The notes under the pieces are model-generated. The model made no database searches. It had not been told where the DNA came from and saw only the letters and a list, made by a program, of their open reading frames with translations. Shown here piece after piece: positions 1-64,000 of a DNA stretch of 64,000 nucleotides; position 1 is the stretch's first letter; each line of letters starts with the position of its first letter. The position numbers and the translations under genes were made by a program. This DNA comes from Bacteroidales bacterium SW299. GTDB taxonomy: Bacteria > Bacteroidota > Bacteroidia > Bacteroidales > Bacteroidaceae. Where the stretch lies: positions 1 to 64,000 of the forward strand of contig SDWH01000001.1 in NCBI GenBank assembly GCA_019550975.1, given 5' to 3'.

Positions 1-80
1 GCTAATTCGCAATACATTGTGTATGAATTAGTTGGCTAATTTTGTTATATTTACTGAATATCCCTTCTTAAATAATACAA

Positions 81-122
81 AAACACCCAATTTTACATTC
101 TTAGGTGTAAAACTGGGTGTTT
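81..122. terminator. Bidirectional terminator-like hairpin at the left flank
   Basis: A 17-bp stem (81-97 with 106-122, one mismatch) closes an 8-nt loop. The stem has A-rich and T-rich outer ends, so it could terminate transcription from either side. It lies 32 nt before the 13-bp core at 155. A similar hairpin sits 35 nt before the matching core at the right end of the ICE. No gene is visible in 1-154; this stretch is outside the ICE as I delimit it. Confidence 0.6.
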
Positions 123-154
123 GTTTTGCAATGTGCTAATTTTCAGCATTTATT

Positions 155-167
155 GCGGAGAGACAGG
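155..167 (+). other. Putative left attachment core (attL) of the ICE
   Basis: The 13 bases GCGGAGAGACAGG recur exactly and in the same orientation at 35911-35923, just outside the IntDOT-like integrase gene. All ICE genes lie between the two copies. The sequence after the left copy resembles a degraded antisense tRNA T-arm, which fits a tRNA-derived integration site. The exact crossover cannot be read without an empty site. Confidence 0.5.
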
Positions 168-230
168 GTTATGAACCTGCTCTCCTATATCCTTGAAATT
201 CAATTCGTTATCAAAATGTCAATGCCTTAG

Positions 231-274
231 GGGGTACAACTTAGGTTACAAAAAAGACTGAATTTTGTCTGTTC
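231..274 (+). repeat. Left-end arm-type site candidates
   Basis: A 22-bp segment at 231-252 (GGGGTAC, then TTAGGTTA, then AAA) matches 35766-35787 at 19 of 22 positions in direct orientation. A second 10-bp match, TTGTCTGTTC at 265-274, recurs at 35874-35883. Both pairs lie inside the two 13-bp cores, where integrase arm-type sites would be expected. The arm-site role is inferred. Confidence 0.4.
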
Positions 275-363
275 TTGGCTTTTAGTTGTCTGCCTAAAAC
301 TTCGGTTCAAAGATACAATTTGTTTTTGATTCGCGCAAATATCTGATAATAATTATTTCCCAG

Positions 364-416
364 TTAGTGCAAGGTGCAAGCTATATATATAAATATAGAC
401 TTGCACCTTGCACTAA
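364..416. promoter_or_regulatory. Large palindromic operator upstream of tetR-family gene
   Basis: Perfect 17-bp inverted repeats (364-380 and 400-416) flank a 19-bp AT-only-like spacer. Each arm holds two tandem half-sites, GTGCAAG-GTGCAAG on the left and CTTGCAC-CTTGCAC on the right, giving four half-sites. It lies 68 bp before the TetR-family gene, so autoregulation is the simplest reading. A transcribed hairpin is the alternative. Confidence 0.55.
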
Positions 417-483
417 AAAATTACTGGCACACAAATGTTTGAAAACAGAAAATCCGTATCTTCGTGATTGAAATTGAAAATGG

Positions 484-1101
484 ATGCGTATGTTTACCAA
501 CAGGGAAGAAGTATTGGAAAATGCTTTGCGAGTATTCGCAAAAATGAACTATGAGAAAGCAAGCCAGATGGAAATAGCCAAAGCCTGCGGTCTGTCAAAA
601 GCAGGACTGGTCTATTATTACCCGTTCAAGCTGGACTTGTTCGTAGCGGTCGTGGACAAATATATATTCCACACCCAACAGTTAGAAAACAAGTTCCAGT
701 TCACGGCAAGTTCGTTCTCGGAATTTATCGACCAGTATGTAACTGGGGTGGAAAATACCATGAACAGCCTTGTGAGCCTGCTCGATGACGGGAACAATCC
801 CTATGGGTGCAGCTTCAATTTCTACTACTACCACTTGCTGATGCAGGTACGGTTATATTATCCCAATGCAGAAAAGAAGATAGCCTCCATATTTGAACAG
901 AACTATCAGTTATGGAAGTCTGCCATCCAAAGAGCAAAAGAAAAGGGAGAAATCCGACAGGATGTAAATGTGGAAGAAACCGCTTCGGTGTTCTGGCAAG
1001 TCTTTTTCGGTTTTTCTTTTGAACAGTCATTCTTTCAAGGGGTGAACATAAAGCAACTGGAACAAAAACTACATTCCATTTACTCTTTGTTGAAAGCCTG
1101 A
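484..1101 (+). CDS. TetR/AcrR-family transcriptional regulator
   Basis: This 205-residue protein has the normal TetR length and layout. An N-terminal helix-turn-helix occupies about residues 8-55, with the recognition part reading GLSKAGLVYYYP. A helical ligand or dimerisation domain follows. ATG at 484 is used; a second in-frame ATG at 490 is also possible. The gene sits just inside the left end of the ICE, with a four-half-site palindrome upstream and the cassette recombinase 134 bp downstream on the same strand. It may repress itself and perhaps the recombinase, but the ligand and true targets cannot be read. Confident in family, not in role. Confidence 0.85.
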   Translation: MRMFTNREEVLENALRVFAKMNYEKASQMEIAKACGLSKAGLVYYYPFKLDLFVAVVDKYIFHTQQLENKFQFTASSFSEFIDQYVTGVENTMNSLVSLLDDGNNPYGCSFNFYYYHLLMQVRLYYPNAEKKIASIFEQNYQLWKSAIQRAKEKGEIRQDVNVEETASVFWQVFFGFSFEQSFFQGVNIKQLEQKLHSIYSLLKA

Positions 1102-1179
1102 AACCGGGCTTTCAATGCAAACCTACAACCGCATATCATTCTTGTAAGCAGTTTTAACACAACAAAACCAACCGACCGA

Positions 1180-1210
1180 TTTGTTTTTATTTTCCTTTTC
1201 TCTATATTTG
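1180..1210 (+). promoter_or_regulatory. Bacteroidales promoter for the cassette recombinase
   Basis: A TTTG box at 1180-1183 and TATATTTG (TAnnTTTG) at 1203-1210 are separated by 19 nt, matching the Bacteroidales -33/-7 consensus. The start codon of the recombinase is 26 nt downstream of the -7 box. Confidence 0.65.
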
Positions 1211-1235
1211 TAGCAACGATTTTATTTTCAGCTAC

Positions 1236-2342
1236 ATGGACAATGTTCAAAAACAGAGAGGAAATGTCGTGCTTTACAAGGAGCAAAAGGACGGTACGGA
1301 CTACATACGGGTAGAGTATGCAGAAAACGGGGAAATCTCCTTACTACTCTCCCAAGATAAAGCCGTGGAAATGGCTGGCAACGGTTCTGCCTACATAACG
1401 GCGGAAACATTCAAGCTATCGGATTTCTACGACCGTTATTCTCCCTATGCTTACATTGATTACAGCCGGGTGTACGTGCGGCATCCCAAACCCACAAGAG
1501 AATACACGCTACCGGAAGGCTATCTTGAACTTTTGGAACAGAAACGGTACAGCCCATCGACCATAAAAACCTATCGAGCCTATTTCAGCGACTTCATGGA
1601 ATACCACAAAGGACGTAACATTGACCGTCTGAAAGTGGCAGACATCAACAGGTACATTCTCTACCTCGTGAACGAAAAGAAAATTTCCGTATCACAACAG
1701 AATATGCGCATCAACGCCATCAAGTTCTATTACGAGCAAGTGAAAGGCGGAAAACGGCAATACTACGGTGGCATTACACGGGCAAAAGAGTATAAGACAA
1801 TCCCGGAGGTATTGAGCAAGAACGAGATAAAACGCATTCTTGACCAGCTATCCAACATCAAGCATCGCTGTATGATTTCCTTAGTTTATTCTGCCGGATT
1901 GCGGCGTAGTGAACTGCTGAACCTCACACCCAAAGACATCAACAGTGAAACGATGTCTGTGCGTATCATGGGTAAAGGAAAGAAATGCCGCTATTCGCTG
2001 CTTTCGCCCAAACTACTGGAAGAACTGCGGCTGTATTTTCGTGAATACCGCCCGAAAAAATGGCTGTTTGAAGGCGAAACGCCCGGAGTTCAATACTCGG
2101 CAAGCGCATTGGTGAAAGTGCTGAAAGAAGCCGCACAACGTGCGGGCATCAAGCATCGGGTACATGTACACATGTTGCGCCATTCATTTGCGACCCATCT
2201 GCTGGAACAAGGAACAGACCTACATACGATACAGGAACTGTTAGGGCACAATGATATAAAGACCACAGCTATATATCTTCATACCTCGAATGCACATAAA
2301 GCTAAAATTCCAAACCCGCTTGATTCGTTGGATGATTCATAG
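1236..2342 (+). CDS. XerD/IntI-like tyrosine recombinase of the cassette array
   Basis: A 368-residue tyrosine recombinase. Residues 1-90 or so are an extension not seen in XerC/D. A SAM-like core-binding domain (from about YLELLEQKRYSPSTIKTY) and a catalytic domain follow. Catalytic motifs are complete: Arg in AGLRRSELL, Lys in GKGKK, HMLRH, LLGHND and the Tyr in TAIYLHT. The C-terminus NPLDSL resembles the end of IntI/XerD proteins, but the extra domain typical of integron IntI is absent. It heads a same-strand array of small AT-rich genes separated by hairpin repeats. That is the arrangement of rAID recombinases, so it is probably the enzyme that captures or shuffles the cassettes. Confidence 0.85.
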   Translation: MDNVQKQRGNVVLYKEQKDGTDYIRVEYAENGEISLLLSQDKAVEMAGNGSAYITAETFKLSDFYDRYSPYAYIDYSRVYVRHPKPTREYTLPEGYLELLEQKRYSPSTIKTYRAYFSDFMEYHKGRNIDRLKVADINRYILYLVNEKKISVSQQNMRINAIKFYYEQVKGGKRQYYGGITRAKEYKTIPEVLSKNEIKRILDQLSNIKHRCMISLVYSAGLRRSELLNLTPKDINSETMSVRIMGKGKKCRYSLLSPKLLEELRLYFREYRPKKWLFEGETPGVQYSASALVKVLKEAAQRAGIKHRVHVHMLRHSFATHLLEQGTDLHTIQELLGHNDIKTTAIYLHTSNAHKAKIPNPLDSLDDS

Positions 2343-2453
2343 GGTGCAGCTATTAGAGATTAGGAAACACACCTGCCGGGTGTCGGTTATCGAAATATCC
2401 TACACCTAAAGGTGCATTTATAAACAAATTAACATCAAAAACAGTGTACCATA
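2343..2453 (+). other. attI-like region between recombinase and first cassette
   Basis: This 111-bp gap has two short inverted repeats: ACACC/GGTGT at 2369-2383 and CACCT/AGGTG at 2403-2414. Between them lies a GGTTATCGAAATATCC segment. It has the position an integron-type primary insertion site would have. Its sequence differs from the four downstream repeats, as attI sites differ from attC sites. Function is inferred from position only. Confidence 0.35.
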
Positions 2454-3176
2454 ATGGAAACAAGAGATAAACTTTTTACCGAAGAACAGTATATAAAGCA
2501 ATTGGCTAAGTATACTACCAGAATAGAAAAACTTAATAGTATGATAGAACAATCAGAAAAAGATGGTGATGAGATTAGCCCTGATTTGTATGGACGTTTA
2601 TTTGATTGTAGAGTTTATACTATCGTAACTATGTATTCTATGGGGGAGAATTTAGAATCTATAGAATCCAATTATATTTTAACAATCAATGTTTTAGAAA
2701 AATGCTGGACTCCGTATGGCTATTATGTTCAGATGTTATGGTTGCTTTCAATAGGAATCATGTTGGAGTATGATAATAATGTTATTGATAAACTCCGCGT
2801 ACTTATAGACATGAAAGAAGTTAAAGACCGTGTTTATGATGTATTGCTGAATTACCGTTTCCCGGAACGGAAGGAAATGGCGGATTGTGTGTTTGATGCT
2901 GTGCCTTATCGGGCAATCTTGGAAGTGTCGGATTTGGCTAAAACAAACAAGCTTCAAGCGACGAAGCGATTGGAAAAGTATCTAAAAAGGGAATGGTATC
3001 GAGGACATTCCGATTGTGCTTGGCATGACGACCACAAATATGGTATAATACATGATGGATATTGGAGTTTTGAGAGCGGTGCATTGGTCAAGGTTTTGGG
3101 GCTGGATGATAGCAGCCTGAAAGGGTTGCCATATTATCCATACGATATGGTACACTGGAGTGAGAATAAAATATGA
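2454..3176 (+). CDS. PoNi-like immunity protein (DUF1910/DUF1911)
   Basis: A 240-residue soluble, mainly helical protein. The C-terminal third carries the signature of PoNe-immunity (PoNi, DUF1911) proteins: WYRGHSDCAWHDDH, then HDGYWSFESGALVKVLGLDD and LPYYPYD. PoNi proteins neutralise PoNe DNase toxins delivered by type VI secretion or contact-dependent systems. No cognate toxin gene is nearby, which makes this an orphan immunity gene. It is the first cassette after the recombinase, starts 111 bp downstream of it, and ends 1 bp before a hairpin repeat. Base composition is visibly more AT-rich than the transfer genes, suggesting separate acquisition. Confidence 0.75.
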   Translation: METRDKLFTEEQYIKQLAKYTTRIEKLNSMIEQSEKDGDEISPDLYGRLFDCRVYTIVTMYSMGENLESIESNYILTINVLEKCWTPYGYYVQMLWLLSIGIMLEYDNNVIDKLRVLIDMKEVKDRVYDVLLNYRFPERKEMADCVFDAVPYRAILEVSDLAKTNKLQATKRLEKYLKREWYRGHSDCAWHDDHKYGIIHDGYWSFESGALVKVLGLDDSSLKGLPYYPYDMVHWSENKI

Positions 3177-3177
3177 T

Positions 3178-3223
3178 GTTAACGAAGCAGGATAACGGCA
3201 AGCCGTTCCCTGCTGAACCATTA
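3178..3223 (+). repeat. attC-like hairpin repeat 1
   Basis: Begins GTTAAC and ends GAACCATTA. Inside are nested inverted repeats GCAGG/CCTGC and AACGG/CCGTT around a small loop, with unpaired bases between the stems. Closely related to the repeat at 4892-4939. It separates cassettes 1 and 2. Confidence 0.65.
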
Positions 3224-3239
3224 TGAACAGTAGCAATAT

Positions 3240-3599
3240 ATGATACATAGAATATTAGGATATTTATGGTATAAGACAGAATACTTAATCCGACATTCAG
3301 ATTCTTGGCATGTCCCAGATGTGTTAAGTATTGTAATTATATTTTACGGAGTAGATATAGCTTTGATATATTGGGCAGCTACAAGTGTTAATCCGGGACC
3401 ACTTTTTCTGCTTGCCTTTCCTCTTGTATGGATTATTCTGTATATTTATTATCATTATAAACGACGGTATTTGAAAATTCGAGAGGACGAATCGTATAAG
3501 AAATATTCCAATGTATGGGCTATTCTATTTTTAATATTACCGTTTATTATTCTAATTGTATTGCTGTTTATGGCAGATAAATTTTATATGCCATATTAA
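3240..3599 (+). CDS. Small membrane protein cassette (candidate immunity)
   Basis: A 119-residue protein with about three hydrophobic segments (around residues 25-47, 50-70 and 90-112) and a basic/acidic loop KRRYLKIREDESYKKY between the second and third. I do not recognise a family. Multi-pass membrane proteins of this size are common immunity partners for pore-forming or inner-membrane toxins, and the position inside the cassette array supports that guess. ATG at 3240 lies 17 bp after the preceding repeat. A second related repeat follows about 20 bp after the stop codon. Confidence 0.6.
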   Translation: MIHRILGYLWYKTEYLIRHSDSWHVPDVLSIVIIFYGVDIALIYWAATSVNPGPLFLLAFPLVWIILYIYYHYKRRYLKIREDESYKKYSNVWAILFLILPFIILIVLLFMADKFYMPY

Positions 3600-3621
3600 T
3601 CTTTTATAATAAAATAAGTTC

Positions 3622-3669
3622 ATAACAAGGTTGAGATAACAGCTAACGCTGTTTCTCACCAAACCATTA
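3622..3669 (+). repeat. attC-like hairpin repeat 2
   Basis: Starts ATAACAAGGTTGAGA and ends AAACCATTA. Stems AACAGC/GCTGTT and GAGA/TCTC, with GGT/ACC outside, close a four-base loop. Near-identical to the repeat at 4201-4249, but with different stem bases from those at 3178 and 4892. Confidence 0.65.
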
Positions 3670-3695
3670 TCAATAATTATAATTCTCTTAGTATT

Positions 3696-4160
3696 ATGGA
3701 AAATAAATTATCACCAAATAATCCAATCATTTTATGGGCAAATGAAATTAGTCCATACTATAAAAATAAGGATTACGAAAAAGTTTTATCTATTGATAAA
3801 AAAATTTGGGATGAATTAGAGGAACCTAAGTTATCGCAAGAATTAGCTTTTCATGTGTTATTAGATATTGTTGTCATTTATATTACATTAAATGATTTTG
3901 AAAGCGCCCAATATTGGGGAAATATTCTTGATAAATATAATTATGTAGAAAGTGGACGTTTTGACTCTGGCCAAAAAGATTATTTTGTCGGAATCGTTTA
4001 TTTTGAAAGGAAAGAATATCAGAAAGCATTTGAATATTTTTCAAACGCTAAAGCCAAGTCTCGAGGAAGATGTTTCAAAATGGTATGGGGAGAAAAATAC
4101 TCACAGGCTTATAAAGAACTGCTCATGAAGTTTGGTAAGAAATCCACTAAAAAGAGATAA
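3696..4160 (+). CDS. TPR-like helical cassette protein
   Basis: A 154-residue, soluble, helix-rich and very AT-rich gene. The pattern around residues 100-125 (YFVGIVYFERKEYQKAFEYF) looks like a tetratricopeptide helix pair, and the middle of the protein (residues 45-80) may hold another. The C-terminus is lysine-rich. Helical-repeat proteins are frequent among immunity proteins in such arrays, but no specific family is recognised. ATG at 3696 follows a repeat by 26 bp. The next repeat begins about 40 bp after the stop. Confidence 0.6.
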   Translation: MENKLSPNNPIILWANEISPYYKNKDYEKVLSIDKKIWDELEEPKLSQELAFHVLLDIVVIYITLNDFESAQYWGNILDKYNYVESGRFDSGQKDYFVGIVYFERKEYQKAFEYFSNAKAKSRGRCFKMVWGEKYSQAYKELLMKFGKKSTKKR

Positions 4161-4200
4161 TCTCTATGTGAATATTATTCCATTTAATAACAATATATTG

Positions 4201-4249
4201 ATAACAAGGTCGAGCCAACAGCTGAACGCTGTTCCTCACCAAACCATTA
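4201..4249 (+). repeat. attC-like hairpin repeat 3
   Basis: Starts ATAACAAGGTCGAG and ends AAACCATTAA. Stems AACAGC/GCTGTT and GAG/CTC flank a five-base loop. Same subfamily as the repeat at 3622-3669; the differences are mostly at unpaired positions, and outer bases are conserved. Confidence 0.65.
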
Positions 4250-4272
4250 ATGTTCGACTTAAAAAAGTAAAT

Positions 4273-4890
4273 ATGAAGATAATAAATTGGACATTACTTT
4301 TTCTTGCAGCGTTTTTTTGTTGCTTTGATAGCGTGAAAGCAAATCCATTGCGGCAAGATACTATACGGGATGTAACCTATCAACTTTATCCATTGGGGGT
4401 TGCCTGCCGTGACAATGACATGGCAACCATAAAACGGTTGCTGGCAGGAAAAGATGAACCTATGGCAATGAGTAACGATTTTTATGAGTTTGACATATTC
4501 TATACGGCGATTTACTTTGATAAAGAGGATGTACTGAAATATGCCCTTACCAGGTATAAGGACATTAATAACAGATTATATAGTGACGAATATGGGCTGA
4601 CGCTCCTGACATATGCCTGTAAATTGTCTAATGTGAAGTTAGCCCGCATATTGCTGGAACATGGCATTGATGTAAACGGTTACCAAAGTCCATACGATAC
4701 ATATAAAGTATATCCGATTATGGAAGCCATTGCCAATAATAACATTGAATTGGTAAAGTTGCTTTTAGAATATCATGCAGATCTTAATATAAAAGATAGT
4801 AACGGCAACACCCCTCTTGCTTTAGCAAAGGAAATAGGTGCAAAAGAAGTAGAAGATTTGCTTTTAATGGACGGAACAACAAAAAAATAA
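4273..4890 (+). CDS. Secreted ankyrin-repeat protein cassette
   Basis: A 205-residue protein starting at ATG 4273. An in-frame extension to 4132 would overlap the previous gene and the hairpin repeat, so it is rejected. The N-terminus MKIINWTLLFLAAFFCCFDSV is a signal peptide. The mature part contains ankyrin-type repeats, seen in YGLTLLTYACKLSNVKLARILLEHGIDVNG and in IELVKLLLEYHADLNIKDSN followed by GNTPLALAKE. Periplasmic ankyrin proteins serve as immunity proteins in other polymorphic toxin systems. No toxin partner is present. The gene ends 1 bp before the next repeat. Confidence 0.7.
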   Translation: MKIINWTLLFLAAFFCCFDSVKANPLRQDTIRDVTYQLYPLGVACRDNDMATIKRLLAGKDEPMAMSNDFYEFDIFYTAIYFDKEDVLKYALTRYKDINNRLYSDEYGLTLLTYACKLSNVKLARILLEHGIDVNGYQSPYDTYKVYPIMEAIANNNIELVKLLLEYHADLNIKDSNGNTPLALAKEIGAKEVEDLLLMDGTTKK

Positions 4891-4891
4891 T

Positions 4892-4939
4892 GCTAACAAC
4901 GCAGGATAACGGACAAGCCGTTCCCTGCTGAACCATTAT
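4892..4939 (+). repeat. attC-like hairpin repeat 4
   Basis: Begins GCTAACAACGCAGG and ends GAACCATTA. Stems GCAGG/CCTGC and AACGG/CCGTT match the repeat at 3178-3223, with a slightly larger loop. It is the last repeat of the array. Confidence 0.65.
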
Positions 4940-4957
4940 AACGAAGCCCCCAAAATT

Positions 4958-5506
4958 ATGAACGGAACAAAAAAACATTCTTTCTATTTGTTAGTGATTT
5001 GTACGGTTGTCATGTTTGGCATTGCGGCATATCTTCTGGTTTCGGGCGGCAGCAGTCACGGAACTATTTGGGGCGGTCGCTATGGTGATAAGTTGGAAGG
5101 GACAATCAACGGATATGGAGTTCTTATGATAGCTGTTGGCATGCTTTTTTACACCCTCTTATGGAGGTGGCAGAACAGGCAGAAAGGCTTTTCCATTTCA
5201 ATGGGAGAAGTGGAAAACATTATTATAGGTCATGCAGACGCCAAACAAGTCAAAGAGTTACTTTCCTCAGAATATTGGAATGTAAAAATTCTCTTGTTTG
5301 TGAAGAACAACGCCAATGGACATATCTTGCAAATGAGTAGAATTGATACAGAGAAAATCCGGATATGTTTATCTATTAAAAACAGCACCTATCAACTTGC
5401 GGATTTTTCCCATAAAGAAGCACTGTTTTCTTCAAGGCAAACGAATGAAGTGGTGGATGATTATTTCCGTTCATCCAATCTTTTAACAGAAAAGAAGTAT
5501 GTGTGA
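4958..5506 (+). CDS. Two-TM membrane protein, last cassette of the array
   Basis: A 182-residue protein with hydrophobic segments at about residues 9-28 and 52-68 and a cytoplasmic C-terminal domain of roughly 110 residues. The family is not recognised. ATG at 4958 lies 18 bp after the last hairpin repeat. No repeat follows: its stop codon overlaps the GTG start of the AraC-type gene. It may be the distal cassette whose own recombination site has been lost, or a gene fixed at the array boundary. An immunity role is inferred only from position. Confidence 0.6.
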   Translation: MNGTKKHSFYLLVICTVVMFGIAAYLLVSGGSSHGTIWGGRYGDKLEGTINGYGVLMIAVGMLFYTLLWRWQNRQKGFSISMGEVENIIIGHADAKQVKELLSSEYWNVKILLFVKNNANGHILQMSRIDTEKIRICLSIKNSTYQLADFSHKEALFSSRQTNEVVDDYFRSSNLLTEKKYV

Positions 5507-6372
5507 AAGAAACAACAATAATAGAAGATATGGAACATCGAATTACATCACTACTGCTGCCCGCTCCTGAAACGGAGTTGGAAACATCCAGCAAGGAATT
5601 GGACAACAAGGTAACATGGTTGTTACACAACAACCGGAAGATGGACAACTATTTGAAACTGGAAACATTCAGCAAGGACGAACGTCTGTGCGGTTACGTG
5701 TGCGACACGCTCCGAAGCCTGCCGGAAACCCCGACACTGGCGGCATACAAGGACTACAAGGCAATCATTGTCCTGCTTGGCATATCCACCACGCACTATG
5801 CCATCTTGGACGAACTGGCTGAACAACACCGCAAGCGGAACGACATCCCGGAGCTGACCGCCTACTGTGATGCCCTCCACTGGATGCGACCGGGACGGCA
5901 ATACCTCTGCAACGTATATAATACCGTATGTCATGCTTTCCATCTGCTACGAAGAAACCCGGTGAGGGACAACCGTCTGCTGATTACGGAACAGGAATTG
6001 CGTCACGCTGAACGAATGTTGCCGGAACTGGGCAAGCAAACATTCATCGAAATGGTTCGGATGAAAGGTTATAAAATATATAATGCCGAAGAGCTTGCCG
6101 AAAAGTGCGGTATGGAATACGGATCTTTCCGGCGTAAGATGAAAAAGGTTACCGGATATACCGCCAAACAGTGGGTAATAAAGGAACGGGCAAAAGACGT
6201 GGAACATTACCTGATGAATACCAGCTTCACACTTACCGAAGTAGCGTTTACAACCGGATTCGCATCCACATCGAACCTGAACGACTTTTGCCGGGCTTAC
6301 CTGCTTGATACACCGGGAGAAATCCGAAGGAAAGCGCAGGAAACAAGAAAATGCACAGATATAAGAATGTAA
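5503..6372 (+). CDS. AraC-family transcriptional regulator
   Basis: A 289-residue protein whose last 100 residues form the double helix-turn-helix of AraC/XylS regulators (YNAEELAEKCGMEYGSFRRK, then FTLTEVAFTTGFASTSNLND and a RAYLLDTPGEIR tail). The N-terminal 180 residues are helical and are not a cupin. The annotated GTG at 5503 overlaps the stop of the previous gene by 4 bp; ATG at 5530 is an alternative. It lies directly upstream of rteC and occupies the place that the RteA/RteB two-component system holds in CTnDOT. It may therefore be the activator of rteC here (inference). Confidence 0.8.
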   Translation: MKETTIIEDMEHRITSLLLPAPETELETSSKELDNKVTWLLHNNRKMDNYLKLETFSKDERLCGYVCDTLRSLPETPTLAAYKDYKAIIVLLGISTTHYAILDELAEQHRKRNDIPELTAYCDALHWMRPGRQYLCNVYNTVCHAFHLLRRNPVRDNRLLITEQELRHAERMLPELGKQTFIEMVRMKGYKIYNAEELAEKCGMEYGSFRRKMKKVTGYTAKQWVIKERAKDVEHYLMNTSFTLTEVAFTTGFASTSNLNDFCRAYLLDTPGEIRRKAQETRKCTDIRM

Positions 6373-6410
6373 TGTAAAAAACGAAGAATAAAATGATTTT
6401 CAGTCGGTTG

Positions 6411-6418
6411 TAACTTTG
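6411..6418 (+). promoter_or_regulatory. -7 promoter box of rteC
   Basis: TAACTTTG matches TAnnTTTG and lies 22 bp before the rteC start. No good TTTG -33 box is at the usual distance, which would fit a promoter needing an activator. Confidence 0.45.
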
Positions 6419-6440
6419 CATCAAATAATGGTTCAAAGTT

Positions 6441-7301
6441 ATGGAAAATATAAAGCCCCTGAAAACATATTTTGCGGAACTCCTGCAACAAACAGAATTA
6501 CAGATACGTGACTATGAGGAAAAAGCGCCTGACATCCTGTCCTTATGCAAGATGGTTGTGGACTACCTGCAAGGCGTGCTGGAGAAACTGAAAGCCTTTA
6601 TCATGGCTTACCGCTTTGAAAGCCCGGAAGAAGAAATACATTTCTTCAAAGCTCAAAAGCCGCTCATAGTAAGCAAAATCATCTATTACAATACTGTCTA
6701 TCGGATAGAACTACGTTTTCCAAGCGGCAGCATGGAAGTCCAGAAAGAATTTATCCTTTCTGAAACCCACAGGCTTTCCGTATTTTTCCACCGCAATTTG
6801 AGTTTCCACGAATATTACCGCACAGATGCCACCTACTTGGATAGCAAATACTTCCTGCGTGGGAAACCTGACATACAGATAATTGTAGATAACTTCTACT
6901 ATGAAACAGACCCACAGTTCAGCACCAGTTACGATTTCAAGGTCGCCAAAATCAGGGCGAACCAACTGCTGGAAATATACCTGACAAACAGGCTGAACGA
7001 ACTGGAACGGCGGGAACAACGGCAAGGGATAAAGAATAATTTTACAGGGAAGCCCATACGCTGGACTGGCACGAAACGGTCATTGGTGGAACTTATCTAC
7101 TCACTGGACACGGCAGGCTGTCTGAACAAGGGAACGGCTGACATAAAGGACATTGTAGCCTACTTTGAAGAAATGCTGGATATAGATTTGGGAGATTTCT
7201 ACCATACCTACATGGAATTGAAAGCCAAGATGAAAGACCGTACCAGCTTCCTTTCCATGCTGAAAGAACGCTTGCTGCAACGTATGGAAGAACAGGATTG
7301 A
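6441..7301 (+). CDS. rteC: RteC-family regulator of ICE excision
   Basis: A 286-residue protein with the overall features of RteC: an N-terminal helical region, then SVFFHRNLSFHEYYR and YLDSKYFLRGKPD in the middle, and a winged-helix-like C-terminus (IRWTGTKRSLVELIYSL). In CTnDOT, RteC activates the excision operon xis2c-xis2d-orf3-exc. Here it is followed by a hairpin terminator and then an HTH protein and a primase/helicase, consistent with control of excision genes. The rteA and rteB genes are absent from the window; the AraC-type gene just upstream may replace them. Confidence 0.85.
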   Translation: MENIKPLKTYFAELLQQTELQIRDYEEKAPDILSLCKMVVDYLQGVLEKLKAFIMAYRFESPEEEIHFFKAQKPLIVSKIIYYNTVYRIELRFPSGSMEVQKEFILSETHRLSVFFHRNLSFHEYYRTDATYLDSKYFLRGKPDIQIIVDNFYYETDPQFSTSYDFKVAKIRANQLLEIYLTNRLNELERREQRQGIKNNFTGKPIRWTGTKRSLVELIYSLDTAGCLNKGTADIKDIVAYFEEMLDIDLGDFYHTYMELKAKMKDRTSFLSMLKERLLQRMEEQD

Positions 7302-7328
7302 GCAATTTCATTTTAACAAAATTTATTT

Positions 7329-7360
7329 CGCCACAGGTGGGTTCGCCTGTGGCGATTTAT
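7329..7360 (+). terminator. Rho-independent terminator after rteC
   Basis: Perfect 9-bp stem CGCCACAGG/CCTGTGGCG (7329-7337 with 7346-7354) around an 8-nt loop, followed by an AT-rich T tract. It separates rteC from the next operon. Confidence 0.75.
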
Positions 7361-7405
7361 TTTTCTGCAACCCCGAATTTTGCAGCGAACCAATTAGTTA
7401 GCGAT

Positions 7406-7765
7406 ATGGAAATAATAACATTCGAGTCAAAAGCCTACAAGGAGCTTGACAACAAGATTACCGCCATAGCGGATTACATCTTCAACCATTTGGATTCCGG
7501 CAAACCCGATGAAGATGAAATTTGGGTGGACAGTTACGAAGTATGCACATTCCTGAAAATCAGCGACCGTACACTGCAACGCCTGCGGGCGGCAGGACTG
7601 GTTTCCTATTCCGATATAAAAGGGCATTATTTCTACAAAATCAAGGAAATAAAACGTCTGCTGGAAGAACGCCTGATAAAACGGGACAAGGAATATATAA
7701 ACGACCTGATAACCAACCATCATCAATATGTTAAAGAAAGAAGAAATACTAAGCCGAACAAATAA
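7406..7765 (+). CDS. Excisionase-like HTH protein (Xis2c-like)
   Basis: A 119-residue protein. ATG at 7406 is chosen because the longer frame would begin before the terminator hairpin. The C-terminal half has a MerR/excisionase-type winged HTH (WVDSYEVCTFLKISDRTLQRLR, then GLVSYSDIKGHYFYKIKEI). This is the type of small DNA-binding protein found as Xis2c/Xis2d in CTnDOT-like elements, where it directs excision with the integrase and controls transfer genes. It overlaps the start of the primase/helicase gene by 38 bp, implying translational coupling. Confidence 0.7.
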   Translation: MEIITFESKAYKELDNKITAIADYIFNHLDSGKPDEDEIWVDSYEVCTFLKISDRTLQRLRAAGLVSYSDIKGHYFYKIKEIKRLLEERLIKRDKEYINDLITNHHQYVKERRNTKPNK

Positions 7766-9773
7766 CGGCTTATCCGTTTTCAAGCATTATTTACCGGGTG
7801 AATGGCGGATAGGCAGGCATTTCCTTAATCCCTTATACGAAGATAGAAAAGCATCCTGCAACATCTACTTCGACCGCCATAGCGGTATGTACAAGATGAA
7901 AGACTTCGGTAACGACAATTACAGCGGCGACTGCTTTTTCCTCGTGGGGCAACTGAAAGGGCTGGATTGTAACCGGGCTTTGGACTTCATCGAGATACTG
8001 GAAACCATCGACCGGGACTTGGGGCTGGGCTTATCTTCCGGGACACCCGTTCCTATATCCCAGACTACTGACAAACGTCTTGCGGCGAACACACCTGTTG
8101 AACCGCCCGAAAAGCCTGTCAAGCCTTACCAGTTCAGGGAACAGAAATTTTCCTCCGCCGAAATGGAATACTGGCGGCAGTACGGCATCACTCCCGAAGT
8201 ACTGGAACATTACAAGGTCTGCTCACTCCGGGAATACAGCAGTGAAACGGCAGAGGGAAAGCCATACACCTACATTTCATCGGCGGCAGAACCGATGTAC
8301 GGCTACAAGGGCAAACAGTATATCAAGCTGTACCGTCCCTTTTCCACACCCCGTTTCCTATATGGCGGCAGCTTCGGGGAAAACTACTGTTTCGGATTGG
8401 AGCAACTGCCCGCCAAAGGTGACACATTGTTTATCACGGGTGGCGAGAAGGACGTACTTTCACTGGCGGCACATGGCTTTCATGCCATCTGCTTCAACAG
8501 TGAAACGGTAATGATACCGTCCACGCTGGTTTATCGGCTGACGTTCCGTTTCAAGCACATTGTCCTGCTTTTCGACATGGACAAGACAGGCAGGGAGAGT
8601 TCAAGCAGGCAGGAAAGACTGCTGGGGGAATTTGGCGTGAAACGCCTTTCTCTACCGCTTCCGGGCACGAAAGAGGAAAAGGACATATCGGATTATTTCA
8701 GGGCGGGTAACACCCGTGAAGATTTCCTGAAACTGTTTATCAGATTTTTAGACGACCTATATAGCGACACACTGATTATGCTTAAATCATGCGAGATAGA
8801 CTTCAACAACCCGCCCGTCAAAGCACAGGTCATCATATCGGCGGGCGATGTTCCACTGGGAACACAAGGCAACCTGTTCGGCATCACCGGGGGCGAGGGA
8901 ACGGGCAAGAGCAACTATGTAGCCGCAATCGTGGCAGGCTGTATCAGCCCTCCCGATACGGAAACAGACACGCTGGGCATACGGATAACCGCTAACGACA
9001 GGCACAAGGCGGTCTTGTTCTATGATACCGAACAGTCGGAAGTACAGCTTTTCAAGAACGTAAGCAACCTGCTGGCACGTGCGGGGCAAAAGGAAAAGCC
9101 GGAAGAACTGAAAGCGTTCTGCCTTACGGGAATGTCCCGAAAGGAACGGTTGAACGCCATAATACAAAGCATGGATAAGTTCTACTACCAGTATGGCGGC
9201 ATCCAGTTGGTTGTCATTGACGGCATCGCCGACCTCGTAAAGAGTGCCAACGATGAAGCGGAAAGCGTGGCGGTGATAGATGAACTGTATCGGTTGGCGG
9301 GTATCTACAACACCTGCATACTTTGCGTGCTTCATTTTGTCCCGAACGGATTAAAGCTGCGTGGACATCTGGGAAGCGAACTACAAAGGAAGGCAGCTAC
9401 CATCCTGTCAATCGAGAAAGACGATGAACCCACGCAATCGGTAGTGAAAGCCCTGAAAGTAAGGGACGGAAGCCCGCTGGACGTGCCGCTGATGCTTTTC
9501 GCATGGGACAAGAAAGCTGGGATGCACACGTACCGGGGCGAAAAGCCACGTGAAGAAAAAGAGAAGCGCAAGGAAAGGGAGCTGGTGGGTGTAGCCCGTG
9601 ATATTTTCGGGCGGCAGACACACATCACCTACATAGACCTTTGCGAACAGTTGCAACAGGTACTGGACATCAAGGAGCGGACAGCCAAGAACTATATCCG
9701 TTTCATGCGGGAGAAAGAAATCATCCTGAAAGACCCGGCAAACCAGAGTTATTTTATGATAGGTCTCATTTAA
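7728..9773 (+). CDS. Primase-helicase type protein (Toprim plus RecA-like ATPase)
   Basis: A 681-residue protein with three parts. The N-terminus resembles the zinc-binding region of primases without an obvious full cysteine set. A Toprim core lies around residues 225-300 (FITGGEKDVLSLA, then VLLFDMDKTGRES). A RecA-like ATPase covers about residues 350-600, with Walker A GGEGTGKS near 388 and Walker B VVIDGIADL. A small basic C-terminal domain resembling a winged helix follows. It likely acts in replication of the excised circular ICE. It is coupled to the upstream HTH gene and lies 19 bp before a second HTH gene. Confidence 0.75.
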   Translation: MLKKEEILSRTNNGLSVFKHYLPGEWRIGRHFLNPLYEDRKASCNIYFDRHSGMYKMKDFGNDNYSGDCFFLVGQLKGLDCNRALDFIEILETIDRDLGLGLSSGTPVPISQTTDKRLAANTPVEPPEKPVKPYQFREQKFSSAEMEYWRQYGITPEVLEHYKVCSLREYSSETAEGKPYTYISSAAEPMYGYKGKQYIKLYRPFSTPRFLYGGSFGENYCFGLEQLPAKGDTLFITGGEKDVLSLAAHGFHAICFNSETVMIPSTLVYRLTFRFKHIVLLFDMDKTGRESSSRQERLLGEFGVKRLSLPLPGTKEEKDISDYFRAGNTREDFLKLFIRFLDDLYSDTLIMLKSCEIDFNNPPVKAQVIISAGDVPLGTQGNLFGITGGEGTGKSNYVAAIVAGCISPPDTETDTLGIRITANDRHKAVLFYDTEQSEVQLFKNVSNLLARAGQKEKPEELKAFCLTGMSRKERLNAIIQSMDKFYYQYGGIQLVVIDGIADLVKSANDEAESVAVIDELYRLAGIYNTCILCVLHFVPNGLKLRGHLGSELQRKAATILSIEKDDEPTQSVVKALKVRDGSPLDVPLMLFAWDKKAGMHTYRGEKPREEKEKRKERELVGVARDIFGRQTHITYIDLCEQLQQVLDIKERTAKNYIRFMREKEIILKDPANQSYFMIGLI

Positions 9774-9792
9774 TTTCAATCGGGGGTAGCTT

Positions 9793-10071
9793 ATGTATAT
9801 AGACAATGACAACTTCGTGGCATGGATGGAGCGTATCATGGACAGGCTCGACATGCAGGATAAAAAGATAGACCGTCTGATGAACAGCCACAACTGCCTG
9901 AACGGTGAAAAGCTGCTCGACAATCAGGACTTGTGCTTTATGCTCAAAGTGAGCGTCAAGACCTTGCAGCGTTACCGGAAGAAAGGCATATTGCCCTATC
10001 TTCTTCTGGACGGAAAATATTACTATCGGGCAAGCGACATACACAGGCTTATTCGTGAGCGCACGGATTAG
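9793..10071 (+). CDS. Small excisionase-like HTH protein (Xis2d-like)
   Basis: A 92-residue protein with an acidic N-terminus and a C-terminal winged HTH (DLCFMLKVSVKTLQRYRKKG, then LDGKYYYRASDIHRL). It is homologous in pattern to the 7406-7765 product. Paired small HTH proteins of this kind control excision and tra expression in CTnDOT-like elements. It is the last gene of the rteC-downstream operon, followed within about 35 bp by a strong terminator. Confidence 0.7.
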   Translation: MYIDNDNFVAWMERIMDRLDMQDKKIDRLMNSHNCLNGEKLLDNQDLCFMLKVSVKTLQRYRKKGILPYLLLDGKYYYRASDIHRLIRERTD

Positions 10072-10104
10072 ACCGTGTTTTTTGTCATCATTCAATTAGT
10101 CGTG

Positions 10105-10140
10105 TCCTGCCCTGTTGTGATAACACGGCAGGATTTTTTT
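10105..10140 (+). terminator. Terminator of the excision/replication operon
   Basis: TCCTGCC (10105-10111) pairs with GGCAGGA (10127-10133), and seven T residues follow immediately. An inner GTGT/ACAC-type pairing may tighten the loop. Confidence 0.8.
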
Positions 10141-10172
10141 ATTGTATGCCATGATTTCTAAATGATTTTCAT

Positions 10173-10180
10173 TACATTTG
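10173..10180 (+). promoter_or_regulatory. -7 promoter box upstream of the structured leader
   Basis: TACATTTG matches TAnnTTTG. Transcription from here would make a leader of about 285 nt before the RibD-like gene at 10471. A good -33 TTTG is not seen. Confidence 0.45.
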
Positions 10181-10268
10181 CAGAAATAACATAAGAGAAT
10201 AACGGCGATTGAACAGCTTTGACTGTGATTTCGTCTTTATATATAACATATTCGTTCGCCGAATATCT

Positions 10269-10427
10269 CACTACGAAAACTGGCACTTTTCAAAAATGAC
10301 GAGATTTTCAGCGCAATGTCTATGCTATGCTTTGTCATAGCGTGGGCTTGCCTGTTTCGTCATTTAGGTATGCCAGTACCTCGTAGTGGAGCAGTGTAAG
10401 TTCACGCTTCTTTTTTTAGGTACTGGC
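10269..10427 (+). promoter_or_regulatory. Structured leader with mutually exclusive stems
   Basis: Three nested stems can form: CACTACGA/TCGTAGTG (10269-10276 with 10381-10388), ACTGGCA/TGCCAGT (10279-10285 with 10371-10377) and AAATGACGA/TCGTCATTT (10294-10302 with 10357-10365). Inside is the hairpin GCTATG/CATAGC (10324-10341). An alternative perfect 9-bp stem, GCCAGTACC/GGTACTGGC (10372-10380 with 10419-10427), reuses the second stem's strand, so both folds cannot coexist. A T-rich run at 10408-10417 lies between its arms. This looks like a switch or attenuator for the following gene. Confidence 0.5.
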
Positions 10428-10470
10428 GGACAGTTGAACATGGACATCAAACTGTTAAATACCTGATAGT

Positions 10471-10989
10471 ATGAAACAAATAAAAGCGCACATCGCCGTA
10501 TCTCTTGACGGACATACAGCTACCTTAGACAAGGAACTGGACTGGTTACCCCGTGAAATAAAAAACATCATTGGCAAGCAATACTTGGAAGCGGATTGCC
10601 TGCTCATGGGAGCGAACACCTACAACTACATTTTTGAACACTGGGGCGGGTGGCCGCACAAAAGCAAGAGGTCTTTTGTGGTGTCACACTACGACACCAA
10701 CGTAACGCCGGACTACGGGGTGGAGTTCCTGACCGAAGAACCGCTGCAAAAGGTTTATGAACTGAAACAAACGCATGACATACTGGTGGTGGGTGGCGGA
10801 AAACTGATTACCTCGCTGGTAAAAGCCGGACTGCTGGACAGTCTGACAATCTATACCGTTCCCGTCATGGTAGGCAAAGGCATCGGCTTTGTCGGGGAAA
10901 CGTTCGGCTCGCAGTGGAAGTTGTCGGAAAGTAACGTATTAGGAAACGGAATTGTCCGTTCGACCTACCTGTTTGACGGGGACATATAA
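10471..10989 (+). CDS. RibD C-terminal / dihydrofolate reductase-like protein
   Basis: A 172-residue protein with the fold signatures of the RibD_C/DHFR superfamily: AHIAVSLDGHTA at the start, LLMGANTYNYIFEHW in the middle, VVGGGKLITSLVKAGLLDSL for nucleotide binding, and PVMVGKGIGF. Such proteins probably reduce a pteridine- or flavin-type substrate with NADPH. They are frequent cargo of Bacteroidales ICEs, where their role is unknown. It is not a typical trimethoprim-resistant DfrA. It stands alone between a terminator and a convergent topoisomerase gene and has a long structured leader. Confidence 0.75.
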   Translation: MKQIKAHIAVSLDGHTATLDKELDWLPREIKNIIGKQYLEADCLLMGANTYNYIFEHWGGWPHKSKRSFVVSHYDTNVTPDYGVEFLTEEPLQKVYELKQTHDILVVGGGKLITSLVKAGLLDSLTIYTVPVMVGKGIGFVGETFGSQWKLSESNVLGNGIVRSTYLFDGDI

Positions 10990-11018
10990 AAAATGCGCCC
11001 GGTTTCCCTCCGGGCGCA
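10988..11018 (-). terminator. Terminator of the minus-strand topoisomerase operon
   Basis: Perfect 9-bp stem TGCGCCCGG/CCGGGCGCA (10994-11018). On the minus strand it is followed by a run of T residues, so it terminates transcription coming from the topoisomerase gene. It also lies right behind the convergent RibD-like gene. Confidence 0.7.
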
Positions 11019-11037
11019 ACCACTAAAATTTCAATTA
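11018..11037 (+). repeat. ICE leader motif copy 1 (AACCACTAAAATTTC)
   Basis: One of four copies of AACCACTAAAATTTC followed by AATTA. The others lie at 14527-14546 (minus strand), 22349-22369 and 29803-29823. This copy lies between convergent genes and is not followed by a recognised plus-strand gene. Confidence 0.5.
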
Positions 11038-11086
11038 TCATAAGCCTTAAAACCCATCACAATGAAATTTCAGCGGTAAAGATAAG

Positions 11087-13174
11087 TCATTTCTTCGGCT
11101 TTCCTTTCTTTTCAGGGAATGAAAAAGCGACATTGAACTGTTCGTCCAGTACCAGCGAAGCATCGAAAACCTTGCCGTTCTTTCCCTTGAAGCCCTTGAT
11201 TAACCCGGTCTTCCGCTTCGTCACCAGTTCGACAACCTGCTTGTCGGTCAGTTGCTTGTCGCACTTGTTACGGAATATGGTAAGCGTACAATCCACGTTG
11301 GAACATTTCGCCACTTTCGGGTAGAACAGGATGCGTCCGCTGCCACATTTCGGACAGGGACAGGTTTCACCTCCGGCAATGGACAGTTGTACGGAAAGCA
11401 GTTCCGCCGTGATTTGGGCGGCATAGACCTCGATGCCTTTCCTGAATGTGTCGGCATCCATGCAGCCCGCTTCTATCTTGGCAAGGGCGGTTTCCCACAT
11501 ACCCGTCATTTCGACATCGGCAATCTTCTTGTCCTTGACAATCCTGTAAACGGCAAGTCCCTTTTCTGTGGGTATAATATTCCTTTTCTCACGCACGATG
11601 TACTGGCGTGCGAACAGTGTTTCTATAATCGCCGCACGAGTGGCTGGCGTACCTATCCCGGCATCTTTCAGGCTGGCTTTCAACTCGGCATCCTCCAGTT
11701 CCCTGCCCGCATTTTCCATTGCGGCAAGCAGGCTGCTTTCCGTATGCAGCGGCTTCGGCTTGGTCTGCTTTTCGAGCAGATCCACGCCGGAGAGCGACAA
11801 GGTTTCTCCCTCCTGAAGCTGTGGCAGTCCGGCAGCTTCTCCGTCCTCGCCTGCTTCCTGTTCGTTGAACACAGCCCGCCATCCGGCTTCTTTCATTATC
11901 GCCCCTTTTACGGTGAAATCGGTATTTCCGGCGGACAATACAGCGGTGGTAACGTCTTTCACGCATTTGTCCGAAAAGGCTTCCAGCATACGCCCGGCTA
12001 CCAGTTCATAGACCGCCCTTTCATCTTCGGAAAGTTCATCGGGCAGGTTCTCGGTAACGATTAAGGCATGGTGGTCGGTTACCTTGCCGTCATTCACGCT
12101 GCGGCGGTTCAGTGTGTTGCTGTTCAAGCTGGCGGCATATCCGGCAAAGCGGGGGTATTGTCCCAACAGTGCGATGCGTTCCGGCATTTCCTCGAAAACA
12201 TCCTCCGAAATATAACGGCTTCCGGTTCTCGGATAGGACATCACTTTCTTTTCATACAGGCTTTGTGCTATCGAAAGCGTCTTGTCCGCTGAAAAATCCA
12301 GCTTCGTGTTCGCTTCCTTTTGCAATGTGGTAAGGTCGTACAAAAGGGGCGGTTCTTGGCTGGTTTCTTTCCTCTCAACAGACTTCACCACAAGCTGCCC
12401 GGCATCCTTTACCCGTTGCAGGGCGGCTATGGCATCGGACTGCTGTTCCCACTTGTCGGTCGATTGGGCGGTGAAACCTATTCCCCCGCTGGCGGTCGCC
12501 GCTTTGAGCTGCCAGAACTTGGTCGGGACAAAATTCCTGTTCTCCAAAAAACGGCTGCATATCATCACGAGCGTGGGTGTCTGCACCCTGCCCAACGAGA
12601 ACACGCCCTGTCCGGCGGCTACGCTCAACGCTTGGGTGGCGTTTATCCCTATCAGCCAGTCGGCTTCACTGCGGGACTTGGCGGAGAGGTAGAGGTTATC
12701 GTAACGTCCGCCCGGCTGCAAATTGTCCATCCCCTCACGGATAGCCTTGTCGGTAAGGCTGCTTATCCACAGCCGGACAAAAGGCTTGCGGCAGTTCAGG
12801 TAATGGAATATATACCTGAAAATCAATTCCCCCTCACGCCCGGCATCGGTGGCGACAATAATCCTGTCGCACTGGTCGAACACCTCCTTAATCACTTTCA
12901 ACTGTTTCAACACGCCGGGGTCTGCCTTGTAGCCCTTCTCGGCTTTCACCTGACGGGGGATTAGCCGGAAATCGGACGGAAGTATGGGCAGGCTCTCCCT
13001 GCGAAAATTTGCCACGCCGTAGGCTTCGGGCATGGCAAGCTGTATCAAGTGCCCGAACGCCCATGTCACCATGTACCCGTTGCCGGACAGATACCCGTCA
13101 TTCCTTTGTGTCGCCCCGATAATCCGGGCGATGTCTTTTGCCACGCTGGGCTTTTCCGCTATCAATGCAATCAT
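11087..13174 (-). CDS. topB: DNA topoisomerase III (type IA)
   Basis: A 695-residue type IA topoisomerase. A Toprim domain is at the N-terminus (MIALIAEKPSVAKDIARIIG; acidic motif ATDAGREGELIF near residue 110). The catalytic tyrosine is in SYPRTGSRYISEDVF near residue 312. A C-terminal zinc-ribbon-like part (CPCPKCG and KCSNVDC) follows. TopB-like enzymes decatenate and relax underwound DNA. In CTnDOT the corresponding gene is exc, needed for excision in vivo but not in vitro. Here it reads leftward, opposite to the rteC-downstream operon, and follows the DUF3945-type gene on the same strand. Confidence 0.9.
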   Translation of the reverse strand: MIALIAEKPSVAKDIARIIGATQRNDGYLSGNGYMVTWAFGHLIQLAMPEAYGVANFRRESLPILPSDFRLIPRQVKAEKGYKADPGVLKQLKVIKEVFDQCDRIIVATDAGREGELIFRYIFHYLNCRKPFVRLWISSLTDKAIREGMDNLQPGGRYDNLYLSAKSRSEADWLIGINATQALSVAAGQGVFSLGRVQTPTLVMICSRFLENRNFVPTKFWQLKAATASGGIGFTAQSTDKWEQQSDAIAALQRVKDAGQLVVKSVERKETSQEPPLLYDLTTLQKEANTKLDFSADKTLSIAQSLYEKKVMSYPRTGSRYISEDVFEEMPERIALLGQYPRFAGYAASLNSNTLNRRSVNDGKVTDHHALIVTENLPDELSEDERAVYELVAGRMLEAFSDKCVKDVTTAVLSAGNTDFTVKGAIMKEAGWRAVFNEQEAGEDGEAAGLPQLQEGETLSLSGVDLLEKQTKPKPLHTESSLLAAMENAGRELEDAELKASLKDAGIGTPATRAAIIETLFARQYIVREKRNIIPTEKGLAVYRIVKDKKIADVEMTGMWETALAKIEAGCMDADTFRKGIEVYAAQITAELLSVQLSIAGGETCPCPKCGSGRILFYPKVAKCSNVDCTLTIFRNKCDKQLTDKQVVELVTKRKTGLIKGFKGKNGKVFDASLVLDEQFNVAFSFPEKKGKPKK

Positions 13175-13200
13175 AATTCTTCACTTTTTAATGGTAGGTA

Positions 13201-14523
13201 CTACATTTTCATCCCTCTGGACTTCTTGGGTTTGTCCGTTTTCAGGCTCTTGTCCTGTGCTTTTTCCTGTTTCTCTTTCTGCTTGGCGGTGGGTTTCTGT
13301 TGTCCCTGTTTCAGCGGCTCTTTGGTCTGTTTGGTTGCTTCATCGGTCTTTCCTCCAGAATTGACCGCTACCTGCGTCCGGCTCTCGGAAACGGGGATAA
13401 CATCTTTCGGCTGCACCTTGCCGGAGGATTTGCCCTGTACTCCGGGCTGCACATGACCGTTGAACTCCACACCCTTGCCGTCCTTTAATCCTGTGACCTG
13501 CTGCTGTGCGGGCTGCTGCCCCTGCTGCAAGAACTGGACGGCAGACCTCGGCAGGAACTCCAAGCCACGCTCCACTGCGCTGACTTGAAGATAGGCACTG
13601 CGTTTCGTCCCGTCCTTGAATTGCAGGTTTTCCATCTTGACGGGTTTCCCAGCTTCAAAAGCGGCTTTCTGTTCCGGGCTCACTTTCACGCCACAAACGG
13701 TATCGGGGCATTTCCACTTGTCTGCCCGCATGTACTCCAGTTCATGGGTGTATCTGTCCCGGCTGACGAACACGGGGATTTGCTCCCCGTTTTTCGGGTC
13801 TTTGATTTGGATAATACCGCCCAGATTGCCAGTTCCCAGCAGGTTGCCTTGTTCCTGCTTGGAAAATTCGTGCCCGTTATACGGGCGTTGAAGCAGCTTT
13901 TCATCCATTTGCACGCCGTGCAGCTTAGGCACTACCGTCCCGTCCTTTGCCTGATAGAAAGAGAGCTTGACATCGGTAGGTTTAAGGTAGAAGCCGCCTA
14001 CCGTCCCCGAAACGGTATAGGTGTTGCGGGATTTGTAGCCACGCATCACCCTGTCGAAATCCTTTGTGTTTTTCAACGTGTCGGCGGTAATGCCGACTTT
14101 CTTCAAGTCCTCCCAATTGATTTTAGCCGGGTCGAAACGGTAGTCCTGCCTGCCCCCGTTATTGTCGGGATTCGGAACTCGCAACATTTCCGCCCGTCTG
14201 TCGCCCTCCGGCGTGGGGTTGCGGTGGTTGTCCTCGATAGCTTTTGCGTCCTGTTCCGCTTCCGTAGCCTTGCAGCGGAACAAAGCCAGTCCCTCCGTGT
14301 CCTGATACCTGCGGAAAAAATTGGAAATGAAGTTGCTGAACACATCGCTGTTCCTGTCCACCTGCATAAACTCACCGCTATGGGATTGGGTCGGTTCTAC
14401 GGTCTGCAAATTGCCCTCGTTGTCGATACCTTTAACGGCACTCACTTTCCCCTGCTGTTTATCCAAGACCAGCAGCACGTCTTTTTCCTGCCCCTCTGCG
14501 GGCGGGTTCATTCTGTTTGCCAT
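13201..14523 (-). CDS. DUF4099/DUF3945-type ICE protein
   Basis: A 440-residue soluble protein. Residues about 130-170 (INWEDLKKVGITADTLKNTK) form the DUF4099-type motif. The segments FYLKPTDVKLSFYQAKDGT and LPRSAVQFLQQ flank DUF3945-like repeats. The C-terminal 100 residues are Lys/Gln-rich and probably disordered. Proteins of this family accompany topoisomerase genes in Bacteroidales ICEs; their biochemical role is not known. It lies 26 bp upstream of the topoisomerase on the same strand and carries the AACCACTAAAATT leader motif just before its ATG. Confidence 0.75.
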   Translation of the reverse strand: MANRMNPPAEGQEKDVLLVLDKQQGKVSAVKGIDNEGNLQTVEPTQSHSGEFMQVDRNSDVFSNFISNFFRRYQDTEGLALFRCKATEAEQDAKAIEDNHRNPTPEGDRRAEMLRVPNPDNNGGRQDYRFDPAKINWEDLKKVGITADTLKNTKDFDRVMRGYKSRNTYTVSGTVGGFYLKPTDVKLSFYQAKDGTVVPKLHGVQMDEKLLQRPYNGHEFSKQEQGNLLGTGNLGGIIQIKDPKNGEQIPVFVSRDRYTHELEYMRADKWKCPDTVCGVKVSPEQKAAFEAGKPVKMENLQFKDGTKRSAYLQVSAVERGLEFLPRSAVQFLQQGQQPAQQQVTGLKDGKGVEFNGHVQPGVQGKSSGKVQPKDVIPVSESRTQVAVNSGGKTDEATKQTKEPLKQGQQKPTAKQKEKQEKAQDKSLKTDKPKKSRGMKM

Positions 14524-14526
14524 AAA

Positions 14527-14546
14527 TAATTGGAATTTTAGTGGTT
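14527..14546 (-). repeat. ICE leader motif copy 2
   Basis: On the minus strand this reads AACCACTAAAATTCCAATTA and ends 4 bp before the ATG of the DUF3945-type gene, so it includes that gene's translation initiation region. Confidence 0.5.
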
Positions 14547-14608
14547 ACGGGATTATTCCCATCCAAAGGTAACGACTAAATATGCTATATTTTGACAGGC
14601 GGCAATGA

Positions 14609-14644
14609 GTGTCCCGATTTGTCCTGCGGTGTCCCGGTTTGTCC
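14609..14644 (-). repeat. Tandem 16-bp motif, site 1
   Basis: On the minus strand, GGACAAACCGGGACAC (14644-14629) is followed after 4 bp by GGACAAATCGGGACAC (14624-14609), a 20-bp period. It lies about 90 bp upstream of the DUF3945-topB operon start. The same paired arrangement recurs at 20141-20176 and 21812-21847. Confidence 0.65.
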
Positions 14645-14691
14645 GGGTAGGATAAATCTCCAACTGATGATTGGAGAATTAAAAAGGGCAT

Positions 14692-14724
14692 AAAAAAAGA
14701 GAGCGAAGTCAATCACTCTCTTTT
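14692..14724 (-). terminator. Terminator after the AlbA_2-type gene
   Basis: A 9-bp stem AAAAGAGAG/CTCTCTTTT (14695-14703 with 14716-14724). Read on the minus strand, the second arm runs into seven T residues. It insulates the AlbA_2-type gene from the DUF3945-topB operon. Confidence 0.7.
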
Positions 14725-14795
14725 GATGAGCCATTTATGAGCCATTTAACCATGTCTCTTCCGGCTAATAATCAGCATTTTGCAAAAAAACGGCA

Positions 14796-16136
14796 TTATA
14801 TCCGTGATACGTTAGTGAGCCATTTAGGTGTATAATAAGTTCCCTTACCCACTTTTCCCTGCATATCCAGCCAGCCGTTCATTTGCTGGAGTATGCGGGA
14901 AGCTGTCGGTTTGCTTACTCCCAAAATTTCCTGCACGTCCGAGTTTGTCACACGCCCGTTCTTGGCTGCATACTCTATAACAGGAATATACCTTTCATCC
15001 ACCCGCTGCACCAGCAGTTGAGAACGTATATCGGTATAATAGGTAATCATCAGACCGCTTAACATTTCAAGTCGGGGCGGCAGCAATTTGTATGCGCTGA
15101 CCGCTTCCAAGATACGCTTGTAGCCCCGTCCCCAGCTTTCGATGTCCCCGCTTCTGAAAAATGCGTTGGCGATTAACGGGTTATATGGAGAGGATGGATG
15201 GTTTTCAAAAAGCCTTTCGGTAGTCCAGTTCTCCGGCAACTGCCCGGCGTTCCAAAAAGTGATATGGTCGGGAAATACGCTAATCTGAACGGGCACGGCA
15301 CTGGCGTAGTCTTTATGTGCTACGGCATTCATCAACGATTCCCTGATGGCTTCTACCGGGAACTGCGGCGTTTCACGCCGAGAAATTCCCTCGTATGAGA
15401 TACGGTAAATCAGGTATTTGCTTTTTATCAAATCCATAGCCTTGTCCACCTGCTCCATCAAAGCACCGTGAATTTCGTCCTGAAACTCCAGATTGCCTTT
15501 GTCATCCCGGAAGAAACCAATCTTTATATATGCACCGAACACAAACCTTTCAGGGTCGGGATGGAACAGCAGCAGTGCTGCACGGTTCAAATGTCCGTCC
15601 TCGTCTATCAGACGTAAATCATGCAGCAGGTGTTCGGTCTTATCTTTCAAAACACCCTCGTCCACCCGTCCGCTCCTTGCCGCTTCCTTACGGAAACGGT
15701 TCAATGCGCTTTCCGACAGTTCTTCTATTTTGGCTCTTTCTATGGGAAACTCGTCCCAATGCCTGCCTGTACGTTGCAGGATAAAGCGGTTCAATGCCGC
15801 TCCTTTCAACTCCTGTTTCGTGCTACCGCTGCGGTAATGGTATTGACCTTTATAATTGATAGGGTTCGAATAAGGCGGCACGTCAATTTCCACATACTCC
15901 AACCCGTCTTTGTCCAACAGGTTCACGTCCACAATGATACCCAGCACATCACGGACTTTGTTCGGTATGTCCTCCAACAGCTTCTTGGCATCGGCAACAC
16001 CGACCACCTGCCCGCTGTCATTCATGCCTATATATATCTTGCCGCCTGCGGCATTGGCAAAACCACATATCCATTTCAGATAGTCGTCCCGCCAGCTTTC
16101 TTTCCATTCTATATTTTGGTTCTCATTCATAATCAT
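14796..16136 (-). CDS. AlbA_2-domain (Schlafen-like) putative regulator
   Basis: A 446-residue protein. An N-terminal AlbA_2 nucleic-acid-binding domain (ENQNIEWKESWRDDYLKWIC, then FANAAGGKIYIGMND) is followed by a GHKL/HATPase-like region (IRESLMNAVAHKDYA, then GRGYKRILEA). A C-terminal winged helix (VTNSDVQEILGVSKPTASRIL) ends the protein. Such proteins are called RecG-related or Schlafen-AlbA_2 regulators; some act in stress response or phage defence, but most are uncharacterised. It has its own terminator and splits the mob genes from the topB module, so it is likely cargo rather than transfer machinery. Confidence 0.75.
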   Translation of the reverse strand: MIMNENQNIEWKESWRDDYLKWICGFANAAGGKIYIGMNDSGQVVGVADAKKLLEDIPNKVRDVLGIIVDVNLLDKDGLEYVEIDVPPYSNPINYKGQYHYRSGSTKQELKGAALNRFILQRTGRHWDEFPIERAKIEELSESALNRFRKEAARSGRVDEGVLKDKTEHLLHDLRLIDEDGHLNRAALLLFHPDPERFVFGAYIKIGFFRDDKGNLEFQDEIHGALMEQVDKAMDLIKSKYLIYRISYEGISRRETPQFPVEAIRESLMNAVAHKDYASAVPVQISVFPDHITFWNAGQLPENWTTERLFENHPSSPYNPLIANAFFRSGDIESWGRGYKRILEAVSAYKLLPPRLEMLSGLMITYYTDIRSQLLVQRVDERYIPVIEYAAKNGRVTNSDVQEILGVSKPTASRILQQMNGWLDMQGKVGKGTYYTPKWLTNVSRI

Positions 16137-16188
16137 TTCTTTGTCTGCAAAATTAGCAAAAATACTGTGTGTCAGGAAAGAATATCGG

Positions 16189-18201
16189 TTATTCTTCCTC
16201 CTCCTTAATCAAATGGCACAGCTCCGGGTCATTCTTGATACGGGTTATCTCGTCTTCGACAATCTGCCGGACTTCCTGACGGATGCGTTCGTAGTTGGCT
16301 TGTATTTCCTCCTGCATCCGGTCGTTGCCATCCTTGTCGGTGAAGTCGATAATCTGCGGCAGCTTCACGTAACGGGCAGTTTCCCGTTTCACCTTCTCGT
16401 TGTCCACCACGATTTCACAGTGGAAAATCTTCTGTTCTATCCGTTCATCGAAGTTGTCCGCCACCGCCCCCACGAACATGCCTTGCGTGAGGTTGGATAT
16501 TTTGCTGGCAGGTATCAGGCTGTCCATCTGGGTGCTTATCGAGGTGGACTTCTCCCGCTGGTTGATTGTCATGCTCTGCCGTTTCTGCAACACCTTCCCG
16601 AAACGCTCCGACAGGATTTTTGCCGTTTCCCCGACCACCTGACCGCTAAACACGTTGCCTACCGTATTTTGTATCACACGGCTTTCCTTGTCCCCGTAGT
16701 CACGGGTAAGCTGGCTGTAATCCTGAAAGCCCAGCAGAACCGCCACCTTGTTGCTTCGGGCGGTCGCAATCAGGTTGTCAAGACCACGGAAATAGATAGT
16801 GGGCAACTCGTCTATAATCACCGAACTTTTAAGCTGACCTTTCTTGTTTATCAGCTTCACTATTCTACTGTTATACAATCCCAGTGCCGCCGAATAGATG
16901 TTCTGGCGGTCGGGATTGTTGCCGACAACCAGTATTTTAGGCTCTTTCGGGTTGTTTATATCCAGCGAGAAATCATCGCCCGTCATTACCCAGTAAAGTG
17001 CCGGGCTTATCATACGGGAAAGCGGGATTTTGGCACTCGCTATCTGCCCCTGCAACTGCTCTTGGGCATCAGATTCCCAAGCGTCCACGAACGGGGAAAG
17101 ATAATTTTCCAGTTCGGGATAACTGCGCAAAATCGTGAACACATCGGCGTATTTCTTGTTCAACAGTTCAATGGCATGGGGGAACGTGCAATACCTGCCG
17201 CCCTGATAGATGCGCAAATACCAAATGATAGCCGCCAAAAGGATAATCGGGCTTTCCACGAAGAAGTCGCCCTGCTTGGTTATCCAACTGCGATTGAGGT
17301 TGAGCATAATCGTATAGCTGGCTTCGTAAGCGTCCGCTATGTCCGACATGAAGCTGGCGTTTATCGGGTTGCACCGGTGGCTCCTGCGTGGGTCGTCAAA
17401 ATTGATAATGTAAAACTTGGGCTTGACCTTGTAGCCGTCCAAATGCGTGAGCAAATGATTATATGCTATTTCCGACAGGTCGGGAAACTTATAATCATAA
17501 CAGTAGAGTGCAAAACCCTTCTCGATTTGCTGTTTTATGTAATTGTTTACCACTGCGTATGACTTTCCGCTTCCCGGCGTGCCCAGCACAAGGCTGGCAC
17601 GGAACGGGTTCACCACATTTATCCAGCCGTTGTTCCATTTCTTCTTATAATAGAAACGGGTGGGCAGGTTTATCGAATACTCGTTCTCGATAAGCCGGGT
17701 TTCCTGCTGGAAACTCTCGTTCTCGGTGTTAAAGACATCATCCATAAGATTGTTCTTCAACAGGCGGGACATCCATGTACCCGCCATGAGCAGGCATATA
17801 TAGCCCGCAGACAGCGTGGCGATGTAAAATGCCGTGTCCGCCGTATGCGGCAAGGGCAGTTCCAGCAGCCACCAGTTCAGGAAGAACAGCACTACACCCG
17901 CCGCAAGGCAGCAATGTATCTTCGTCCAAGTTATCTTCTCGTTCTTCACCCCCTTTGTCCCGATGCACGACAGGGCGAGAAACACCACCGCAAAAAGTTT
18001 CGTCCACAGCATGGACGAGAACAGCCCGGTGGTATGCTGGAAGTTCCACAAAATCTTGTCAATCACCTCAAAGGTTACTCCCCATCCTTTCAGGCTGGAG
18101 TAACAGAACCAGTACATGTTTATTCCCACGAATAAAATACTGATTGCCCGCATAAAGTCCATGACCCTTGCAAGCCCCCTCAAATCATCTTCCTGTTGCA
18201 T
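16189..18201 (-). CDS. mobC: Type IV coupling protein MobC/TraG (VirD4-like)
   Basis: A 670-residue protein. Transmembrane segments in the first 150 residues are followed by a VirD4/TraG-type ATPase with Walker A LGTPGSGKSYAVV near residue 205 and Walker B SVIIDELPTIYF. The segment VLLGFQDYSQLTRDYGDKES is typical of this family. The hexameric coupling protein carries the relaxase-DNA complex to the transfer channel. The C-terminus is acidic, ending in a run of glutamates, a usual docking feature. It is the last gene of mobA-mobB-mobC, 17 bp after mobB. Confidence 0.88.
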   Translation of the reverse strand: MQQEDDLRGLARVMDFMRAISILFVGINMYWFCYSSLKGWGVTFEVIDKILWNFQHTTGLFSSMLWTKLFAVVFLALSCIGTKGVKNEKITWTKIHCCLAAGVVLFFLNWWLLELPLPHTADTAFYIATLSAGYICLLMAGTWMSRLLKNNLMDDVFNTENESFQQETRLIENEYSINLPTRFYYKKKWNNGWINVVNPFRASLVLGTPGSGKSYAVVNNYIKQQIEKGFALYCYDYKFPDLSEIAYNHLLTHLDGYKVKPKFYIINFDDPRRSHRCNPINASFMSDIADAYEASYTIMLNLNRSWITKQGDFFVESPIILLAAIIWYLRIYQGGRYCTFPHAIELLNKKYADVFTILRSYPELENYLSPFVDAWESDAQEQLQGQIASAKIPLSRMISPALYWVMTGDDFSLDINNPKEPKILVVGNNPDRQNIYSAALGLYNSRIVKLINKKGQLKSSVIIDELPTIYFRGLDNLIATARSNKVAVLLGFQDYSQLTRDYGDKESRVIQNTVGNVFSGQVVGETAKILSERFGKVLQKRQSMTINQREKSTSISTQMDSLIPASKISNLTQGMFVGAVADNFDERIEQKIFHCEIVVDNEKVKRETARYVKLPQIIDFTDKDGNDRMQEEIQANYERIRQEVRQIVEDEITRIKNDPELCHLIKEEEE

Positions 18202-18218
18202 AGTCGTATGTTTTTAAG

Positions 18219-19472
18219 TTATTCGATGCGTCTTGTGCGCTTCTTTTTCTTCTTTCTCTTTTGCCCGGCGGTGTCCTGCGGCGGTTCTTCTCCTATGGAA
18301 GATCCGCCGAACAACCCGCCCAGTCCGCTGACCGGAAGCCGTGCCGCCGTATGCGGCTGCTGCGTGAAGTCCTGCCCTTGTCCCCGCTGCGGAGCAACGC
18401 TTTCGGTCTGTCCCGTTTGGACATCCGAATACAGGTCATTGAACACGTTCGCCGAAAACTCCTTGCCCAAACGTGAACCGTTCAATACCACCCGGCTGTC
18501 GTGGTCGATGAACGTAACGCCATAGATGCGCCCGCTGTCGTTCTGCCGGAACACCACGTCAATGCCCTGCCGTTTCAGTTCCTGTTCAAACTTTTGTCGG
18601 TTACGGGCGGTCTGCATGGCTGCGGCGACAATCTTCCGGGTACGCTCTTTCAGCTTCCCGTCCTTAATCGTCTTGCCAGACTTTTCCATCCTGCACAGCA
18701 CCGCTTCGTAGCCTACCGACTTGCCGATGCGGGATGCCTTTACCGGGTTGCCCACCTTTTCGCCCTTATCGTCCGTGGCGGAATAGACAATGCCCTGATA
18801 GGGTCTGCCGTTTATTTCCCCCTTGACTTCCTCGGCGCACACGTTGCAGGTGGCAAGCAACGCCCTGTACTCCCCGAACGACTGGAAGCGGTAGCCGTAA
18901 CAAGCCGCTTTTACGGTATTGCCAATCTGGTGCTTCACGTCCCCGGCTGCGTAATCGACCTTTTTAAGTTCGGGGCGTTCGGCACGCTCCTTTCTCTCCG
19001 CCGGATGCAGGTTGTATTTCCGTTCCAGTTCACGGGTAATCTGCTTGCTTCTCCGGTGCTCGAACCTGTCATTCAGCGGCTTGCCGTTTTCGTCCACCCG
19101 TAAGCCCACGATGTGGATATGGTGGCGGTCGATGTCCTCGTGTTTATAGACCAAATAAGGCTGGTCGCCATAGCCCAACTTCCGCATATACTCCCGTGCG
19201 ATGTCGGAAAGTTGGCTGTCCGAAAGCACGTCTTCCGGGTGCGGGTTTATGGAAATGTGCAATATCGGCTTCTTGGTGGACAAATGGACGGGCATCTGCA
19301 TTTCAAAGCTGCGCATACACCCGCCGATGCTGGAATGCCCGTCCTCGTCCAACAGCATTTTATTGGAGAAAAGCACCTTCGCTTCCCCGTTGTCCACCTT
19401 TTCCTGATTGTATGCCAGTGCGCCGAACATGGAACTTCCCGTACTTATTTTGGCAACCATAGTTCCCTGCAC
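18219..19472 (-). CDS. mobB: Relaxase MobB
   Basis: A 417-residue relaxase/mobilisation nuclease. The N-terminus (VAKISTGSSMFGALAYNQEK) carries the candidate catalytic tyrosine. The histidine triad is in DRHHIHIVGLRVDENGKPL, the metal-binding motif of MOBP-type relaxases. It nicks oriT and stays bound to the 5' end of the transferred strand. The C-terminal part is Gln/Arg/Lys-rich. It overlaps the end of mobA by 28 bp; ATG at 19460 is an alternative start. Confidence 0.88.
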   Translation of the reverse strand: MQGTMVAKISTGSSMFGALAYNQEKVDNGEAKVLFSNKMLLDEDGHSSIGGCMRSFEMQMPVHLSTKKPILHISINPHPEDVLSDSQLSDIAREYMRKLGYGDQPYLVYKHEDIDRHHIHIVGLRVDENGKPLNDRFEHRRSKQITRELERKYNLHPAERKERAERPELKKVDYAAGDVKHQIGNTVKAACYGYRFQSFGEYRALLATCNVCAEEVKGEINGRPYQGIVYSATDDKGEKVGNPVKASRIGKSVGYEAVLCRMEKSGKTIKDGKLKERTRKIVAAAMQTARNRQKFEQELKRQGIDVVFRQNDSGRIYGVTFIDHDSRVVLNGSRLGKEFSANVFNDLYSDVQTGQTESVAPQRGQGQDFTQQPHTAARLPVSGLGGLFGGSSIGEEPPQDTAGQKRKKKKKRTRRIE

Positions 19473-19867
19473 TCGTTTGTCAGGTCGATAACCTGACGGT
19501 TCAACATAGCCAGTTCGGTAGTCGCTTTCTCCAGTTTATAGAGAAAAGCGAGTGCCTTTTTCTCCGAAAAGTTGCTATTTAGAGCCTTTACCACTTGGTT
19601 GTAATTGACCGCTACCGCTCTGAATTGCGCATAAAATTCGGTCAGTCGGGCGCAATACTCGACCGCCGACTTGTCCACTTTCACCACCCGGAACGGCTCG
19701 CCGAAGATACGTGCGGCGATGAAACGGGACTTGCTCGAAACACCCGACTGCTCCCACTGCGAGAGGAAGCGGGCGTTCTCCCGGTCGTTCAGGTAAAGTA
19801 CATGGCGATGTTTCGCCGGGTCTTGGAGGGCAGGGCGACCGCCCTTGCTGTTTTTCCTTGTTTCCAT
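19445..19867 (-). CDS. mobA: Mobilisation accessory protein MobA
   Basis: A 140-residue basic protein of the MobA/BmgA type. It begins with a lysine- and arginine-rich segment (RKNSKGGRPALQDPAKHRH), has a ribbon-helix-helix-like section (VLYLNDRENARFLSQWEQSG), and ends in a helical C-terminus. It is expected to bind oriT and recruit the relaxase. First gene of the leftward mob operon. The intergenic region upstream is the likely oriT. Confidence 0.8.
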   Translation of the reverse strand: METRKNSKGGRPALQDPAKHRHVLYLNDRENARFLSQWEQSGVSSKSRFIAARIFGEPFRVVKVDKSAVEYCARLTEFYAQFRAVAVNYNQVVKALNSNFSEKKALAFLYKLEKATTELAMLNRQVIDLTNECRELWLPK

Positions 19868-20140
19868 ACTTCCTTGAATTAAAAAATCACGACTTCGGAG
19901 TGTTTTTTACCCCCGCAAGGGGCAAGGCGTTTTCAGGCACGGAAAACGGTTTCGTGTGCCACGAAACACACCTTGCTATTTTCTGGCGAAAATCGAAAAT
20001 CCGTCCGGGACGGATTGGGGTCTGCATCAGACGGCAAGCCCTGCCGTTCACCAGCACCGTTACACGTCTTTACCCCTTGCGGCTCGTTACTCCGCTGCAA
20101 AGTAACGGTGATTTATAATGCTGTAAAATAGGCAGTTGGT
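19868..20140. other. Candidate oriT region upstream of mobA
   Basis: This non-coding stretch is full of inverted repeats: GTTTCGTG/CACGAAAC around 19949-19968, a near-perfect 19-bp palindrome at 19998-20016 (AATCCGTCC/GGACGGATT), and CACCGTTAC/GTAACGGTG (20055-20063 with 20102-20110). Relaxase genes are usually next to their oriT, and this gap lies directly upstream of mobA-mobB. The nick site cannot be read. Confidence 0.5.
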
Positions 20141-20176
20141 GGACAAAACGGGACACGAAAGGACAAATCGGGACAC
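20141..20176 (+). repeat. Tandem 16-bp motif, site 2
   Basis: GGACAAAACGGGACAC at 20141-20156 and GGACAAATCGGGACAC at 20161-20176, with 4 bp between (20-bp period). It lies between the oriT candidate and the parA-tra operon. Confidence 0.65.
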
Positions 20177-20216
20177 ATCTAAAAACGGACGTTTTTTCTC
20201 CTTTTATTTGCATAAG

Positions 20217-20367
20217 ATTTCAAGATTGAAAGCAAGATTGAAAGACACATTTCAATCAGGCAGGAACGGTTGAAAGCAGGATTTCAAGAAAACGTGATTG
20301 CTGGATTTCAAGAAAGAATGAAAGCAGGAAAGCAAGATTGAAATAAAGCAGTCTTTCCATATTTCAA
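20217..20367. repeat. Iteron-like cluster of TTTCAA/TTGAAA boxes before parA
   Basis: Nine exact copies of TTTCAA in either orientation start at 20217, 20226, 20238, 20250, 20270, 20282, 20306, 20338 and 20362, with an imperfect one near 20319. Many starts are 12 or 24 bp apart. The cluster fills the leader of the parA-tra operon and could be an operator, a centromere-like site or a replication iteron set. Confidence 0.55.
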
Positions 20368-20440
20368 GCCTGCAATATGGAAAGCCCGAATGATTGGAAG
20401 CAATAAACAAATATATCAACCAATAATGAACGGAAGCAAT

Positions 20441-21211
20441 ATGGAAAACGAGAAAACACCCCTTTATGTCGCCTTTTCCACCCAGAAGGGCGGGGTCGGC
20501 AAAACCACCTTTACCGTGCTTGCGGCGAGTTACCTCTATTACCTCAAAGGCTACGATGTGGCGGTAGTCGATTGCGACTACCCGCAACACTCCATTGCCG
20601 GGATGCGCAAGCGTGATGCCGAACAGGTCGGGGCGGACGAGGATTACAAGCGCATGGCGTATGAACAGTTCACCCGTCTGGGGAAGAAAGCCTACCCGGT
20701 GCTGTGCAGTTCGCCCGAAAAGGCGATAGCCACGGCTGACGGATATACGGCAGAAGCCGGACACGTGCCGGACATCGTGTTTTTTGACCTGCCGGGCACG
20801 GTGAACAGCGAGGGCGTGATAAACTCCCTTGCGGGCATGGACTATATCTTCACCCCGATTTCCGCCGATAAGGTGGTTCTTGAAAGCAGCCTGTCGTTTG
20901 CGGTGGCTATCCAAAAGCTGCTGGTGAGGAATGAAGCCTGCCGACTTGCCGGGCTGTACCTCTTCTGGAACATGGTGGACGGTCGGGAGAAAACCGACCT
21001 CTATGCCGCCTATGACAAGACGATAAAGGAACTGGAACTGCCGCTGATGAAAACCTTTATCCCCGACACCAAACGCTACAAAAAAGAACTGGTGACGGAC
21101 AGGAAGGCGGTGTTCCGCTCCACGCTCTTTCCCGCCAGCCGCCCGCTGGTAAGGGGCAGCAACTTGGAAGAACTGATAACAGAAATGATGTATTACATTA
21201 AATTACAATGA
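20441..21211 (+). CDS. ParA-family ATPase (TraA position)
   Basis: A deviant Walker ATPase of about 256 residues from ATG 20441; an in-frame ATG at 20390 would add 17 residues. Walker A is STQKGGVGKTTFTVLAA; Walker A' is VAVVDCDYPQ; Walker B is VFFDLPGTV. ParA proteins move DNA or protein cargo over the nucleoid. In Bacteroidales ICEs this gene starts the tra operon (traA) and its exact job is unsettled. It is followed 1 bp later by a DUF3408 protein with a ribbon-helix-helix end, resembling a ParA/RHH partition pair. Confidence 0.85.
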   Translation: MENEKTPLYVAFSTQKGGVGKTTFTVLAASYLYYLKGYDVAVVDCDYPQHSIAGMRKRDAEQVGADEDYKRMAYEQFTRLGKKAYPVLCSSPEKAIATADGYTAEAGHVPDIVFFDLPGTVNSEGVINSLAGMDYIFTPISADKVVLESSLSFAVAIQKLLVRNEACRLAGLYLFWNMVDGREKTDLYAAYDKTIKELELPLMKTFIPDTKRYKKELVTDRKAVFRSTLFPASRPLVRGSNLEELITEMMYYIKLQ

Positions 21212-21212
21212 T

Positions 21213-21641
21213 ATGGCAAAGCAAAACGGCACTCTGCCGAAAATAGACGAGGATTTCATGCGGGAACTTATCTCGCAGGGTGTCCCCGCCAAGCAGGACA
21301 AGCAGCCGGAGGACATACCGAACCCCGGCGGCGAAACGGGCATCACCCAAGAGGGACAACAAACGGAAACGGTACGGATGGAGAAACCGACACCCCGCAG
21401 GCGCAAGGGTTGCACGGGCGACTACCGGGAAACCTACTTCCAGAAAGTGGAACTGGCAGACCGACAACCCTTGTACGTGAGCCGAGCCACCCACGAGAAA
21501 CTGATGCGTATCGTGACGGTGATAGGCGGGCGCAAGGTGACGGTAAGCAGCTACGTGGAAAATATTCTGCTGCGGCACTTCGAACAGTACCAAGACGAGA
21601 TAAACGCCTTGTACGAAAGCCACTTCCAAAAGCCTGTCTGA
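21213..21641 (+). CDS. DUF3408 protein with ribbon-helix-helix-like C-terminus (TraB position)
   Basis: A 142-residue protein. The first 70 residues are low-complexity and charged. The C-terminal half (PLYVSRATHEKLMRIVTVIG, then KVTVSSYVENILLRHFEQY) looks like a ribbon-helix-helix DNA-binding domain. DUF3408 proteins follow ParA in Bacteroidales tra operons. With ParA it may form a partition-like or transfer-regulating complex. The tandem 16-bp motif at 20141 and 21812 is a plausible target (inference). Confidence 0.75.
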   Translation: MAKQNGTLPKIDEDFMRELISQGVPAKQDKQPEDIPNPGGETGITQEGQQTETVRMEKPTPRRRKGCTGDYRETYFQKVELADRQPLYVSRATHEKLMRIVTVIGGRKVTVSSYVENILLRHFEQYQDEINALYESHFQKPV

Positions 21642-21643
21642 CT

Positions 21644-22270
21644 ATGATAACCTATTGCATACTTACCGGGCTTCTGGTGTACTATATCGCCCTGTGGCTG
21701 TGGTATCGCCATGCGGACAACAGGCGTTCCGAAAAGGGAACAAATGATAAAACCGTTCCCGAAAGTCAGGCGGACGGCTACACGCTGATAGGCGAGAGCC
21801 GCTACAAGGGTGGACTAATCGGGACAGTGCAGGACAAATCGGGACATCTCCCGCAAGCGGCTGAAAATGATACTATTTTTGCGGCGCAAGCTGCCGGACA
21901 GCCGGACGAAACGCCCGACTACGGGGATGACGAACCCGATTACGAGGACGAAGAAATATCCGGGTACATGGACGGGTACGATGATACGGGCAGGGCTGCG
22001 GGCGTGAGCTTTGAGGAACTGGGCGAAACGGTACGCACGGCGAACGCCGACAACTCCACCGAAACGGAACAGCGGCAAGCCGCCGTGACGCTGGCTCGGA
22101 TTGAGGGGACGAACCTCTACGATGCGGTAGTGGAGAACATCAACGGCGGGCTGGCAAAGGTGGCGGAACTGCTGGGACGCAACGAAGCGGAACTGGCTGC
22201 GGCTGCTCCCGCCGGAACTGGCAATACCAGCGGGGAATACGAAGCGTTCGACATGAACGAGTATCTGTAA
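21644..22270 (+). CDS. Conjugal transfer protein TraD-like
   Basis: A 208-residue protein from ATG 21644, 2 bp after the previous stop. The longer frame back to 21410 only shadows the DUF3408 gene. There is one N-terminal membrane segment (ITYCILTGLLVYYIALWLWY), then a very acidic linker (YGDDEPDYEDEEISGYMDGY) and a helical C-terminal domain. Position and layout match TraD of CTnDOT-like elements, whose function is not known. The coding sequence holds site 3 of the tandem 16-bp motif. Confidence 0.65.
   Translation: MITYCILTGLLVYYIALWLWYRHADNRRSEKGTNDKTVPESQADGYTLIGESRYKGGLIGTVQDKSGHLPQAAENDTIFAAQAAGQPDETPDYGDDEPDYEDEEISGYMDGYDDTGRAAGVSFEELGETVRTANADNSTETEQRQAAVTLARIEGTNLYDAVVENINGGLAKVAELLGRNEAELAAAAPAGTGNTSGEYEAFDMNEYL
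21812..21847 (+). repeat. Tandem 16-bp motif, site 3 (inside the traD-like gene)
   Basis: GGACTAATCGGGACAG at 21812-21827 and GGACAAATCGGGACAT at 21832-21847, again with a 4-bp gap and 20-bp period. It lies within the coding region, encoding the segment around LIGTVQDKSGHL. Confidence 0.6.
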
Positions 22271-22348
22271 CATAACAAGTAACGATATGAAGCAACGTGA
22301 TTACGGTTGATTGGCAATACTGACACCAACAGACGGCATCCGTGCCGC

Positions 22349-22369
22349 AACCACTAAAATTTCAAATTA
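22349..22369 (+). repeat. ICE leader motif copy 3
   Basis: AACCACTAAAATTTCAAATT and one further A, in the gap before traE. It resembles the copies at 11018, 14527 and 29803. Confidence 0.5.
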
Positions 22370-22431
22370 TTCATCCGCCGTGCGGCAGCGGACTATCCAC
22401 CCGCTGTCCCGGCATTAAAATCCAATTCGCA

Positions 22432-22728
22432 ATGAAAAAGAAAATCTTTTTGTCGGCGGCTCTCCTTGCCGCTGTGGTAAGTGCCTACGCACAAGGTAAC
22501 GGACAGGCGGGCATTACCGAAGCCACCAACATGATAACCGGGTATTTCGACCCCGGAACAAAGCTGGTGTACGCAATCGGGGCGGTCTGCGGCTTGATTG
22601 GCGGTGTAAAAGTGTATAACAAGTTCTCAAGCGGTGACCCCGATACCAGCAAGACCGCCGCAAGCTGGTTCGGGGCGTGCATCTTCCTGATTGTCGCCGC
22701 CACTATCCTGCGTTCGTTCTTCCTCTAA
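22432..22728 (+). CDS. traE: TraE, DUF4134 conjugal transfer protein (pilin-like)
   Basis: A 98-residue protein from ATG 22432; the longer frame from 22342 includes leader motif sequence and is rejected. A signal peptide (MKKKIFLSAALLAAVVSAYAQ) is followed by two hydrophobic segments (LVYAIGAVCGLIGGV and FGACIFLIVAATILRSFFL). Size and topology match TraE/DUF4134, the VirB2-like small membrane subunit of Bacteroidales T4SS. It is followed 10 bp later by traF. Confidence 0.85.
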   Translation: MKKKIFLSAALLAAVVSAYAQGNGQAGITEATNMITGYFDPGTKLVYAIGAVCGLIGGVKVYNKFSSGDPDTSKTAASWFGACIFLIVAATILRSFFL

Positions 22729-22738
22729 AACGGCGGCT

Positions 22739-23074
22739 ATGTCTGAATATCCGGTAAACAGGGGTATCGGGAAGCCGGTGGAGTTCAAGGGGCTGAAAAG
22801 CCAGTACCTTTTCATCTTTGCGGGCGGCTTGCTCGCCGTGTTCGTGGTGTTCATCGTCTTGTTCATGGCAGGCGTGAACCAGTGGCTATGTATCGGTTTC
22901 ATCGTGTCGGCTTCGCTGCTGCTCGTATGGCAGACTTTCCGGCTCAATGCCAAGTACGGCACGCACGGACTGATGAAAGCTGCCGCCCGCAAAAGACATC
23001 CCCGCTTCATCATCAGCCGAAAGGCGATACCCAGATTATTCACCTATAAAAAAAGGAAGGAAGAAAGACCATGA
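22739..23074 (+). CDS. traF: TraF, DUF4133 (VirB3-like)
   Basis: A 111-residue inner-membrane protein from ATG 22739. It has the conserved opening YPVNRGIGKPVEFKGLKSQY, two adjacent transmembrane segments, and a basic C-terminus. DUF4133/TraF has the VirB3 role, anchoring the VirB4-like ATPase. It overlaps traG by 4 bp. Confidence 0.85.
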   Translation: MSEYPVNRGIGKPVEFKGLKSQYLFIFAGGLLAVFVVFIVLFMAGVNQWLCIGFIVSASLLLVWQTFRLNAKYGTHGLMKAAARKRHPRFIISRKAIPRLFTYKKRKEERP

Positions 23075-25584
23075 GGAATATGTTAAAGGCTACCACGCTG
23101 GAAAGGAAATTTCCCCTTTTGGCGGTGGAGAACGGCTGCATCATTTCAAAGGATGCCGACATAACGGTGGCTTTCCGGGTGGAACTGCCCGAACTGTTCA
23201 CCGTCACCAGTGCCGAATATGAAGCCATACATTCGGCATGGTACAAGGCAATCAAGGTACTGCCCGACTATTCCATAGTACACAAGCAGGACTTCTTCAT
23301 CACGGAGAACTACCAGCCCGACACCGGAAAGGACGAACTCAGTTTCCTGTCCCGGAGTTTTGAGCGGCACTTCAATGAACGCCCGTTCCTGAACCATTAC
23401 TGTTACCTGTTCCTTACAAAGACGACAAGGGAGAGAAGCCGCCGACAGAGCGACTTCTCCACCCTCTGCCGGGGCAGGATTGTTCCGCAGGAGATAGCGG
23501 ACAGGGAAACGGCTATGAAATTCATCGAAGCGGTTGGACAGTTTGAAAGAATCATGAACGACAGCGGGTTTATCACGCTTACCCGGCTGGCAGTACCGGA
23601 AATCACCGGGCAGGACGGAAAGGCTGGCATCATCGAGAAATACTTCTCGCTTTCACAGACAGATACCACCTGCCTGAAAGACATCGGGCTTTACCCGGAA
23701 GAAATGCGTGTCGGGGACGACATACTGTGCCTGCACACGCTTTCGGACGTGGAAGATTTGCCGGAAAAGGTCGGTACGGACACACGGTTTGAAAAGCTGT
23801 CCACCGACCGGAGCGACTGCCGCCTGTCATTCGCCGCCCCGGTGGGCGTGCTGTTGTCGTGCAACCACGTCTATAACCAATACATCTTCATAGACGACCA
23901 TGCCGAAAACCTGAAAACGTTCGAGCAGACCGCCCGGAACATGCAGTCGCTTTCCCGCTACTCCCGTGCCAACCAGATAAACAAGGAATGGATAGACGAG
24001 TACCTGAACGAAGCGCACAGCAAGGGGCTTGTTTCCGTGCGCTGCCACTGCAACGTCATGGCTTGGAGCGATGACCGGGAGGAACTCAAACGCATACGCA
24101 ACGATGTGGGAAGCCAGCTTGCCCTGATGGAATGCAAGCCACGCCACAACACGGTCGATACGCCCACGCTCTTTTGGGCGGGCATACCGGGCAACGAGGG
24201 GGACTTCCCGGCGGAAGAAAGTTTCTACACGTTCTTGGGGCAGGCTCTCTGCCTGTTCGTGGAAGAAACGAACTACAAGAGTTCGCTTTCGCCCTTCGGC
24301 ATCAAAATGGTGGACAGGGTGAGCGGGCGACCGCTGCACATCGACATATCAGACCTGCCCATGAAGAAAGGCATCACGACCAACCGCAACAAGTTCATAC
24401 TTGGGCCGAGCGGCAGCGGGAAGTCTTTCTTCACCAACCACATGGTACGCCAGTATTACGAGCAGGGGGCGCACGTGCTGCTGGTAGATACGGGCAACAG
24501 CTATTTGGGGCTGTGCCAGCTTATCCACAACCGCACGCACGGCGAGGACGGGATTTATTTCACCTACACCAACGAGAACCCGATAGCGTTCAACCCGTTC
24601 TATGTCGAGGACGGGGTATTTGACATCGAGAAGAAAGAGAGTATCAAGACCCTTATACTCACCCTGTGGAAGCGGGACGATGAAGCCCCGAAGCGGTCGG
24701 AAGAAGTGGCGTTGTCCAATGCGGTAAGTGCCTATATCGAACGTATCACGGGCGACAGGTCGGTAACACCCTGCTTCAACACGTTCTACGAGTTTGTCCG
24801 GGACGAATACCGCCGACAGCTTGAACGGAAGAATGTCAGGGAAAAGGACTTTGACATTGACGGCTTCCTGAACGTGCTTGAACCCTATTACAAGGGCGGC
24901 GAGTATGACTACCTGCTCAACTCCGACAAGGAACTGGACTTGCTGCACAAACGCTTTATTGTCTTCGAGCTGGACAATATCAAAGACCACAAGATACTGT
25001 TCCCGATAACGACCATCATCATCATGGAAGCCTTTATAAACAAGATGCGCAAATTGAAGGGAATAAGAAAATTAATCCTGATTGAAGAAGCGTGGAAAGC
25101 GATAGCGTCGGCGAACATGGCGGACTACATAAAATATTTGTACAAAACCGTCCGAAAGTATTTCGGGGAAGCGATTGTGGTAACGCAGGAAGTGGAGGAT
25201 ATTATTTCCTCGCCTATCGTGAAAGAGAGCATCATCAACAATTCGGACTGCAAGATTCTGTTAGACCAAAGGAAATATCTCAACAAGTTCGACAGCATAC
25301 AGAACCTCTTGGGACTGACCGACAAGGAACGTTCGCAAATATTGTCCATCAACATGGCGAACCATCCCGGACGGAAGTACAAGGAAGTGTTCTTCTCGCT
25401 GGGCGGCACGCAGTCGGCGGTGTACGCAACGGAAGTTTCGCTGGAGGAATATTACACGTACACGACCGAAGAAAGCGAGAAAACGGAACTGTTCGCCCTT
25501 GCCGACAAGCTGGGCGGCAACCTTGAACTGGCTGTCAAACGGCTTGCGGAGAGCAAAAGAAATCCCGGATTATCAACCACCTAA
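23071..25584 (+). CDS. traG: TraG conjugation ATPase (VirB4-like)
   Basis: An 837-residue ATPase powering assembly of the conjugation apparatus. The N-terminal half is the TraG/VirB4 N-domain. Walker A is ILGPSGSGKSFFTNHMV near residue 445, followed by LLVDTGNSYLGLCQL; Walker B is KLILIEEAWKAIAS; and ILLDQRKYLNKFDS lies near the C-terminus. Length and motifs are those of TraG in CTnDOT-like elements. It overlaps traF by 4 bp, and traH starts 11 bp downstream. Confidence 0.9.
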   Translation: MRNMLKATTLERKFPLLAVENGCIISKDADITVAFRVELPELFTVTSAEYEAIHSAWYKAIKVLPDYSIVHKQDFFITENYQPDTGKDELSFLSRSFERHFNERPFLNHYCYLFLTKTTRERSRRQSDFSTLCRGRIVPQEIADRETAMKFIEAVGQFERIMNDSGFITLTRLAVPEITGQDGKAGIIEKYFSLSQTDTTCLKDIGLYPEEMRVGDDILCLHTLSDVEDLPEKVGTDTRFEKLSTDRSDCRLSFAAPVGVLLSCNHVYNQYIFIDDHAENLKTFEQTARNMQSLSRYSRANQINKEWIDEYLNEAHSKGLVSVRCHCNVMAWSDDREELKRIRNDVGSQLALMECKPRHNTVDTPTLFWAGIPGNEGDFPAEESFYTFLGQALCLFVEETNYKSSLSPFGIKMVDRVSGRPLHIDISDLPMKKGITTNRNKFILGPSGSGKSFFTNHMVRQYYEQGAHVLLVDTGNSYLGLCQLIHNRTHGEDGIYFTYTNENPIAFNPFYVEDGVFDIEKKESIKTLILTLWKRDDEAPKRSEEVALSNAVSAYIERITGDRSVTPCFNTFYEFVRDEYRRQLERKNVREKDFDIDGFLNVLEPYYKGGEYDYLLNSDKELDLLHKRFIVFELDNIKDHKILFPITTIIIMEAFINKMRKLKGIRKLILIEEAWKAIASANMADYIKYLYKTVRKYFGEAIVVTQEVEDIISSPIVKESIINNSDCKILLDQRKYLNKFDSIQNLLGLTDKERSQILSINMANHPGRKYKEVFFSLGGTQSAVYATEVSLEEYYTYTTEESEKTELFALADKLGGNLELAVKRLAESKRNPGLSTT

Positions 25585-25595
25585 AAATAAACGAT

Positions 25596-25946
25596 ATGAA
25601 ATTAATGGACAATCTGATTTACACGCTGCTGTCCGCCTGCCTGCTGGCTGGCTGCAAGGACAGTGAAAGCAAGGAACTGGAAAGGATGCGGGGCGACTGG
25701 GTACACGTCAGGGGACACCCGGCTTTCACACTCACGGAAACGGACGGCAGATACACCGTCACCCGTAAAGCGAATGTCAGGGGCAGGGTACTGGAAACTA
25801 CTTATCCGGTGACAGAGCGGAACGGCTGCCTGTTCATTGAAACAGGCTTCGGCATACAGTTCACCTACGACAAAAAGAACGACCGGATAACGCTCCTGCC
25901 CGGCGGCGAATACAGGCGTGTTACAAATCCTAAAAACAAAAAATGA
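25596..25946 (+). CDS. traH: DUF3876 lipoprotein (TraH position)
   Basis: A 116-residue protein with a lipoprotein signal: hydrophobic LIYTLLSACLLAGC with the lipobox cysteine at about residue 20. The small mature domain probably forms a beta-barrel-like fold (WVHVRGHPAFTLTETDGRY). It lies in the tra operon between traG and traI and overlaps traI by 4 bp. The exact role in the secretion channel is unknown. Confidence 0.75.
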   Translation: MKLMDNLIYTLLSACLLAGCKDSESKELERMRGDWVHVRGHPAFTLTETDGRYTVTRKANVRGRVLETTYPVTERNGCLFIETGFGIQFTYDKKNDRITLLPGGEYRRVTNPKNKK

Positions 25947-26572
25947 TGAAAAGAACGATTCTTCTTATGGCGGTATGCCTGTGCTTCATGGGCAGGGCAT
26001 CCGCCCAGTGGGTGGTGTCAGACCCCGGCAACTTGGCTCAGGGCATCATCAACACCGCCAAACAGATTGTGGAAACGGCGGGAACGAAAGCCAACACCCT
26101 GAACGGCTTTCTGGAAACGCAGAAGATTTTCCAGCAGGGGAAAGCCTATTACGATGCGCTCAAATCCGTGCATGATGTCGTCAAGGGCGGTATCAAGGTG
26201 AAGAAAAGCATCGAACTGGTGGCGGAAATCTCCGAAATCTACGTCAGGAACTACCAAATCATGCTCGCCGACCCGTATTTCACGGCGGACGAGCTGGCGA
26301 CCATATCCTCCGGCTATGCCATGCTGCTGGACGAGAGTTCGGACGTGCTTCAGGACTTGAAAAATGTCGTGAACATCACGGGCATGTCGCTGACGGATGC
26401 CGAACGGCTGGCAATCATCGACAATGCCTACCGAAGCCTGATGAACTACCGCAATCTCGTGAACTACTACACCCGCAAGAACATTTCCGTGTCCTACCTG
26501 CGGGCAAAGAAAAAGAACGACACCGACCGGGTGCTGGCTCTCTACGGCTCGGCGGATGAACGCTACTGGTAA
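25943..26572 (+). CDS. traI: TraI, DUF4141 (VirB5-like position)
   Basis: A 209-residue secreted protein. The signal peptide MKRTILLMAVCLCFMGRASAQ is followed by a helical mature part with the DUF4141 pattern (WVVSDPGNLAQGIINTAKQI near the start; RNLVNYYTRKNISVSYLRAK near the end). It is proposed to be a periplasmic component of the T4SS, VirB5-like by position. It overlaps traH by 4 bp, and traJ begins 12 bp downstream. Confidence 0.85.
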   Translation: MMKRTILLMAVCLCFMGRASAQWVVSDPGNLAQGIINTAKQIVETAGTKANTLNGFLETQKIFQQGKAYYDALKSVHDVVKGGIKVKKSIELVAEISEIYVRNYQIMLADPYFTADELATISSGYAMLLDESSDVLQDLKNVVNITGMSLTDAERLAIIDNAYRSLMNYRNLVNYYTRKNISVSYLRAKKKNDTDRVLALYGSADERYW

Positions 26573-26584
26573 CATCAAACGGAC

Positions 26585-27583
26585 ATGCCTATGTTGTTAG
26601 CAGTGGATTTTGACAACCTGCACCAAGTGCTGCGGGTGCTGTATGACGAAATGATGCCCCTGTGCGGCAACATGACGGGGGTAGCCAAAGGGATAGCCGG
26701 GCTGGGTGCGCTGTTCTATGTAGCCGCCAAGGTATGGCAGTCGCTCGCACGGGCGGAAGCCATAGACGTTTACCCGCTTCTACGCCCATTTGCGCTGGGG
26801 CTGTGCATCATGTTCTTCCCCACGTTCGTGCTGGGGACTATCAACACGGTGCTGTCGCCGATTGTGAAAGGATGCAGCCAGCTTATGGAAACGCAGACCT
26901 TCGACATGAACGAGTACCGGGCACAGAAAGACAGGCTGGAGTACGAAGCCCTGATGCGAAGCCCGGAAACGGCATACCTCGCTTCAGACGAGGAATTTGA
27001 CAGGCAACTGGAGGAACTGGGCTGGTCGCCCTCCGACATGGTTACCATGACGGGCATGTACATGGACAGGGCGGCATACAACATCAAGAAATCCGTCCGG
27101 GACTGGTTCAGGGAACTGCTGGAAATACTCTTTCAGGCGGCGGGGCTGATTATCGACACGCTGCGCACGTTCTTCCTGATAGTGCTCTCGATACTGGGTC
27201 CGCTGGCGTTCGCCCTTTCCGTCTATGACGGTTTCCAAAGCACGCTGACCCAGTGGATTTCACGCTATATCTCGATTTACCTGTGGCTTCCCGTGTCGGA
27301 CTTGTTCAGCAGCGTGCTGGCACGCATACAGACACTGATGCTCCAGAAGGACATCGAGCAGCTTTCCGACCCGAACTTCATACCGGACGGGAGCAGTACC
27401 GTGTATGTAATCTTTATGATTATCGGCATCGTGGGCTACTTCACCGTTCCGACAGTGGCAGGCTGGATTGTGTCAGCCGGGGGTACAACCGCATACAACC
27501 GCAACCTGACACGTGCGGGCGCACTCACGGGTGCGGCGGCGGGTGCGGCAACCGGAAAGATTGCAGGAAAACTTCTCAAATAA
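26585..27583 (+). CDS. traJ: TraJ, polytopic conjugation protein (VirB6-like)
   Basis: A 332-residue inner-membrane protein. Several hydrophobic segments lie in two blocks: GIAGLGALFYVAAKVW to GLCIMFFPTFVLGTINTVL, and then AAGLIIDTLRTFFLIVLSIL to VYVIFMIIGIVGYFTVP. An acidic loop around residues 100-160 separates them. The C-terminus is Ala/Gly-rich. This is the TraJ of Bacteroidales elements, equivalent to VirB6. An alternative ATG lies 6 bp downstream of the start used. Confidence 0.85.
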   Translation: MPMLLAVDFDNLHQVLRVLYDEMMPLCGNMTGVAKGIAGLGALFYVAAKVWQSLARAEAIDVYPLLRPFALGLCIMFFPTFVLGTINTVLSPIVKGCSQLMETQTFDMNEYRAQKDRLEYEALMRSPETAYLASDEEFDRQLEELGWSPSDMVTMTGMYMDRAAYNIKKSVRDWFRELLEILFQAAGLIIDTLRTFFLIVLSILGPLAFALSVYDGFQSTLTQWISRYISIYLWLPVSDLFSSVLARIQTLMLQKDIEQLSDPNFIPDGSSTVYVIFMIIGIVGYFTVPTVAGWIVSAGGTTAYNRNLTRAGALTGAAAGAATGKIAGKLLK

Positions 27584-27603
27584 CCAACTTCAATTTTTAG
27601 AAT

Positions 27604-28227
27604 ATGGAATTCAAGTCATTGACGAACATCGAAACGAGCTTCCGGCAAATCCGGCTCTTTGCGCTGGTATTCATCTGCCTGTGCGCACTGGTCACGGGCT
27701 TTGCCGTGTGGAACTCGTACAGCTTCGCCGAAAAGCAGCGGCAGAAGATATACGTCCTCGACAACGGCAAGAGCCTGATGCTGGCTCTCTCGCAGGACAT
27801 GGCGCAGAACAGACCGATTGAAGCGAAATCGCACGTGAAGCGTTTCCACGAACTCTTTTTCACGCTCTCGCCCGACAAGGACGCCATCGAGGGAAACATC
27901 AAACGCTCCCTGTTCCTCGCCGACAGGAGTGCGTTCAACTACTACAAGGACTTGTCGGAAAAGGGCTACTACAACCGTATCATTTCTGGCAACATCAACC
28001 AGACGGTGGAGATTGACAGCGTGAAATGCGACTTCAACCAGTACCCCTACAAGGTGAGAACCTATGCCCGGCAGCTTATTGTCCGGGAAAGCAGCCTGAC
28101 GGTCAGAAGCCTTGTCACCACGTGCAGGCTCCTGAACGCCACACGGAGCGACAACAACCCGCACGGCTTCATCATGGAAGCGTTTACGATTGACGAGAAC
28201 AGGGATTTGCAAACCATTAAACGATAG
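27604..28227 (+). CDS. traK: TraK (VirB8-like)
   Basis: A 207-residue bitopic protein. A short cytoplasmic N-terminus (SLTNIETSFRQIRLFALVF) leads into one transmembrane segment and a periplasmic domain with the TraK features (ALSQDMAQNRPIEAKSHVKR, then RFHELFFTLSPD). It is equivalent to VirB8, the periplasmic assembly hub. It is separated from traL by only 4 bp. Confidence 0.88.
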   Translation: MEFKSLTNIETSFRQIRLFALVFICLCALVTGFAVWNSYSFAEKQRQKIYVLDNGKSLMLALSQDMAQNRPIEAKSHVKRFHELFFTLSPDKDAIEGNIKRSLFLADRSAFNYYKDLSEKGYYNRIISGNINQTVEIDSVKCDFNQYPYKVRTYARQLIVRESSLTVRSLVTTCRLLNATRSDNNPHGFIMEAFTIDENRDLQTIKR

Positions 28228-28231
28228 CCTT

Positions 28232-28519
28232 ATGGAGAGGAAGCGAAATTACATTGAAACGGTGCGGGACTGGGCGGATGAACGCCTGCGCCGCCTGTTC
28301 GGGCGTATCACGCCGGGTAAGCGGCTGGCGGTCATCCTCGTGATGTCCGCCCTGTTCGGCGGCTTGTCCCTCTATATCACCGTTTCGTCCATTTACAACA
28401 TCGGGAAACGGGACGGGCAAAGGCTGCAAATCGAACACATCCGGCAGTTCCCGCTGCACGGTAACGACAGTATCAATTTAACAAACAGACCTGAATATGG
28501 AAGAAGTACAGAAAAATGA
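28232..28519 (+). CDS. traL: TraL, DUF3989 small membrane protein
   Basis: A 95-residue protein from ATG 28232. A basic N-terminus (ERKRNYIETVRDWADERLRR) and one central transmembrane segment (RLAVILVMSALFGGLSLYIT) match DUF3989/TraL. The longer frame from 28190 overlaps traK and is not used. It overlaps traM by 23 bp, indicating coupling. Confidence 0.78.
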   Translation: MERKRNYIETVRDWADERLRRLFGRITPGKRLAVILVMSALFGGLSLYITVSSIYNIGKRDGQRLQIEHIRQFPLHGNDSINLTNRPEYGRSTEK

Positions 28520-29792
28520 ACCGGGCAGACAGCCCGAAAAGGAGAAGAAGCCCAAACGGGAACTTTCCCCGAAAGAGGTGCAGCGGCGCAGGAAAATGAT
28601 AGTCTTCCCGCTGATGTTCCTCGCCTTTGCAGGGTGCATGTACCTGATATTCGCCCCCTCCGGCAAGGAGACAGCGGAAACGGAAAGCGTGGGCGGTTTC
28701 AATGCCGACATCCCGCTGCCCGCAGAGGACGGGATTATAGCGGACAAGCAGACCGCCTACGAGCAGGCGATGATGAGCCGGAAACGGCAGGACAGGATAC
28801 AATCCCTTCAGGACTTCGGTTTCATAGGGGACGATGAAACGGAAGAACCGCAGGCGGAAGCCGGACTGATGCCGGAAGAAGATCCGAAGCCCGTGCGGGG
28901 CGGCGGCGCTTCTTCCTCGGCGACCGCCTACCGGGACATCAACCGCCAGTTAAGCACGTTCTATGAAACGCCCCCGGAGGACAGGGAAAAAGAGGACTTG
29001 AAACGGCAGGTGGCGGAACTGACCGAAAAGCTGGAACGTCAGCGGGAAGCCACGCCCACCGCTGACGAACAGATGGCTCTATTGGAAAAGTCATACGAGC
29101 TTGCCGCCAAATATGCAGGCGGCGACAGGCAGGCGGCACAAGTGCCAGTCGTGGGCGACATCGAAAAGAAGCCGGAAGCGGTGTCCGTGCAGTCAGTACG
29201 GGAAAACGCCGTTTCAGGGCTGCAACAGCCCATGAGCGATGCCGATTTTATCCGTGCTTACAGCCAGCCACGCAACTACGGCTTCAACACGGCGGTAGGA
29301 ACGGGTTACGCAATGGGCAGGAACACGATAGCCGCCTGCATCCATCAAGACCAGACGCTGACGGACGGGCAGACGGTAAAACTCCGACTGCTTGAACCCA
29401 TGCAGGCGGGCAGCATCGTCATCCCGAAGAATACCCTTGTGGCGGGCACGGCAAAGGTACAGGGCGAACGTCTCGACATACTGGTGTCCTCGATAGAGTA
29501 TGCGGGAAACATCATCCCGGTGGAACTCGCCGTGTTCGACACAGACGGGCAAAAGGGGCTTTCCGTCCCGTCCTCGATGGAGCAGGAAGCCTTCAACGAG
29601 GCGATGGCGAATATCGGCAGCGGGCTGGGTACAAGCATTTCCTTTACGCAGAACGCCGGGCAACAGGTGGCGATGGACGTTACAAGGGGGCTGATGCAGG
29701 GTGCGTCCGGCTACCTTGCCAAGAAGTTCCGAACCGTGAAAGTGAAGCTGAAAGCTGGGTACAAGGTGATGCTTTACGCCAAACAGCAATAA
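28497..29792 (+). CDS. traM: TraM (VirB10-like)
   Basis: A 431-residue protein. A charged cytoplasmic N-terminus, a transmembrane segment (KMIVFPLMFLAFAGCMYLIF) at about residues 38-57, and a long low-complexity/coiled linker precede a C-terminal beta-rich domain with the TraM/VirB10 pattern (YGFNTAVGTGYAMGRNTIAA, then IHQDQTLTDGQTVKLRL). VirB10-type proteins span inner and outer membranes and sense ATP use. It lies between traL and traN in the operon. Confidence 0.88.
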   Translation: MEEVQKNEPGRQPEKEKKPKRELSPKEVQRRRKMIVFPLMFLAFAGCMYLIFAPSGKETAETESVGGFNADIPLPAEDGIIADKQTAYEQAMMSRKRQDRIQSLQDFGFIGDDETEEPQAEAGLMPEEDPKPVRGGGASSSATAYRDINRQLSTFYETPPEDREKEDLKRQVAELTEKLERQREATPTADEQMALLEKSYELAAKYAGGDRQAAQVPVVGDIEKKPEAVSVQSVRENAVSGLQQPMSDADFIRAYSQPRNYGFNTAVGTGYAMGRNTIAACIHQDQTLTDGQTVKLRLLEPMQAGSIVIPKNTLVAGTAKVQGERLDILVSSIEYAGNIIPVELAVFDTDGQKGLSVPSSMEQEAFNEAMANIGSGLGTSISFTQNAGQQVAMDVTRGLMQGASGYLAKKFRTVKVKLKAGYKVMLYAKQQ

Positions 29793-29802
29793 TCATTTGA
29801 CA

Positions 29803-29823
29803 AACCACTAAAATTTCCAATTA
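29803..29823 (+). repeat. ICE leader motif copy 4
   Basis: AACCACTAAAATTTCCAATT and a final A, ending 3 bp before the traN start codon. It probably contains or enhances the translation initiation region. Confidence 0.5.
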
Positions 29824-29826
29824 ACG

Positions 29827-30762
29827 ATGAAACAGATTTTTGTAATGTGCGCCCTCCTGCTGGGCGTGTGTGCGGCAAACGCACAGGAAACCGACACGGT
29901 GAAGTATGCGGCAGGCAACGACTTGTACCGGGGTATCACCCGAAAGCTGCCTTACCGACAAATGGTAACGCCCTACGGCGTGGAAGTGACTTTCGCCAAA
30001 ACGGTGCATATCATTTTCCCCTCCGCCGTCCGCTATGTAGATTTGGGAAGCAACCACATCATAGCGGGCAAGGCTGACGGTGCGGAAAACGTAATCAGGG
30101 TGAAAGCCACGACAGAGGGCTTTCCGGGAGAAACGAACTTCTCCGTCATCTGCGAGGACGGCAGCTTCTATTCATTCAACGCCAAGTATGCCCGTGAGCC
30201 GGAAATGCTCAACATCGAAATGAAGGACTTCTTGGAAAATGAAGATACGTCCGACTTTTCGCATACCCGCATGAACATCTATTTCCGGGAACTGGGAAAT
30301 GAAAGCCCGCTGCTGGTAAAACTGATAATGCAGAGCATCTACAAGAACAATGACCGTAAAGTGCGACACTTGGGCAGCAAGCGTTTCGGCATACAGTTCT
30401 TAATCAAGGGGATTTACACCTATAACGGGATGCTTTACGTGCATACGCAGACGAAGAACAGTTCCAACGTGCCTTTCGACACGGACTTCATCAAGTTTAA
30501 GATTGTCGATAAGAAAGTGCCCAAACGCACGGCTATTCAGGAAACGGTACTGGATGCGGTACGCAGCTACAACGAGGTGATAGAGATTGCCGGGAAAAGC
30601 ACCGTCCGGACGGTGTACGCCCTGCCGAAGTTCACCATCCCGGACGACAAGCTGCTGCTGGTGGAGCTTTACGAGAAGAACGGCGGTCGGCATCAGACCA
30701 TACGGGTAGAGAATGCCGACATCGTGAACGCCGAAATGATAAACGAACTGAAAATAAAGTAG
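29827..30762 (+). CDS. traN: TraN, DUF4138 (VirB9-like)
   Basis: A 311-residue secreted protein. The signal peptide MKQIFVMCALLLGVCAANAQ is followed by the TraN pattern (VEVTFAKTVHIIFPSAVRYV, then DLGSNHIIAGKADGAENVIR). It plays the VirB9/outer-membrane core role. The leader motif AACCACTAAAATTTCC lies directly before the start. traO follows after 3 bp. Confidence 0.88.
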   Translation: MKQIFVMCALLLGVCAANAQETDTVKYAAGNDLYRGITRKLPYRQMVTPYGVEVTFAKTVHIIFPSAVRYVDLGSNHIIAGKADGAENVIRVKATTEGFPGETNFSVICEDGSFYSFNAKYAREPEMLNIEMKDFLENEDTSDFSHTRMNIYFRELGNESPLLVKLIMQSIYKNNDRKVRHLGSKRFGIQFLIKGIYTYNGMLYVHTQTKNSSNVPFDTDFIKFKIVDKKVPKRTAIQETVLDAVRSYNEVIEIAGKSTVRTVYALPKFTIPDDKLLLVELYEKNGGRHQTIRVENADIVNAEMINELKIK

Positions 30763-30765
30763 GGA

Positions 30766-31347
30766 ATGAAGAAACACATCTTTATAATGACACTCTTTGC
30801 GCTGTGCCTGCATTTGAACCAGGCACACGCGCAAAGATACCTTCCGGGCATGAAAGCCTTGCAGGTAACGGCGGGCATGGCGGACGGGGTACATTGGAAC
30901 TCCGATACGGATTTTGCCTGCCATTTCGGGGCGGCATACAGTGTTTATACCAAGAACGCCAACCGCTGGGTGATTGGCGGGGAATACCTGCATAAGAAGT
31001 ATGACTACAAGGATATGCGCATTCCGGTAGAACAGTTCACGGCGGAGGGCGGCTATTACCTGAAATTCCTTTCGGACAGGCGAAAGACCTTTTTCCTCTC
31101 GCTGGGGCTGTCGGCTCTCGCCGGGTATGAAACCAGCAACCGGGGCGACAAGCTGCTGCCGGACGGGGCTACGCTGCTGGACAAGGACTGTTTCATCTAC
31201 GGCGGTGCGCTCACGCTGGAACTGGAAACCTACCTGACCGACCGGGTGGTGCTGCTCGTCAATGCGAGGGAACGTATGCTGTTCGGCTCGGACATCGGCA
31301 AGTTCCACACGCAGGTAGGCATGGGACTGAAATTCATTATCAACTGA
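30766..31347 (+). CDS. traO: TraO conjugal transfer protein
   Basis: A 193-residue protein with a signal peptide ending near AHAQ and a beta-rich mature part with alternating hydrophobic strands (FACHFGAAYSVYTKNANRWV, then VGMGLKFIIN at the C-terminus). The strands and terminal aromatic/hydrophobic pattern suggest an outer-membrane beta-barrel. It matches TraO of Bacteroidales elements. Confidence 0.85.
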   Translation: MKKHIFIMTLFALCLHLNQAHAQRYLPGMKALQVTAGMADGVHWNSDTDFACHFGAAYSVYTKNANRWVIGGEYLHKKYDYKDMRIPVEQFTAEGGYYLKFLSDRRKTFFLSLGLSALAGYETSNRGDKLLPDGATLLDKDCFIYGGALTLELETYLTDRVVLLVNARERMLFGSDIGKFHTQVGMGLKFIIN

Positions 31348-31360
31348 CCACTATATAATA

Positions 31361-31807
31361 ATGTATATGAAGAATGTAATGTATAAAATCATCGTGGGCT
31401 GCTACATCGTGGCCGCCCTCGTGCTTGTAACCGCCTGTAATGACAGCTTGGACATTCAGCAGGCTTACCCGTTCACGGTGGAAACGCTGCCCGTACCCAA
31501 GAAACTGAAAGTGGGCGAAACAGCTGAAATACGCTGCCAACTGGTGCGTGGCGGCGACTACCAGCCTACGACCTACCAGATACGCTATTTCCAGCCTGAC
31601 GGCAAAGGAAAGCTGGAAATGGATAACGGTACGGTGTTCCTGCCCAATGACCTGTACCCGCTGGAGAAAGAAACGTTCCGGCTCTACTACACATCGGCAT
31701 CGACCGACCAGCAGACGATTGACATCTATATCATTGACAGCTTCGGGCAGATGCAGCAGGTTTCGTTCTCGTTCAACAATGACAGCAGCGAAGAAGAAAC
31801 GGAATGA
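31361..31807 (+). CDS. traQ: DUF3872 lipoprotein (TraQ position)
   Basis: A 148-residue lipoprotein; ATG at 31367 is an alternative start. The N-terminal hydrophobic stretch ends in a lipobox (VLVTAC, then NDSLDIQQAYPF). The C-terminal part forms a small beta domain with an acidic tail. DUF3872/TraQ is among the last genes in Bacteroidales tra operons. TraP (primase) does not appear between traO and this gene. A 39-residue reading frame overlaps its stop codon. Confidence 0.78.
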   Translation: MYMKNVMYKIIVGCYIVAALVLVTACNDSLDIQQAYPFTVETLPVPKKLKVGETAEIRCQLVRGGDYQPTTYQIRYFQPDGKGKLEMDNGTVFLPNDLYPLEKETFRLYYTSASTDQQTIDIYIIDSFGQMQQVSFSFNNDSSEEETE

Positions 31808-31923
31808 CCCTGTGGATATTTATCGGAATAAGCGTTTACCATGTATTGTTTATAACTTGGTTCAGGCATGAATTGATAAACGCCCCGGCAGACAAGGAGC
31901 TATGGGGAAAAGAAATGGATTGA
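31804..31923 (+). CDS. 39-residue membrane microprotein at the end of the tra operon
   Basis: ATG at 31804 overlaps the TGA of the DUF3872 gene (ATGA overlap), a common coupling signal. The product has one hydrophobic segment (LWIFIGISVYHVLFITWF) and a short charged tail ending EMD. It is too short for family assignment. The overlap and the terminator 28 bp after its stop support it as a real last gene of the operon. Confidence 0.5.
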   Translation: MTLWIFIGISVYHVLFITWFRHELINAPADKELWGKEMD

Positions 31924-31950
31924 TACACAATGTGTATGTTATGAAAATCT

Positions 31951-31982
31951 ACCCGCCGAAAATATCGGCGGGTGTTTTTTTA
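31951..31982 (+). terminator. Terminator of the tra operon
   Basis: Perfect 9-bp stem ACCCGCCGA/TCGGCGGGT (31951-31959 with 31965-31973), a 5-nt loop, then a run of seven T residues. Confidence 0.85.
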
Positions 31983-32069
31983 TTAGGGAACACGGTCGGG
32001 TTTCTTTGGCTACTTTATTTTCCGGCACTCATGAAAGAAAGTGGCGGCGGCATTTCTGCCGCCTTTGTA

Positions 32070-32552
32070 TCAACTGATTTTAAGGCTCTGTATGGGTATA
32101 TTTTTCTCTAACCACACCTTTACCTGTTCAAAGTTGTATTCTCCCGTTATGACCGCCGTATGGTCGTTTATGGCTACAAACCTGACACTTTCATAGCTGT
32201 TTATCCAACCTTGCAAAGAAGAAACACCCCAAGTGGAAACATCTTCAAAAACGCTGCGGTCTATCTGGCTGATAGGCTCACCGAAAACTACTGTCATCGT
32301 CTGAAAGTCCGGTTCGTCTGCCAACAGTCGCAAATGATGCAGCGTGCCGAACTCGTCCGTCTTGCGTCCCCATGCCCAATCTTCCGTGTACAAATCATCG
32401 CCCCACTGCTGCGGCTTATCGAAATGCACTTTCACGTTTACAGAATACTTGTTTTCCTCGATGTCCTCAATAACGCCCGTTACCATCATGCCCGTAAAAA
32501 TACACTCGCAACGTCTGCCGATTAGGTTCTTGTTTACTTCTGTCGTTTTCAT
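32070..32552 (-). CDS. Hypothetical ICE accessory protein
   Basis: A 160-residue soluble protein. The N-terminus (LIGRRCECIFTGMMVTGVIE) looks like a small beta-barrel and the C-terminus like a mixed alpha/beta unit. Family not recognised. It lies in the leftward block of accessory genes between the tra terminator and the integrase, where Bacteroidales ICEs typically carry anti-restriction and small unknown genes. Confidence 0.65.
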   Translation of the reverse strand: MKTTEVNKNLIGRRCECIFTGMMVTGVIEDIEENKYSVNVKVHFDKPQQWGDDLYTEDWAWGRKTDEFGTLHHLRLLADEPDFQTMTVVFGEPISQIDRSVFEDVSTWGVSSLQGWINSYESVRFVAINDHTAVITGEYNFEQVKVWLEKNIPIQSLKIS

Positions 32553-32563
32553 ACACTTAAAAT

Positions 32564-32785
32564 TTATCTGTTATTACCCTGTTCTTTCTTTTCTATCCAT
32601 TTATCCCGCCTGTGGCGGCACTCTGCCAGCGTTTTAGCCACTGTGGAAAACAGTTCCCCGTCCGTGTGGCGGTAGTCGTACTGGTAAAATATCCGTCCCT
32701 TGAATGCGACCGGACGGTATTTTACAAACTTTTCCTCTCCCGGTGCTTGGGTGATGCTCACCCCGTTTCTGTTCAATGATTGCAT
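32564..32785 (-). CDS. DUF3873-family small protein (ICE copy)
   Basis: A 73-residue protein from the ATG at 32785; the longer frame to 32962 overlaps the next gene and lacks similarity. It has the DUF3873 core QYDYRHTDGELFSTVAKTL followed by ECRHRRDKW. A homologue with the same core is encoded in the adjacent prophage at 39154-39363. Function unknown. These proteins are common on Bacteroidales mobile elements. Confidence 0.75.
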   Translation of the reverse strand: MQSLNRNGVSITQAPGEEKFVKYRPVAFKGRIFYQYDYRHTDGELFSTVAKTLAECRHRRDKWIEKKEQGNNR

Positions 32786-32805
32786 GATATTCTGTTTTTT
32801 ATTCG

Positions 32806-33018
32806 TTATATACTCAATAGGGAAAGCAACAGCAGGAAAAGCAGAGCCACGCACAACGCATAAAACGCCGACAGGCAGACCCGGAGCAGGAAACAGGCGG
32901 CACGAAATACAAGATATGCCGTTACCGCCGTGATTGCTCCGGCTGTGCAGGCGAGCCGCCACACAAGGCAGAACAATAACACCCGCAGGATGATTTTATA
33001 AATGCTTTTCCGTTTCAT
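32806..33018 (-). CDS. Small hydrophobic ICE protein
   Basis: A 70-residue, Leu/Ala/Cys-rich protein with two or three likely transmembrane segments after a basic N-terminus (MKRKSIYKIILRVLLFCLVW). Family not recognised. It lies between the DUF3873 and ArdA genes on the same strand with short gaps, so it is probably part of the same operon. Confidence 0.5.
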   Translation of the reverse strand: MKRKSIYKIILRVLLFCLVWRLACTAGAITAVTAYLVFRAACFLLRVCLSAFYALCVALLFLLLLSLLSI

Positions 33019-33068
33019 CGTTTCTCTGTTTATGCGGGCAGGGCTTTTAACCCCGCCCGAATGGTCGT

Positions 33069-33602
33069 TTAAGCCGCCCGGAATACAAACCCGTCATCAA
33101 ACCAGTAGTCGCACATGAACAAATCACGGGCAAACTGTTTGTAGTCGAAATAGGTTTTTGCGAACTCCGGCAGGTCGTAACATTCTTCCACGATTTGGTA
33201 GGCGAAATCTTCTTCATCGTCATATTGTCCCTGATATTCGTCCTGAAAGTCCCGTACAAGGTCGTCCGCATCTTCCTCGCTCAAATCATGGCTTTTGTAG
33301 TTGCACCACACGAAAAAGGCTTCCTGTTCGGTGTCGCCCAACTTTTCCACCGCATCCCGCAAGGTGAAGAAGTTCTCGGAAATCCAGCTTTCGCCGATTA
33401 GGTTTTCCGGTACGTTCTCCCAGTCCTGAAACATATACTCCGCATCTTCCTCGTCCTTGTGAAGCTCCCGGCAGGCTTCGTAAAAATCTTCCTTGTCCGA
33501 ATAGTCCGACAGGTCAAGCCATGCCCCGAACAATGAACCGTTGTTGTACTTGCCATAAGTGCCTACATAAACTCTTGCTTCCGATAATGTTGCCGCTTCC
33601 AT
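33069..33602 (-). CDS. ardA: ArdA antirestriction protein
   Basis: A 177-residue, very acidic protein. ArdA features include ARVYVGTYGKYNNGSLFGAW near the N-terminus, clusters of Asp/Glu, and a C-terminal YFDYKQFARDLFMCDYW. ArdA mimics B-form DNA and blocks type I restriction enzymes, protecting incoming ICE DNA after conjugation. It heads the leftward accessory block. Confidence 0.88.
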   Translation of the reverse strand: MEAATLSEARVYVGTYGKYNNGSLFGAWLDLSDYSDKEDFYEACRELHKDEEDAEYMFQDWENVPENLIGESWISENFFTLRDAVEKLGDTEQEAFFVWCNYKSHDLSEEDADDLVRDFQDEYQGQYDDEEDFAYQIVEECYDLPEFAKTYFDYKQFARDLFMCDYWFDDGFVFRAA

Positions 33603-34362
33603 ATCCTGTAATTTTTAAGTTTTTAATTTTATGCGGATTTGAGAGGTGAGGGAGTTGAAGTTTCACTGAACTTTTTTCCTGTTTCCCGTAAATCCGACTT
33701 TTTTTTTATGCGTCTTCCGGTCGGGTCGGTCGTTTTCGTTTCACATAGGCTTAAAAGGGCAGTGTTTAGAGTTTGCAGGGTTTTGTGGAAAAAATACCTC
33801 GCAACGAATGTCGCAGGGAAGATTTTTTCGCCAAACCTGAAAAGGCTTGACCTTGCAAACCCGTGAAGAACACGTAACTACCTTTGCCTATTGAAATGAT
33901 AAAAACGACCTCCCGGTTGGAGGACTGCTTAATGAGGAAGATTTACAGGTTGGGAAACAGGGGAAAAGTTCTTGTTCCCCATTCAGTCCATTAGGGAATT
34001 GCCTATGCGGGCGGGAAAAACAAGTGTATCGGGAGTTCACCTTCCGATACTCTTGTGCGGGTTTCCAAAGGCTCTTTTCACGAAAGACAGTCTGCGATGC
34101 CATGCACCGCTGGCGTTTCGAGGAATGTGGCTTTGGAAAAGGATATAAAAAATACGGGTAGTCCACAGACTGCCCGCATGATGGATGATAGCCATTGGCG
34201 AAATAGGCGTATGACGAATGTTGTCAGGAGTTATCACAAATTGTGATAGCTCCCGATCATCACTCGTCTTTGCCCAACTCAAACATGGAATAACCGGGAA
34301 AGCATCTGCAAGCCCATAATTGTATATTTTAAGGATTAAGTAATGTTGGAATAATGCAGCAA
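33603..34362. other. 760-bp non-coding region with several hairpins
   Basis: No convincing gene is seen between ardA and the integrase. The stretch has strong inverted repeats: GTATCGG/CCGATAC near 34027-34053, GGGTAGTC/GACTGCCC with a CACA loop (34156-34175), and a 13-bp arm palindrome with one mismatch at 34222-34248 (GGAG, TATCACAA / TTGTGATA, CTCC). It could hold a small RNA or regulatory sites for the integrase. Short reading frames exist on both strands but lack support. Confidence 0.4.
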
Positions 34363-34389
34363 GAACAGGTCGCAGTTTACGACCTGTTC
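34363..34389 (-). terminator. Hairpin downstream of the integrase gene
   Basis: Perfect 10-bp stem GAACAGGTCG/CGACCTGTTC with a 7-nt loop, lying 14 bp after the integrase stop on the minus strand. No strong T run follows, so termination efficiency is uncertain. Confidence 0.55.
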
Positions 34390-34402
34390 CCTATAATCAA
34401 AA

Positions 34403-35638
34403 TCACATGGCGACTTCCTTATAAATCTTTTCGATACCGACAAATTTCTTGTCAAGCCCCTGCATATCGCTGCTAATCTTGTTGTTAGTGATGCGGGCGT
34501 AAATTTGTGTTGTTTCAATGTTAGTATGTCCCAGCATCTTGCTGACGGTTTCAATGGGCACACCCTTTGCCAGCGTGGTGGTCGTGGCGAACGTGTGCCG
34601 GGCAAGATGGAATGTGAGGTTCTTTTTAATCCCGCACACATCGGCAATCTCTTTCAGGTAGGCATTCAGCTTTTGGTTGCTGATTATAGGTAATATCTTT
34701 CCGTCCGGCAGCTTGCCTTTGTATTTCTTCAATATCATTTTGGGAATATCCAACAGGGGAACATTCACGTCCGTGTTGGTCTTTTGCCGCTTCGTCATTA
34801 TCCACAGATTACCGTCAAATGACTTTCGGATATTCTCTTGCCGCAGGTTGGCGACATCACTGTAAGCCAGACCGCAGAAACAGGAAAAGATGAACAAGTC
34901 CCTGACGTGTTCCAAACGCTCGGAAGCCATTTTCTTTTTGAGGATGATTTTTATCTCGTCTTCCGTCAAATAGCCCCTGTCCACTTTTTCCAGCCGGATT
35001 TTATAGCTGGCGAACGGGTCTTTGTCCAGTATGCCATTGTTTCGGGCTATGATGATGATGCGCTTGAAAAACTGCATGAACTTGGCGGTGGTGTTGTAAC
35101 CGCACTTGCAGGCTGTACGCAAATATAACTCGAAATCGGTAATGAACATCGGGGTTATTTCCCGGATGGAAATATCAGAAAGGTTATATTTACTCTGTAT
35201 AAACTCCGCAAGGTGACGGCGTGTAACCTCATACTTGCGGTAGGTCGCTATCGTCTTGGATATGCCAACAAGCTGTTTCACGTCCTCATTGTGCTTTTGG
35301 AACAAGGCAAGGATGGTTTCGTGGTTCTCGCTGTGTCCCAAAAACTCGTTTTTAACTTTCTCGGCAGTAACGTAATTATCACGCCGCTGCATTTCGTGGT
35401 AGATGGTGTTCAGCGATGCGTTTATATCGCTTAACATACGGTTGATACGTCCGGCTTCCGCCGTGCGTCCGATAGCCTTGCCAGCCTTACCGTCCCACAT
35501 TTCAGGCAACACGTCCAATTTAGTATTAAAACGGCTTGCCACACCGTCCACTGTGATACGGGCGAAAAGGGGGTACGCACCGCCCGCTTTCTGCTTGTCT
35601 TTCTTTGCGTAAAAGCAAATGTTGAATGTCGATTTCAT
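34403..35638 (-). CDS. IntDOT-like tyrosine integrase of the ICE
   Basis: A 411-residue tyrosine recombinase. An N-terminal arm-binding domain (STFNICFYAKKDKQKAGGAY) precedes a SAM-like core-binding domain and a catalytic domain. Catalytic motifs HLARHTFAT, LGHTNIETT and the Tyr in QIYARI are present. The usual first arginine is replaced: the motif reads FCGLAYSDV (Ala near residue 258). IntDOT also lacks this arginine (it has Ser), so the enzyme is probably active by the same tolerant mechanism. It sits at the right ICE end with arm-like and core repeats upstream. Confidence 0.88.
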   Translation of the reverse strand: MKSTFNICFYAKKDKQKAGGAYPLFARITVDGVASRFNTKLDVLPEMWDGKAGKAIGRTAEAGRINRMLSDINASLNTIYHEMQRRDNYVTAEKVKNEFLGHSENHETILALFQKHNEDVKQLVGISKTIATYRKYEVTRRHLAEFIQSKYNLSDISIREITPMFITDFELYLRTACKCGYNTTAKFMQFFKRIIIIARNNGILDKDPFASYKIRLEKVDRGYLTEDEIKIILKKKMASERLEHVRDLFIFSCFCGLAYSDVANLRQENIRKSFDGNLWIMTKRQKTNTDVNVPLLDIPKMILKKYKGKLPDGKILPIISNQKLNAYLKEIADVCGIKKNLTFHLARHTFATTTTLAKGVPIETVSKMLGHTNIETTQIYARITNNKISSDMQGLDKKFVGIEKIYKEVAM

Positions 35639-35765
35639 ATACTCACTTTTTAGTTACAAAAATACTGTAAATACTTAAAAATGAGTTTTATGCAGGCTCG
35701 CCAAACACCGACAGAAGTTCGCCAATTTCCGACTATCTGTACCCCCTTTTTGATTTTGTTTGTCC

Positions 35766-35787
35766 GGGGTACGAGTTAGGTTAGAAA
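35766..35787 (+). repeat. Right-end arm-type site candidate
   Basis: Matches the left-end segment 231-252 at 19 of 22 positions in direct orientation. It lies between the integrase start and the right core. A further shared 10-mer, TTGTCTGTTC, is at 35874-35883. Confidence 0.4.
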
Positions 35788-35843
35788 CCTTGTCTTTTAG
35801 GGGCGAAAAAATGTACTTTAAGGCAGACACAAGGGGATAAAAA

Positions 35844-35875
35844 AAGTCCCACAAATCATTGAATTTGTGGGACTT
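35844..35875. terminator. Hairpin at the right ICE end
   Basis: Perfect 13-bp stem AAGTCCCACAAAT/ATTTGTGGGACTT with a 6-nt loop, preceded by an A run. It mirrors the hairpin at 81-122, both lying 32-35 nt before the 13-bp core. Confidence 0.6.
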
Positions 35876-35910
35876 GTCTGTTCGTTGTCCGGTTTTGTCC
35901 GTAACGTTCA

Positions 35911-35923
35911 GCGGAGAGACAGG
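35911..35923 (+). other. Putative right attachment core (attR) of the ICE
   Basis: Exact second copy of GCGGAGAGACAGG. It marks the likely right boundary of the ICE; prophage sequence begins shortly after. The gap 35639-36069 holds no gene, only the arm-like repeat, the hairpin, this core and the inverted repeat at 35941-35989. Confidence 0.5.
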
Positions 35924-35940
35924 CTCTAAGAGGTTTATTT

Positions 35941-35989
35941 TAAGACATAGGCAGACGTACCCAATAAGTATATAACTGCTTATGTCTTA
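35941..35989. repeat. Inverted repeat at the ICE-prophage junction
   Basis: Arms TAAGACATAGGCAG (35941-35954) and CTGCTTATGTCTTA (35976-35989) match at 13 of 14 positions with a 21-nt spacer. It lies 80 bp downstream of the prophage integrase gene end and could be its terminator or part of the phage attachment region. Confidence 0.45.
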
Positions 35990-36069
35990 TTGTTTTAGTT
36001 GATACCATTTGAAACTGCCATAATCAAACATTAAATCAGTATTTGGGCGTATTTTTGGGCGTGTGCATT

Positions 36070-37386
36070 TTACCCATTATTATCAGTTTTCCCGAAGTTG
36101 TCAAACCGTGCCATATTTTCGGCTTTTGCCGCATCTACTATTTTAATATAAGGCTTCATAGCTTTATAGTCGCTGTGTCCCGTCCATTCCATTATAACCG
36201 AAGCAGGAATACCAAGGCGAAGCGCATTAACTATAAAAGTTCGCCTTCCGCAATGTGTGGTAAGAACCGCATATTTAGGTACTACAACCTCTTTGCGTTC
36301 ACTACCACTATACGACACGACACTAACAAGCTCATCCAACCCGGCGATTTCGGCAGCTTCATGTAGATGCTCATTCATTTTTACGTTGCTTAATACGGGC
36401 AAAGCCTTATTTCCGGGCAAGTGTATTCCCTTGTATTTATCAAGTATTGCAAGAGCATAGCTATTTAGCTCAATATGTAGCCTATCGGTTGTTTTCTTTG
36501 TAACAATAGAGATATAAGGAGGAACAGCATCGCGTTTTACGTCAGAAGATTTAAGCCGCGCTACGTCAGAATAACGCAACCCGGTAAAACAACAGAAACA
36601 AAACACATCGCGAACAGGAGATAACGACGGTTTATTAGGGGGAAACTTAAAGTTCATAAAGTGCTGCAATTCGTCCCACGTCAAAAATATGACTTCTTTA
36701 CAGTCCAATCCCTTGAAGCGTGGGCGATATTGCAAATGAGCAGCACCGGAGTAATAACCGTTAGCGGAAGCCCAACGCAAAAACCAACGAACAAAACCTA
36801 CGTTTTTGGCGACCGTAGTATTAAGTTGCCCTTCTTCTTTTTGCAGATATGATACAAAGGCGGCAAAGTCAGACTTTGAAAAATCATCTAAGGAAAGTTC
36901 CGGGCGAAAGTTCATTAAGTGATGTTTGATACTTGCGAATTTGGTATAGGTTGCTTTCGTCCAATTATTCGTAACACCCATTTCAGAAGTAAACCTATCA
37001 AAGACCTCGAAGAAGCCCGGCGATTGTTGCTGGGCTTCTTCTTTTTCATCGGTAACGTGCCGACCGATTGAAGCATAGAAAAGCGGCTTAAATTCTTTTG
37101 GCGTTGGCGTTCGGTGGTGTTCAAGTTCAAAACGCGTTAAGACTTCTTCGACCTTAGAAACCATATTAGAAAGACCCCTATTTATTTCGCCCGAAGTTTG
37201 CTTATAGCAATTCTTAGAACCGAGCGTTACCCGTTGGCTTTCCTTATCCCATTTGTTAGCCTCAATTACATACCCGGAATGAATATCTATACGATACCCG
37301 GAATAACATACGCGCAAACGGATAGGAACGCTTTTTGCGTTCATCCCTTCACGGGTTGATAGTTGAAACTTAACGCTATACTTCAT
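36070..37386 (-). CDS. Prophage tyrosine integrase
   Basis: A 438-residue tyrosine recombinase with all catalytic motifs: Arg in FTGLRYSDVARL, HCGRRTF, TGHSDYKAM and the Tyr in KPYIKI. The N-terminus has a Bacteroidales arm-binding domain (VKFQLSTREGMNAKSVPIRL). It is distinct from the ICE integrase, which lacks the first Arg. It is the last gene of the leftward lysogeny module and probably acts on a site in the 35924-36069 gap and one beyond the window. Confidence 0.88.
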   Translation of the reverse strand: MKYSVKFQLSTREGMNAKSVPIRLRVCYSGYRIDIHSGYVIEANKWDKESQRVTLGSKNCYKQTSGEINRGLSNMVSKVEEVLTRFELEHHRTPTPKEFKPLFYASIGRHVTDEKEEAQQQSPGFFEVFDRFTSEMGVTNNWTKATYTKFASIKHHLMNFRPELSLDDFSKSDFAAFVSYLQKEEGQLNTTVAKNVGFVRWFLRWASANGYYSGAAHLQYRPRFKGLDCKEVIFLTWDELQHFMNFKFPPNKPSLSPVRDVFCFCCFTGLRYSDVARLKSSDVKRDAVPPYISIVTKKTTDRLHIELNSYALAILDKYKGIHLPGNKALPVLSNVKMNEHLHEAAEIAGLDELVSVVSYSGSERKEVVVPKYAVLTTHCGRRTFIVNALRLGIPASVIMEWTGHSDYKAMKPYIKIVDAAKAENMARFDNFGKTDNNG

Positions 37387-37691
37387 TTCTTATCGGTCAT
37401 CATTTCGCCGCGCCCGGTAAGCAACCAATGCGCAGATATAGGATAATTAGCCACCATAATATATAAGGCTTCTACTTCCAAGTTCTTATATCTCGGCTGA
37501 TAGCCCGGCTTAGGGGTTATTCCATAGCCTAACCGCATTTCCCTATAACGCGGTGCGCTAAGGTTGTGCAGTTCGCAGAAGTGGCTCAAAGAATCTATTT
37601 TGCCAAGATTGACAAGCATATCAATAGCCACGAAGAACCGGCGGTTTATAGCTTCGCTAATTGGCGAAGTCTTTACTATTGTCCGGGGCAT
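37383..37691 (-). CDS. Phage HTH-like protein upstream of the integrase
   Basis: A 102-residue protein overlapping the integrase start by 4 bp. It has a helical N-terminal part (AINRRFFVAIDMLVNLGKID) and a repressor-like ending (ISAHWLLTGRGEMM). The phrase WLLTGRGEM is typical of Bacteroidales phage repressor-type HTH proteins. It may regulate integrase or act as an excisionase-like factor; function is not proven. Confidence 0.65.
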   Translation of the reverse strand: MPRTIVKTSPISEAINRRFFVAIDMLVNLGKIDSLSHFCELHNLSAPRYREMRLGYGITPKPGYQPRYKNLEVEALYIMVANYPISAHWLLTGRGEMMTDKK

Positions 37692-37858
37692 AGCGAAGCG
37701 TTTATATTAAACATCATTACATTGTATTCATCTTCCGGCACTAACGCCGTTTCTTTTCCAGCCAAATAAGCATCTTCCAAGGCTTGAAAGACAGAACCGG
37801 GGATAAACGGGTAGTAAGCCCGGTTGCTATAAAACATATCTACATTTATTTCTACCAT
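37676..37858 (-). CDS. Small phage hypothetical protein
   Basis: A 60-residue protein using ATG 37858 (MVEINVDMFYSNRAYYPFIP); a longer frame to 37933 is possible. It overlaps the next gene by 16 bp, consistent with an operon. The sequence suggests a compact alpha/beta protein with no recognised family. The start is uncertain. Confidence 0.5.
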   Translation of the reverse strand: MVEINVDMFYSNRAYYPFIPGSVFQALEDAYLAGKETALVPEDEYNVMMFNINASLCPGQ

Positions 37859-38069
37859 AGGACAGTTATTTTTCTCGAATTTTTGATTTAAGCGCATTTC
37901 TTGTTGAAATGGCAGTGTTACCCACCCAAACAAAAAGAAGCGAAATTAGGGGCGTTTCTGTGCGTTTGAGGGTATCACTATAATACATATTATTTTTCCC
38001 GATTTCATAGCCTAACACTCTCTATAATAATGTATAACGACTACCACAAAGAAACCTTTTTGCCGAAAG

Positions 38070-38498
38070 CTACACGGCAGCGGCACATCCGGCATTGCTT
38101 TCCGGTTGGGCAGCGGCTTTTTTGTTCTGTTCGGCGAGCATTTCAATGGTACGCTGTTGGCTTTCTATAATAGAGAGCAAACGCGCCTTTTCTTCTTTGG
38201 CATCTTCAAGAAGTTTATACAGCATTTCAGAAGGCGTTATTTCGGTGCTTTTTGCTTCCGTGTCCGCTTCCGGGCGTACAGAAAGAAGCATTTCGCCCTC
38301 CCCACGCATTAGCCAAACGGGGTTAAGTTGTGGGTATTGTTCGGTTATTGCTTCCAATTTGTCTGCCTTTATAGACCTTTTAATGCTTGCAATATACGCA
38401 GAACCTACGCCGATTGTGCGGCAAAATTCCCTTTCGCTTATATTTAGATAAGCTATGAATTTCTTAATTCGCTCTTTTACACCACTTTCATTTTGCAT
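38070..38498 (-). CDS. CI-like phage repressor
   Basis: A 142-residue protein. An N-terminal helix-turn-helix (SEREFCRTIGVGSAYIASIK) is followed by LNPVWLMRGEGEMLL, typical of Bacteroidales phage repressors, and then a C-terminal coiled coil (KEEKARLLSIIESQQRTIEM). No LexA-type protease domain is present. It reads away from a divergent region containing the early promoter and two direct repeats, so it is the best candidate for the lysogeny repressor. Confidence 0.7.
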   Translation of the reverse strand: MQNESGVKERIKKFIAYLNISEREFCRTIGVGSAYIASIKRSIKADKLEAITEQYPQLNPVWLMRGEGEMLLSVRPEADTEAKSTEITPSEMLYKLLEDAKEEKARLLSIIESQQRTIEMLAEQNKKAAAQPESNAGCAAAV

Positions 38499-38547
38499 AT
38501 TGTATCCTAATGTATCTAAACGTTAAAAATCAAGCGCACGGCGAAAA

Positions 38548-38593
38548 TTGTATGCTTTTTATTTGCTTATTGTATGCTTTTACATTACATTTG
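38548..38593 (+). promoter_or_regulatory. Early phage promoter with repeated operator candidates
   Basis: TTTG at 38562-38565 and TACATTTG at 38586-38593 are 20 nt apart, a good Bacteroidales promoter. TTGTATGCTTTT occurs at 38548-38559 and again at 38570-38581 (22-bp period), bracketing the -33 box. A repressor bound there would block the promoter. Confidence 0.6.
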
Positions 38594-38685
38594 CACCGTG
38601 TTAGTTATTCATTCGCAAAGATAAGCAAAAAATTAGCGGACAGCAATAGCGTAAACACGCTAAATTACAGAAAAATAAAAGCTAT

Positions 38686-38913
38686 ATGGTACACTCAAGT
38701 AAAACAATTAACCGCAATTTCTTGATAAAAGCAAGCGGTATAGACGGAAAAGGAAAGCGCATAAACAAATTAGTAGGCGTTACCGGACTTCTTGAATTGG
38801 TTGGCGAAGTCTTAGCAGACAAATTTGTAACAAGGGCGTTCAACACGATGAACGGCGACAGTTGCCGCTGTTGCTTACGTCGTGGGTTAAGAATTACATT
38901 TTATTTCAAATAA
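38686..38913 (+). CDS. Small phage early protein
   Basis: A 75-residue basic protein (KASGIDGKGKRINKLVGVTG, then a Cys pair CRCCLRRGLRITFYFK). This type of short protein recurs in Bacteroidales prophages and ICEs; its function is unknown. It is the first gene after the early promoter, so it may act in the early switch. Confidence 0.65.
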   Translation: MVHSSKTINRNFLIKASGIDGKGKRINKLVGVTGLLELVGEVLADKFVTRAFNTMNGDSCRCCLRRGLRITFYFK

Positions 38914-38921
38914 TCACGACT

Positions 38922-39140
38922 ATGGTTGTTAATTTCAAAAAGCTAAAAACACAGATAAAGCCTTTCAAGCCGGAAGAAGGCTTCAATGGGCGCAAAGGTT
39001 ATATGTTCATAGCTACAAAAGAGCAGAAAAATAGGGGCGTTTGTAGCGTGAAAAGACCGGGAAGCAAACGCGGACTTATAGCCGCTTTGGTGGAGTTCAT
39101 ACAATATGATGCGGATTTCAAACGAGAATTTACACTATAA
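38922..39140 (+). CDS. Small phage hypothetical protein
   Basis: A 72-residue basic protein from ATG 38922 (MVVNFKKLKTQIKPFKPEEG). The longer frame from 38862 overlaps the previous gene. No family is recognised. Same-strand spacing of 8 bp from the previous gene supports co-transcription. Confidence 0.55.
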   Translation: MVVNFKKLKTQIKPFKPEEGFNGRKGYMFIATKEQKNRGVCSVKRPGSKRGLIAALVEFIQYDADFKREFTL

Positions 39141-39153
39141 TAAAGGAGGTATT

Positions 39154-39363
39154 ATGGCAATGAACGATAACAACGGGTGCAGCATTTGCGCCGCAGGAAG
39201 TGAGAACTACGAAACATTCAGTACCCGGATAGGAAGGAAAAGGGTTAAACGTGTGCAATACGATTACAGGCATACAGACGGCGAACTGTTCAGCTGCATC
39301 GGTGGGACATTGGAAGAGTGCAGGGAACGCCGGGACAAATGGCTCAACGCTAAAAAGGCTTGA
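39154..39363 (+). CDS. DUF3873-family small protein (phage copy)
   Basis: A 69-residue protein from ATG 39154, preceded by an unusually strong Shine-Dalgarno, AAAGGAGGT. The core QYDYRHTDGELFSCIGGTL followed by ECRERRDKWL matches the ICE protein at 32564-32785. DUF3873 function is unknown. Presence on both neighbouring elements suggests a mobile-element role such as establishment or host takeover (inference). Confidence 0.75.
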   Translation: MAMNDNNGCSICAAGSENYETFSTRIGRKRVKRVQYDYRHTDGELFSCIGGTLEECRERRDKWLNAKKA

Positions 39364-39390
39364 CGGGTAAGGGCGTATTTTCCGATATGA

Positions 39391-39407
39391 CGTATCAATA
39401 TAATACG
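39391..39407. promoter_or_regulatory. CGTAT-N7-ATACG motif, copy 1
   Basis: CGTATCAATATAATACG, an inverted repeat with 7-bp centre. Related copies lie at 52477-52493, 58741-58757 and 63313-63329, each in a phage intergenic region. Confidence 0.55.
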
Positions 39408-39469
39408 ATTAACAGGATAACACTATATAAGCCAACGGAAAGAGAACCCCTCTTGTAAAGGCTATAAAC

Positions 39470-39538
39470 CGGTGACGGCGGAAACAGCACCGCAGCGCGG
39501 ACGCTTCGGGCGTAGGTGGGGCAAACCCACCGCCGCGC
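39470..39538 (+). ncRNA. Compact three-way-junction RNA-like structure
   Basis: Bases 39495-39538 can fold into three stems: GCGCGG/CCGCGC (39495-39500 with 39533-39538), ACGC/GCGT with a TTCGG loop (39501-39513), and GGTGGG/CCCACC with a GCAAA loop (39515-39531). Junction linkers are 0, 1 and 1 nt. An upstream hairpin, CGGTG/CACCG (39470-39492), adjoins it. It lies in the untranslated gap before 39569; it may be a small RNA or leader element. Confidence 0.45.
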
Positions 39539-39568
39539 ACGAAATAGTAACTATAAAACAAAAACATT

Positions 39569-39811
39569 ATGGTATTGACAGAAACGAATAGAAAGGTAGG
39601 ACGGCTCGGTTTCCTTAGCGGACTGAACCAAGTGAAGATGGGCGTTTACAAAGAGGTGGTAGCCGAATTGTACAAGGCTTTGGGAATAAACAACCGTAAC
39701 AGCTTCTACGCATACAGGGACGGAAAGATAGAGCCCAAGGTTACGCAAGCCGAAGCGGTGGAAAGCGTGTTTAACCGGTACGGAATTACTGAAAACATTT
39801 GGGGAGCATGA
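39569..39811 (+). CDS. Phage HTH-like early protein
   Basis: An 80-residue protein. The segment VAELYKALGINNRNSFYAYR plus DGKIEPKVTQAEAVESVF reads as a small DNA-binding helical domain. The exact family is not recognised. Its stop overlaps the ATG of the LuxR-type gene, so the two are coupled. Confidence 0.6.
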   Translation: MVLTETNRKVGRLGFLSGLNQVKMGVYKEVVAELYKALGINNRNSFYAYRDGKIEPKVTQAEAVESVFNRYGITENIWGA

Positions 39812-40203
39812 AACTACACGCGCTATTGAGCAAACGGGAAACGCAGGTAGCCGAATTGCTTGCATGGGGCGCGAGCAAAAAGGAAGTGGCAAGCAAGTTA
39901 TTTGTTTCCACGCGAACCGTAGAGAATACTGCACGGAACATATACGCAAAATTGGGAATACAGAAGGCTACGGAATTGTGCGTATGGTGGTTTTGCACAA
40001 AGTGCGGAGTGCCCGTAAGTCTTGACCCGTTGAAACGGGCATTTACGGCTGTCCTGCTTCTTTTGGTATTGCTTCCAAGAGAACTGACAGGAAACGGCGA
40101 TTTGTTCAGAATAGGCAGGGACAGACGGATAGCACGGGTAACAAGGACTTTCCGGCGATACGGAGAGGATGAAGGAACAGAAGATTTTTTCAGAACATAT
40201 TAA
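39808..40203 (+). CDS. LuxR-type HTH protein with C-terminal membrane segment
   Basis: A 131-residue protein from ATG 39808. The first 65 residues form a LuxR/GerE HTH (LSKRETQVAELLAWGASKKE, then LFVSTRTVENTARNIYAKLG). A hydrophobic stretch (AFTAVLLLLVLLP) and a basic tail follow. LuxR-HTH proteins without a sensor domain are common in Bacteroidales prophages. It probably controls early genes. The membrane segment would make it a tethered regulator, which is unusual. Confidence 0.7.
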   Translation: MKLHALLSKRETQVAELLAWGASKKEVASKLFVSTRTVENTARNIYAKLGIQKATELCVWWFCTKCGVPVSLDPLKRAFTAVLLLLVLLPRELTGNGDLFRIGRDRRIARVTRTFRRYGEDEGTEDFFRTY

Positions 40204-40214
40204 ACGGTTGGATC

Positions 40215-40442
40215 ATGAAGAAGGAAATAGCATTGTTAGCGGCTATAATCGTATTAGGCTCGATTTGGATAAGCCACTTAAAGGCACAAATAGACTACGC
40301 CGACACAGAATGCCCGGTTTGCGGAAGTTGCGAAGTTTTAGACTTCGGGGAAAGCGAGCATGGGGAAAGGTGTTACTGCTACGATTGCGAAACGGAATTT
40401 TACATAACACCAATTACAGACTATGAGCAAGAACAGTATTAA
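40215..40442 (+). CDS. Small zinc-ribbon protein with N-terminal membrane anchor
   Basis: A 75-residue protein. An N-terminal hydrophobic segment (IALLAAIIVLGSIWISHL) is followed by two CxxC-type pairs (CPVCGSC and CYCYDC), a zinc ribbon. The acidic C-terminus overlaps the next gene by 20 bp. Function unknown. Confidence 0.6.
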   Translation: MKKEIALLAAIIVLGSIWISHLKAQIDYADTECPVCGSCEVLDFGESEHGERCYCYDCETEFYITPITDYEQEQY

Positions 40443-40734
40443 CACAAGGGTAATAGACCTCACGCTCGGCGAACTTTTGGACGCAATAGACGCGAGAATT
40501 AGGGAAACCCGGAAAGAAGACGCGCAAGGCGAAGACAGCAATATGCCTAAGCCGAAACGGTTTGTTTACGGGTTGAAGGGATTGCAAAAACTTTTTGGGT
40601 GCAGCAAAACAACCGCTTCACGCATTAAGGCATCCGGCAAGATTGACAAGGCAATAACGCAGGTTGGGGCATTGATAATAATCGACGCTGATATGGCTTT
40701 GGAACTTGCCGGGAAAGATAAAGGGAAACAATAA
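40423..40734 (+). CDS. DUF3853-type phage DNA-binding protein
   Basis: A 103-residue protein. The C-terminal 60 residues (GLKGLQKLFGCSKTTASRIK, then ASGKIDKAITQVGALIIIDA) are a DUF3853-like helix-turn-helix common in Bacteroidales mobile elements. Its start overlaps the zinc-ribbon gene. It may regulate the recombination module that begins 20 bp downstream. Confidence 0.7.
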   Translation: MSKNSINTRVIDLTLGELLDAIDARIRETRKEDAQGEDSNMPKPKRFVYGLKGLQKLFGCSKTTASRIKASGKIDKAITQVGALIIIDADMALELAGKDKGKQ

Positions 40735-40754
40735 CTTTTTAATAATTCAGCTAT

Positions 40755-42815
40755 ATGAATAAACAAGTAATCATTAAGCGTTTGACGCTTGTAAACTTCA
40801 AGGGTTTGCGGAATGTCGCAATAGATTTTAGCGACAATGTTACAACGATTAGCGGACGTAACGGTACAGGTAAAACGACTATCAAAGACGCTTTTAGTTG
40901 GCTTCTTTGGGGTAAGAACAGCGAAGGCGACACCGATAGCAAGTTTGGCATCAAGACCAACGACGCAGACGGCAATTTTATTCCCAACCTCGAACACGGC
41001 GTTACGGGTGTGTTTGAAATCATAGACAAGGAAACGGGAGCGGTTGAAACCGTAGAACTTCGCCGCGTACTTGTAGAGGAATGGAAAGTACCCAACGGGG
41101 AAACAAAACGTGTGCTGAAAGGACACCACACCGACTTTTTCTATAACGGTGTGCCATTGAAGACGAAAGCGGAATACGAAGCGCGGATTAACGCCATCAT
41201 TCCCGAAGCAGTCTTTAAGATTATTACAGACCCCTACTATTTCCTTACGCTTCATTGGAAGGCACAGCGTGAAATGCTTTTGCAGATAGCAGGGAACGTA
41301 AGCGAAGAAGAAGTAGCGAGAGGTAGCGAACGTTTTGCCCTATTGCTTGCGCAGCTTACCGGAAAATCATTGGAAGACTATAAGCGAGAGGTAGCCGCAA
41401 AGAAAGCCAAGGTAAACGAACAACTCGAAAAGATACCGACAGCCATAAACGCAATTACACAGGTTACGCCGGAAGCACCGGATTACGAAGCGTTGGAGAA
41501 AGAAAAGGCAGCTTTGGAAGTGGAGCTTACACAAATAGACGAATCGGTAGCATCGGAAGCGGAAGCCAACCGGATAGCCTACGAGAAAGCATCGAAGACG
41601 CAAGCGGAGATTAACGCGAAACGGACACAGCAACAGAAACTGTTATTTGAAGCCAAAGACAAGGCGAGAAGCGAAGCGTATAAGAAAAACGAAGCCTACA
41701 ACAAGGCAGAACGTGAACTGCGCCAAGTGGAATCAGACCAAACGAACGAAGAACGGCGGTACAACGCGGAGCGTTCCCGGCTTCAAGGTGACATCAGACG
41801 CACGGAAGAAAACAAAAGCAGATACAAGGCGCAACAGGACGAACTGCGCGAAAAGTGGTATTCGGTAAGTGCGGAAGAATTTACAGACACTTCCAACCTT
41901 GTATGTCCGTTGTTCAAACACGTATGCGCAGACCGGGAAGCATTAGAAAAATACGAAGCAGACCGGGAAGCAGCTCGAAACAAGTTCTACGAAGACAAAC
42001 AGGCGCGGCTCGACAACATAAACAAGACCGGAACGCAGCTTACCCAAACGATAGAGGAACAAGACGCGGAAATAGCACGGCTTCAAGGATTGTTAGCCGA
42101 AACGGAAGAAAAGCACAAAACCGAAGTTTCCGGCTTCGCGGAAAAGCGCGAACAGTTGAAAAAGACGATGGACGCTAACCCACGTGTAAGCACAGAACCG
42201 AATATCAAAGGGGAAGACATACCCGAATGGGTTACGCTTCAAAGCGAGATAGAAACGCTTTCCGCCGGGCTTCCGAAACAGGATAGCACAACAGCGACCA
42301 ATACCTCCGTACTTCGCAAGCGTAAGGCAGAAATAACCGCACGGCTTGACGAAGTAAAACAGAAATTGAACATTCGCGCAACCATTGAAACCAACGAAAA
42401 GCGGATTAAGGAGCTTAAAGCGGAAGCGGAAACGCTGGCGCAGGAAAAAGCCAACTTGCAGACCGAAGAAACCACAATAGACGATTTTGTTACGGCGCAG
42501 ATGAACGAAGTAGAACGGCGCGTAAACGCATTGTTTAGCCGGGTACAGTTCAAGATGTACCGGACGCAGATAGAAGACGCGAAGCAAGTACCGGACTGCA
42601 TTTGCTACATAGACGGCGTGAAGTATTCAGACAAGAACGCCGCCGGGAAAGTAAACGCCGGGCTTGACGTGATTAACACGCTTTGCGCGTTCCACGGGGT
42701 AAGCGCACCTATTTTCGTGGATAACGCAGAAAGCATCAACGAATTTATACCGGTAAACAGCCAACTCGTAAAGTTGGTGGTAACTACCGAAGACTTCAAG
42801 GTAAACAATTTCTAA
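40755..42815 (+). CDS. SbcC/RecN-like SMC ATPase
   Basis: A 686-residue ATPase. N-terminal Walker A TISGRNGTGKTTIKDAFSWL, a long coiled-coil centre rich in Glu/Lys/Arg, and a C-terminal Walker B-like IFVDNAESI. At the coiled-coil apex is CPLFKHVC instead of the CxxC zinc hook of Rad50/SbcC. SMC-type proteins of this size occur with phage recombinases and bring DNA ends together. No SbcD-type nuclease is adjacent. It heads a recombination module with the possible annealing protein and MBL protein. Confidence 0.75.
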   Translation: MNKQVIIKRLTLVNFKGLRNVAIDFSDNVTTISGRNGTGKTTIKDAFSWLLWGKNSEGDTDSKFGIKTNDADGNFIPNLEHGVTGVFEIIDKETGAVETVELRRVLVEEWKVPNGETKRVLKGHHTDFFYNGVPLKTKAEYEARINAIIPEAVFKIITDPYYFLTLHWKAQREMLLQIAGNVSEEEVARGSERFALLLAQLTGKSLEDYKREVAAKKAKVNEQLEKIPTAINAITQVTPEAPDYEALEKEKAALEVELTQIDESVASEAEANRIAYEKASKTQAEINAKRTQQQKLLFEAKDKARSEAYKKNEAYNKAERELRQVESDQTNEERRYNAERSRLQGDIRRTEENKSRYKAQQDELREKWYSVSAEEFTDTSNLVCPLFKHVCADREALEKYEADREAARNKFYEDKQARLDNINKTGTQLTQTIEEQDAEIARLQGLLAETEEKHKTEVSGFAEKREQLKKTMDANPRVSTEPNIKGEDIPEWVTLQSEIETLSAGLPKQDSTTATNTSVLRKRKAEITARLDEVKQKLNIRATIETNEKRIKELKAEAETLAQEKANLQTEETTIDDFVTAQMNEVERRVNALFSRVQFKMYRTQIEDAKQVPDCICYIDGVKYSDKNAAGKVNAGLDVINTLCAFHGVSAPIFVDNAESINEFIPVNSQLVKLVVTTEDFKVNNF

Positions 42816-42834
42816 CCAATAAAAGAATAGCAAT

Positions 42835-43575
42835 ATGAATTACAAAGGAATCAAGTCCTACGAGGACGCTTGTAAGGTTTTGGGCGTTCAGCCCATCAGT
42901 GAAAACGCGGTAGCAGCTTTCCCGGCAGAAGACCGAAAAAGTATGTCAGCTTACCATAAGCTGACAATAATAGCACGAGCCATTAACGGAGGGTGGAAGC
43001 CGGATTGGAACAACAGAAGCCAATACAAGTATTACCCAGTATTCTACTACGAAAATGCCGGGCTCTCGTATGTGGGGACGAGTAGCGCGGCTTCGCTTAC
43101 GAATGCGAACGTCGGCTCTCGGCTTTGCTTTCAAACGGAAGCGATGAGCGACTACGCCGCCGCCACGTTCGCCGACCTATACACGGACTTCTATTGCCTT
43201 CCGGCTTCGGTGGAGAAAGAAGAAAGCCAACAGAGTAACAAGCAGCCCGGCGACTTCTTGAAAATGGCAACTGATATTATAGAAACACAGTTGCAGCCGT
43301 TGGCGCAGGAAAAGAAAACGCGCGGTGTTGTGCTGATTGCTTGCGACACGGACACGACGGACGAAAAAGGAGAAAGCGCAACCGGGGCAATTATTGGAAT
43401 TGTCGGAAACGGAAAAGCGTTGGCACACGGAGTAGCCGAACTTATGACGCGGAAAGAATCCGCACCACTTGTAAAACAGGCTACGGAACTTATAGCGATG
43501 CAAAGACTACAAGAGCGGATTAAGCAAGAGGGCGCGAAGTTCCTCGCGGAATTATTCACACAACAAGAAAAATAG
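42835..43575 (+). CDS. Conserved-type phage hypothetical protein in the recombination module
   Basis: A 246-residue protein. The N-terminal half (SYEDACKVLGVQPISENAVA and HKLTIIARAINGGWKPDW) and the motif YYENAGLSYVGTSSAASL look like a globular domain. The C-terminal half is helical. I do not recognise a function. Its place between the SMC ATPase and the possible annealing protein, with 2-19 bp gaps, suggests a role in recombination or replication. Confidence 0.6.
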   Translation: MNYKGIKSYEDACKVLGVQPISENAVAAFPAEDRKSMSAYHKLTIIARAINGGWKPDWNNRSQYKYYPVFYYENAGLSYVGTSSAASLTNANVGSRLCFQTEAMSDYAAATFADLYTDFYCLPASVEKEESQQSNKQPGDFLKMATDIIETQLQPLAQEKKTRGVVLIACDTDTTDEKGESATGAIIGIVGNGKALAHGVAELMTRKESAPLVKQATELIAMQRLQERIKQEGAKFLAELFTQQEK

Positions 43576-43577
43576 AA

Positions 43578-44429
43578 ATGACCATGTGCAATATAAAAGA
43601 GTTACCAAGTGCAGCCATAGAAGAAGCCAAAGGCAAGTTTGAAATGGCTTGCAAAGAAGCTATGACGTTGGAAATAGTGGGAAACGTTGCGGCAGCGTTC
43701 AACGCGGTAGGAGTTGTAACGCTACTTCGCGAAGCATTAACAAACGACATAATGGACGCAGTTTTTATGCCGCTTATGAACACTAAAATAGGCTTTATGA
43801 CCGACCACACGGGAAAGCCAAACAGCAAGGGACAGACTTTGCCGCTTTATTCGCGCGACGTTGTACGCGATTGCATTATAGACGCGGTTATTATTGGCTT
43901 GCTTCCAACAGGAAACCAATTTAACATATTGGCGGAAAGGATGTACCCAACGAAGGAAGGATATACCGCGCTTCTTAAAAAATTGGGCGTTAGGTATATT
44001 ATTGAGATTGGGCAAGACAAGAGCCAAAGCCCACAATACGCGGAACTTGCCTGTAAGATTAACTACGAGTACAACGGGGAAAAGAACAGTTTTACCGTGA
44101 ACACAACCGTAGCAAAGAACGCTTACAGCAGCAACGACCAGATACGGGGGAAAGCGGAACGCAAGGCGAAGAAAGCGTTATACGAATACATTACCGGCTC
44201 GGACTTCGGGGACGGGGACGAATCAAGTACGGTAGTGGTGGATGCTGTTGCAGTTGAAATTAGGGATGAAGCGAACAAGGGCGAAGCTATCGGGATAGAC
44301 CAAGCGACGGAGGAAAAAAACGTTATTGCAGAGGATAAACCGCAGCCACAACCACAGCCACAGCCACAGCCGCGACCACAACCGCAGAAGGCAACCGAAA
44401 GAAGCAACAACGCTAAACCGGCTTTCTGA
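43578..44429 (+). CDS. Possible single-strand annealing protein (RecT-like)
   Basis: A 283-residue protein. The core LPTGNQFNILAERMYPTKEG and CKINYEYNGEKNSFTVNTTV resembles the layout of phage RecT/Red-beta annealing proteins, and the gene sits between an SMC ATPase and an MBL protein in a recombination context. Assignment is tentative. The C-terminus is a Pro-Gln repeat encoded by a short tandem repeat near 44341-44390, probably a flexible linker for SSB or partner binding. Confidence 0.45.
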   Translation: MTMCNIKELPSAAIEEAKGKFEMACKEAMTLEIVGNVAAAFNAVGVVTLLREALTNDIMDAVFMPLMNTKIGFMTDHTGKPNSKGQTLPLYSRDVVRDCIIDAVIIGLLPTGNQFNILAERMYPTKEGYTALLKKLGVRYIIEIGQDKSQSPQYAELACKINYEYNGEKNSFTVNTTVAKNAYSSNDQIRGKAERKAKKALYEYITGSDFGDGDESSTVVVDAVAVEIRDEANKGEAIGIDQATEEKNVIAEDKPQPQPQPQPQPRPQPQKATERSNNAKPAF

Positions 44430-44431
44430 TT

Positions 44432-45190
44432 ATGGAACTTACCGTTATAGGTTCAAGCAGTGAAGGCAACTCCTACGTTTTACAAAACGCAGGGGAAGCC
44501 TTGCTGCTTGAAGCAGGTAAGCCGTTCAAGCACACATTAGCGGCATTGGGCGGCAATTTGCGCAAGGTGGTAGGATGTCTTATAACGCACGAACACGGCG
44601 ACCATGCCGGACGCATTAGCGAGGTACTTAATTACGCTGTTCCGGTATTCGCTTCGCAAGGAACGATAGAAGGAGCGGAAAAGTACATAAGGAGCAATTA
44701 CCAACCCAACGCGATAAGAGCTGGTGCCGGAGGTTACGAACGTTTGAATTTGGGCGGCTTCACGGTTATACCGTTCCCGGCGAAGCACGATGCGGCAGAA
44801 CCGCTCGGCTTCTACATTTGGCACGAAGAAACAGGCGGTATCTTGTTCGCTACCGACACCTACTATCTGCCTTGTACGTTCAAGGGGTTAAGCAACATTC
44901 TTATAGAGTGCAACTATGACCCGGACATATTGGCGCGTAGGGTTGCGGACGGAGATATACCGGAAGTTCTGCAAGAACGGGTAAGACGCAGCCACCTCAG
45001 TTATTACACTTGTTTAGACGCATTGAGGGCGAACGACCTAACGGCGGTAAACAACATTGTGTTAATCCATATCAGCGACGGAAACGGCGACGGTGTGGCA
45101 TTTCGGGAAGGCATAGCGAAAGCAACCGGTAAAACGGTGCATATAGCGAAGCCCGGATTAAAAATCAAATTCAACAAAACACCATTTTAG
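44432..45190 (+). CDS. MBL-fold metallo-hydrolase
   Basis: A 252-residue metallo-beta-lactamase-fold protein. The metal-binding motif is LITHEHGDHAG with first His near residue 53. Further ligands are probable in FPAKHDAAEP, ATDTYYLP and HISDGNGD. Phage MBL proteins in this position may act as nucleases or processing enzymes. It lies 2 bp after the possible annealing gene, so both are probably made together. Confidence 0.8.
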   Translation: MELTVIGSSSEGNSYVLQNAGEALLLEAGKPFKHTLAALGGNLRKVVGCLITHEHGDHAGRISEVLNYAVPVFASQGTIEGAEKYIRSNYQPNAIRAGAGGYERLNLGGFTVIPFPAKHDAAEPLGFYIWHEETGGILFATDTYYLPCTFKGLSNILIECNYDPDILARRVADGDIPEVLQERVRRSHLSYYTCLDALRANDLTAVNNIVLIHISDGNGDGVAFREGIAKATGKTVHIAKPGLKIKFNKTPF

Positions 45191-45192
45191 CC

Positions 45193-45591
45193 ATGCTCAA
45201 AGGATTTGATAAGGAAACGCAACCGCTTACCGAGTACGAAGAAAAGGAACTTTTGCCCGTCATATTAGCCGGGTTGAAGACGAAAACCGGTAAGGACAAC
45301 GCGGTAACAAACCGGACGATTGTAATGCGGCTTACCATAGCCGGGTACAAGATAGACGAAGCCCGATGCAGGAAGATAATAAACCACATAAGGACTACCG
45401 ACGCTTTGCCCGGATTGATAGCCACCTCCGGCGGCTACTTTTTGGCAACGACCGAAAATGAACTGATGGACTACGAAGAAAGCCTTTTAGGACGCGAAAA
45501 CGCAATAAAGGAAGTGCGTTTAGCCATAGCAAGGCAACGTAGGATATTGTACGGCGACGCACAGAAGCCGAAAGAAGGAACATTGTTTTAA
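45193..45591 (+). CDS. Phage winged-helix-like hypothetical protein
   Basis: A 132-residue protein (PLTEYEEKELLPVILAGLKT, then AVTNRTIVMRLTIAGYKIDE). The helical arrangement resembles a small winged-helix DNA-binding protein. Function unknown. It lies 2 bp after the MBL gene. Confidence 0.6.
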   Translation: MLKGFDKETQPLTEYEEKELLPVILAGLKTKTGKDNAVTNRTIVMRLTIAGYKIDEARCRKIINHIRTTDALPGLIATSGGYFLATTENELMDYEESLLGRENAIKEVRLAIARQRRILYGDAQKPKEGTLF

Positions 45592-45623
45592 TTCATAGTA
45601 TGAACAAATTTAAGTAAGAAGAT

Positions 45624-46469
45624 ATGAAACAGCCCGAAAAGATACAGACACGCAAGGACGAAGTACGGTTTAAGACTTCGGACATACGCCGGATTATAGG
45701 AAAGTATTTGGCGGCAAACGTATTGAAAACGTGGAAAGAAGATTTTTTAGACGAAAGCACAGGCGAAGTAATTACGATTGAGCGCAATGAGATTTTGTTT
45801 GAACGTGGAAAGTATATAGATAACGATTTGGCTACTCGGATAAATTTCAGCATCCAAGCAGAAGACATCAAGGAGGTAGAGGTAAGCAACCAACGCCGAT
45901 TAGCCACGCAGAACAAACGGACGGGACTTTACCCGTTTAAAGTAAGCGCGTCTATTGGAATGAAGCGGCATAACTTCATTTTACAGGCGCAGAACGCAAC
46001 AAAGGCAATAGAAGTAGCAACCGACTTTATAGAATTGAACTTTTCCCAGTCTTTCGACATAACAGGCGTTAAGCTGATGGACGACGTTGTTATCCTTAAC
46101 GACAGGTTAAGAAAGTATGTAGAAGCACAGGAAGGAGCGAACGAAGAAGGGGAAGAAGAAGACAACGCGGAGGAACAGCGCGGCGATGTCAAGTATTACA
46201 AGGTTGAAGCGGAAGTAACGATCAAGACGGAAGACGAAGAAGAACCGAATAAGACCTGCTACGACTTCATTGTACGCACGAAAGACGTAGATACGGCTAA
46301 GGTGGTAATAACGGCGTGGATTGATGCCAAGGTTAAAGAACGGACAGAAAAGGACGGGGACGAACGTAAGATAGTGGATATTTCCATACTTTCAGCCGCT
46401 CCGTTTGCTTGTAACGCTATTGTTGAAAAGGCTTTTTGCATGGCATACAAAGACGAAGAAGTAAAGTAA
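45624..46469 (+). CDS. Phage hypothetical protein
   Basis: A 281-residue protein with two similar beta-rich sections (FKVSASIGMKRHNFILQAQN, and the later YYKVEAEVTIKTEDEEEPNK) joined by an acidic linker. The two sections may be tandem copies of one fold. Family not recognised. It is in the early operon between the recombination module and the replisome organiser. Confidence 0.55.
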   Translation: MKQPEKIQTRKDEVRFKTSDIRRIIGKYLAANVLKTWKEDFLDESTGEVITIERNEILFERGKYIDNDLATRINFSIQAEDIKEVEVSNQRRLATQNKRTGLYPFKVSASIGMKRHNFILQAQNATKAIEVATDFIELNFSQSFDITGVKLMDDVVILNDRLRKYVEAQEGANEEGEEEDNAEEQRGDVKYYKVEAEVTIKTEDEEEPNKTCYDFIVRTKDVDTAKVVITAWIDAKVKERTEKDGDERKIVDISILSAAPFACNAIVEKAFCMAYKDEEVK

Positions 46470-46517
46470 TTAACCGGGGGCGCGTCTTCCGGCGTGCCCC
46501 ATAAACAACAGCAAGCG

Positions 46518-47336
46518 ATGAGCCAAGACAGTATAGTTATATTCCGAAACATCATACAGGCGTTGGACGTGTTACCGCCGGAATTGTATAAGGAAGTTTC
46601 CCGGTTGGTTTACGCATACGCTTTTGACGGCATCATGCCGCCGGAAAGCACAGAACCGACTACGCTTGCTTTGTTCCTTTCTTTCAAGCCGCAAATAGAC
46701 TTCAACGTTAAGCGGTATGAGAGTTACCGGGAAAGAGGTAAGAAAGGCGGCGCACCGAAAGGGAACAACAACGCAAGGAAGATGCCAAAGGAAGAAGAAA
46801 GCGATGAAACGAAACAACTTGAAACAAGCAAAAACAACCTAAAACAAGCTAAAACAAGTTGTGAAGAGGTGAAACAAGCTAACGAAGATATAGAACAAGG
46901 CAAAACAACTAAAAACGACCTTATATCTATATCAGTATCTGAATCTATAAATAATAATTCTGTTGATGTTGTTGATGATAACGCGCACGCGCGAGAGAGA
47001 GAAAACAACAGGAAGTTTTTAGATGAGTTCTTCAAAGAAACGAACCGGGCGCAAATTGAGGTTATTTGTATGCAGCTTCACACAAACCCGGAAACTTTAC
47101 GGAGCGAAGCCGAAGAAGTCATAGCGGAATGGGAACTAACAGAAGCCAAGCACAGCGATTACACCGAACAGGCGCGGCACTTGATAAACCAACTACGGAT
47201 AAAATACCGTTCAAAAGCGAATAACGATGGAACAGCAAGAACGAGAAAAGCAACAGCCGAAACAGCCCCAACGGGTAAACATGGAACTGTTTGCGAAAGC
47301 AATAAGGCAAGGAAGAAACTGCGAAGCACGATTTAG
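46518..47336 (+). CDS. DUF6291-type replisome organiser-like protein
   Basis: A 272-residue protein from ATG 46518. The N-terminal part (FRNIIQALDVLPPELYKEVS, then RYESYRERGKKGGAPKGNNN) matches DUF6291-type replication initiator regions. A polar linker with repeated Gln/Thr/Lys is followed by a C-terminal helical domain, as in phage O-type replication proteins. Its last 110 bp overlap the DnaC-like gene in another frame. Confidence 0.65.
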   Translation: MSQDSIVIFRNIIQALDVLPPELYKEVSRLVYAYAFDGIMPPESTEPTTLALFLSFKPQIDFNVKRYESYRERGKKGGAPKGNNNARKMPKEEESDETKQLETSKNNLKQAKTSCEEVKQANEDIEQGKTTKNDLISISVSESINNNSVDVVDDNAHARERENNRKFLDEFFKETNRAQIEVICMQLHTNPETLRSEAEEVIAEWELTEAKHSDYTEQARHLINQLRIKYRSKANNDGTARTRKATAETAPTGKHGTVCESNKARKKLRSTI

Positions 47337-47946
47337 AATCGACCGTTATACGCAAGACGTACCGGCGATGTTGCGCGAGTGTTACCGCTACGAAGTGGAA
47401 CGAAGGGGGCATGTTTTCAACGAAGACGAAGCGACCAAAGACCACATAATACGCGCGGCGAAGTGGCTGCTCGGCGTAAGTACAAAGCCGGGGTTATTCC
47501 TATACGGCGAGCCGGGAAACGGGAAAACGACCTTAGCCCGTTCGATTGTGCAGCTTATAGGGACGCTGTATTATAGCAGCCTTTCCACGGAAAGGAAAGA
47601 GGTAACGACCATTCCGGCATCAGCACTTACGGAAGCGGCACGGGGCGAAAAGCAGGATTTGTTAAACCGCTTGAAGGCAACCGAACTTCTTTACATAGAC
47701 GATGTAGGAACAGAACCTGCGAGCGTGAAGGTTTGGGGTAACGAGGTTAGCCCGCTGGTTGATTTGCTATACCACCGTTACGACCGCCAACTGTTTACGG
47801 TCATTACTTCAAATTTGATTGGCGACGAAGATATAGCGCAACGGTACGGCATACGCGTAGCCGACAGGTTTGTAGAAATGTTCGACCTTATAGGTTTTGA
47901 GAACCCAAGTTACAGACCAAGACTAACGGCGTTAAACAAGCCGTAG
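47227..47946 (+). CDS. DnaC/IstB-like AAA+ helicase loader
   Basis: A 239-residue AAA+ ATPase. Walker A is LYGEPGNGKTTLARSI, Walker B is ELLYIDDVGTEP, and sensor-like VITSNLIGDED follows. It is expected to load the host replicative helicase at the phage origin together with the DUF6291 protein. ATG 47227 overlaps the upstream gene by 110 bp; ATG 47281 would shorten the overlap. Confidence 0.8.
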   Translation: MEQQEREKQQPKQPQRVNMELFAKAIRQGRNCEARFRIDRYTQDVPAMLRECYRYEVERRGHVFNEDEATKDHIIRAAKWLLGVSTKPGLFLYGEPGNGKTTLARSIVQLIGTLYYSSLSTERKEVTTIPASALTEAARGEKQDLLNRLKATELLYIDDVGTEPASVKVWGNEVSPLVDLLYHRYDRQLFTVITSNLIGDEDIAQRYGIRVADRFVEMFDLIGFENPSYRPRLTALNKP

Positions 47947-48068
47947 GCGCACAGAAACACCCCGATTTTCGATTAAAATGGCGATTGCAGTAAAGTGGAC
48001 GTGCGAAGTGGGAAAACGCGCCAAATAGAAGGGAAAAGGCTAATTAGGAAACTTCAAAAAAACGAGGA

Positions 48069-48668
48069 ATGAAAATATACATAAGCGGACAGATAACCGG
48101 GCTTCCGGTTGAGGAATACACGGAAAGGTTTAACAAGGCGGAAGCATACCTTACCGGGAAAGGCTACGAAGTAGTAAACCCACTTCGCAACGGCGTACCT
48201 TCCGGCGCACGTTGGCAGGAACAAATGAAAGCGGACATTAGGCTGTTACTTGATTGCGGCGCGATTTACTTGCTTGCAAATTGGGAGAAAAGCATCGGGG
48301 CAACGTTGGAACGCGAGATAGCAAAGGGGTTGGGTTTGATTATTGAGTATGAGAAAACGCCGAAGCACCGCGATATAAAAGCGGCGATACTAACAGTAAT
48401 GGGCGTTGATTTCAAATCAATAGCGGAAGACAGCCGTAACCGCTGGCACGTTTACGCCCGGATGATTTACGCGCACCATTGCAAGAAGCGCGGGGAACAT
48501 ACACAAGGGATAGCGGAAGAAACGAGCCACGACCAAAGTACGATTTGCTACTATTTGCGCAACTACGATACGGAATACCGGTTTAACCGAGAGTTCAGAG
48601 CCGCAGCCGAAAAGGTTGCGACCCTTCTAAGTGAAAAGTTAAGTAACCCAACGGACGTATTAAAGTAA
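48069..48668 (+). CDS. DUF4406 domain fused to a DnaA domain IV-like HTH
   Basis: A 199-residue protein. The first 95 residues are DUF4406 (KIYISGQITGLPVEEYTERF and GARWQEQMKADIRLLLDCGA), a nucleoside deoxyribosyltransferase-like fold. The C-terminal 90 residues (HVYARMIYAHHCKKRGEHTQ, then IAEETSHDQSTICYYLRNY) resemble the DNA-binding domain IV of DnaA. The combination suggests a DNA-directed role at a phage origin or a sensor of nucleotides (inference). Confidence 0.65.
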   Translation: MKIYISGQITGLPVEEYTERFNKAEAYLTGKGYEVVNPLRNGVPSGARWQEQMKADIRLLLDCGAIYLLANWEKSIGATLEREIAKGLGLIIEYEKTPKHRDIKAAILTVMGVDFKSIAEDSRNRWHVYARMIYAHHCKKRGEHTQGIAEETSHDQSTICYYLRNYDTEYRFNREFRAAAEKVATLLSEKLSNPTDVLK

Positions 48669-48674
48669 TTCGAT

Positions 48675-48932
48675 ATGGAAAAGATAGGACAAAAACGTAG
48701 GGAGTGCAAACAACCGTCATTGCAACAGCTGATATCGTCACTAAAACCGTGCAAGGTATTCGATGAAGAAGAATATCAGATACTATTCACACGAAGAAAG
48801 GACAATAAAGAACCGGACAGATGGAGCGCAGGTTATTACAATTTCGATAATTGCTGTTGGCTTTTGGTTGGCTACGGAAAGACTTTGAGAAGCGCAATTT
48901 TACACCTTAAAAAGCAATTAAGATTGAGATAA
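48675..48932 (+). CDS. Small phage hypothetical protein
   Basis: An 85-residue basic protein with Trp- and Cys-containing core (DRWSAGYYNFDNCCWLLVGY). No family recognised. It lies 6 bp after the DUF4406 gene and overlaps the next gene by 1 bp, so it is part of the operon. Confidence 0.55.
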   Translation: MEKIGQKRRECKQPSLQQLISSLKPCKVFDEEEYQILFTRRKDNKEPDRWSAGYYNFDNCCWLLVGYGKTLRSAILHLKKQLRLR

Positions 48933-49879
48933 TGGATATAGAAACGTTACAAAAGCGTCAGAGGTGGACGTTAGAACAAAAGATAGACCATGCAGTAGCA
49001 ACCGTAGAAAGCTATATAGCAAGAACCGGGAAAACGCCTTACGTCAGCTTTTCCGGTGGTAAAGATAGTACGGTTTTACTTGATTTGGTACGCCGATTTG
49101 TCAGCAAAGATATTAAGGGCGTTTTCTGTAACACAGGCAATGAGTTTCCCGAAATAGTGCGCTTTGCGCGTTCAACGCCAAACGTTACAGTTATACACCC
49201 CAAACAAACCGTTAAAGCTGTTTTGGCAACATACGGTTTTCCTTTGATAAGCAAAGAGCAGGCTCACGGGATAAGGCAAGCGAGAACAACCAAAAGCGAC
49301 AAGCTGCGTAAGATACGCCTTTACGGGACGGACAGGAACAAAGGGTATATTTCCGGAAAAATATCCGATAAGTGGCAGTTTCTTATAAACGCGCCGTTCA
49401 TGGTTTCAGAGCAATGCTGCGAGTGCTTAAAGAAAAGACCGTTTAAGCAATATCAGAAGGAAACGGGCGAAGTTCCGATTATTGGGACGCTGGCAACGGA
49501 AAGCGAAGCAAGAAAGCAGCAATACGTTAGGCGTGGTGGGTGTAATTCTTTCCGTGAAGGTCATTTAGGGAGTTACCCGTTAAGTATTTGGACGGACGCG
49601 GATATATGGGCATACCTACGGAAATTCAACGTACCATATTGCGAATTATACAACAAAGGAGCAGTTAGAACCGGATGTATGTTTTGCGGATTTGGCGCAC
49701 ATTTGGAAAAGCCGACTTCTTCACGGTTTGCCATGCTTTACGACTTACACCCGAAAGCCTACGAAGTATTCATGAGATATGAGAATAACGGGATTACTTA
49801 CCGCGAAGCATTACGCGCCGTCGGTGTGGTTTTACCCGACGAATATAGACAACTAAATTTATTTCAAGATTATGAGTGA
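48932..49879 (+). CDS. PAPS reductase-family (PP-loop) protein
   Basis: A 315-residue protein of the phosphoadenosine phosphosulfate reductase superfamily. The PP-loop is SFSGGKDSTVLLDLV near residue 40. Cysteines CCECLKKRPF and CMFCGFGAHLEKP lie in the second half and could bind an iron-sulfur cluster, as in DndC/phage PAPS-like proteins. It may participate in DNA or nucleotide modification rather than sulfate assimilation. The start overlaps the preceding stop. Confidence 0.75.
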   Translation: MDIETLQKRQRWTLEQKIDHAVATVESYIARTGKTPYVSFSGGKDSTVLLDLVRRFVSKDIKGVFCNTGNEFPEIVRFARSTPNVTVIHPKQTVKAVLATYGFPLISKEQAHGIRQARTTKSDKLRKIRLYGTDRNKGYISGKISDKWQFLINAPFMVSEQCCECLKKRPFKQYQKETGEVPIIGTLATESEARKQQYVRRGGCNSFREGHLGSYPLSIWTDADIWAYLRKFNVPYCELYNKGAVRTGCMFCGFGAHLEKPTSSRFAMLYDLHPKAYEVFMRYENNGITYREALRAVGVVLPDEYRQLNLFQDYE

Positions 49880-50100
49880 ATATAAGACGATACCCGGATT
49901 TTCAAGATACCGGATAAATACAGAAACAAAAGAAGTCCAAAGTAACGCATACCAACATTCGCAACAAAGGCTCGTTTGTTTGTAACGTGAGCGCGTATAT
50001 ACGGAAAGTTATTAGAACGCTTTACGCCCAAAAGTTGAGGGTAAACAAGCTATTACGTTCATACGACGACAATCAAACAAGACTTTCACGGATGATATAA
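49872..50100 (+). pseudogene. Frameshifted NUMOD4-like small gene
   Basis: ATG 49872 begins a frame reading EYKTIPGFSRYRINTETKEV, the opening typical of NUMOD4 domains of homing endonucleases, and it stops at 49985. The +1 frame continues openly from about 49954 to a stop at 50098-50100 with a basic sequence (NIRNKGSFVCNVSAYIRKVI). A single-base indel near 49945-49955 would join the two. Either a decayed gene or a short real one; the join is inferred. Confidence 0.4.
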
Positions 50101-50104
50101 GACT

Positions 50105-50326
50105 ATGGAACAACTAACTTTTGACTTCATAGACGAAATAGTACCCATTCCCGAATGTTCCGGGCTGATGGCTATGAGCGGATATAAAACACCCCAAGCG
50201 TTAGCCGACGAAATGGTACGGGAAGCAAGGATTTGGCAGAAGCGGAATCCGGGTAAAGACGTGATGGAGGTAATAACGCCGGATTGGAAAGAATATATTA
50301 ACCATAAAATTAAAGAATTATGTTAG
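50105..50326 (+). CDS. Small phage hypothetical protein
   Basis: A 73-residue protein (DFIDEIVPIPECSGLMAMSG, then PDWKEYINHKIKEL). Family not recognised. It overlaps the ssb gene by 7 bp and may be translationally coupled to it. Confidence 0.55.
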   Translation: MEQLTFDFIDEIVPIPECSGLMAMSGYKTPQALADEMVREARIWQKRNPGKDVMEVITPDWKEYINHKIKELC

Positions 50327-50763
50327 CGATTGAATTTTGCGGCTACGTGGGTAACGATGCCGAGATTAAGGAGTTTAACGGACAAAAGTTTATTTCGTTC
50401 AACGTAGCGACTTCCGAGCGTTACAAGGACGCACAGGGGAACACGGTAAGCCGTACAACGTGGGTAAGCTGCTTAAAGCCCGGAGAAAGCGCGGTAGTGC
50501 AATACTTGAAGAAAGGTACGCAGGTATTTGTTAGGGGCGACTTTTCCGCAAAGACCTTTACGGGCGCGAACGGCATACAGGTTGGAGTAAACTGCCGGGT
50601 AAGGGAACTTCAACTATTGGGTACGAAGCAGGACGCTGGACAACAAGCCACGACGCAAGCCGGGCAACCGGTGGCACCAGCATCGGCGCAACCACAAGCA
50701 CCGGCATACGGTAGTAATAACCCGTTCGGAGAAACAAACGATAAAGATGATTTGCCATTTTAA
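50320..50763 (+). CDS. ssb: Single-stranded DNA-binding protein
   Basis: A 147-residue SSB. The OB-fold covers residues 1-105 (IEFCGYVGNDAEIKEFNGQK, then TWVSCLKPGESAVVQYLKKG). A Gln/Ala/Pro-rich linker leads to the acidic tip DKDDLPF, the standard partner-binding tail. It will coat single strands during phage replication and recombination and may bind the possible annealing protein. Confidence 0.9.
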   Translation: MLAIEFCGYVGNDAEIKEFNGQKFISFNVATSERYKDAQGNTVSRTTWVSCLKPGESAVVQYLKKGTQVFVRGDFSAKTFTGANGIQVGVNCRVRELQLLGTKQDAGQQATTQAGQPVAPASAQPQAPAYGSNNPFGETNDKDDLPF

Positions 50764-50772
50764 GGAGTGAGT

Positions 50773-51228
50773 ATGAAAACAGTAGTTTTGCTTAGTAAAG
50801 TATTCTTTGAGGGGCATCCGAAGGCAGGACAACCGACCAATTTTGCCAAGAGTGTAAAAGACGGTTGCAAACGCCACACGGTAAGAAGCAATTATGCGTA
50901 TTGGGAAAAGAAGATAGCCGCGTTAAAAAAGCAAGGCGGGACGCTTTGCATACGCCAATGGAGCGGAAAGCCATATAGAAGCCAACAGGAAACAGTTTTA
51001 GAAGTACCTGCTTCGGTTGTTGGTATTCAGAAAGTAGAAATAGCGCAGACGGGCGTAAACCGGCTATCGGCACAGGTTGATGGGTACGAAGTCCCGATTT
51101 CAGAGATAGCGAAAAACGATGGATTAAACAGCGTGGAGTTTGCCGAGTTCTTACGACCTATTTTGAAGACATCAGAAGGAAACGAAACAACGTTTGCCGT
51201 CATTCATTTTACGGATTTCAGATATTAA
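50773..51228 (+). CDS. ASCH/PUA-like phage protein
   Basis: A 151-residue protein from ATG 50773 with the Shine-Dalgarno AAGGAG 5 bp upstream. Sequence parts (HTVRSNYAYWEKKIAALKKQ, then LCIRQWSGKPYRSQQ) resemble ASCH/PUA-like RNA-binding folds. No catalytic motif stands out. The assignment is tentative. Confidence 0.5.
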   Translation: MKTVVLLSKVFFEGHPKAGQPTNFAKSVKDGCKRHTVRSNYAYWEKKIAALKKQGGTLCIRQWSGKPYRSQQETVLEVPASVVGIQKVEIAQTGVNRLSAQVDGYEVPISEIAKNDGLNSVEFAEFLRPILKTSEGNETTFAVIHFTDFRY

Positions 51229-51233
51229 GAGCC

Positions 51234-51476
51234 ATGAAGGAAAGGATAATATGCTGCTTCTACATTCTTTTTGCGAAGCAATACGCCGTATTTACGGCAG
51301 ACAAGGATAAAGCCGGGAAATATACCTCTTGCTACATAAAGGGAGATAAGATATTTCTTGCAGCAGTTGCAAACTACTTGAAAAAAGTAGCAAAGGAGCT
51401 TCACGCAAGGGCGGAAGCGATAGAAAACGAATTGAAGGAGGGCAAAGACGATGGTAATAAAACGGTAGGATTATGA
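51234..51476 (+). CDS. Small phage hypothetical protein
   Basis: An 80-residue protein (FYILFAKQYAVFTADKDKAG with a helical, Lys/Glu-rich C-terminus). It starts 5 bp after the previous gene and overlaps the next start. Family not recognised. Confidence 0.5.
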   Translation: MKERIICCFYILFAKQYAVFTADKDKAGKYTSCYIKGDKIFLAAVANYLKKVAKELHARAEAIENELKEGKDDGNKTVGL

Positions 51477-51616
51477 CGCGCGAAGAAAAGATAGCCCGGC
51501 TAATTCGGGCAGGTTACAAAGTGGAACGATTAGGGCGGAACATAAAAGCCACGAACAAGAAAGGCTCTTTTCGCGGCTCGGTACATTCCGTACACCTACA
51601 AATTTTCGGTTATTGA
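51473..51616 (+). CDS. 47-residue basic phage protein
   Basis: ATG 51473 overlaps the preceding TGA. The frame encodes a 47-residue basic peptide (EEKIARLIRAGYKVERLGRN, then KGSFRGSVHSVHLQIFGY). The next gene starts 1 bp after its stop. Too short for family assignment, but the tight overlaps on both sides support it. Confidence 0.45.
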   Translation: MTREEKIARLIRAGYKVERLGRNIKATNKKGSFRGSVHSVHLQIFGY

Positions 51617-51617
51617 T

Positions 51618-51848
51618 ATGGGGCATAAAGAATTTTTCGACAAGGTGGTAGCCATGCGCAAGGCGCAAAAGGAATACTTCAAGACGCGATTACCTTCCGC
51701 GCTACAAAGTTCTAAGCAGTTGGAAGCCGAGATAGACGCGGAAATAAAGCGCGTGGAAAACATATTGGCAGAAAGGGAGAAAGCCCGGCAAACTTCTTTG
51801 TTTGGGGTATTTGACCGGGATTTGATAAACAGAGTAGATAACTATTAA
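51618..51848 (+). CDS. Small coiled-coil phage protein
   Basis: A 76-residue helical protein (FDKVVAMRKAQKEYFKTRLP, then EAEIDAEIKRVENILAEREK). Likely a short coiled coil; family not recognised. It is in the same operon run as its neighbours. Confidence 0.55.
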   Translation: MGHKEFFDKVVAMRKAQKEYFKTRLPSALQSSKQLEAEIDAEIKRVENILAEREKARQTSLFGVFDRDLINRVDNY

Positions 51849-51858
51849 AAGTAAGACG

Positions 51859-52014
51859 ATGGAAGATAACAGTTTAAGAATAGAGGTACAGAAACCGGTA
51901 GCATATTTGCACCACGAAGCTACAAAATCGGTTATTCCGGTTTTCAAGCCTATAAATTGGCTTCAAAGAAAGTTTATTAAGTGGTTGCTCGGTTTGGAAT
52001 ATAAGAAAGTTTGA
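51859..52014 (+). CDS. 51-residue phage protein
   Basis: ATG 51859 to TGA 52012-52014 encodes a small protein with an amphipathic basic C-terminus (FKPINWLQRKFIKWLLGLEY). It may associate with membranes. It lies between two co-directional genes with gaps of 10 and 2 bp. No family recognised. Confidence 0.45.
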   Translation: MEDNSLRIEVQKPVAYLHHEATKSVIPVFKPINWLQRKFIKWLLGLEYKKV

Positions 52015-52016
52015 GT

Positions 52017-52448
52017 ATGGCGAAGATGACCTTTGAAGAATTGTTGGCAAAAGCCAACGCGGAAACAACGAGGGCAAAGCCACGCCATGAGGAAAGCCAG
52101 TTGCAGCGCATTTGCGTAAAGTGGTTTAGGCTTCAATACCCGGAATTGGCTATACTCCTTTTCGCCGTACCGAACGGAGGGGCAAGAAACAAGCGAGAAG
52201 CCGGGATAATGAAAGCGGAAGGAGTAACCGCCGGAGTTGCGGATATAATACTACTGATACCTTCCGGCGGCTACGCTTCACTTTGTATGGAGTTCAAGAC
52301 CGAAAAGGGACGGCAGCAGGAAACGCAAAAACTATGGCAACAGGCAGCGGAACGAGCCGGGAACAAATACGCCATAATACGCAGCTTTGACGATTTCAGA
52401 ACCGAGGTAAAGAACTACTTACCTCCACCTTATAAGCGCAATACGTGA
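52017..52448 (+). CDS. VRR-NUC domain nuclease
   Basis: A 143-residue VRR-NUC protein. Motifs HEESQLQRICVKWFRLQYPE, GVADIILLIPSGGYASLCME and EFKTEKGRQ carry the catalytic Glu/Asp/Lys set (E-VAD-E-x-K). Phage VRR-NUC enzymes act as endonucleases, often as Holliday-junction or structure-specific resolvases. It is the last gene of the early run before the regulatory element at 52453-52511. Confidence 0.85.
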   Translation: MAKMTFEELLAKANAETTRAKPRHEESQLQRICVKWFRLQYPELAILLFAVPNGGARNKREAGIMKAEGVTAGVADIILLIPSGGYASLCMEFKTEKGRQQETQKLWQQAAERAGNKYAIIRSFDDFRTEVKNYLPPPYKRNT

Positions 52449-52452
52449 AGTG

Positions 52453-52511
52453 TTGGCGAAGTGTTTTAGGGTTTACCGTATCATAATAATACGATAAACC
52501 CTTTAATTTTG
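52453..52511 (+). promoter_or_regulatory. Composite phage promoter/operator
   Basis: TTGGCGAAGTGTTT (52453-52466) is followed after 10 bp by CGTATCATAATAATACG (52477-52493), which is nested in a 14-bp inverted repeat (52468-52481 with 52489-52502), and then TAATTTTG (52504-52511, TAnnTTTG). The same combination appears at 63281-63339. It likely starts transcription of the downstream genes under phage control. Confidence 0.55.
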
Positions 52512-52530
52512 CGGAAAAAGAAATACGGAT

Positions 52531-52836
52531 ATGAACATAAAACAGATTAAAGAAAAGGTTTGGGGCTTCATTAAGAACATCCCGGCAGACAAAAAGAAGC
52601 ACCTTATAGCCGGATTTATTGTTTGCGCCATTGTAAGCATGTTCTTTGGCTACATTATTGGCTTTATTTTAGCGTTGGTAGCCGCTGCTGGTAAAGAAGC
52701 CTACGACTACTTTACGAAGAAAGGAACGCCGGAGCTTGCCGATTTCATTTACTCGGCGGTAGGCGCGGTTTGTTTCCTTATTGTGTCGGCATTGATTACA
52801 TTGCTTTTTTACGCTTTTGTCATGCGTTTTATTTAG
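52531..52836 (+). CDS. Small membrane protein (possibly holin-like)
   Basis: A 101-residue protein with two or three hydrophobic segments (FIVCAIVSMFFGYIIGFILA, then VGAVCFLIVSALITLLFYAF) separated by a charged loop. The N-terminus is lysine-rich. Size and topology allow a holin or a lipid-associated protein, but no lysis gene is adjacent in this window, so function stays open. Confidence 0.55.
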   Translation: MNIKQIKEKVWGFIKNIPADKKKHLIAGFIVCAIVSMFFGYIIGFILALVAAAGKEAYDYFTKKGTPELADFIYSAVGAVCFLIVSALITLLFYAFVMRFI

Positions 52837-52888
52837 GCTTTTCAAGAAGCATCATATAGCTGAGAGCAACGGCGACAGCCGAAGCGGA

Positions 52889-52919
52889 AGGGCGCGGCGA
52901 CCAAACCACGCCCTTTTTT
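52889..52919 (+). terminator. Rho-independent terminator
   Basis: AGGGCGCGG (52889-52897) pairs with CCACGCCCT (52906-52914) with one mismatch, followed by a T run. It separates the membrane-protein gene from the gene at 52945. Confidence 0.75.
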
Positions 52920-52944
52920 AATAAACCGATAGCGTAAGATAAAC

Positions 52945-53697
52945 ATGAGGAAGAAGAAACGAGAAAGCGAAGAAGACAGCGACCTGCGTATAAGCGGCGT
53001 TGATTTCGGAAACATAGAACTGCCCGATTTGGATTTGTCGTTATTCGATGTGCTTAACGACGAATATAACGAGGAAACGCGCTACATAAAGCCGAAGGTT
53101 TACGAAGTGAAGCCGGAATATGTCTTATACGACAACGCGGTAAAGTTGGCTAAGGACTTGCGGCTGGACTTTGGCGCACGTTACGACGTGTTTGTTAGTG
53201 GCAGCTTCATTTTTGGCGACTTCTTAGAAGCGTTCATCATAGGGAATAACGCCAAGTGCAAGAAAATGACGGTAAGCACACCTTCGTTAAACCAAAACAA
53301 CGTAGATAGCCTGTATAACCTTCTTGCAGGGAACTACATAGACGAATTGAACCTAATAGTAAGCGTTTACTTTTGGGGAAACGAAATAAGAAGCCTTATC
53401 CCCTACATGTACCGTAAACTTGACTTCGGCAACAAATTCCAATTATCGGTAGCGTCGATACATACCAAGACCGCACAGTTTGAAACGTTGGGAGGGCGCA
53501 AAGTAGTAATACACGGAAGCGCGAACCTAAGAAGCAGCGGCAATATAGAGCAATTCACGATAGAGGAAAATCCCGAATTATACGACTTCTACGATGACCA
53601 TTTAAGCCGGATCGTCGAGAAGTACGCAACCATAAGGAAACCGGTACGCGGCAATGACTTATGGGCAGAGTTAATTAAAAAGAAGTTCAACGATTAA
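52945..53697 (+). CDS. Phospholipase D-like (HKD-type) phage protein
   Basis: A 250-residue protein. The second half has an HKD-like arrangement: HTKTAQFETLGGRKVVIHGS, then ANLRSSGNIEQFTIEENPEL. PLD-family nucleases with one such motif dimerise. The N-terminal 70 residues are acidic and not similar to PLD. It is placed just before the packaging module. Probable nuclease or phosphodiesterase role. Confidence 0.65.
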   Translation: MRKKKRESEEDSDLRISGVDFGNIELPDLDLSLFDVLNDEYNEETRYIKPKVYEVKPEYVLYDNAVKLAKDLRLDFGARYDVFVSGSFIFGDFLEAFIIGNNAKCKKMTVSTPSLNQNNVDSLYNLLAGNYIDELNLIVSVYFWGNEIRSLIPYMYRKLDFGNKFQLSVASIHTKTAQFETLGGRKVVIHGSANLRSSGNIEQFTIEENPELYDFYDDHLSRIVEKYATIRKPVRGNDLWAELIKKKFND

Positions 53698-53710
53698 AAA
53701 AGGAGGTTTT

Positions 53711-53821
53711 ATGCCGAGTGGTAGCGAAAGCAGAAGCGGCGGTAGCCGGATAAGAAGAAGCACCGCAGCGAGCCAAAGGGGTTACGTTCCGTGGAATCCT
53801 TCAATGGACACCCCGTTTTAG
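53711..53821 (+). CDS. 36-residue Arg/Ser-rich microprotein
   Basis: ATG 53711 preceded by the strong Shine-Dalgarno AGGAGG (53701-53706). The frame encodes an Arg/Ser/Gly-rich peptide (SGSESRSGGSRIRRSTAASQ) ending WNPSMDTPF. The strong ribosome-binding site and tight spacing after the previous gene support translation. A possible DNA- or RNA-binding peptide; no family recognised. Confidence 0.45.
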   Translation: MPSGSESRSGGSRIRRSTAASQRGYVPWNPSMDTPF

Positions 53822-53835
53822 CAGTGAGTAACAAC

Positions 53836-53873
53836 AGAGCCGCACCGACCAACTACAAGCGCGGCGCGGCTCT
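53836..53873 (+). terminator. Hairpin before the ParB-methyltransferase gene
   Basis: Perfect 8-bp stem AGAGCCGC/GCGGCTCT (53836-53843 with 53866-53873) with a 22-nt loop. It could be an attenuator or weak terminator; no long T run follows. Confidence 0.4.
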
Positions 53874-53887
53874 TAATTCTATTTCAG

Positions 53888-55315
53888 ATGGAGAAGAAGA
53901 AAGAAGAAACGACGGAAAAGCAAAGCAGGAAAGCGAACGTAGCCGACATGGTGCAAAGCCAAGTTTTGCCGTTGGCAGACATAACCCCGAATAAGGGGCA
54001 AATTCCCGGCGTTCCTAAGAACCCAAGACTTATCCACGATGATAAGTTTAAGCTATTGAAGCGCAGTATAGAGGAAGACCCGGAAATGTTGGGGCTTCGG
54101 GAAATACTACTTTACTCCTACAAAGGAAAGTACATTATCGTAGGCGGAAATATGCGCTACCGGGCATTGAAGGAATTGGGATATACGGAAGCAATAGTAA
54201 AGATATTGCCGCAAACATTCACGGCGGAAAAGCTACGCGCCATTGTCATAAAGGATAATAGCGGCTTTGGGGAATGGGATTGGGACGAATTAAGCAACGT
54301 TTGGGACGCTACCGACCTTGCTAATTGGGGCGTAGATGTGCCGGAATTGGATAAGGTAGAAGTAGAGGAAGAAGCCGAAGAAGATGACTTCAACGTAGAG
54401 GAACACCTGCCAAAGAAAGCAAAGGCGAAGTTTGGCGACATATACGCTTTGGGCAAACACCGTCTTATCTGCGGCGACAGCACGGACGGGGAAACGGTTA
54501 GCCTATTGGTTGGAGACAGCAAAGTAGATTTGCTCCTTACCGACCCTCCTTATAACGTGGACTATTCAAGCAAGAACGAAGCGTTAAACGCCGCAGACAA
54601 AGGCAACCGCATACAGAAGGACATCGCCAACGACAAAATGGAAGATACGCAGTTTCAAGAGTTCCTAACGGCGGCTTTTACAAACGCGAACCACCACCTT
54701 AAACAAGGCGGCGCGTTCTACATTTGGCATGCAGGAACGGAAGGGCTTAACTTCAAAATAGCGGTAAAGCGCGTAGGTTGGGACTTAAAGCAGATACTTA
54801 TTTGGAACAAAAACAACATGGTTTTAGGAAGGCAGGATTACCAATGGAAGCACGAACCATGTTTGTACGGTTGGAAACCCGGTGCAGGGCATTATTTCAT
54901 AGCCCGGCGCGATTTGCTTACGGTGTACGAAGAAAAAGACATCGATATAGACGCGCTTACGAAAGCGGAAATGAAAGACTTACTTAAAAAGTTCCTTCAA
55001 GGCTCAATCCCTACGACCGTAATAGACGAAGACAAACCGCTAAGAAGCGAAGACCACCCAACAATGAAGCCGTTAAAACTTATGGGGCGTTTGATACGGA
55101 ACAGCACACGACCGGGCGAAGTAGTGTTAGACCTTTTCGGCGGAAGCGGTAGCACGTTGATGGCAGCGGAACAGTTGGGGCGCGTTTGCTATATGGTTGA
55201 GTTAGACCCGTGTTATATAGACGTTATTATCAAACGTTGGGAAGAATACACGGGAGAGAAAGCAAAGTATTTGGGGAATTGCGCCAAAGAAGGGAACACC
55301 GAACAAAAAGAATAA
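53888..55315 (+). CDS. ParB-like nuclease domain fused to DNA methyltransferase
   Basis: A 475-residue protein. Residues about 30-130 are a ParB/Srx-like domain (YIIVGGNMRYRALKELGYTE). The methyltransferase domain follows with DPPYNVDYSS at residue 219 and the SAM-binding FGGSGSTLMAAEQLGRVCYM near the C-terminus, an N4-cytosine/N6-adenine order. ParB-MTase fusions are widespread in phages and may protect phage DNA from restriction or mark packaging sites. It directly precedes the terminase genes. Confidence 0.85.
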   Translation: MEKKKEETTEKQSRKANVADMVQSQVLPLADITPNKGQIPGVPKNPRLIHDDKFKLLKRSIEEDPEMLGLREILLYSYKGKYIIVGGNMRYRALKELGYTEAIVKILPQTFTAEKLRAIVIKDNSGFGEWDWDELSNVWDATDLANWGVDVPELDKVEVEEEAEEDDFNVEEHLPKKAKAKFGDIYALGKHRLICGDSTDGETVSLLVGDSKVDLLLTDPPYNVDYSSKNEALNAADKGNRIQKDIANDKMEDTQFQEFLTAAFTNANHHLKQGGAFYIWHAGTEGLNFKIAVKRVGWDLKQILIWNKNNMVLGRQDYQWKHEPCLYGWKPGAGHYFIARRDLLTVYEEKDIDIDALTKAEMKDLLKKFLQGSIPTTVIDEDKPLRSEDHPTMKPLKLMGRLIRNSTRPGEVVLDLFGGSGSTLMAAEQLGRVCYMVELDPCYIDVIIKRWEEYTGEKAKYLGNCAKEGNTEQKE

Positions 55316-55327
55316 AAACACCGAGAA

Positions 55328-55768
55328 ATGGCAAATGAACAGAATTTACGCGAGCCGTGGAAACCCGGACAAAGCGGAAACCCGAAAGGGCGACCGAAAA
55401 ACCGAGTTCCCGAACAACTTGTAACGATATTCGGGAGCAAGGCTAAGGCTAAGAAGTTCTATTGCCTTAGCGCGACCGAAATAAACGAATGGGAAGCCGC
55501 CATACTTACTCTATCAGCCGAAGACTTGAAGGTATTGGCGAAGTGGAGCGGCGCACCTTCATACCCGAAAGGGCTGGCGATAGCAGTATTAAGCGATATG
55601 AAGAACGGAAAGACTACGACGCTTGACAAGCTACGGGAACGCCAATACGGAAAGCCTACGCAGCGGATGGAGGTAACAGGCAAGGACGGCGCGGAGCTTA
55701 TACCGGCGCGGACACTTACCAAAGAAGAAGCGCAACAGCTTTTTAAGGACTTGCAAGAAAACTACTAA
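55328..55768 (+). CDS. DUF5681 protein, probable small terminase
   Basis: A 146-residue protein that begins with the DUF5681 signature (WKPGQSGNPKGRPKNRVPEQ). Such proteins directly precede large terminases in many phages and likely act as small terminase subunit. Its C-terminus (LTKEEAQQLFKDLQENY) is helical. It is 3 bp upstream of the large terminase gene. Confidence 0.75.
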   Translation: MANEQNLREPWKPGQSGNPKGRPKNRVPEQLVTIFGSKAKAKKFYCLSATEINEWEAAILTLSAEDLKVLAKWSGAPSYPKGLAIAVLSDMKNGKTTTLDKLRERQYGKPTQRMEVTGKDGAELIPARTLTKEEAQQLFKDLQENY

Positions 55769-55771
55769 GCA

Positions 55772-57226
55772 ATGGAGATAAGGGACATAGACGTAATAAA
55801 GACGTGGACGCTACAAAGTACGCTGAACTTTACGCGCTACTTCTTCAAAGAGAAGTACAAGCGTAAGTTTGTCGTAGGCAAGCATCACGTTAAAATCGCG
55901 GAAGCCTTAGACCGGGTATTTCGCGGCGAATCTACGCGCCTTATCATAAACATAGCACCACGATACGGAAAGACCGAATTAGCGGTTAAGAACTTCATAG
56001 CTATGGGGCTTGCAATAAACCCAAAGGCGAAGTTTATACACTTGTCGTATTCCGATGATTTGGCGCGTGACAACTCGCGCGGAGTGCAGGAAATTATACG
56101 GGATAGCAGCTACCGGCGTTTGTTTCCCGGAACTATGCCTACAAGCGTGAACACGCGCAAATGGTTTACGACGGAAGGCGGCGGACTTTACGCCGTGAGT
56201 TCAGCCGGACAGGTAACAGGCTTCGGCGCGGGTTTGGTGGATAAGGAAGACGAAGAAGAATTAGCCGCAGAAGTTGAGGAACTAAGCAGCATAGATAACG
56301 GGGACTTTGGCGGCGCGATAGTCATAGATGACCCGATTAAGCCGGATGACGCAAGAAGCGCGTTAGTACGCGACAAGGTAAACCAAAAGTTTGAAACCAC
56401 CATACGAAACCGCGTAAACAGCCGGAAAACCCCGATAATAATCATCATGCAGCGTTTGGACGAAGATGACCTTTGCGGCTATTTGCAACGGTTAGAGCCG
56501 GACGAATGGGAGGTTTTAAGCCTTCCGGTTATAGAAATGGACGAAGCCGGGAAAGAAGTACCGCTTTGGGAGTTCAAACACACCTTAGAGGAACTGCACG
56601 ACCTTAAAGAAAAAAATTCGTGGGTATTTGAAACGCAGTACATGCAGAACCCGAAGCCGCTTACAGGTTTGATGTACGAACGCAGTTTTAAGACCTACGA
56701 AACGATACCTGTAACCCGGAAACATACGGTTAAAGCCTATATAGATACGGCGGACACGGGCGCGGACTTCCTTTGTTGCATCATCTACATAGAAACGGAA
56801 ATAGGTAACTTCATTCTTGACGTGTACTATACGCAAGACCCGATGGAAACGACAGAGCCGGAAACGGCGCGGCGGCTTTCCAAGTACGAAGTAGAACGGG
56901 CTATCATAGAGAGCAACAACGGCGGGCGCGGATTTGCCCGGAACGTGGAAGCACAATGCCGTTTGTTGGGCAACCGCAAGACTTCGATAACGTGGTTTCA
57001 TCAGTCGGAAAACAAGGACGTGCGCATCTTCAATCATTCGGCAGAAGTGCAGAACCTAACCTATTTCCCGAAAGGCTGGGAACACTTGTACCCGAAATTC
57101 TACAAAGACATAACCCAATATATGAAAGTCGGCAAAAACGCCCACGATGATGCACCGGACGCACTTACGGGAACGGTGGAGAAACGAAGCGGACAGCCGC
57201 AAAAGTTGGCAAACATTTTTAGATAA
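55772..57226 (+). CDS. Terminase large subunit
   Basis: A 484-residue TerL. The ATPase Walker A-like loop is NIAPRYGKTELAVKNF, Walker B is AIVIDDPIKPDDARS, and the coupling motif is IIIMQRLDEDDLCGYL. The nuclease domain starts at AYIDTADTGADFLC and ends near DAPDALTGTVEK. An acidic insertion (KEDEEELAAEVEELSSIDNG) lies before Walker B. The protein packages phage DNA into heads, cutting concatemers. Confidence 0.88.
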   Translation: MEIRDIDVIKTWTLQSTLNFTRYFFKEKYKRKFVVGKHHVKIAEALDRVFRGESTRLIINIAPRYGKTELAVKNFIAMGLAINPKAKFIHLSYSDDLARDNSRGVQEIIRDSSYRRLFPGTMPTSVNTRKWFTTEGGGLYAVSSAGQVTGFGAGLVDKEDEEELAAEVEELSSIDNGDFGGAIVIDDPIKPDDARSALVRDKVNQKFETTIRNRVNSRKTPIIIIMQRLDEDDLCGYLQRLEPDEWEVLSLPVIEMDEAGKEVPLWEFKHTLEELHDLKEKNSWVFETQYMQNPKPLTGLMYERSFKTYETIPVTRKHTVKAYIDTADTGADFLCCIIYIETEIGNFILDVYYTQDPMETTEPETARRLSKYEVERAIIESNNGGRGFARNVEAQCRLLGNRKTSITWFHQSENKDVRIFNHSAEVQNLTYFPKGWEHLYPKFYKDITQYMKVGKNAHDDAPDALTGTVEKRSGQPQKLANIFR

Positions 57227-57242
57227 CTAAATACTTACAATT

Positions 57243-58733
57243 ATGACAATAGAAGAACTTTTGGCAAAGAGTGAGAACGAACTGACAGGCGTTATTAACG
57301 AGTTGAGGAACGGACGGAACACACCCGAACCGGACTCCATTAACTATGCCATGCAGTATGACCCGAAGACGCACGACATTAATGACCAGTCAAAACGACC
57401 GGACAAACTTGTAGTGATTGACAAGGACAGCGACGAATACGGCGAAGTCAAAAACATAAACCCGAACGTGGAGCTTACCACCGAACAAGGTTTTAGGATT
57501 GAACGGGTAGCCCGTATAGCGTTGGCAATTCAAAAGCTGATAGTAAAACGCGCCGTAGCCTTCACGTTTGGAAACCCGGTTACATATAACGCCAACCCGG
57601 ACGGAGAAGAAGAAAAGGCACTTTTGCAGGCATTAAACCGGGTATTTTATGACGTGAAAGAAAAGACCCTAAACCGCCGTGTAGCACGTAGTTTGTTCAG
57701 CACAACGGAAGTAGCCGAACTTTGGTATCCGGTAGAAACAGAACCGCACGAACTTTACGGTTTCAAGAAAAACATCAAGTTCAAAGTAGCCATATTCAGC
57801 CCGATGTTTGGCGATAGGCTTTACCCGTACTTTGACGAATCGCGCGACCTTGTAGCCTTTTCGCGTGAGTTCACACGCAAAGACCGTGACCTCATTACGC
57901 GAACCTACTTTGAAACATACACAAAGGATAAGCACTACTTATGGAGTTGCGAGGGTTTGGAAACGGCAACGAGCGGCACAAATTGGCAGTTGGTGGAGGG
58001 TTATCCGAAAGACATCACAATAGGGAAAATTCCCGTCATATACGCAAGCCAGCCGCAAGTAGAATGGGAAGACGTGCAAAGCCTTATAGACCGGTTGGAA
58101 AAGTTGCTATCCAACTTCGCGGACACAAACGACTACCACGCAAGCCCGAAAATCTTTGTTCGAGGGACGATAAAAGGATTTTGCCGGAAAGGGGAAGCTG
58201 GCGGCATCATTGAAGGCGAAGACGGAGCGGAAGCGCAATACCTATCATGGGCGAACGCACCCGAAAGCGTAAAGTTAGAGATAGACACGCTTCTAAGAAT
58301 GATTTACACGATTACGCAAACGCCCGATATTTCATTTGATACCGTGAAAGGATTAGGAGCGATAAGCGGCGTAGCGTTGCAGCTTCTTTTCATGGACGCT
58401 CATTTGAAAGTGCAGGACAAAAACGAGATTTTCTCCGAATACTTGCAACGGCGCGTAAACGTGCTTAAAGCATATATGGCAGAAGCTAACATAAATTGGC
58501 GTACAGCCGCAAGCCATTTAATCGTAGAGCCGGAAATAACGCCTTACATAATTGAGGACGAACTAAGCAAGATAAATATCCTGCAAGCGGCTAACGGGCA
58601 AAAACAGATAGCAAGCCGGAAAGCCACTATACGGAGATTGGGCTGGGCGGACAACGCCGACGAAGAAGAAGCCGCAATCGAAGCGGAAGAAACGCGCGAG
58701 CGGTCATATTACCAAGGTGAACCGACTTTATAG
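57243..58733 (+). CDS. Phage portal protein (SPP1 gp6-like)
   Basis: A 496-residue portal protein. Portal-type signatures include a conserved N-terminal segment (ERVARIALAIQKLIVKRAVA), LIDRLEKLLSNFADTNDYHA, and ISFDTVKGLGAISGVALQLL near residue 370. Twelve copies form the ring through which DNA enters the head. It starts 16 bp after the terminase and is followed by a gap that holds a regulatory motif. Confidence 0.85.
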   Translation: MTIEELLAKSENELTGVINELRNGRNTPEPDSINYAMQYDPKTHDINDQSKRPDKLVVIDKDSDEYGEVKNINPNVELTTEQGFRIERVARIALAIQKLIVKRAVAFTFGNPVTYNANPDGEEEKALLQALNRVFYDVKEKTLNRRVARSLFSTTEVAELWYPVETEPHELYGFKKNIKFKVAIFSPMFGDRLYPYFDESRDLVAFSREFTRKDRDLITRTYFETYTKDKHYLWSCEGLETATSGTNWQLVEGYPKDITIGKIPVIYASQPQVEWEDVQSLIDRLEKLLSNFADTNDYHASPKIFVRGTIKGFCRKGEAGGIIEGEDGAEAQYLSWANAPESVKLEIDTLLRMIYTITQTPDISFDTVKGLGAISGVALQLLFMDAHLKVQDKNEIFSEYLQRRVNVLKAYMAEANINWRTAASHLIVEPEITPYIIEDELSKINILQAANGQKQIASRKATIRRLGWADNADEEEAAIEAEETRERSYYQGEPTL

Positions 58734-58740
58734 TCATAAA

Positions 58741-58757
58741 CGTATCAATATAATACA
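58741..58757. promoter_or_regulatory. CGTAT-N7-ATACA motif, copy 3
   Basis: CGTATCAATATAATACA, identical to the copy at 39391-39407 except the last base. It lies in the 120-bp gap between the portal and minor head genes. No good TAnnTTTG box follows. Confidence 0.5.
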
Positions 58758-58853
58758 AATTAGGCGTTTTGGGAGCGTTTTAACTACTGATGTGAGTAAA
58801 TATACCACAAGGGAATAAGACGCGCCTAAACGCCAAATCTTAGAAAAATAACT

Positions 58854-61172
58854 ATGCCCGACAAAGAAAACAGCATAATAGCGCAGCTTCGAGGATTTGA
58901 CGCGGAACATTACGCGGCAACGGAACGTTACGCCCGGCAGATTGAACGGCTATACAATACGGCTTGCGATGAGTTTGCGCGTATTGGCGCAGGAATGGAA
59001 GAAACGGAAGCCGCGTTTTCATTCGATAAGCTGCCGAAGACAAAGAAACAAGCGCAAGGGATATTAACCCGGCTTGTCGGTAAAATGGAAGCCGTCATTA
59101 CGACCGGGACAAAAGCCGAATGGTTGGCAGCTTGCAAAAAGAATGACGCTTTTATAGCCGCAATACTACGCACAGCCAAACTGACCAAAGAAGAAGTAGA
59201 GCAATACCAAAGCCGAAACCTCGAAGCACTTAGCACGTTCCAACGCCGTAAGGTTGAGGGATTGGGATTAAGCGAGAGGGTATGGAAGTACGCCGGAGAA
59301 TTGAAAGACGCTATGGAATTGGGCATAGACGTAGCGTTAGGGGAAGGCAAGAGCGCACAGGAATTAAGCCGGGATTTGCGCAGCTACCTCCAAGAACCGC
59401 ACAGACTTTATAGGCGTGTGCGCGACAAAGGCGGAAACTTGCGTTTGAGCAAGGCGGCTAAGCTATACCATCCCGGACAAGGCGTTTACCGTTCTTCGGC
59501 AAAGAACGCGCAGAGGTTGGCACGGACGGAGGTAAACATGGCATACCGGGAAAGCGAGTTTTTAAGATGGCAGAAGTTGGACTTTGTTGTAGGCTTGCGC
59601 GTCATGCTGAGCAACAACCACACAACGACAAACAGCAAAGGGGAAAAAATTCCGCTTGTAGATATTTGCGACGAACTATGGGGGGATTACCCTAAGACGT
59701 TCAAGTTTACAGGTTGGCATCCGCAATGCCGTTGCTTTGTTGTGCCTATTTTGTCGGACTACGACGAATATAACCAAGACAGGGCGAACAGGCTTAAAGC
59801 GATTGTTAGGAAAGCGCATTATGAAAGTTTGCCATCACGCCGTACCATTACGGACGTACCGGCTAAGTTCCGGGAATACATAGACAGTATTAAGGAACGA
59901 GCTAAGGGCTGGAAGTCTATGCCCTACTACATTCGGGATAATTTCAAAGGTGGTAAGATAGAAGGCGGACTAAACGCAAACATACCGACAAAGACGATGA
60001 ACAACGTAAAACCGTGTACGGAATTTGACAGGGAAATAAACTACCTCAAACGTTGGGCATACGCTTTGGGCGGCGATATGTCAAACATTGACGCGCTTAG
60101 AACCGCAGGAAACCGGGAAGCATTGGAAGCCGAAATAGAAAAGGTTAGAGATGTCATGGACGGCAATTTAGACAAATGGCACGATGCGCAGAACGAACTA
60201 AGCCGAGTTATTACGGTAAGCCTAAAAGGGTATTCGGATATACAGAACGAGTTCTCAAAGATTTTGCAGGACAACGCATCTTCAACAAAAAGGTACTACG
60301 GCGATTGTATTAGCCGCTTGAAACAGGCGGTAAAAGACGCTTTGGCTAAGCTGGCAAAGGCGAAGGAGGAAGAAGCCAAAAGCGGAGATAAGCCACATAA
60401 GGCACTACTTAAAGATTACACTACCGAAGCACAGGTAGATAAGACTTTCAAGGAGATAAACGACGGGCTTACCGAAAAATGGTTTGAGAACGGCGACCTT
60501 AAATTAGGCGTAGAAACGCATAAGGGTAATAACGGCTCTACGTGGATGGACGGCAGAACCTACCTAACAACGGATAGGCTTGCACGGGTTAAATCAGCAT
60601 TAGGAAAAATCGGGCAAGGAAAATCGGCAGAGATTACAGAACTTGAAGCCGACGCGATGGCTACATTTTGGCACGAGATTACACACAACAGGAACAAACG
60701 AGGAAATATGTATTTAACAGATACGCAAAGGGCTTTCATGGAATTAGCCAACGAGTTTGTATCGCGTAAGTCTTTGCCGGAGTTCTACCGGGTATTGGGG
60801 TGCAAAGAAACGCCGCAACCACAATTCATAAGCAACCGCAATTCAACAGGCTATAACGACATGGTTAATAACTACGATTTGGTAATTAGGGAACTGGGAC
60901 TTAACGCAGATAAGGCATTGGCGACCGTTAGGAAGAATTTGTTTAACGAGGTTTACTCTGATCAAGCAACCGGGCTAAAACAAGGTCTTTTAAGTGGTGG
61001 ACTTAAACGGTTGGATGGAAAGAAAATAAAGGCTTCGGAACTAAACAGCCTATTAAAAGCAATAAGGACAACGAAGGGAAGGGTTTATATGAACATAAAC
61101 GGAGAATGGGTAAAGGAAAGCCGGGAAGAACAAATGATTAAATGGTTAAAGAAAAACGGATATTTGGCATAA
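58854..61172 (+). CDS. Phage minor head protein (gpF-like) fused to an HEITH metallopeptidase-like domain
   Basis: A 772-residue protein. The first 320 residues are a SPP1/Mu gpF-type minor head domain, with RLARTEVNMAYRESEFLRWQ and TGWHPQCRCFVVPI. The middle is helical/coiled. The C-terminal 250 residues contain ADAMATFWHEITHNRNKRGN with HExxH near residue 607, a zincin signature, and GYNDMVNNYDLVIRELGLNA nearby. Fusion of enzymatic domains to minor head proteins is known. The zincin could cut an ejection or host protein (inference). Confidence 0.75.
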   Translation: MPDKENSIIAQLRGFDAEHYAATERYARQIERLYNTACDEFARIGAGMEETEAAFSFDKLPKTKKQAQGILTRLVGKMEAVITTGTKAEWLAACKKNDAFIAAILRTAKLTKEEVEQYQSRNLEALSTFQRRKVEGLGLSERVWKYAGELKDAMELGIDVALGEGKSAQELSRDLRSYLQEPHRLYRRVRDKGGNLRLSKAAKLYHPGQGVYRSSAKNAQRLARTEVNMAYRESEFLRWQKLDFVVGLRVMLSNNHTTTNSKGEKIPLVDICDELWGDYPKTFKFTGWHPQCRCFVVPILSDYDEYNQDRANRLKAIVRKAHYESLPSRRTITDVPAKFREYIDSIKERAKGWKSMPYYIRDNFKGGKIEGGLNANIPTKTMNNVKPCTEFDREINYLKRWAYALGGDMSNIDALRTAGNREALEAEIEKVRDVMDGNLDKWHDAQNELSRVITVSLKGYSDIQNEFSKILQDNASSTKRYYGDCISRLKQAVKDALAKLAKAKEEEAKSGDKPHKALLKDYTTEAQVDKTFKEINDGLTEKWFENGDLKLGVETHKGNNGSTWMDGRTYLTTDRLARVKSALGKIGQGKSAEITELEADAMATFWHEITHNRNKRGNMYLTDTQRAFMELANEFVSRKSLPEFYRVLGCKETPQPQFISNRNSTGYNDMVNNYDLVIRELGLNADKALATVRKNLFNEVYSDQATGLKQGLLSGGLKRLDGKKIKASELNSLLKAIRTTKGRVYMNINGEWVKESREEQMIKWLKKNGYLA

Positions 61173-61173
61173 A

Positions 61174-61196
61174 GAAAGGGGTAATTTGCCCCTTTC
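61174..61196. terminator. Hairpin between convergent genes
   Basis: GAAAGGGG (61174-61181) pairs with CCCCTTTC (61189-61196), with a 7-nt loop. It lies between the plus-strand head gene and the minus-strand cassette and could terminate both. Confidence 0.6.
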
Positions 61197-61201
61197 CCGG
61201 T

Positions 61202-61468
61202 TTAGTCAATTATACACCCATCCTCTTGCGATTGGCTGTATTGTTCTTTCCAACATTCATACTCATACTTTTGTGCGGCGTTGTAAAGTTCATTGTCTTT
61301 GGTTTCAATAGCCAAACTTTGCAGCATTTGGGCATGAACTACCGGCGCACAGCCTTCTATGTATTCTTTGCTTTCCAACGGAGCGGAAAACCCGGTTACT
61401 TTGACAAGGATTTCGGCATCATTGCAGAAGTCAAAAACGGTTTTGCCTATCAAGTTTTTATAGTTCAT
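61202..61468 (-). CDS. Hypothetical protein 6 of the reversed cassette
   Basis: An 88-residue protein from the ATG at 61468 with a GGGAGGA Shine-Dalgarno upstream; the longer frame to 61543 runs into the next gene. It contains VFDFCNDAEILVKVTGFSAP and a Tyr/Glu-rich C-terminus. Last gene of the minus-strand block, overlapping the previous gene by 11 bp. Family not recognised. Confidence 0.55.
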   Translation of the reverse strand: MNYKNLIGKTVFDFCNDAEILVKVTGFSAPLESKEYIEGCAPVVHAQMLQSLAIETKDNELYNAAQKYEYECWKEQYSQSQEDGCIID

Positions 61469-61778
61469 AGTTCCTCCCTTTTGTATAACGGACATTGGAA
61501 TAATTGTTTTCCCGTTCAAGTTCAGCCGACGGAAGCGGAGCACCTTTGACGGGCGGATAGGTATCGGTTACATACTTATCAAGCATTGCCAACGCTTCAC
61601 GCCGTTTCTTTCCCTTTGAGCGTTCGGCACGAGAAAGAAGAATGCCTATAATTTCAACAGGCGAAGGTTTGGCAAACATATCTTTTACGGCTTCTTTTAG
61701 AGCCAAACGAGCGGCGAGAGTATAAGCTGAGTTATACGCCCTATTGCCTTTCCTTAATGCTTCGGTTACGTTATCCAT
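61458..61778 (-). CDS. Hypothetical protein 5 of the reversed cassette
   Basis: A 106-residue helical, basic protein (ARLALKEAVKDMFAKPSPVE, then SRAERSKGKKRREALAMLDK). Its start overlaps the previous stop by 1 bp (TAATG), so the genes are coupled. Family not recognised. Confidence 0.55.
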   Translation of the reverse strand: MDNVTEALRKGNRAYNSAYTLAARLALKEAVKDMFAKPSPVEIIGILLSRAERSKGKKRREALAMLDKYVTDTYPPVKGAPLPSAELERENNYSNVRYTKGRNYEL

Positions 61779-61999
61779 TATTGCGCTATTTTGGTTTCCA
61801 CTTCCACACGGGAAATGCGGGTTTCGACAAGCTGCCCGGTATTGGTGAAAATAGATTGAACTTCTACGTTACACTTAAAGACAACCGATGTTGAAAACAT
61901 TCCGGCAAATTCTTTCAGTTGGGCAACTAACTTTTGTTCTAATTCGGATTTCGTCTTAAAAAAGGCTTCTTCCGGCGTGATTTTATTTTCTTCTTCCAT
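61778..61999 (-). CDS. Hypothetical protein 4 of the reversed cassette
   Basis: A 73-residue protein from ATG 61999; the longer frame would use a TTG start at 62026. Acidic N-terminus (MEEENKITPEEAFFKTKSEL) and a beta-rich C-terminus (VVFKCNVEVQSIFTNTGQLV). Family not recognised. It is separated from the next upstream gene by a 200-bp gap. Confidence 0.5.
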   Translation of the reverse strand: MEEENKITPEEAFFKTKSELEQKLVAQLKEFAGMFSTSVVFKCNVEVQSIFTNTGQLVETRISRVEVETKIAQ

Positions 62000-62199
62000 A
62001 CGCTTTAATCTGTTGTTCAGCAACAAAAGTACGGATTACTACGGACAAAACAAAACCACGATTTTAAGCCAAAGCAAAAACATAGGGAATAGCATAGGCA
62101 AACGTAAACAAACAGTAACAGCGCAAGAGGTACGGGAATAACTAAATAGCCCCATTAGACACCAAAGGGAAATAGCAATAGCAAAAACTACTCAACGTA

Positions 62200-62457
62200 T
62201 TAAGATGATACTTTGCTTTCTGATTTGTGCTTTTCCTCCTGTTCATTGAGCCACTTTGTTTGCCGTTCAAGACCGGATAGCTTCAATTTATGTACAACAA
62301 GACGCGCCCGGATAATACCGGCATTGTTTACGGCTTCTTTATTACCCGATTGTTTTATTTTGCGTTGGCGATATGGTTTTGTTAGGAATGCGACCACAAG
62401 AGAAATAAAGAAAACGCCAAAGCACGCACCGGCGAAATAAAACAAATAGGCTTCCAT
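62200..62457 (-). CDS. Single-TM protein of the reversed cassette
   Basis: An 85-residue protein with one N-terminal transmembrane segment (LFYFAGACFGVFFISLVVAF) and a basic cytoplasmic tail rich in Lys/Arg. Its start overlaps the preceding lipoprotein stop by 1 bp. Topology resembles a spanin inner-membrane part only superficially; no family recognised. Confidence 0.55.
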   Translation of the reverse strand: MEAYLFYFAGACFGVFFISLVVAFLTKPYRQRKIKQSGNKEAVNNAGIIRARLVVHKLKLSGLERQTKWLNEQEEKHKSESKVSS

Positions 62458-62906
62458 TATTCCGGGTTTATTACTTCTACGATACTTTCAACTTCGACCC
62501 ATTGGTTATGGTCATTAGGGGATATAGTAAAAGTAGTGCTTAGTTTGCATTGACCGGGCTTTTGCGGCGTGTATTGGATTGTAAAAGGTTGCGTAGTGGA
62601 AACGCCTATACATTCATTGCCGACATAAGGAGTATCAAGGAAATAGGCTACTTCTTCGACAGAACCGTTTATCAGTTTCAGCGTTTCCGTATCAGCGTTA
62701 CAGAATGGCGAGAAGTTCACGGAATAAGTACGACCCACATAAATAGTATTCAGTTGCTCCGTACTGCCAACTTCGCTAAAATAGGCGGAAGCCCTTACGG
62801 TTGTGCTAACGTAATTTTGTTCTTCCGGCTCGTTTGTTTCAGAGGAACACCCGGACAACATTACCACCGACGCAGAAAGTAGCAAGAAATAAATTAGCTT
62901 CTTCAT
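62457..62906 (-). CDS. Lipoprotein of the reversed cassette
   Basis: A 149-residue lipoprotein. The signal ends at a lipobox (VVMLSGC) and is followed by SSETNEPEEQ, an acidic stretch after the cysteine similar to the surface-export signal of Bacteroidales lipoproteins. The mature part is beta-rich (FTIQYTPQKPGQCKLSTTFT). A prophage-encoded surface lipoprotein could change host surface or block superinfection (inference). It overlaps both neighbours by 1-4 bp. Confidence 0.65.
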   Translation of the reverse strand: MKKLIYFLLLSASVVMLSGCSSETNEPEEQNYVSTTVRASAYFSEVGSTEQLNTIYVGRTYSVNFSPFCNADTETLKLINGSVEEVAYFLDTPYVGNECIGVSTTQPFTIQYTPQKPGQCKLSTTFTISPNDHNQWVEVESIVEVINPE

Positions 62907-63250
62907 CGATTTTTGATACCTTTGTACCCACCGCCCGAAGTAAGTGTTATTTTAACCGCATAGAAAAAGCGCGGACTATATAGGTTTAAGTATTTGAGGC
63001 ATCGCCAAACGCCTAACGAAAATAAACCGTATAGCCGCGCTTTGCCTGTATATCGGATAAGGATATACGACATCAGCGCGTAGTAGGTTCTCTTTTCGTT
63101 ATTTGTTAATTTGGCGATTTTCAAATACAAAAGACCTAACGCTTTCCCTTCATTGCCGGATTTCTCCCCAGCAACGGCACAAAGATATGAATTTATTAGC
63201 ATAACGCAAACGAAAAGCGTACAAATAGCCAATACAACAAGCAAATACAA
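62903..63250 (-). CDS. Membrane protein, first gene of the reversed cassette
   Basis: A 115-residue protein with an N-terminal transmembrane segment (LVVLAICTLFVCVMLINSYL) and one or two further hydrophobic stretches around residues 70-100. Family not recognised. It overlaps the lipoprotein gene by 4 bp. Its promoter would lie in the 63251-63363 gap that also carries the plus-strand regulatory element. Confidence 0.55.
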   Translation of the reverse strand: MYLLVVLAICTLFVCVMLINSYLCAVAGEKSGNEGKALGLLYLKIAKLTNNEKRTYYALMSYILIRYTGKARLYGLFSLGVWRCLKYLNLYSPRFFYAVKITLTSGGGYKGIKNR

Positions 63251-63280
63251 GCAGAAACAACCTAAAACTATTTGGAAGTA

Positions 63281-63339
63281 TTGGCGAAGTGTTTAAGCAT
63301 CCCACCTATATAAGTATTACTTTAATACGACTATTTTTG
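63281..63339 (+). promoter_or_regulatory. Composite phage promoter/operator, second copy
   Basis: TTGGCGAAGTGTTT at 63281-63294, identical to 52453-52466, then AGTATTACTTTAATACG at 63313-63329, and TATTTTTG (TAnnTTTG) at 63332-63339. It lies just before the gene at 63365. Confidence 0.55.
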
Positions 63340-63364
63340 CAGAAAGTTAAAGCAAGAATAGTTT

Positions 63365-64000
63365 ATGAACGAATTACAGGAAAGAATTTTAGCACTACTT
63401 GTAGCAAAGTTCCAAGGCGTGCGCAAAGACGGGTTACAACATTTGGCAGCCGCTATCGGCTTACAAGTAACGACCGAAGAAGAAGCTAATCAAGTCGTAG
63501 ATAAACTTACCGCCGACAAGGTTAGCGCATTTGTAACGGAGTGGCGGCGTACCGCCGACGCGGAGATTAGCAAGGCTAACCAAACCTACGAAAACAGCCT
63601 TAAAGAAAAGTATGATTTCGTGGAGAAAGGAAAGCAGACACCTCCGACCGGACAGCCGACACCACCCGAAGGAGCAGGCGGAGCGGTGACGCTTGAAGCG
63701 ATTAGCAAACTTATCGAAGACAAGTTAAAGGGCGTACAAGACAGTATTACCACACTTAACGCCGATAAGGTGGCAGACTCGCGACGTAAACTATTTGTAG
63801 CCAAGTTGGACGAAGCCAAGGTAGAGGGAAGACAACGGGAAATGATGTTGCGCAACTTCGACCGTATCAACACCTTTGCCAACGACGAAGATTTCAACAG
63901 CTACCTAACCGAAGCGCAAGGCGACATCGCAGCTTTGCAGCAGGAACGCGCAGACCAAGGACTGCAAGGACACGAAAAACCCATATTTGGAGCCGTGAAC
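63365..64000 (+). CDS. Probable capsid scaffold-type protein (runs off window)
   Basis: An open frame of 212 codons from ATG 63365 continues to the last base. The sequence is helix-rich and charged with a proline-rich linker (GKQTPPTGQPTPPEGAGGAV) and coiled regions (ISKLIEDKLKGVQDSITTLN). Position after the minor head gene and composition fit a scaffold or head protein in the capsid module. The C-terminus is outside the window. Confidence 0.5.
   Translation, partial: MNELQERILALLVAKFQGVRKDGLQHLAAAIGLQVTTEEEANQVVDKLTADKVSAFVTEWRRTADAEISKANQTYENSLKEKYDFVEKGKQTPPTGQPTPPEGAGGAVTLEAISKLIEDKLKGVQDSITTLNADKVADSRRKLFVAKLDEAKVEGRQREMMLRNFDRINTFANDEDFNSYLTEAQGDIAALQQERADQGLQGHEKPIFGAVN

Follow-up and report, generated by a model that had tools for sequence, protein, structure and literature searches.

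We find that the window, the 64,000-nucleotide stretch of DNA from Bacteroidales bacterium SW299 analysed here, carries an array of gene cassettes that very probably works like a reverse integron, in which a tyrosine recombinase inserts and removes cassettes at attI- and attC-like sites and the cassette products protect against toxins of neighbouring bacteria. The array is of a known kind, the rAID (recombinase-associated acquired interbacterial defence) clusters, which were reportedly described from Bacteroidales by Ross et al. in 2019. As defined in the excerpt of PMC12247911, rAID comprises a tyrosine recombinase homologous to BF9343_RS08045 with at least two co-directional downstream genes, and further a GC content below 41%, intergenic motifs, genes of about 100-300 codons and orphan immunity products. 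We assign the array by four tested features: the recombinase is followed on the same strand by five ORFs (Table 1), their lengths are 119, 154, 182, 205 and 240 codons, their GC content is 29-39%, where the window as a whole has 47%, and intergenic motifs are present, a covariance model placing four hairpin sites 3' of the first four genes only. The first-pass annotation, which had described a XerD/IntI-like recombinase leading five small AT-rich genes, four of them followed by hairpin repeats, and had matched this arrangement to rAID, is thereby borne out. GC content is also below 41% in 154 of 162 cassettes from 24 arrays. There is no difference in kind between rAID and the window array; as far as could be searched, what is new with respect to the rAID description is the fold and direction of the sites, the cassette boundary, the attI-like site and the constant TetR gene. 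The unit extends beyond its first description to the TetR gene and the attI-like site, and the start of the ankyrin gene is corrected to 4273.

Table 1. Features of the rAID unit in the window (gene coordinates within cassettes in brackets)
Feature	Position	Strand	Observation
TetR-family regulator	484..1101	+	Pfam TetR_N E 1.3e-7
Tyrosine recombinase, 368 aa	1236..2342	+	Phage_integrase E 1.7e-39
attI-like region	2343..2431	+	Conserved up to TTA, divergent after, across loci
Cassette 1: PoNi-like immunity gene (2454-3176)	2429..3220	+	PoNi_N/PoNi_C
attC-like site 1	3180..3223	+	R1 E 2.9e-12; fold
Cassette 2: 119-aa hydrophobic protein (3240-3599), weakly Bfi1-like	3221..3666	+	Ends 8/8
attC-like site 2	3623..3669	+	R1 E 2.3e-14
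Cassette 3: 154-aa TPR-like protein (3696-4160)	3667..4246	+	TPR_1 E 9e-4, under Pfam cut-off; ends 8/8
attC-like site 3	4202..4249	+	R1 E 3.9e-14
Cassette 4: ankyrin-repeat protein (4273-4890)	4247..4935	+	Ankyrin repeats clear
attC-like site 4	4894..4938	+	R1 E 2.4e-12
Terminal gene (4958-5506), candidate cassette	4936..5506	+	Without 3' R1 site

The covariance model of the hairpin sites, R1, was built from 85 sites that include the window's own four. The next-best match in the window has an E value of 1.7, and in the 3.87 Mb genome the four sites are the sole R1 matches at E 1 among the 150 of 1280 first-look candidates that were scored; of 201 genomes sampled from the family, 11 contain such sites by covariance model. 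Each of the four out-folds nearly all of 200 shuffles on both strands (z -3.2 to -5.5), and the fold is conserved over the 85 sites, with 94.6% of 680 cells paired versus 73.6% when shuffled and 154 double changes versus 43.5. The sites are mostly 44-48 nt long, with the anatomy N5-TAAC-AA-stem-AT/C-stem-loop and so on to AACCA and, across the boundary, TTA, and all 161 sites in 27 named loci point in the direction of the recombinase. Their cores are TAAC and CCATTA instead of the strict RYYYAAC and GTTRRRY attC cores, which window-type sites do not contain.

The sites delimit cassettes by a simple rule: the start of a cassette, TTA followed by five bases (N5), is reverse-complementary to the stretch that precedes its own 3' hairpin. 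In classical integrons, too, the cassette ends are complementary. The ends of cassette 1, TTAACATC and GATGTTAA, are complementary at 8/8 positions, while those of cassette 4 are mismatched because this cassette lacks the six initial bases, TTAGCA, of its relatives (97% in L033 and L037, 88% in L042). Over the 27 named loci, N5 matches at 5/5 in 110 of 138 cassettes (shuffle mean 3.8, maximum 11 in 5000), against 2 of 164 when the left and right of one site are compared; with one representative per cassette cluster the count is 92 of 114 (shuffle mean 3.2, maximum 10). These counts omit three pairs starting at upstream sites of L033, as well as loci L057-L062, L066 and L067, whose recombinases are 36-50% identical. 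Ten further loci, which come partly from genomes that also yielded first-set loci and whose sites were found with the model built on that set, give 5/5 in 33 of 57 non-redundant pairs (45 of 70 when redundant pairs are counted too; shuffle mean 1.5, maximum 8) and 0 of 80 across one site; L075, L078 and L083, whose contigs have the lengths of those of L048, L050 and L039, were left out. First cassettes match at 8/8 in 21 of 22 cases, not all of them independent because L033, L039 and L046 share one cassette. Many of the pairs short of 5/5 (28 of 138 in the first set, 24 of 57 in the further set) extend over long gaps, in which a site may have gone unnoticed or decayed. An earlier regular-expression site list, which gave 70 of 103 at 5/5, is superseded by the covariance-model list. 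Joining the ends as they would be in a circle improves the fold over that in the array for 117 of 137 cassettes, leaves it equal for 16 and worsens it for 4, one pair being excluded by length.

Between the recombinase gene and cassette 1 lies a region that aligns across loci up to a TTA and diverges after it, and we place the probable crossover at 2428/2429, between AACAAA and TTA, about 90 bp downstream of the recombinase gene. The region contains inverted repeats at 2369-2383 and 2401-2416. By patterns written from the aligned loci, an attI-like site was found in 25 of 28 loci, with the crossover 57-93 nt past the recombinase stop codon; the patterns matched nothing in L047, L050 and L065. 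The junctions are precise, different cassettes beginning at the exact TTA of attI.

The loci do not always carry the same cassettes in the same order, the outcome that the first-pass annotation had named as speaking against its reading. For a cassette (a 90% protein cluster) shared by a pair of loci, the following neighbour is different in 28 of 30 comparisons and the preceding neighbour in 23 of 25. Near-identical recombinases can precede unrelated cassettes. Among 21 locus pairs whose TetR and recombinase DNA is at least 94.8% identical, four have between one and four cassette clusters in common and 17 have none; these 17 include 5 pairs with one array truncated by a contig end ahead of any complete cassette. 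A block has been gained at one site between L053 and L054, and relatives of cassette 2 with the same edges stand at position 1 in L048 (99.1%) and position 2 in L037 (98.9%). Of 126 cassette clusters, 19 occur in at least two named genera, with coding sequences up to 99.9% identical.

Together, the complementary ends and the attI junctions look like the traces that recombinase action would leave, and their pattern is, to judge from the sequences, the hallmark of integron cassettes that move in circular form. We propose that the TetR-adjacent recombinase inserts mostly single-gene cassettes at the attI-like site and that cassettes are joined or removed at the attC-like sites, each of which would be recognised as a folded single strand, presumably always the same one. 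In the circle, the TTA-N5 start of a cassette would pair with the N5-TAA end of that same cassette, and this pairing would create the folded site's outer box. Insertion beside the recombinase would place the cassette in a co-directional transcript, expressed by read-through and perhaps controlled by the TetR regulator, and its product would protect against toxins from neighbours. The integron-like mechanism advanced in the first-pass annotation thus accords with the end rule, the attI junctions and the turnover of cassettes.

Two other accounts of the hairpins were weighed. Ordinary homologous recombination between similar hairpins could shuffle the repeats with the recombinase as a bystander, and some site cores are indeed identical and recur in several loci; however, adjacent sites often belong to different sequence types, different cassettes start at the exact TTA of attI although the covariance model finds no attC-type hairpin there, and such exchange would not render the two ends of each cassette complementary, so that we consider it very improbable. 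A static operon whose hairpins serve as transcription terminators or mRNA elements, the resemblance to integrons being superficial, would agree with the intergenic position of the hairpins and with their folding well on either strand, but a list of terminator-like sites contains none of the window's four hairpins, no Rfam family matches them at E 1, the cassette order is not static, and the complementarity spans a whole gene rather than lying within a hairpin. We give this account hardly any credence, while an additional RNA role of the hairpins is possible.

In all 27 named loci a TetR homolog (45-86% identical) immediately precedes the recombinase, whose constant partner it is. The recombinase itself carries an additional domain at its N-terminus (about residues 10-78), and R223, K247, H312, R315, H338 and Y347, which we take to be its catalytic residues, are invariant across 19 aligned sequences. 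Its best solved-structure match is IntI4 (sequence E 1.9e-35, fold E 2e-16), yet it scores 193 bits on the integron-integrase profile TIGR02249, under the cut-off of 265, and lacks the alpha-I2 insertion, IntI4 residues about 210-244 being unaligned where the query pieces abut. By the tests made it is not an IntI; its sequence places it in a XerA/IntI-like group, probably as an active enzyme. With XerA/XerD it has the fold in common (NF040815 score 214, cut-off 220), but the N-terminal domain is its own, and theirs is the dif site whereas it stands beside a cassette array. As in classical integrons, which in the excerpt of PMC3053210 have folded attC sites with unpaired extrahelical bases and insertion at attI, we propose folded sites and an attI; the classical attC cores, RYYYAAC and GTTRRRY, and lengths of 57-141 bp given there differ from TAAC/TTA and mostly 44-48 nt, and the classical integrase is usually divergent from its cassettes (excerpt of PMC7691350), here co-directional. 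The reverse integron of Treponema denticola, as far as the excerpts of PMC4909258 and PMC7691350 describe it, has integrase and cassettes co-directional with attI between them, as here; it has an integron integrase, whereas our enzyme falls under that family's cut-off, and in the window the sites are shorter, their core bases differ and the cargo is of immunity type.

Of 295 genomes sampled from the order, 107 have a match to the recombinase at E 1e-40. Among 37 loci (L004-L032, L057-L062, L066 and L067), R1 sites were found only in L004, whose recombinase is 91% identical; arrays in L005-L032 could be missed because these loci are only 2.5-4 kb long. Repeated 10-mers were rejected as an array detector, known arrays (44 in L048, 122 in L046) not separating from other loci (up to 1493, in L067). 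Repeated 14-mers number 6, 40 and 21 in three known arrays, 30 in L059, 0 in L057, L060, L061 and L062, 37 in L066 and 1514 in L067. In L059, a Flavobacterium sp. MAG, a 44% identical recombinase, also without the alpha-I2 insertion and also under the TIGR02249 cut-off (200 against 265), precedes an array of its own, in which the sites measure 132-134 nt and have GTT cores, and the ends are complementary; strict GTTRRRY occurs in 1/4 and strict RYYYAAC in 2/4 sites.

Given that a similar enzyme goes with longer GTT-core sites in L059, rAID may be a branch of an alpha-I2-less integron lineage. An origin from integrons proper, by a Bacteroidota integrase branch that lost or never had alpha-I2 and shortened its sites, is compatible with the mechanism proposed above; the match to IntI4, the shared end rule and the L059 array speak for it, while the two TIGR02249 scores, the TAAC/TTA cores of rAID, the single strict GTTRRRY core in L059 and a literature passage that terms the alpha-I2 insertion essential for integron function speak against it, and we hold this origin to be possible but doubtful. 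Somewhat less tentatively, though still short of an even chance, we hypothesize that Bacteroidota have their own reverse-integron lineage, with recombinases without the alpha-I2 helix for which the N-terminal domain perhaps substitutes, comprising a Flavobacterium branch with long GTT-core sites and the rAID branch of gut Bacteroidales, with short sites, an outer box set per cassette, a TetR partner and immunity-gene exchange across genera.

As to the cargo, cassette 1 encodes a PoNi-like protein (PoNi_N E 2e-17, PoNi_C E 6e-27), as had been predicted. The accompanying description of the other genes as membrane, TPR and ankyrin proteins of immunity type held for the ankyrin repeats; the TPR match is weak, and the 119-aa protein is, in our reading of its hydrophobic stretches, a putative membrane protein. 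Its match to the Bfi1 immunity family is E 2e-4 (21 bits, cut-off 100), and the best among 12 aligned relatives is 1e-5, all under the cut-off; the membrane and TPR cassettes stay mostly unassigned, in line with the first-pass annotation. The terminal gene is only a candidate cassette: its expected end CGTTATAA is absent, no R1 site follows it, Pfam and further profile scans give no family above cut-off, and its model, of low confidence (mean pLDDT 69), has two long hydrophobic helices and no PDB match at E 0.001. No toxin family was found among the five array proteins, again as noted before, and VipB was not found in the genome by a weak test that, among 14 control genomes, detected it in E. 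coli only. Scans of 124 cassette proteins from the arrays, leaving out those under 60 aa, gave Imm-NTF2 (6), Tdi1 (5), TaeI (5), Imm43 (4), PoNi (4) and Bfi1 (4), where TaeI and Bfi1 members may overlap with other families, and PADLOC recognised four minor families. For many of the cassette proteins no function is assigned, and one recurring cassette encodes an IS91-type transposase rather than an immunity protein. A Bacteroides ovatus plasmid array is annotated with TetR, integrase, SMI1/KNR4, Imm26, PoNi and Tdi1.

The excerpt of PMC12247911, a 2025 preprint, describes rAID clusters as widespread T6SS defences and their biogenesis mechanism as an area of active research. The cassette boundaries, the attI point and the end rule would allow a direct assay of rAID biogenesis, and the end rule, by delimiting every cassette from sequence, would enable mining for immunity proteins to undescribed toxins. 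If the enzyme does work without an alpha-I2 helix, it would represent a second route to recombining folded single-stranded DNA. A small enzyme on a mobile element of a gut bacterium appears to collect and swap genes, some of which would confer protection from the toxins of neighbours, singly at DNA hairpins, much as integrons do with antibiotic-resistance genes.

In the window, a TetR gene, the tyrosine recombinase gene and five short AT-rich genes lie on one strand, with a GC content of 29-39% in the five genes against 47% in the window; the recombinase and the five genes agree with what the first-pass annotation had described. The array sits inside a conjugative element, represented in the window by RteC and, among ten further open reading frames scanned, by a TraG ATPase, TraM, a coupling protein, a topoisomerase and a separate arm-type integrase. 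In PMC12247911, rAID arrays are defined by three features: a tyrosine recombinase, short orphan immunity genes that are co-oriented, and conserved motifs between the genes. As an object, the window array is a rAID array, since recombinase, co-oriented short AT-rich genes and conserved intergenic hairpins are all present, in agreement with the assignment first made to the Bacteroidales rAID clusters.

Features of the window and of the related Flavobacterium locus L059
Feature	Coordinates	Strand	Remarks
Inverted repeat	364-416		perfect 17 bp, TTAGTGCAAGGTGCAAG, 19-nt gap; directly upstream of TetR gene; candidate operator
TetR gene	484-1101	same as recombinase and five genes	
Tyrosine recombinase	1236-2342	same	368 aa
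Terminal gene	4958-5506	same	last of the five genes
Schlafen/AlbA-RecG-like protein; AAA ATPase	14796-16136; 40755-42815		possible accessory or defence genes
Arm-type integrase	34403-35638		separate from the array recombinase
DNA methylase and SPP1-type portal protein	53888-58733		downstream of conjugative element; likely prophage
L059 enzyme and array	10001-13693 (L059)	co-directional	sites 132-134 nt, GTT cores

From 35 loci retrieved with the recombinase we used the 27 with close recombinases, and on reading these we observed intergenic hairpins of one kind. In an alignment of 85 distinct sites, on which the fold statistics are based, eight named base pairs are paired in 94.6% of cells (73.6% when shuffled) and show 154 double changes (43.5 when shuffled); the share of paired cells falls to 39-53% when the partner is shifted along the alignment. 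Searching with a covariance model recovered four window sites, and the genome-wide search returned these four again; across the 27 loci (E 0.05) the model detects 161, every one on the recombinase strand. At least one site occurs in 23 of the 27 loci, and the siteless ones (L034, L036, L047 and L064) extend 0.2 to 2.7 kb downstream. Nine of the 27 (L034, L035, L036, L038, L047, L050, L051, L056 and L064) stop less than 4 kb past the recombinase, as would be seen if arrays caused assemblies to break. Sites were found in 2 of 247 genomes of an order-wide sample under strict filters, namely the two whose recombinase match was at least 91%, and in 11 of 201 genomes of a family-wide sample. In 35 of 162 cassettes from 24 arrays the longest frame stops at or within the hairpin, so that the site contributes some of the coding bases or the stop codon.

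The two ends of a cassette are related to each other: the five bases that follow CCATTA at its start recur, reverse-complemented, immediately ahead of TAAC at its end. All five match in 110 of 138 adjacent-site pairs, against a mean of 3.8 and a maximum of 11 for shuffled partners (5000 trials). By position, the match is 0.88-0.93 at positions 1-5, 0.56 at position 6 (shuffled 0.44) and at background further on; left against right across a single site, 2 of 164 match. With one representative per cassette cluster, 92 of 114 ends match (3.2 shuffled). Ten further loci gave 45 of 70 pairs, or 33 of 57 against 1.5 shuffled once 13 pairs with cassettes of the first set are removed, and no match (0/80) between the two sides of one site. 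When the three core bases of first cassettes are included, the match is 8/8 in 21 of 22 and 7/8 in one. Three loci (L033, L039 and L046) share one and the same first cassette, encoding an IS91-type transposase, whose core is TTC and whose far end is GAA, so the core bases obey the rule too. The transposase gene behaves as a cassette in these loci (L033 11194-14321); L033 holds a tandem pair, and the start of this cassette is also present in L034. In the window, the ends of cassettes 1-3 match 8/8. Cassette 4 starts six bases late (4247-4260), with TTAATG where relatives show TTAGCATTAATG; its missing first six bases, TTAGCA, are present in L033, L037 and L042, which would fit a crossover displaced to a second CATTA. 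Compared with its fold in the array, a cassette end joined to its own start folds better in 117 of 137 cases, equally well in 16 and worse in 4. The same kind of end complementarity is seen in integron cassettes moving as circles.

Downstream of the recombinase stop codon, the stretch that leads to the first cassette is kept in close loci up to ...AACAAA|TTA or ...AATAACA|TTA, and the loci diverge after this TTA. This attI-like site was recognised in 25 of the 28 loci and lies 57-93 nt past the stop codon. TetR-recombinase modules 99.0-99.6% identical (L034/L037/L038; L035/L036/L055) lead into different first cassettes, and L035, with 5 cassettes, has none in common with L055, with 11. Clusters are held in common by L053/L054 (four), L049/L052 (two), L039/L055 (one) and L042/L045 (one), which counts against full turnover. 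Gain or loss of cassettes at the repeats, proposed earlier as a check, is visible in L054: it has clusters c16, c17, c18 and c19 in common with L053 but carries additional DNA between c17 and c18, a block that begins exactly at a site (13765-13812). Nor are the cassettes fixed in order, the outcome named in advance as contrary: for cassettes found in two loci, 28 of 30 comparisons show a different next neighbour and 23 of 25 a different previous one. Window cassette 2 recurs with the same edges in Phocaeicola barnesiae (99.1% identical, first position) and Mediterranea sp. An20 (98.9%, second position). Tandem modules are suggested in Phocaeicola intestinalis (L033 4293-9860), where another TetR gene and three additional sites precede the recombinase match.

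The closest match of the window recombinase, by sequence and fold (TM-score about 0.5), is IntI4, followed by XerA; it scores 214 against a cut-off of 220 with the XerA/integron model and 193 against 265 with the integron integrase model. It lacks the stretch carrying the alpha-I2 helix, which contacts an extrahelical base (PMC3053210). At its N-terminus lies a domain of about 70 residues, modelled with pLDDT 81-87 for the most part and conserved across the close recombinase group. The L059 enzyme, from a Flavobacterium sp. MAG, is 44% identical, likewise without the alpha-I2 insertion and with an N-terminal extension (216 against 220 and 200 against 265 with the two models). Four co-directional sites follow it, with cores GTTATGC, GTTGGGT, GTTGGCT and GTTAGCT, the second alone being strict GTTRRRY. 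In the three cassettes between two cores, the first 10, 9 and 10 bases return reverse-complemented at 132-134 nt from the end (own partners 9-11/12, wrong partners 7-8/12); by eye, the first cassette start GTTGGGCGAT matches ATCGCCCAAC at its end. One L059 cassette resembles, by eye, a toxin-antitoxin pair. In this one locus of a draft genome, an integron-type array whose sites look classical also goes with an enzyme without alpha-I2. Its discovery raised the odds of kinship with integrons proper, which leads the rival views of origin while remaining a tentative one, and which is compatible with an integron-like mechanism; an independent origin is no longer proposed.

The longest frame lies on the recombinase strand in 161 of 162 cassettes (24 arrays), and GC is below 41% in 154. 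Among the best 25 of 41 Pfam families matched by 124 scanned proteins were Imm-NTF2 (6), Tdi1 (5), GAD-like (5), Imm43 (4), PoNi (4), Imm22 (2), Imm5 (1) and Imm68 (1), and no toxin family. NCBIfam gave TaeI (5), Bfi1 (4) and IS91 transposase (1) for the same 124, together with T4SS ankyrin-effector and XopL models, which we take as matches to repeats. The 119-aa protein of the window leans to the Bfi1 family, with matches in 5 of 12 aligned sequences (best 1e-5, below cut-off). A Bacteroides ovatus plasmid has the same layout, with 12 sites and genes annotated SMI1/KNR4, Imm26, PoNi and Tdi1.

No 3' site follows the terminal gene, and a search of 36 loci gave no relative for it. The expected cassette end is also missing in L041 to L045 between the last site and the AraC gene, in DNA that, by eye, is partly common between loci; the distal end may therefore consist of a fixed part of the element or of a decayed cassette. 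Over window 4958-5530, the homologs P0028 and P0033 run on past the window's stop (V-W-K-K-Q-Q against V-stop). For the AraC gene, ATG 5530 is a possible start in place of GTG 5503.

Integrons with a co-directional integrase are described as reverse integrons in PMC7691350 and PMC4909258. Among the matches listed in the literature searched, we found no description of an integron-like mechanism for rAID, one that the original rAID paper may already propose. From the sequence comparisons presented here, we consider an integron-like mechanism well supported for the rAID class.
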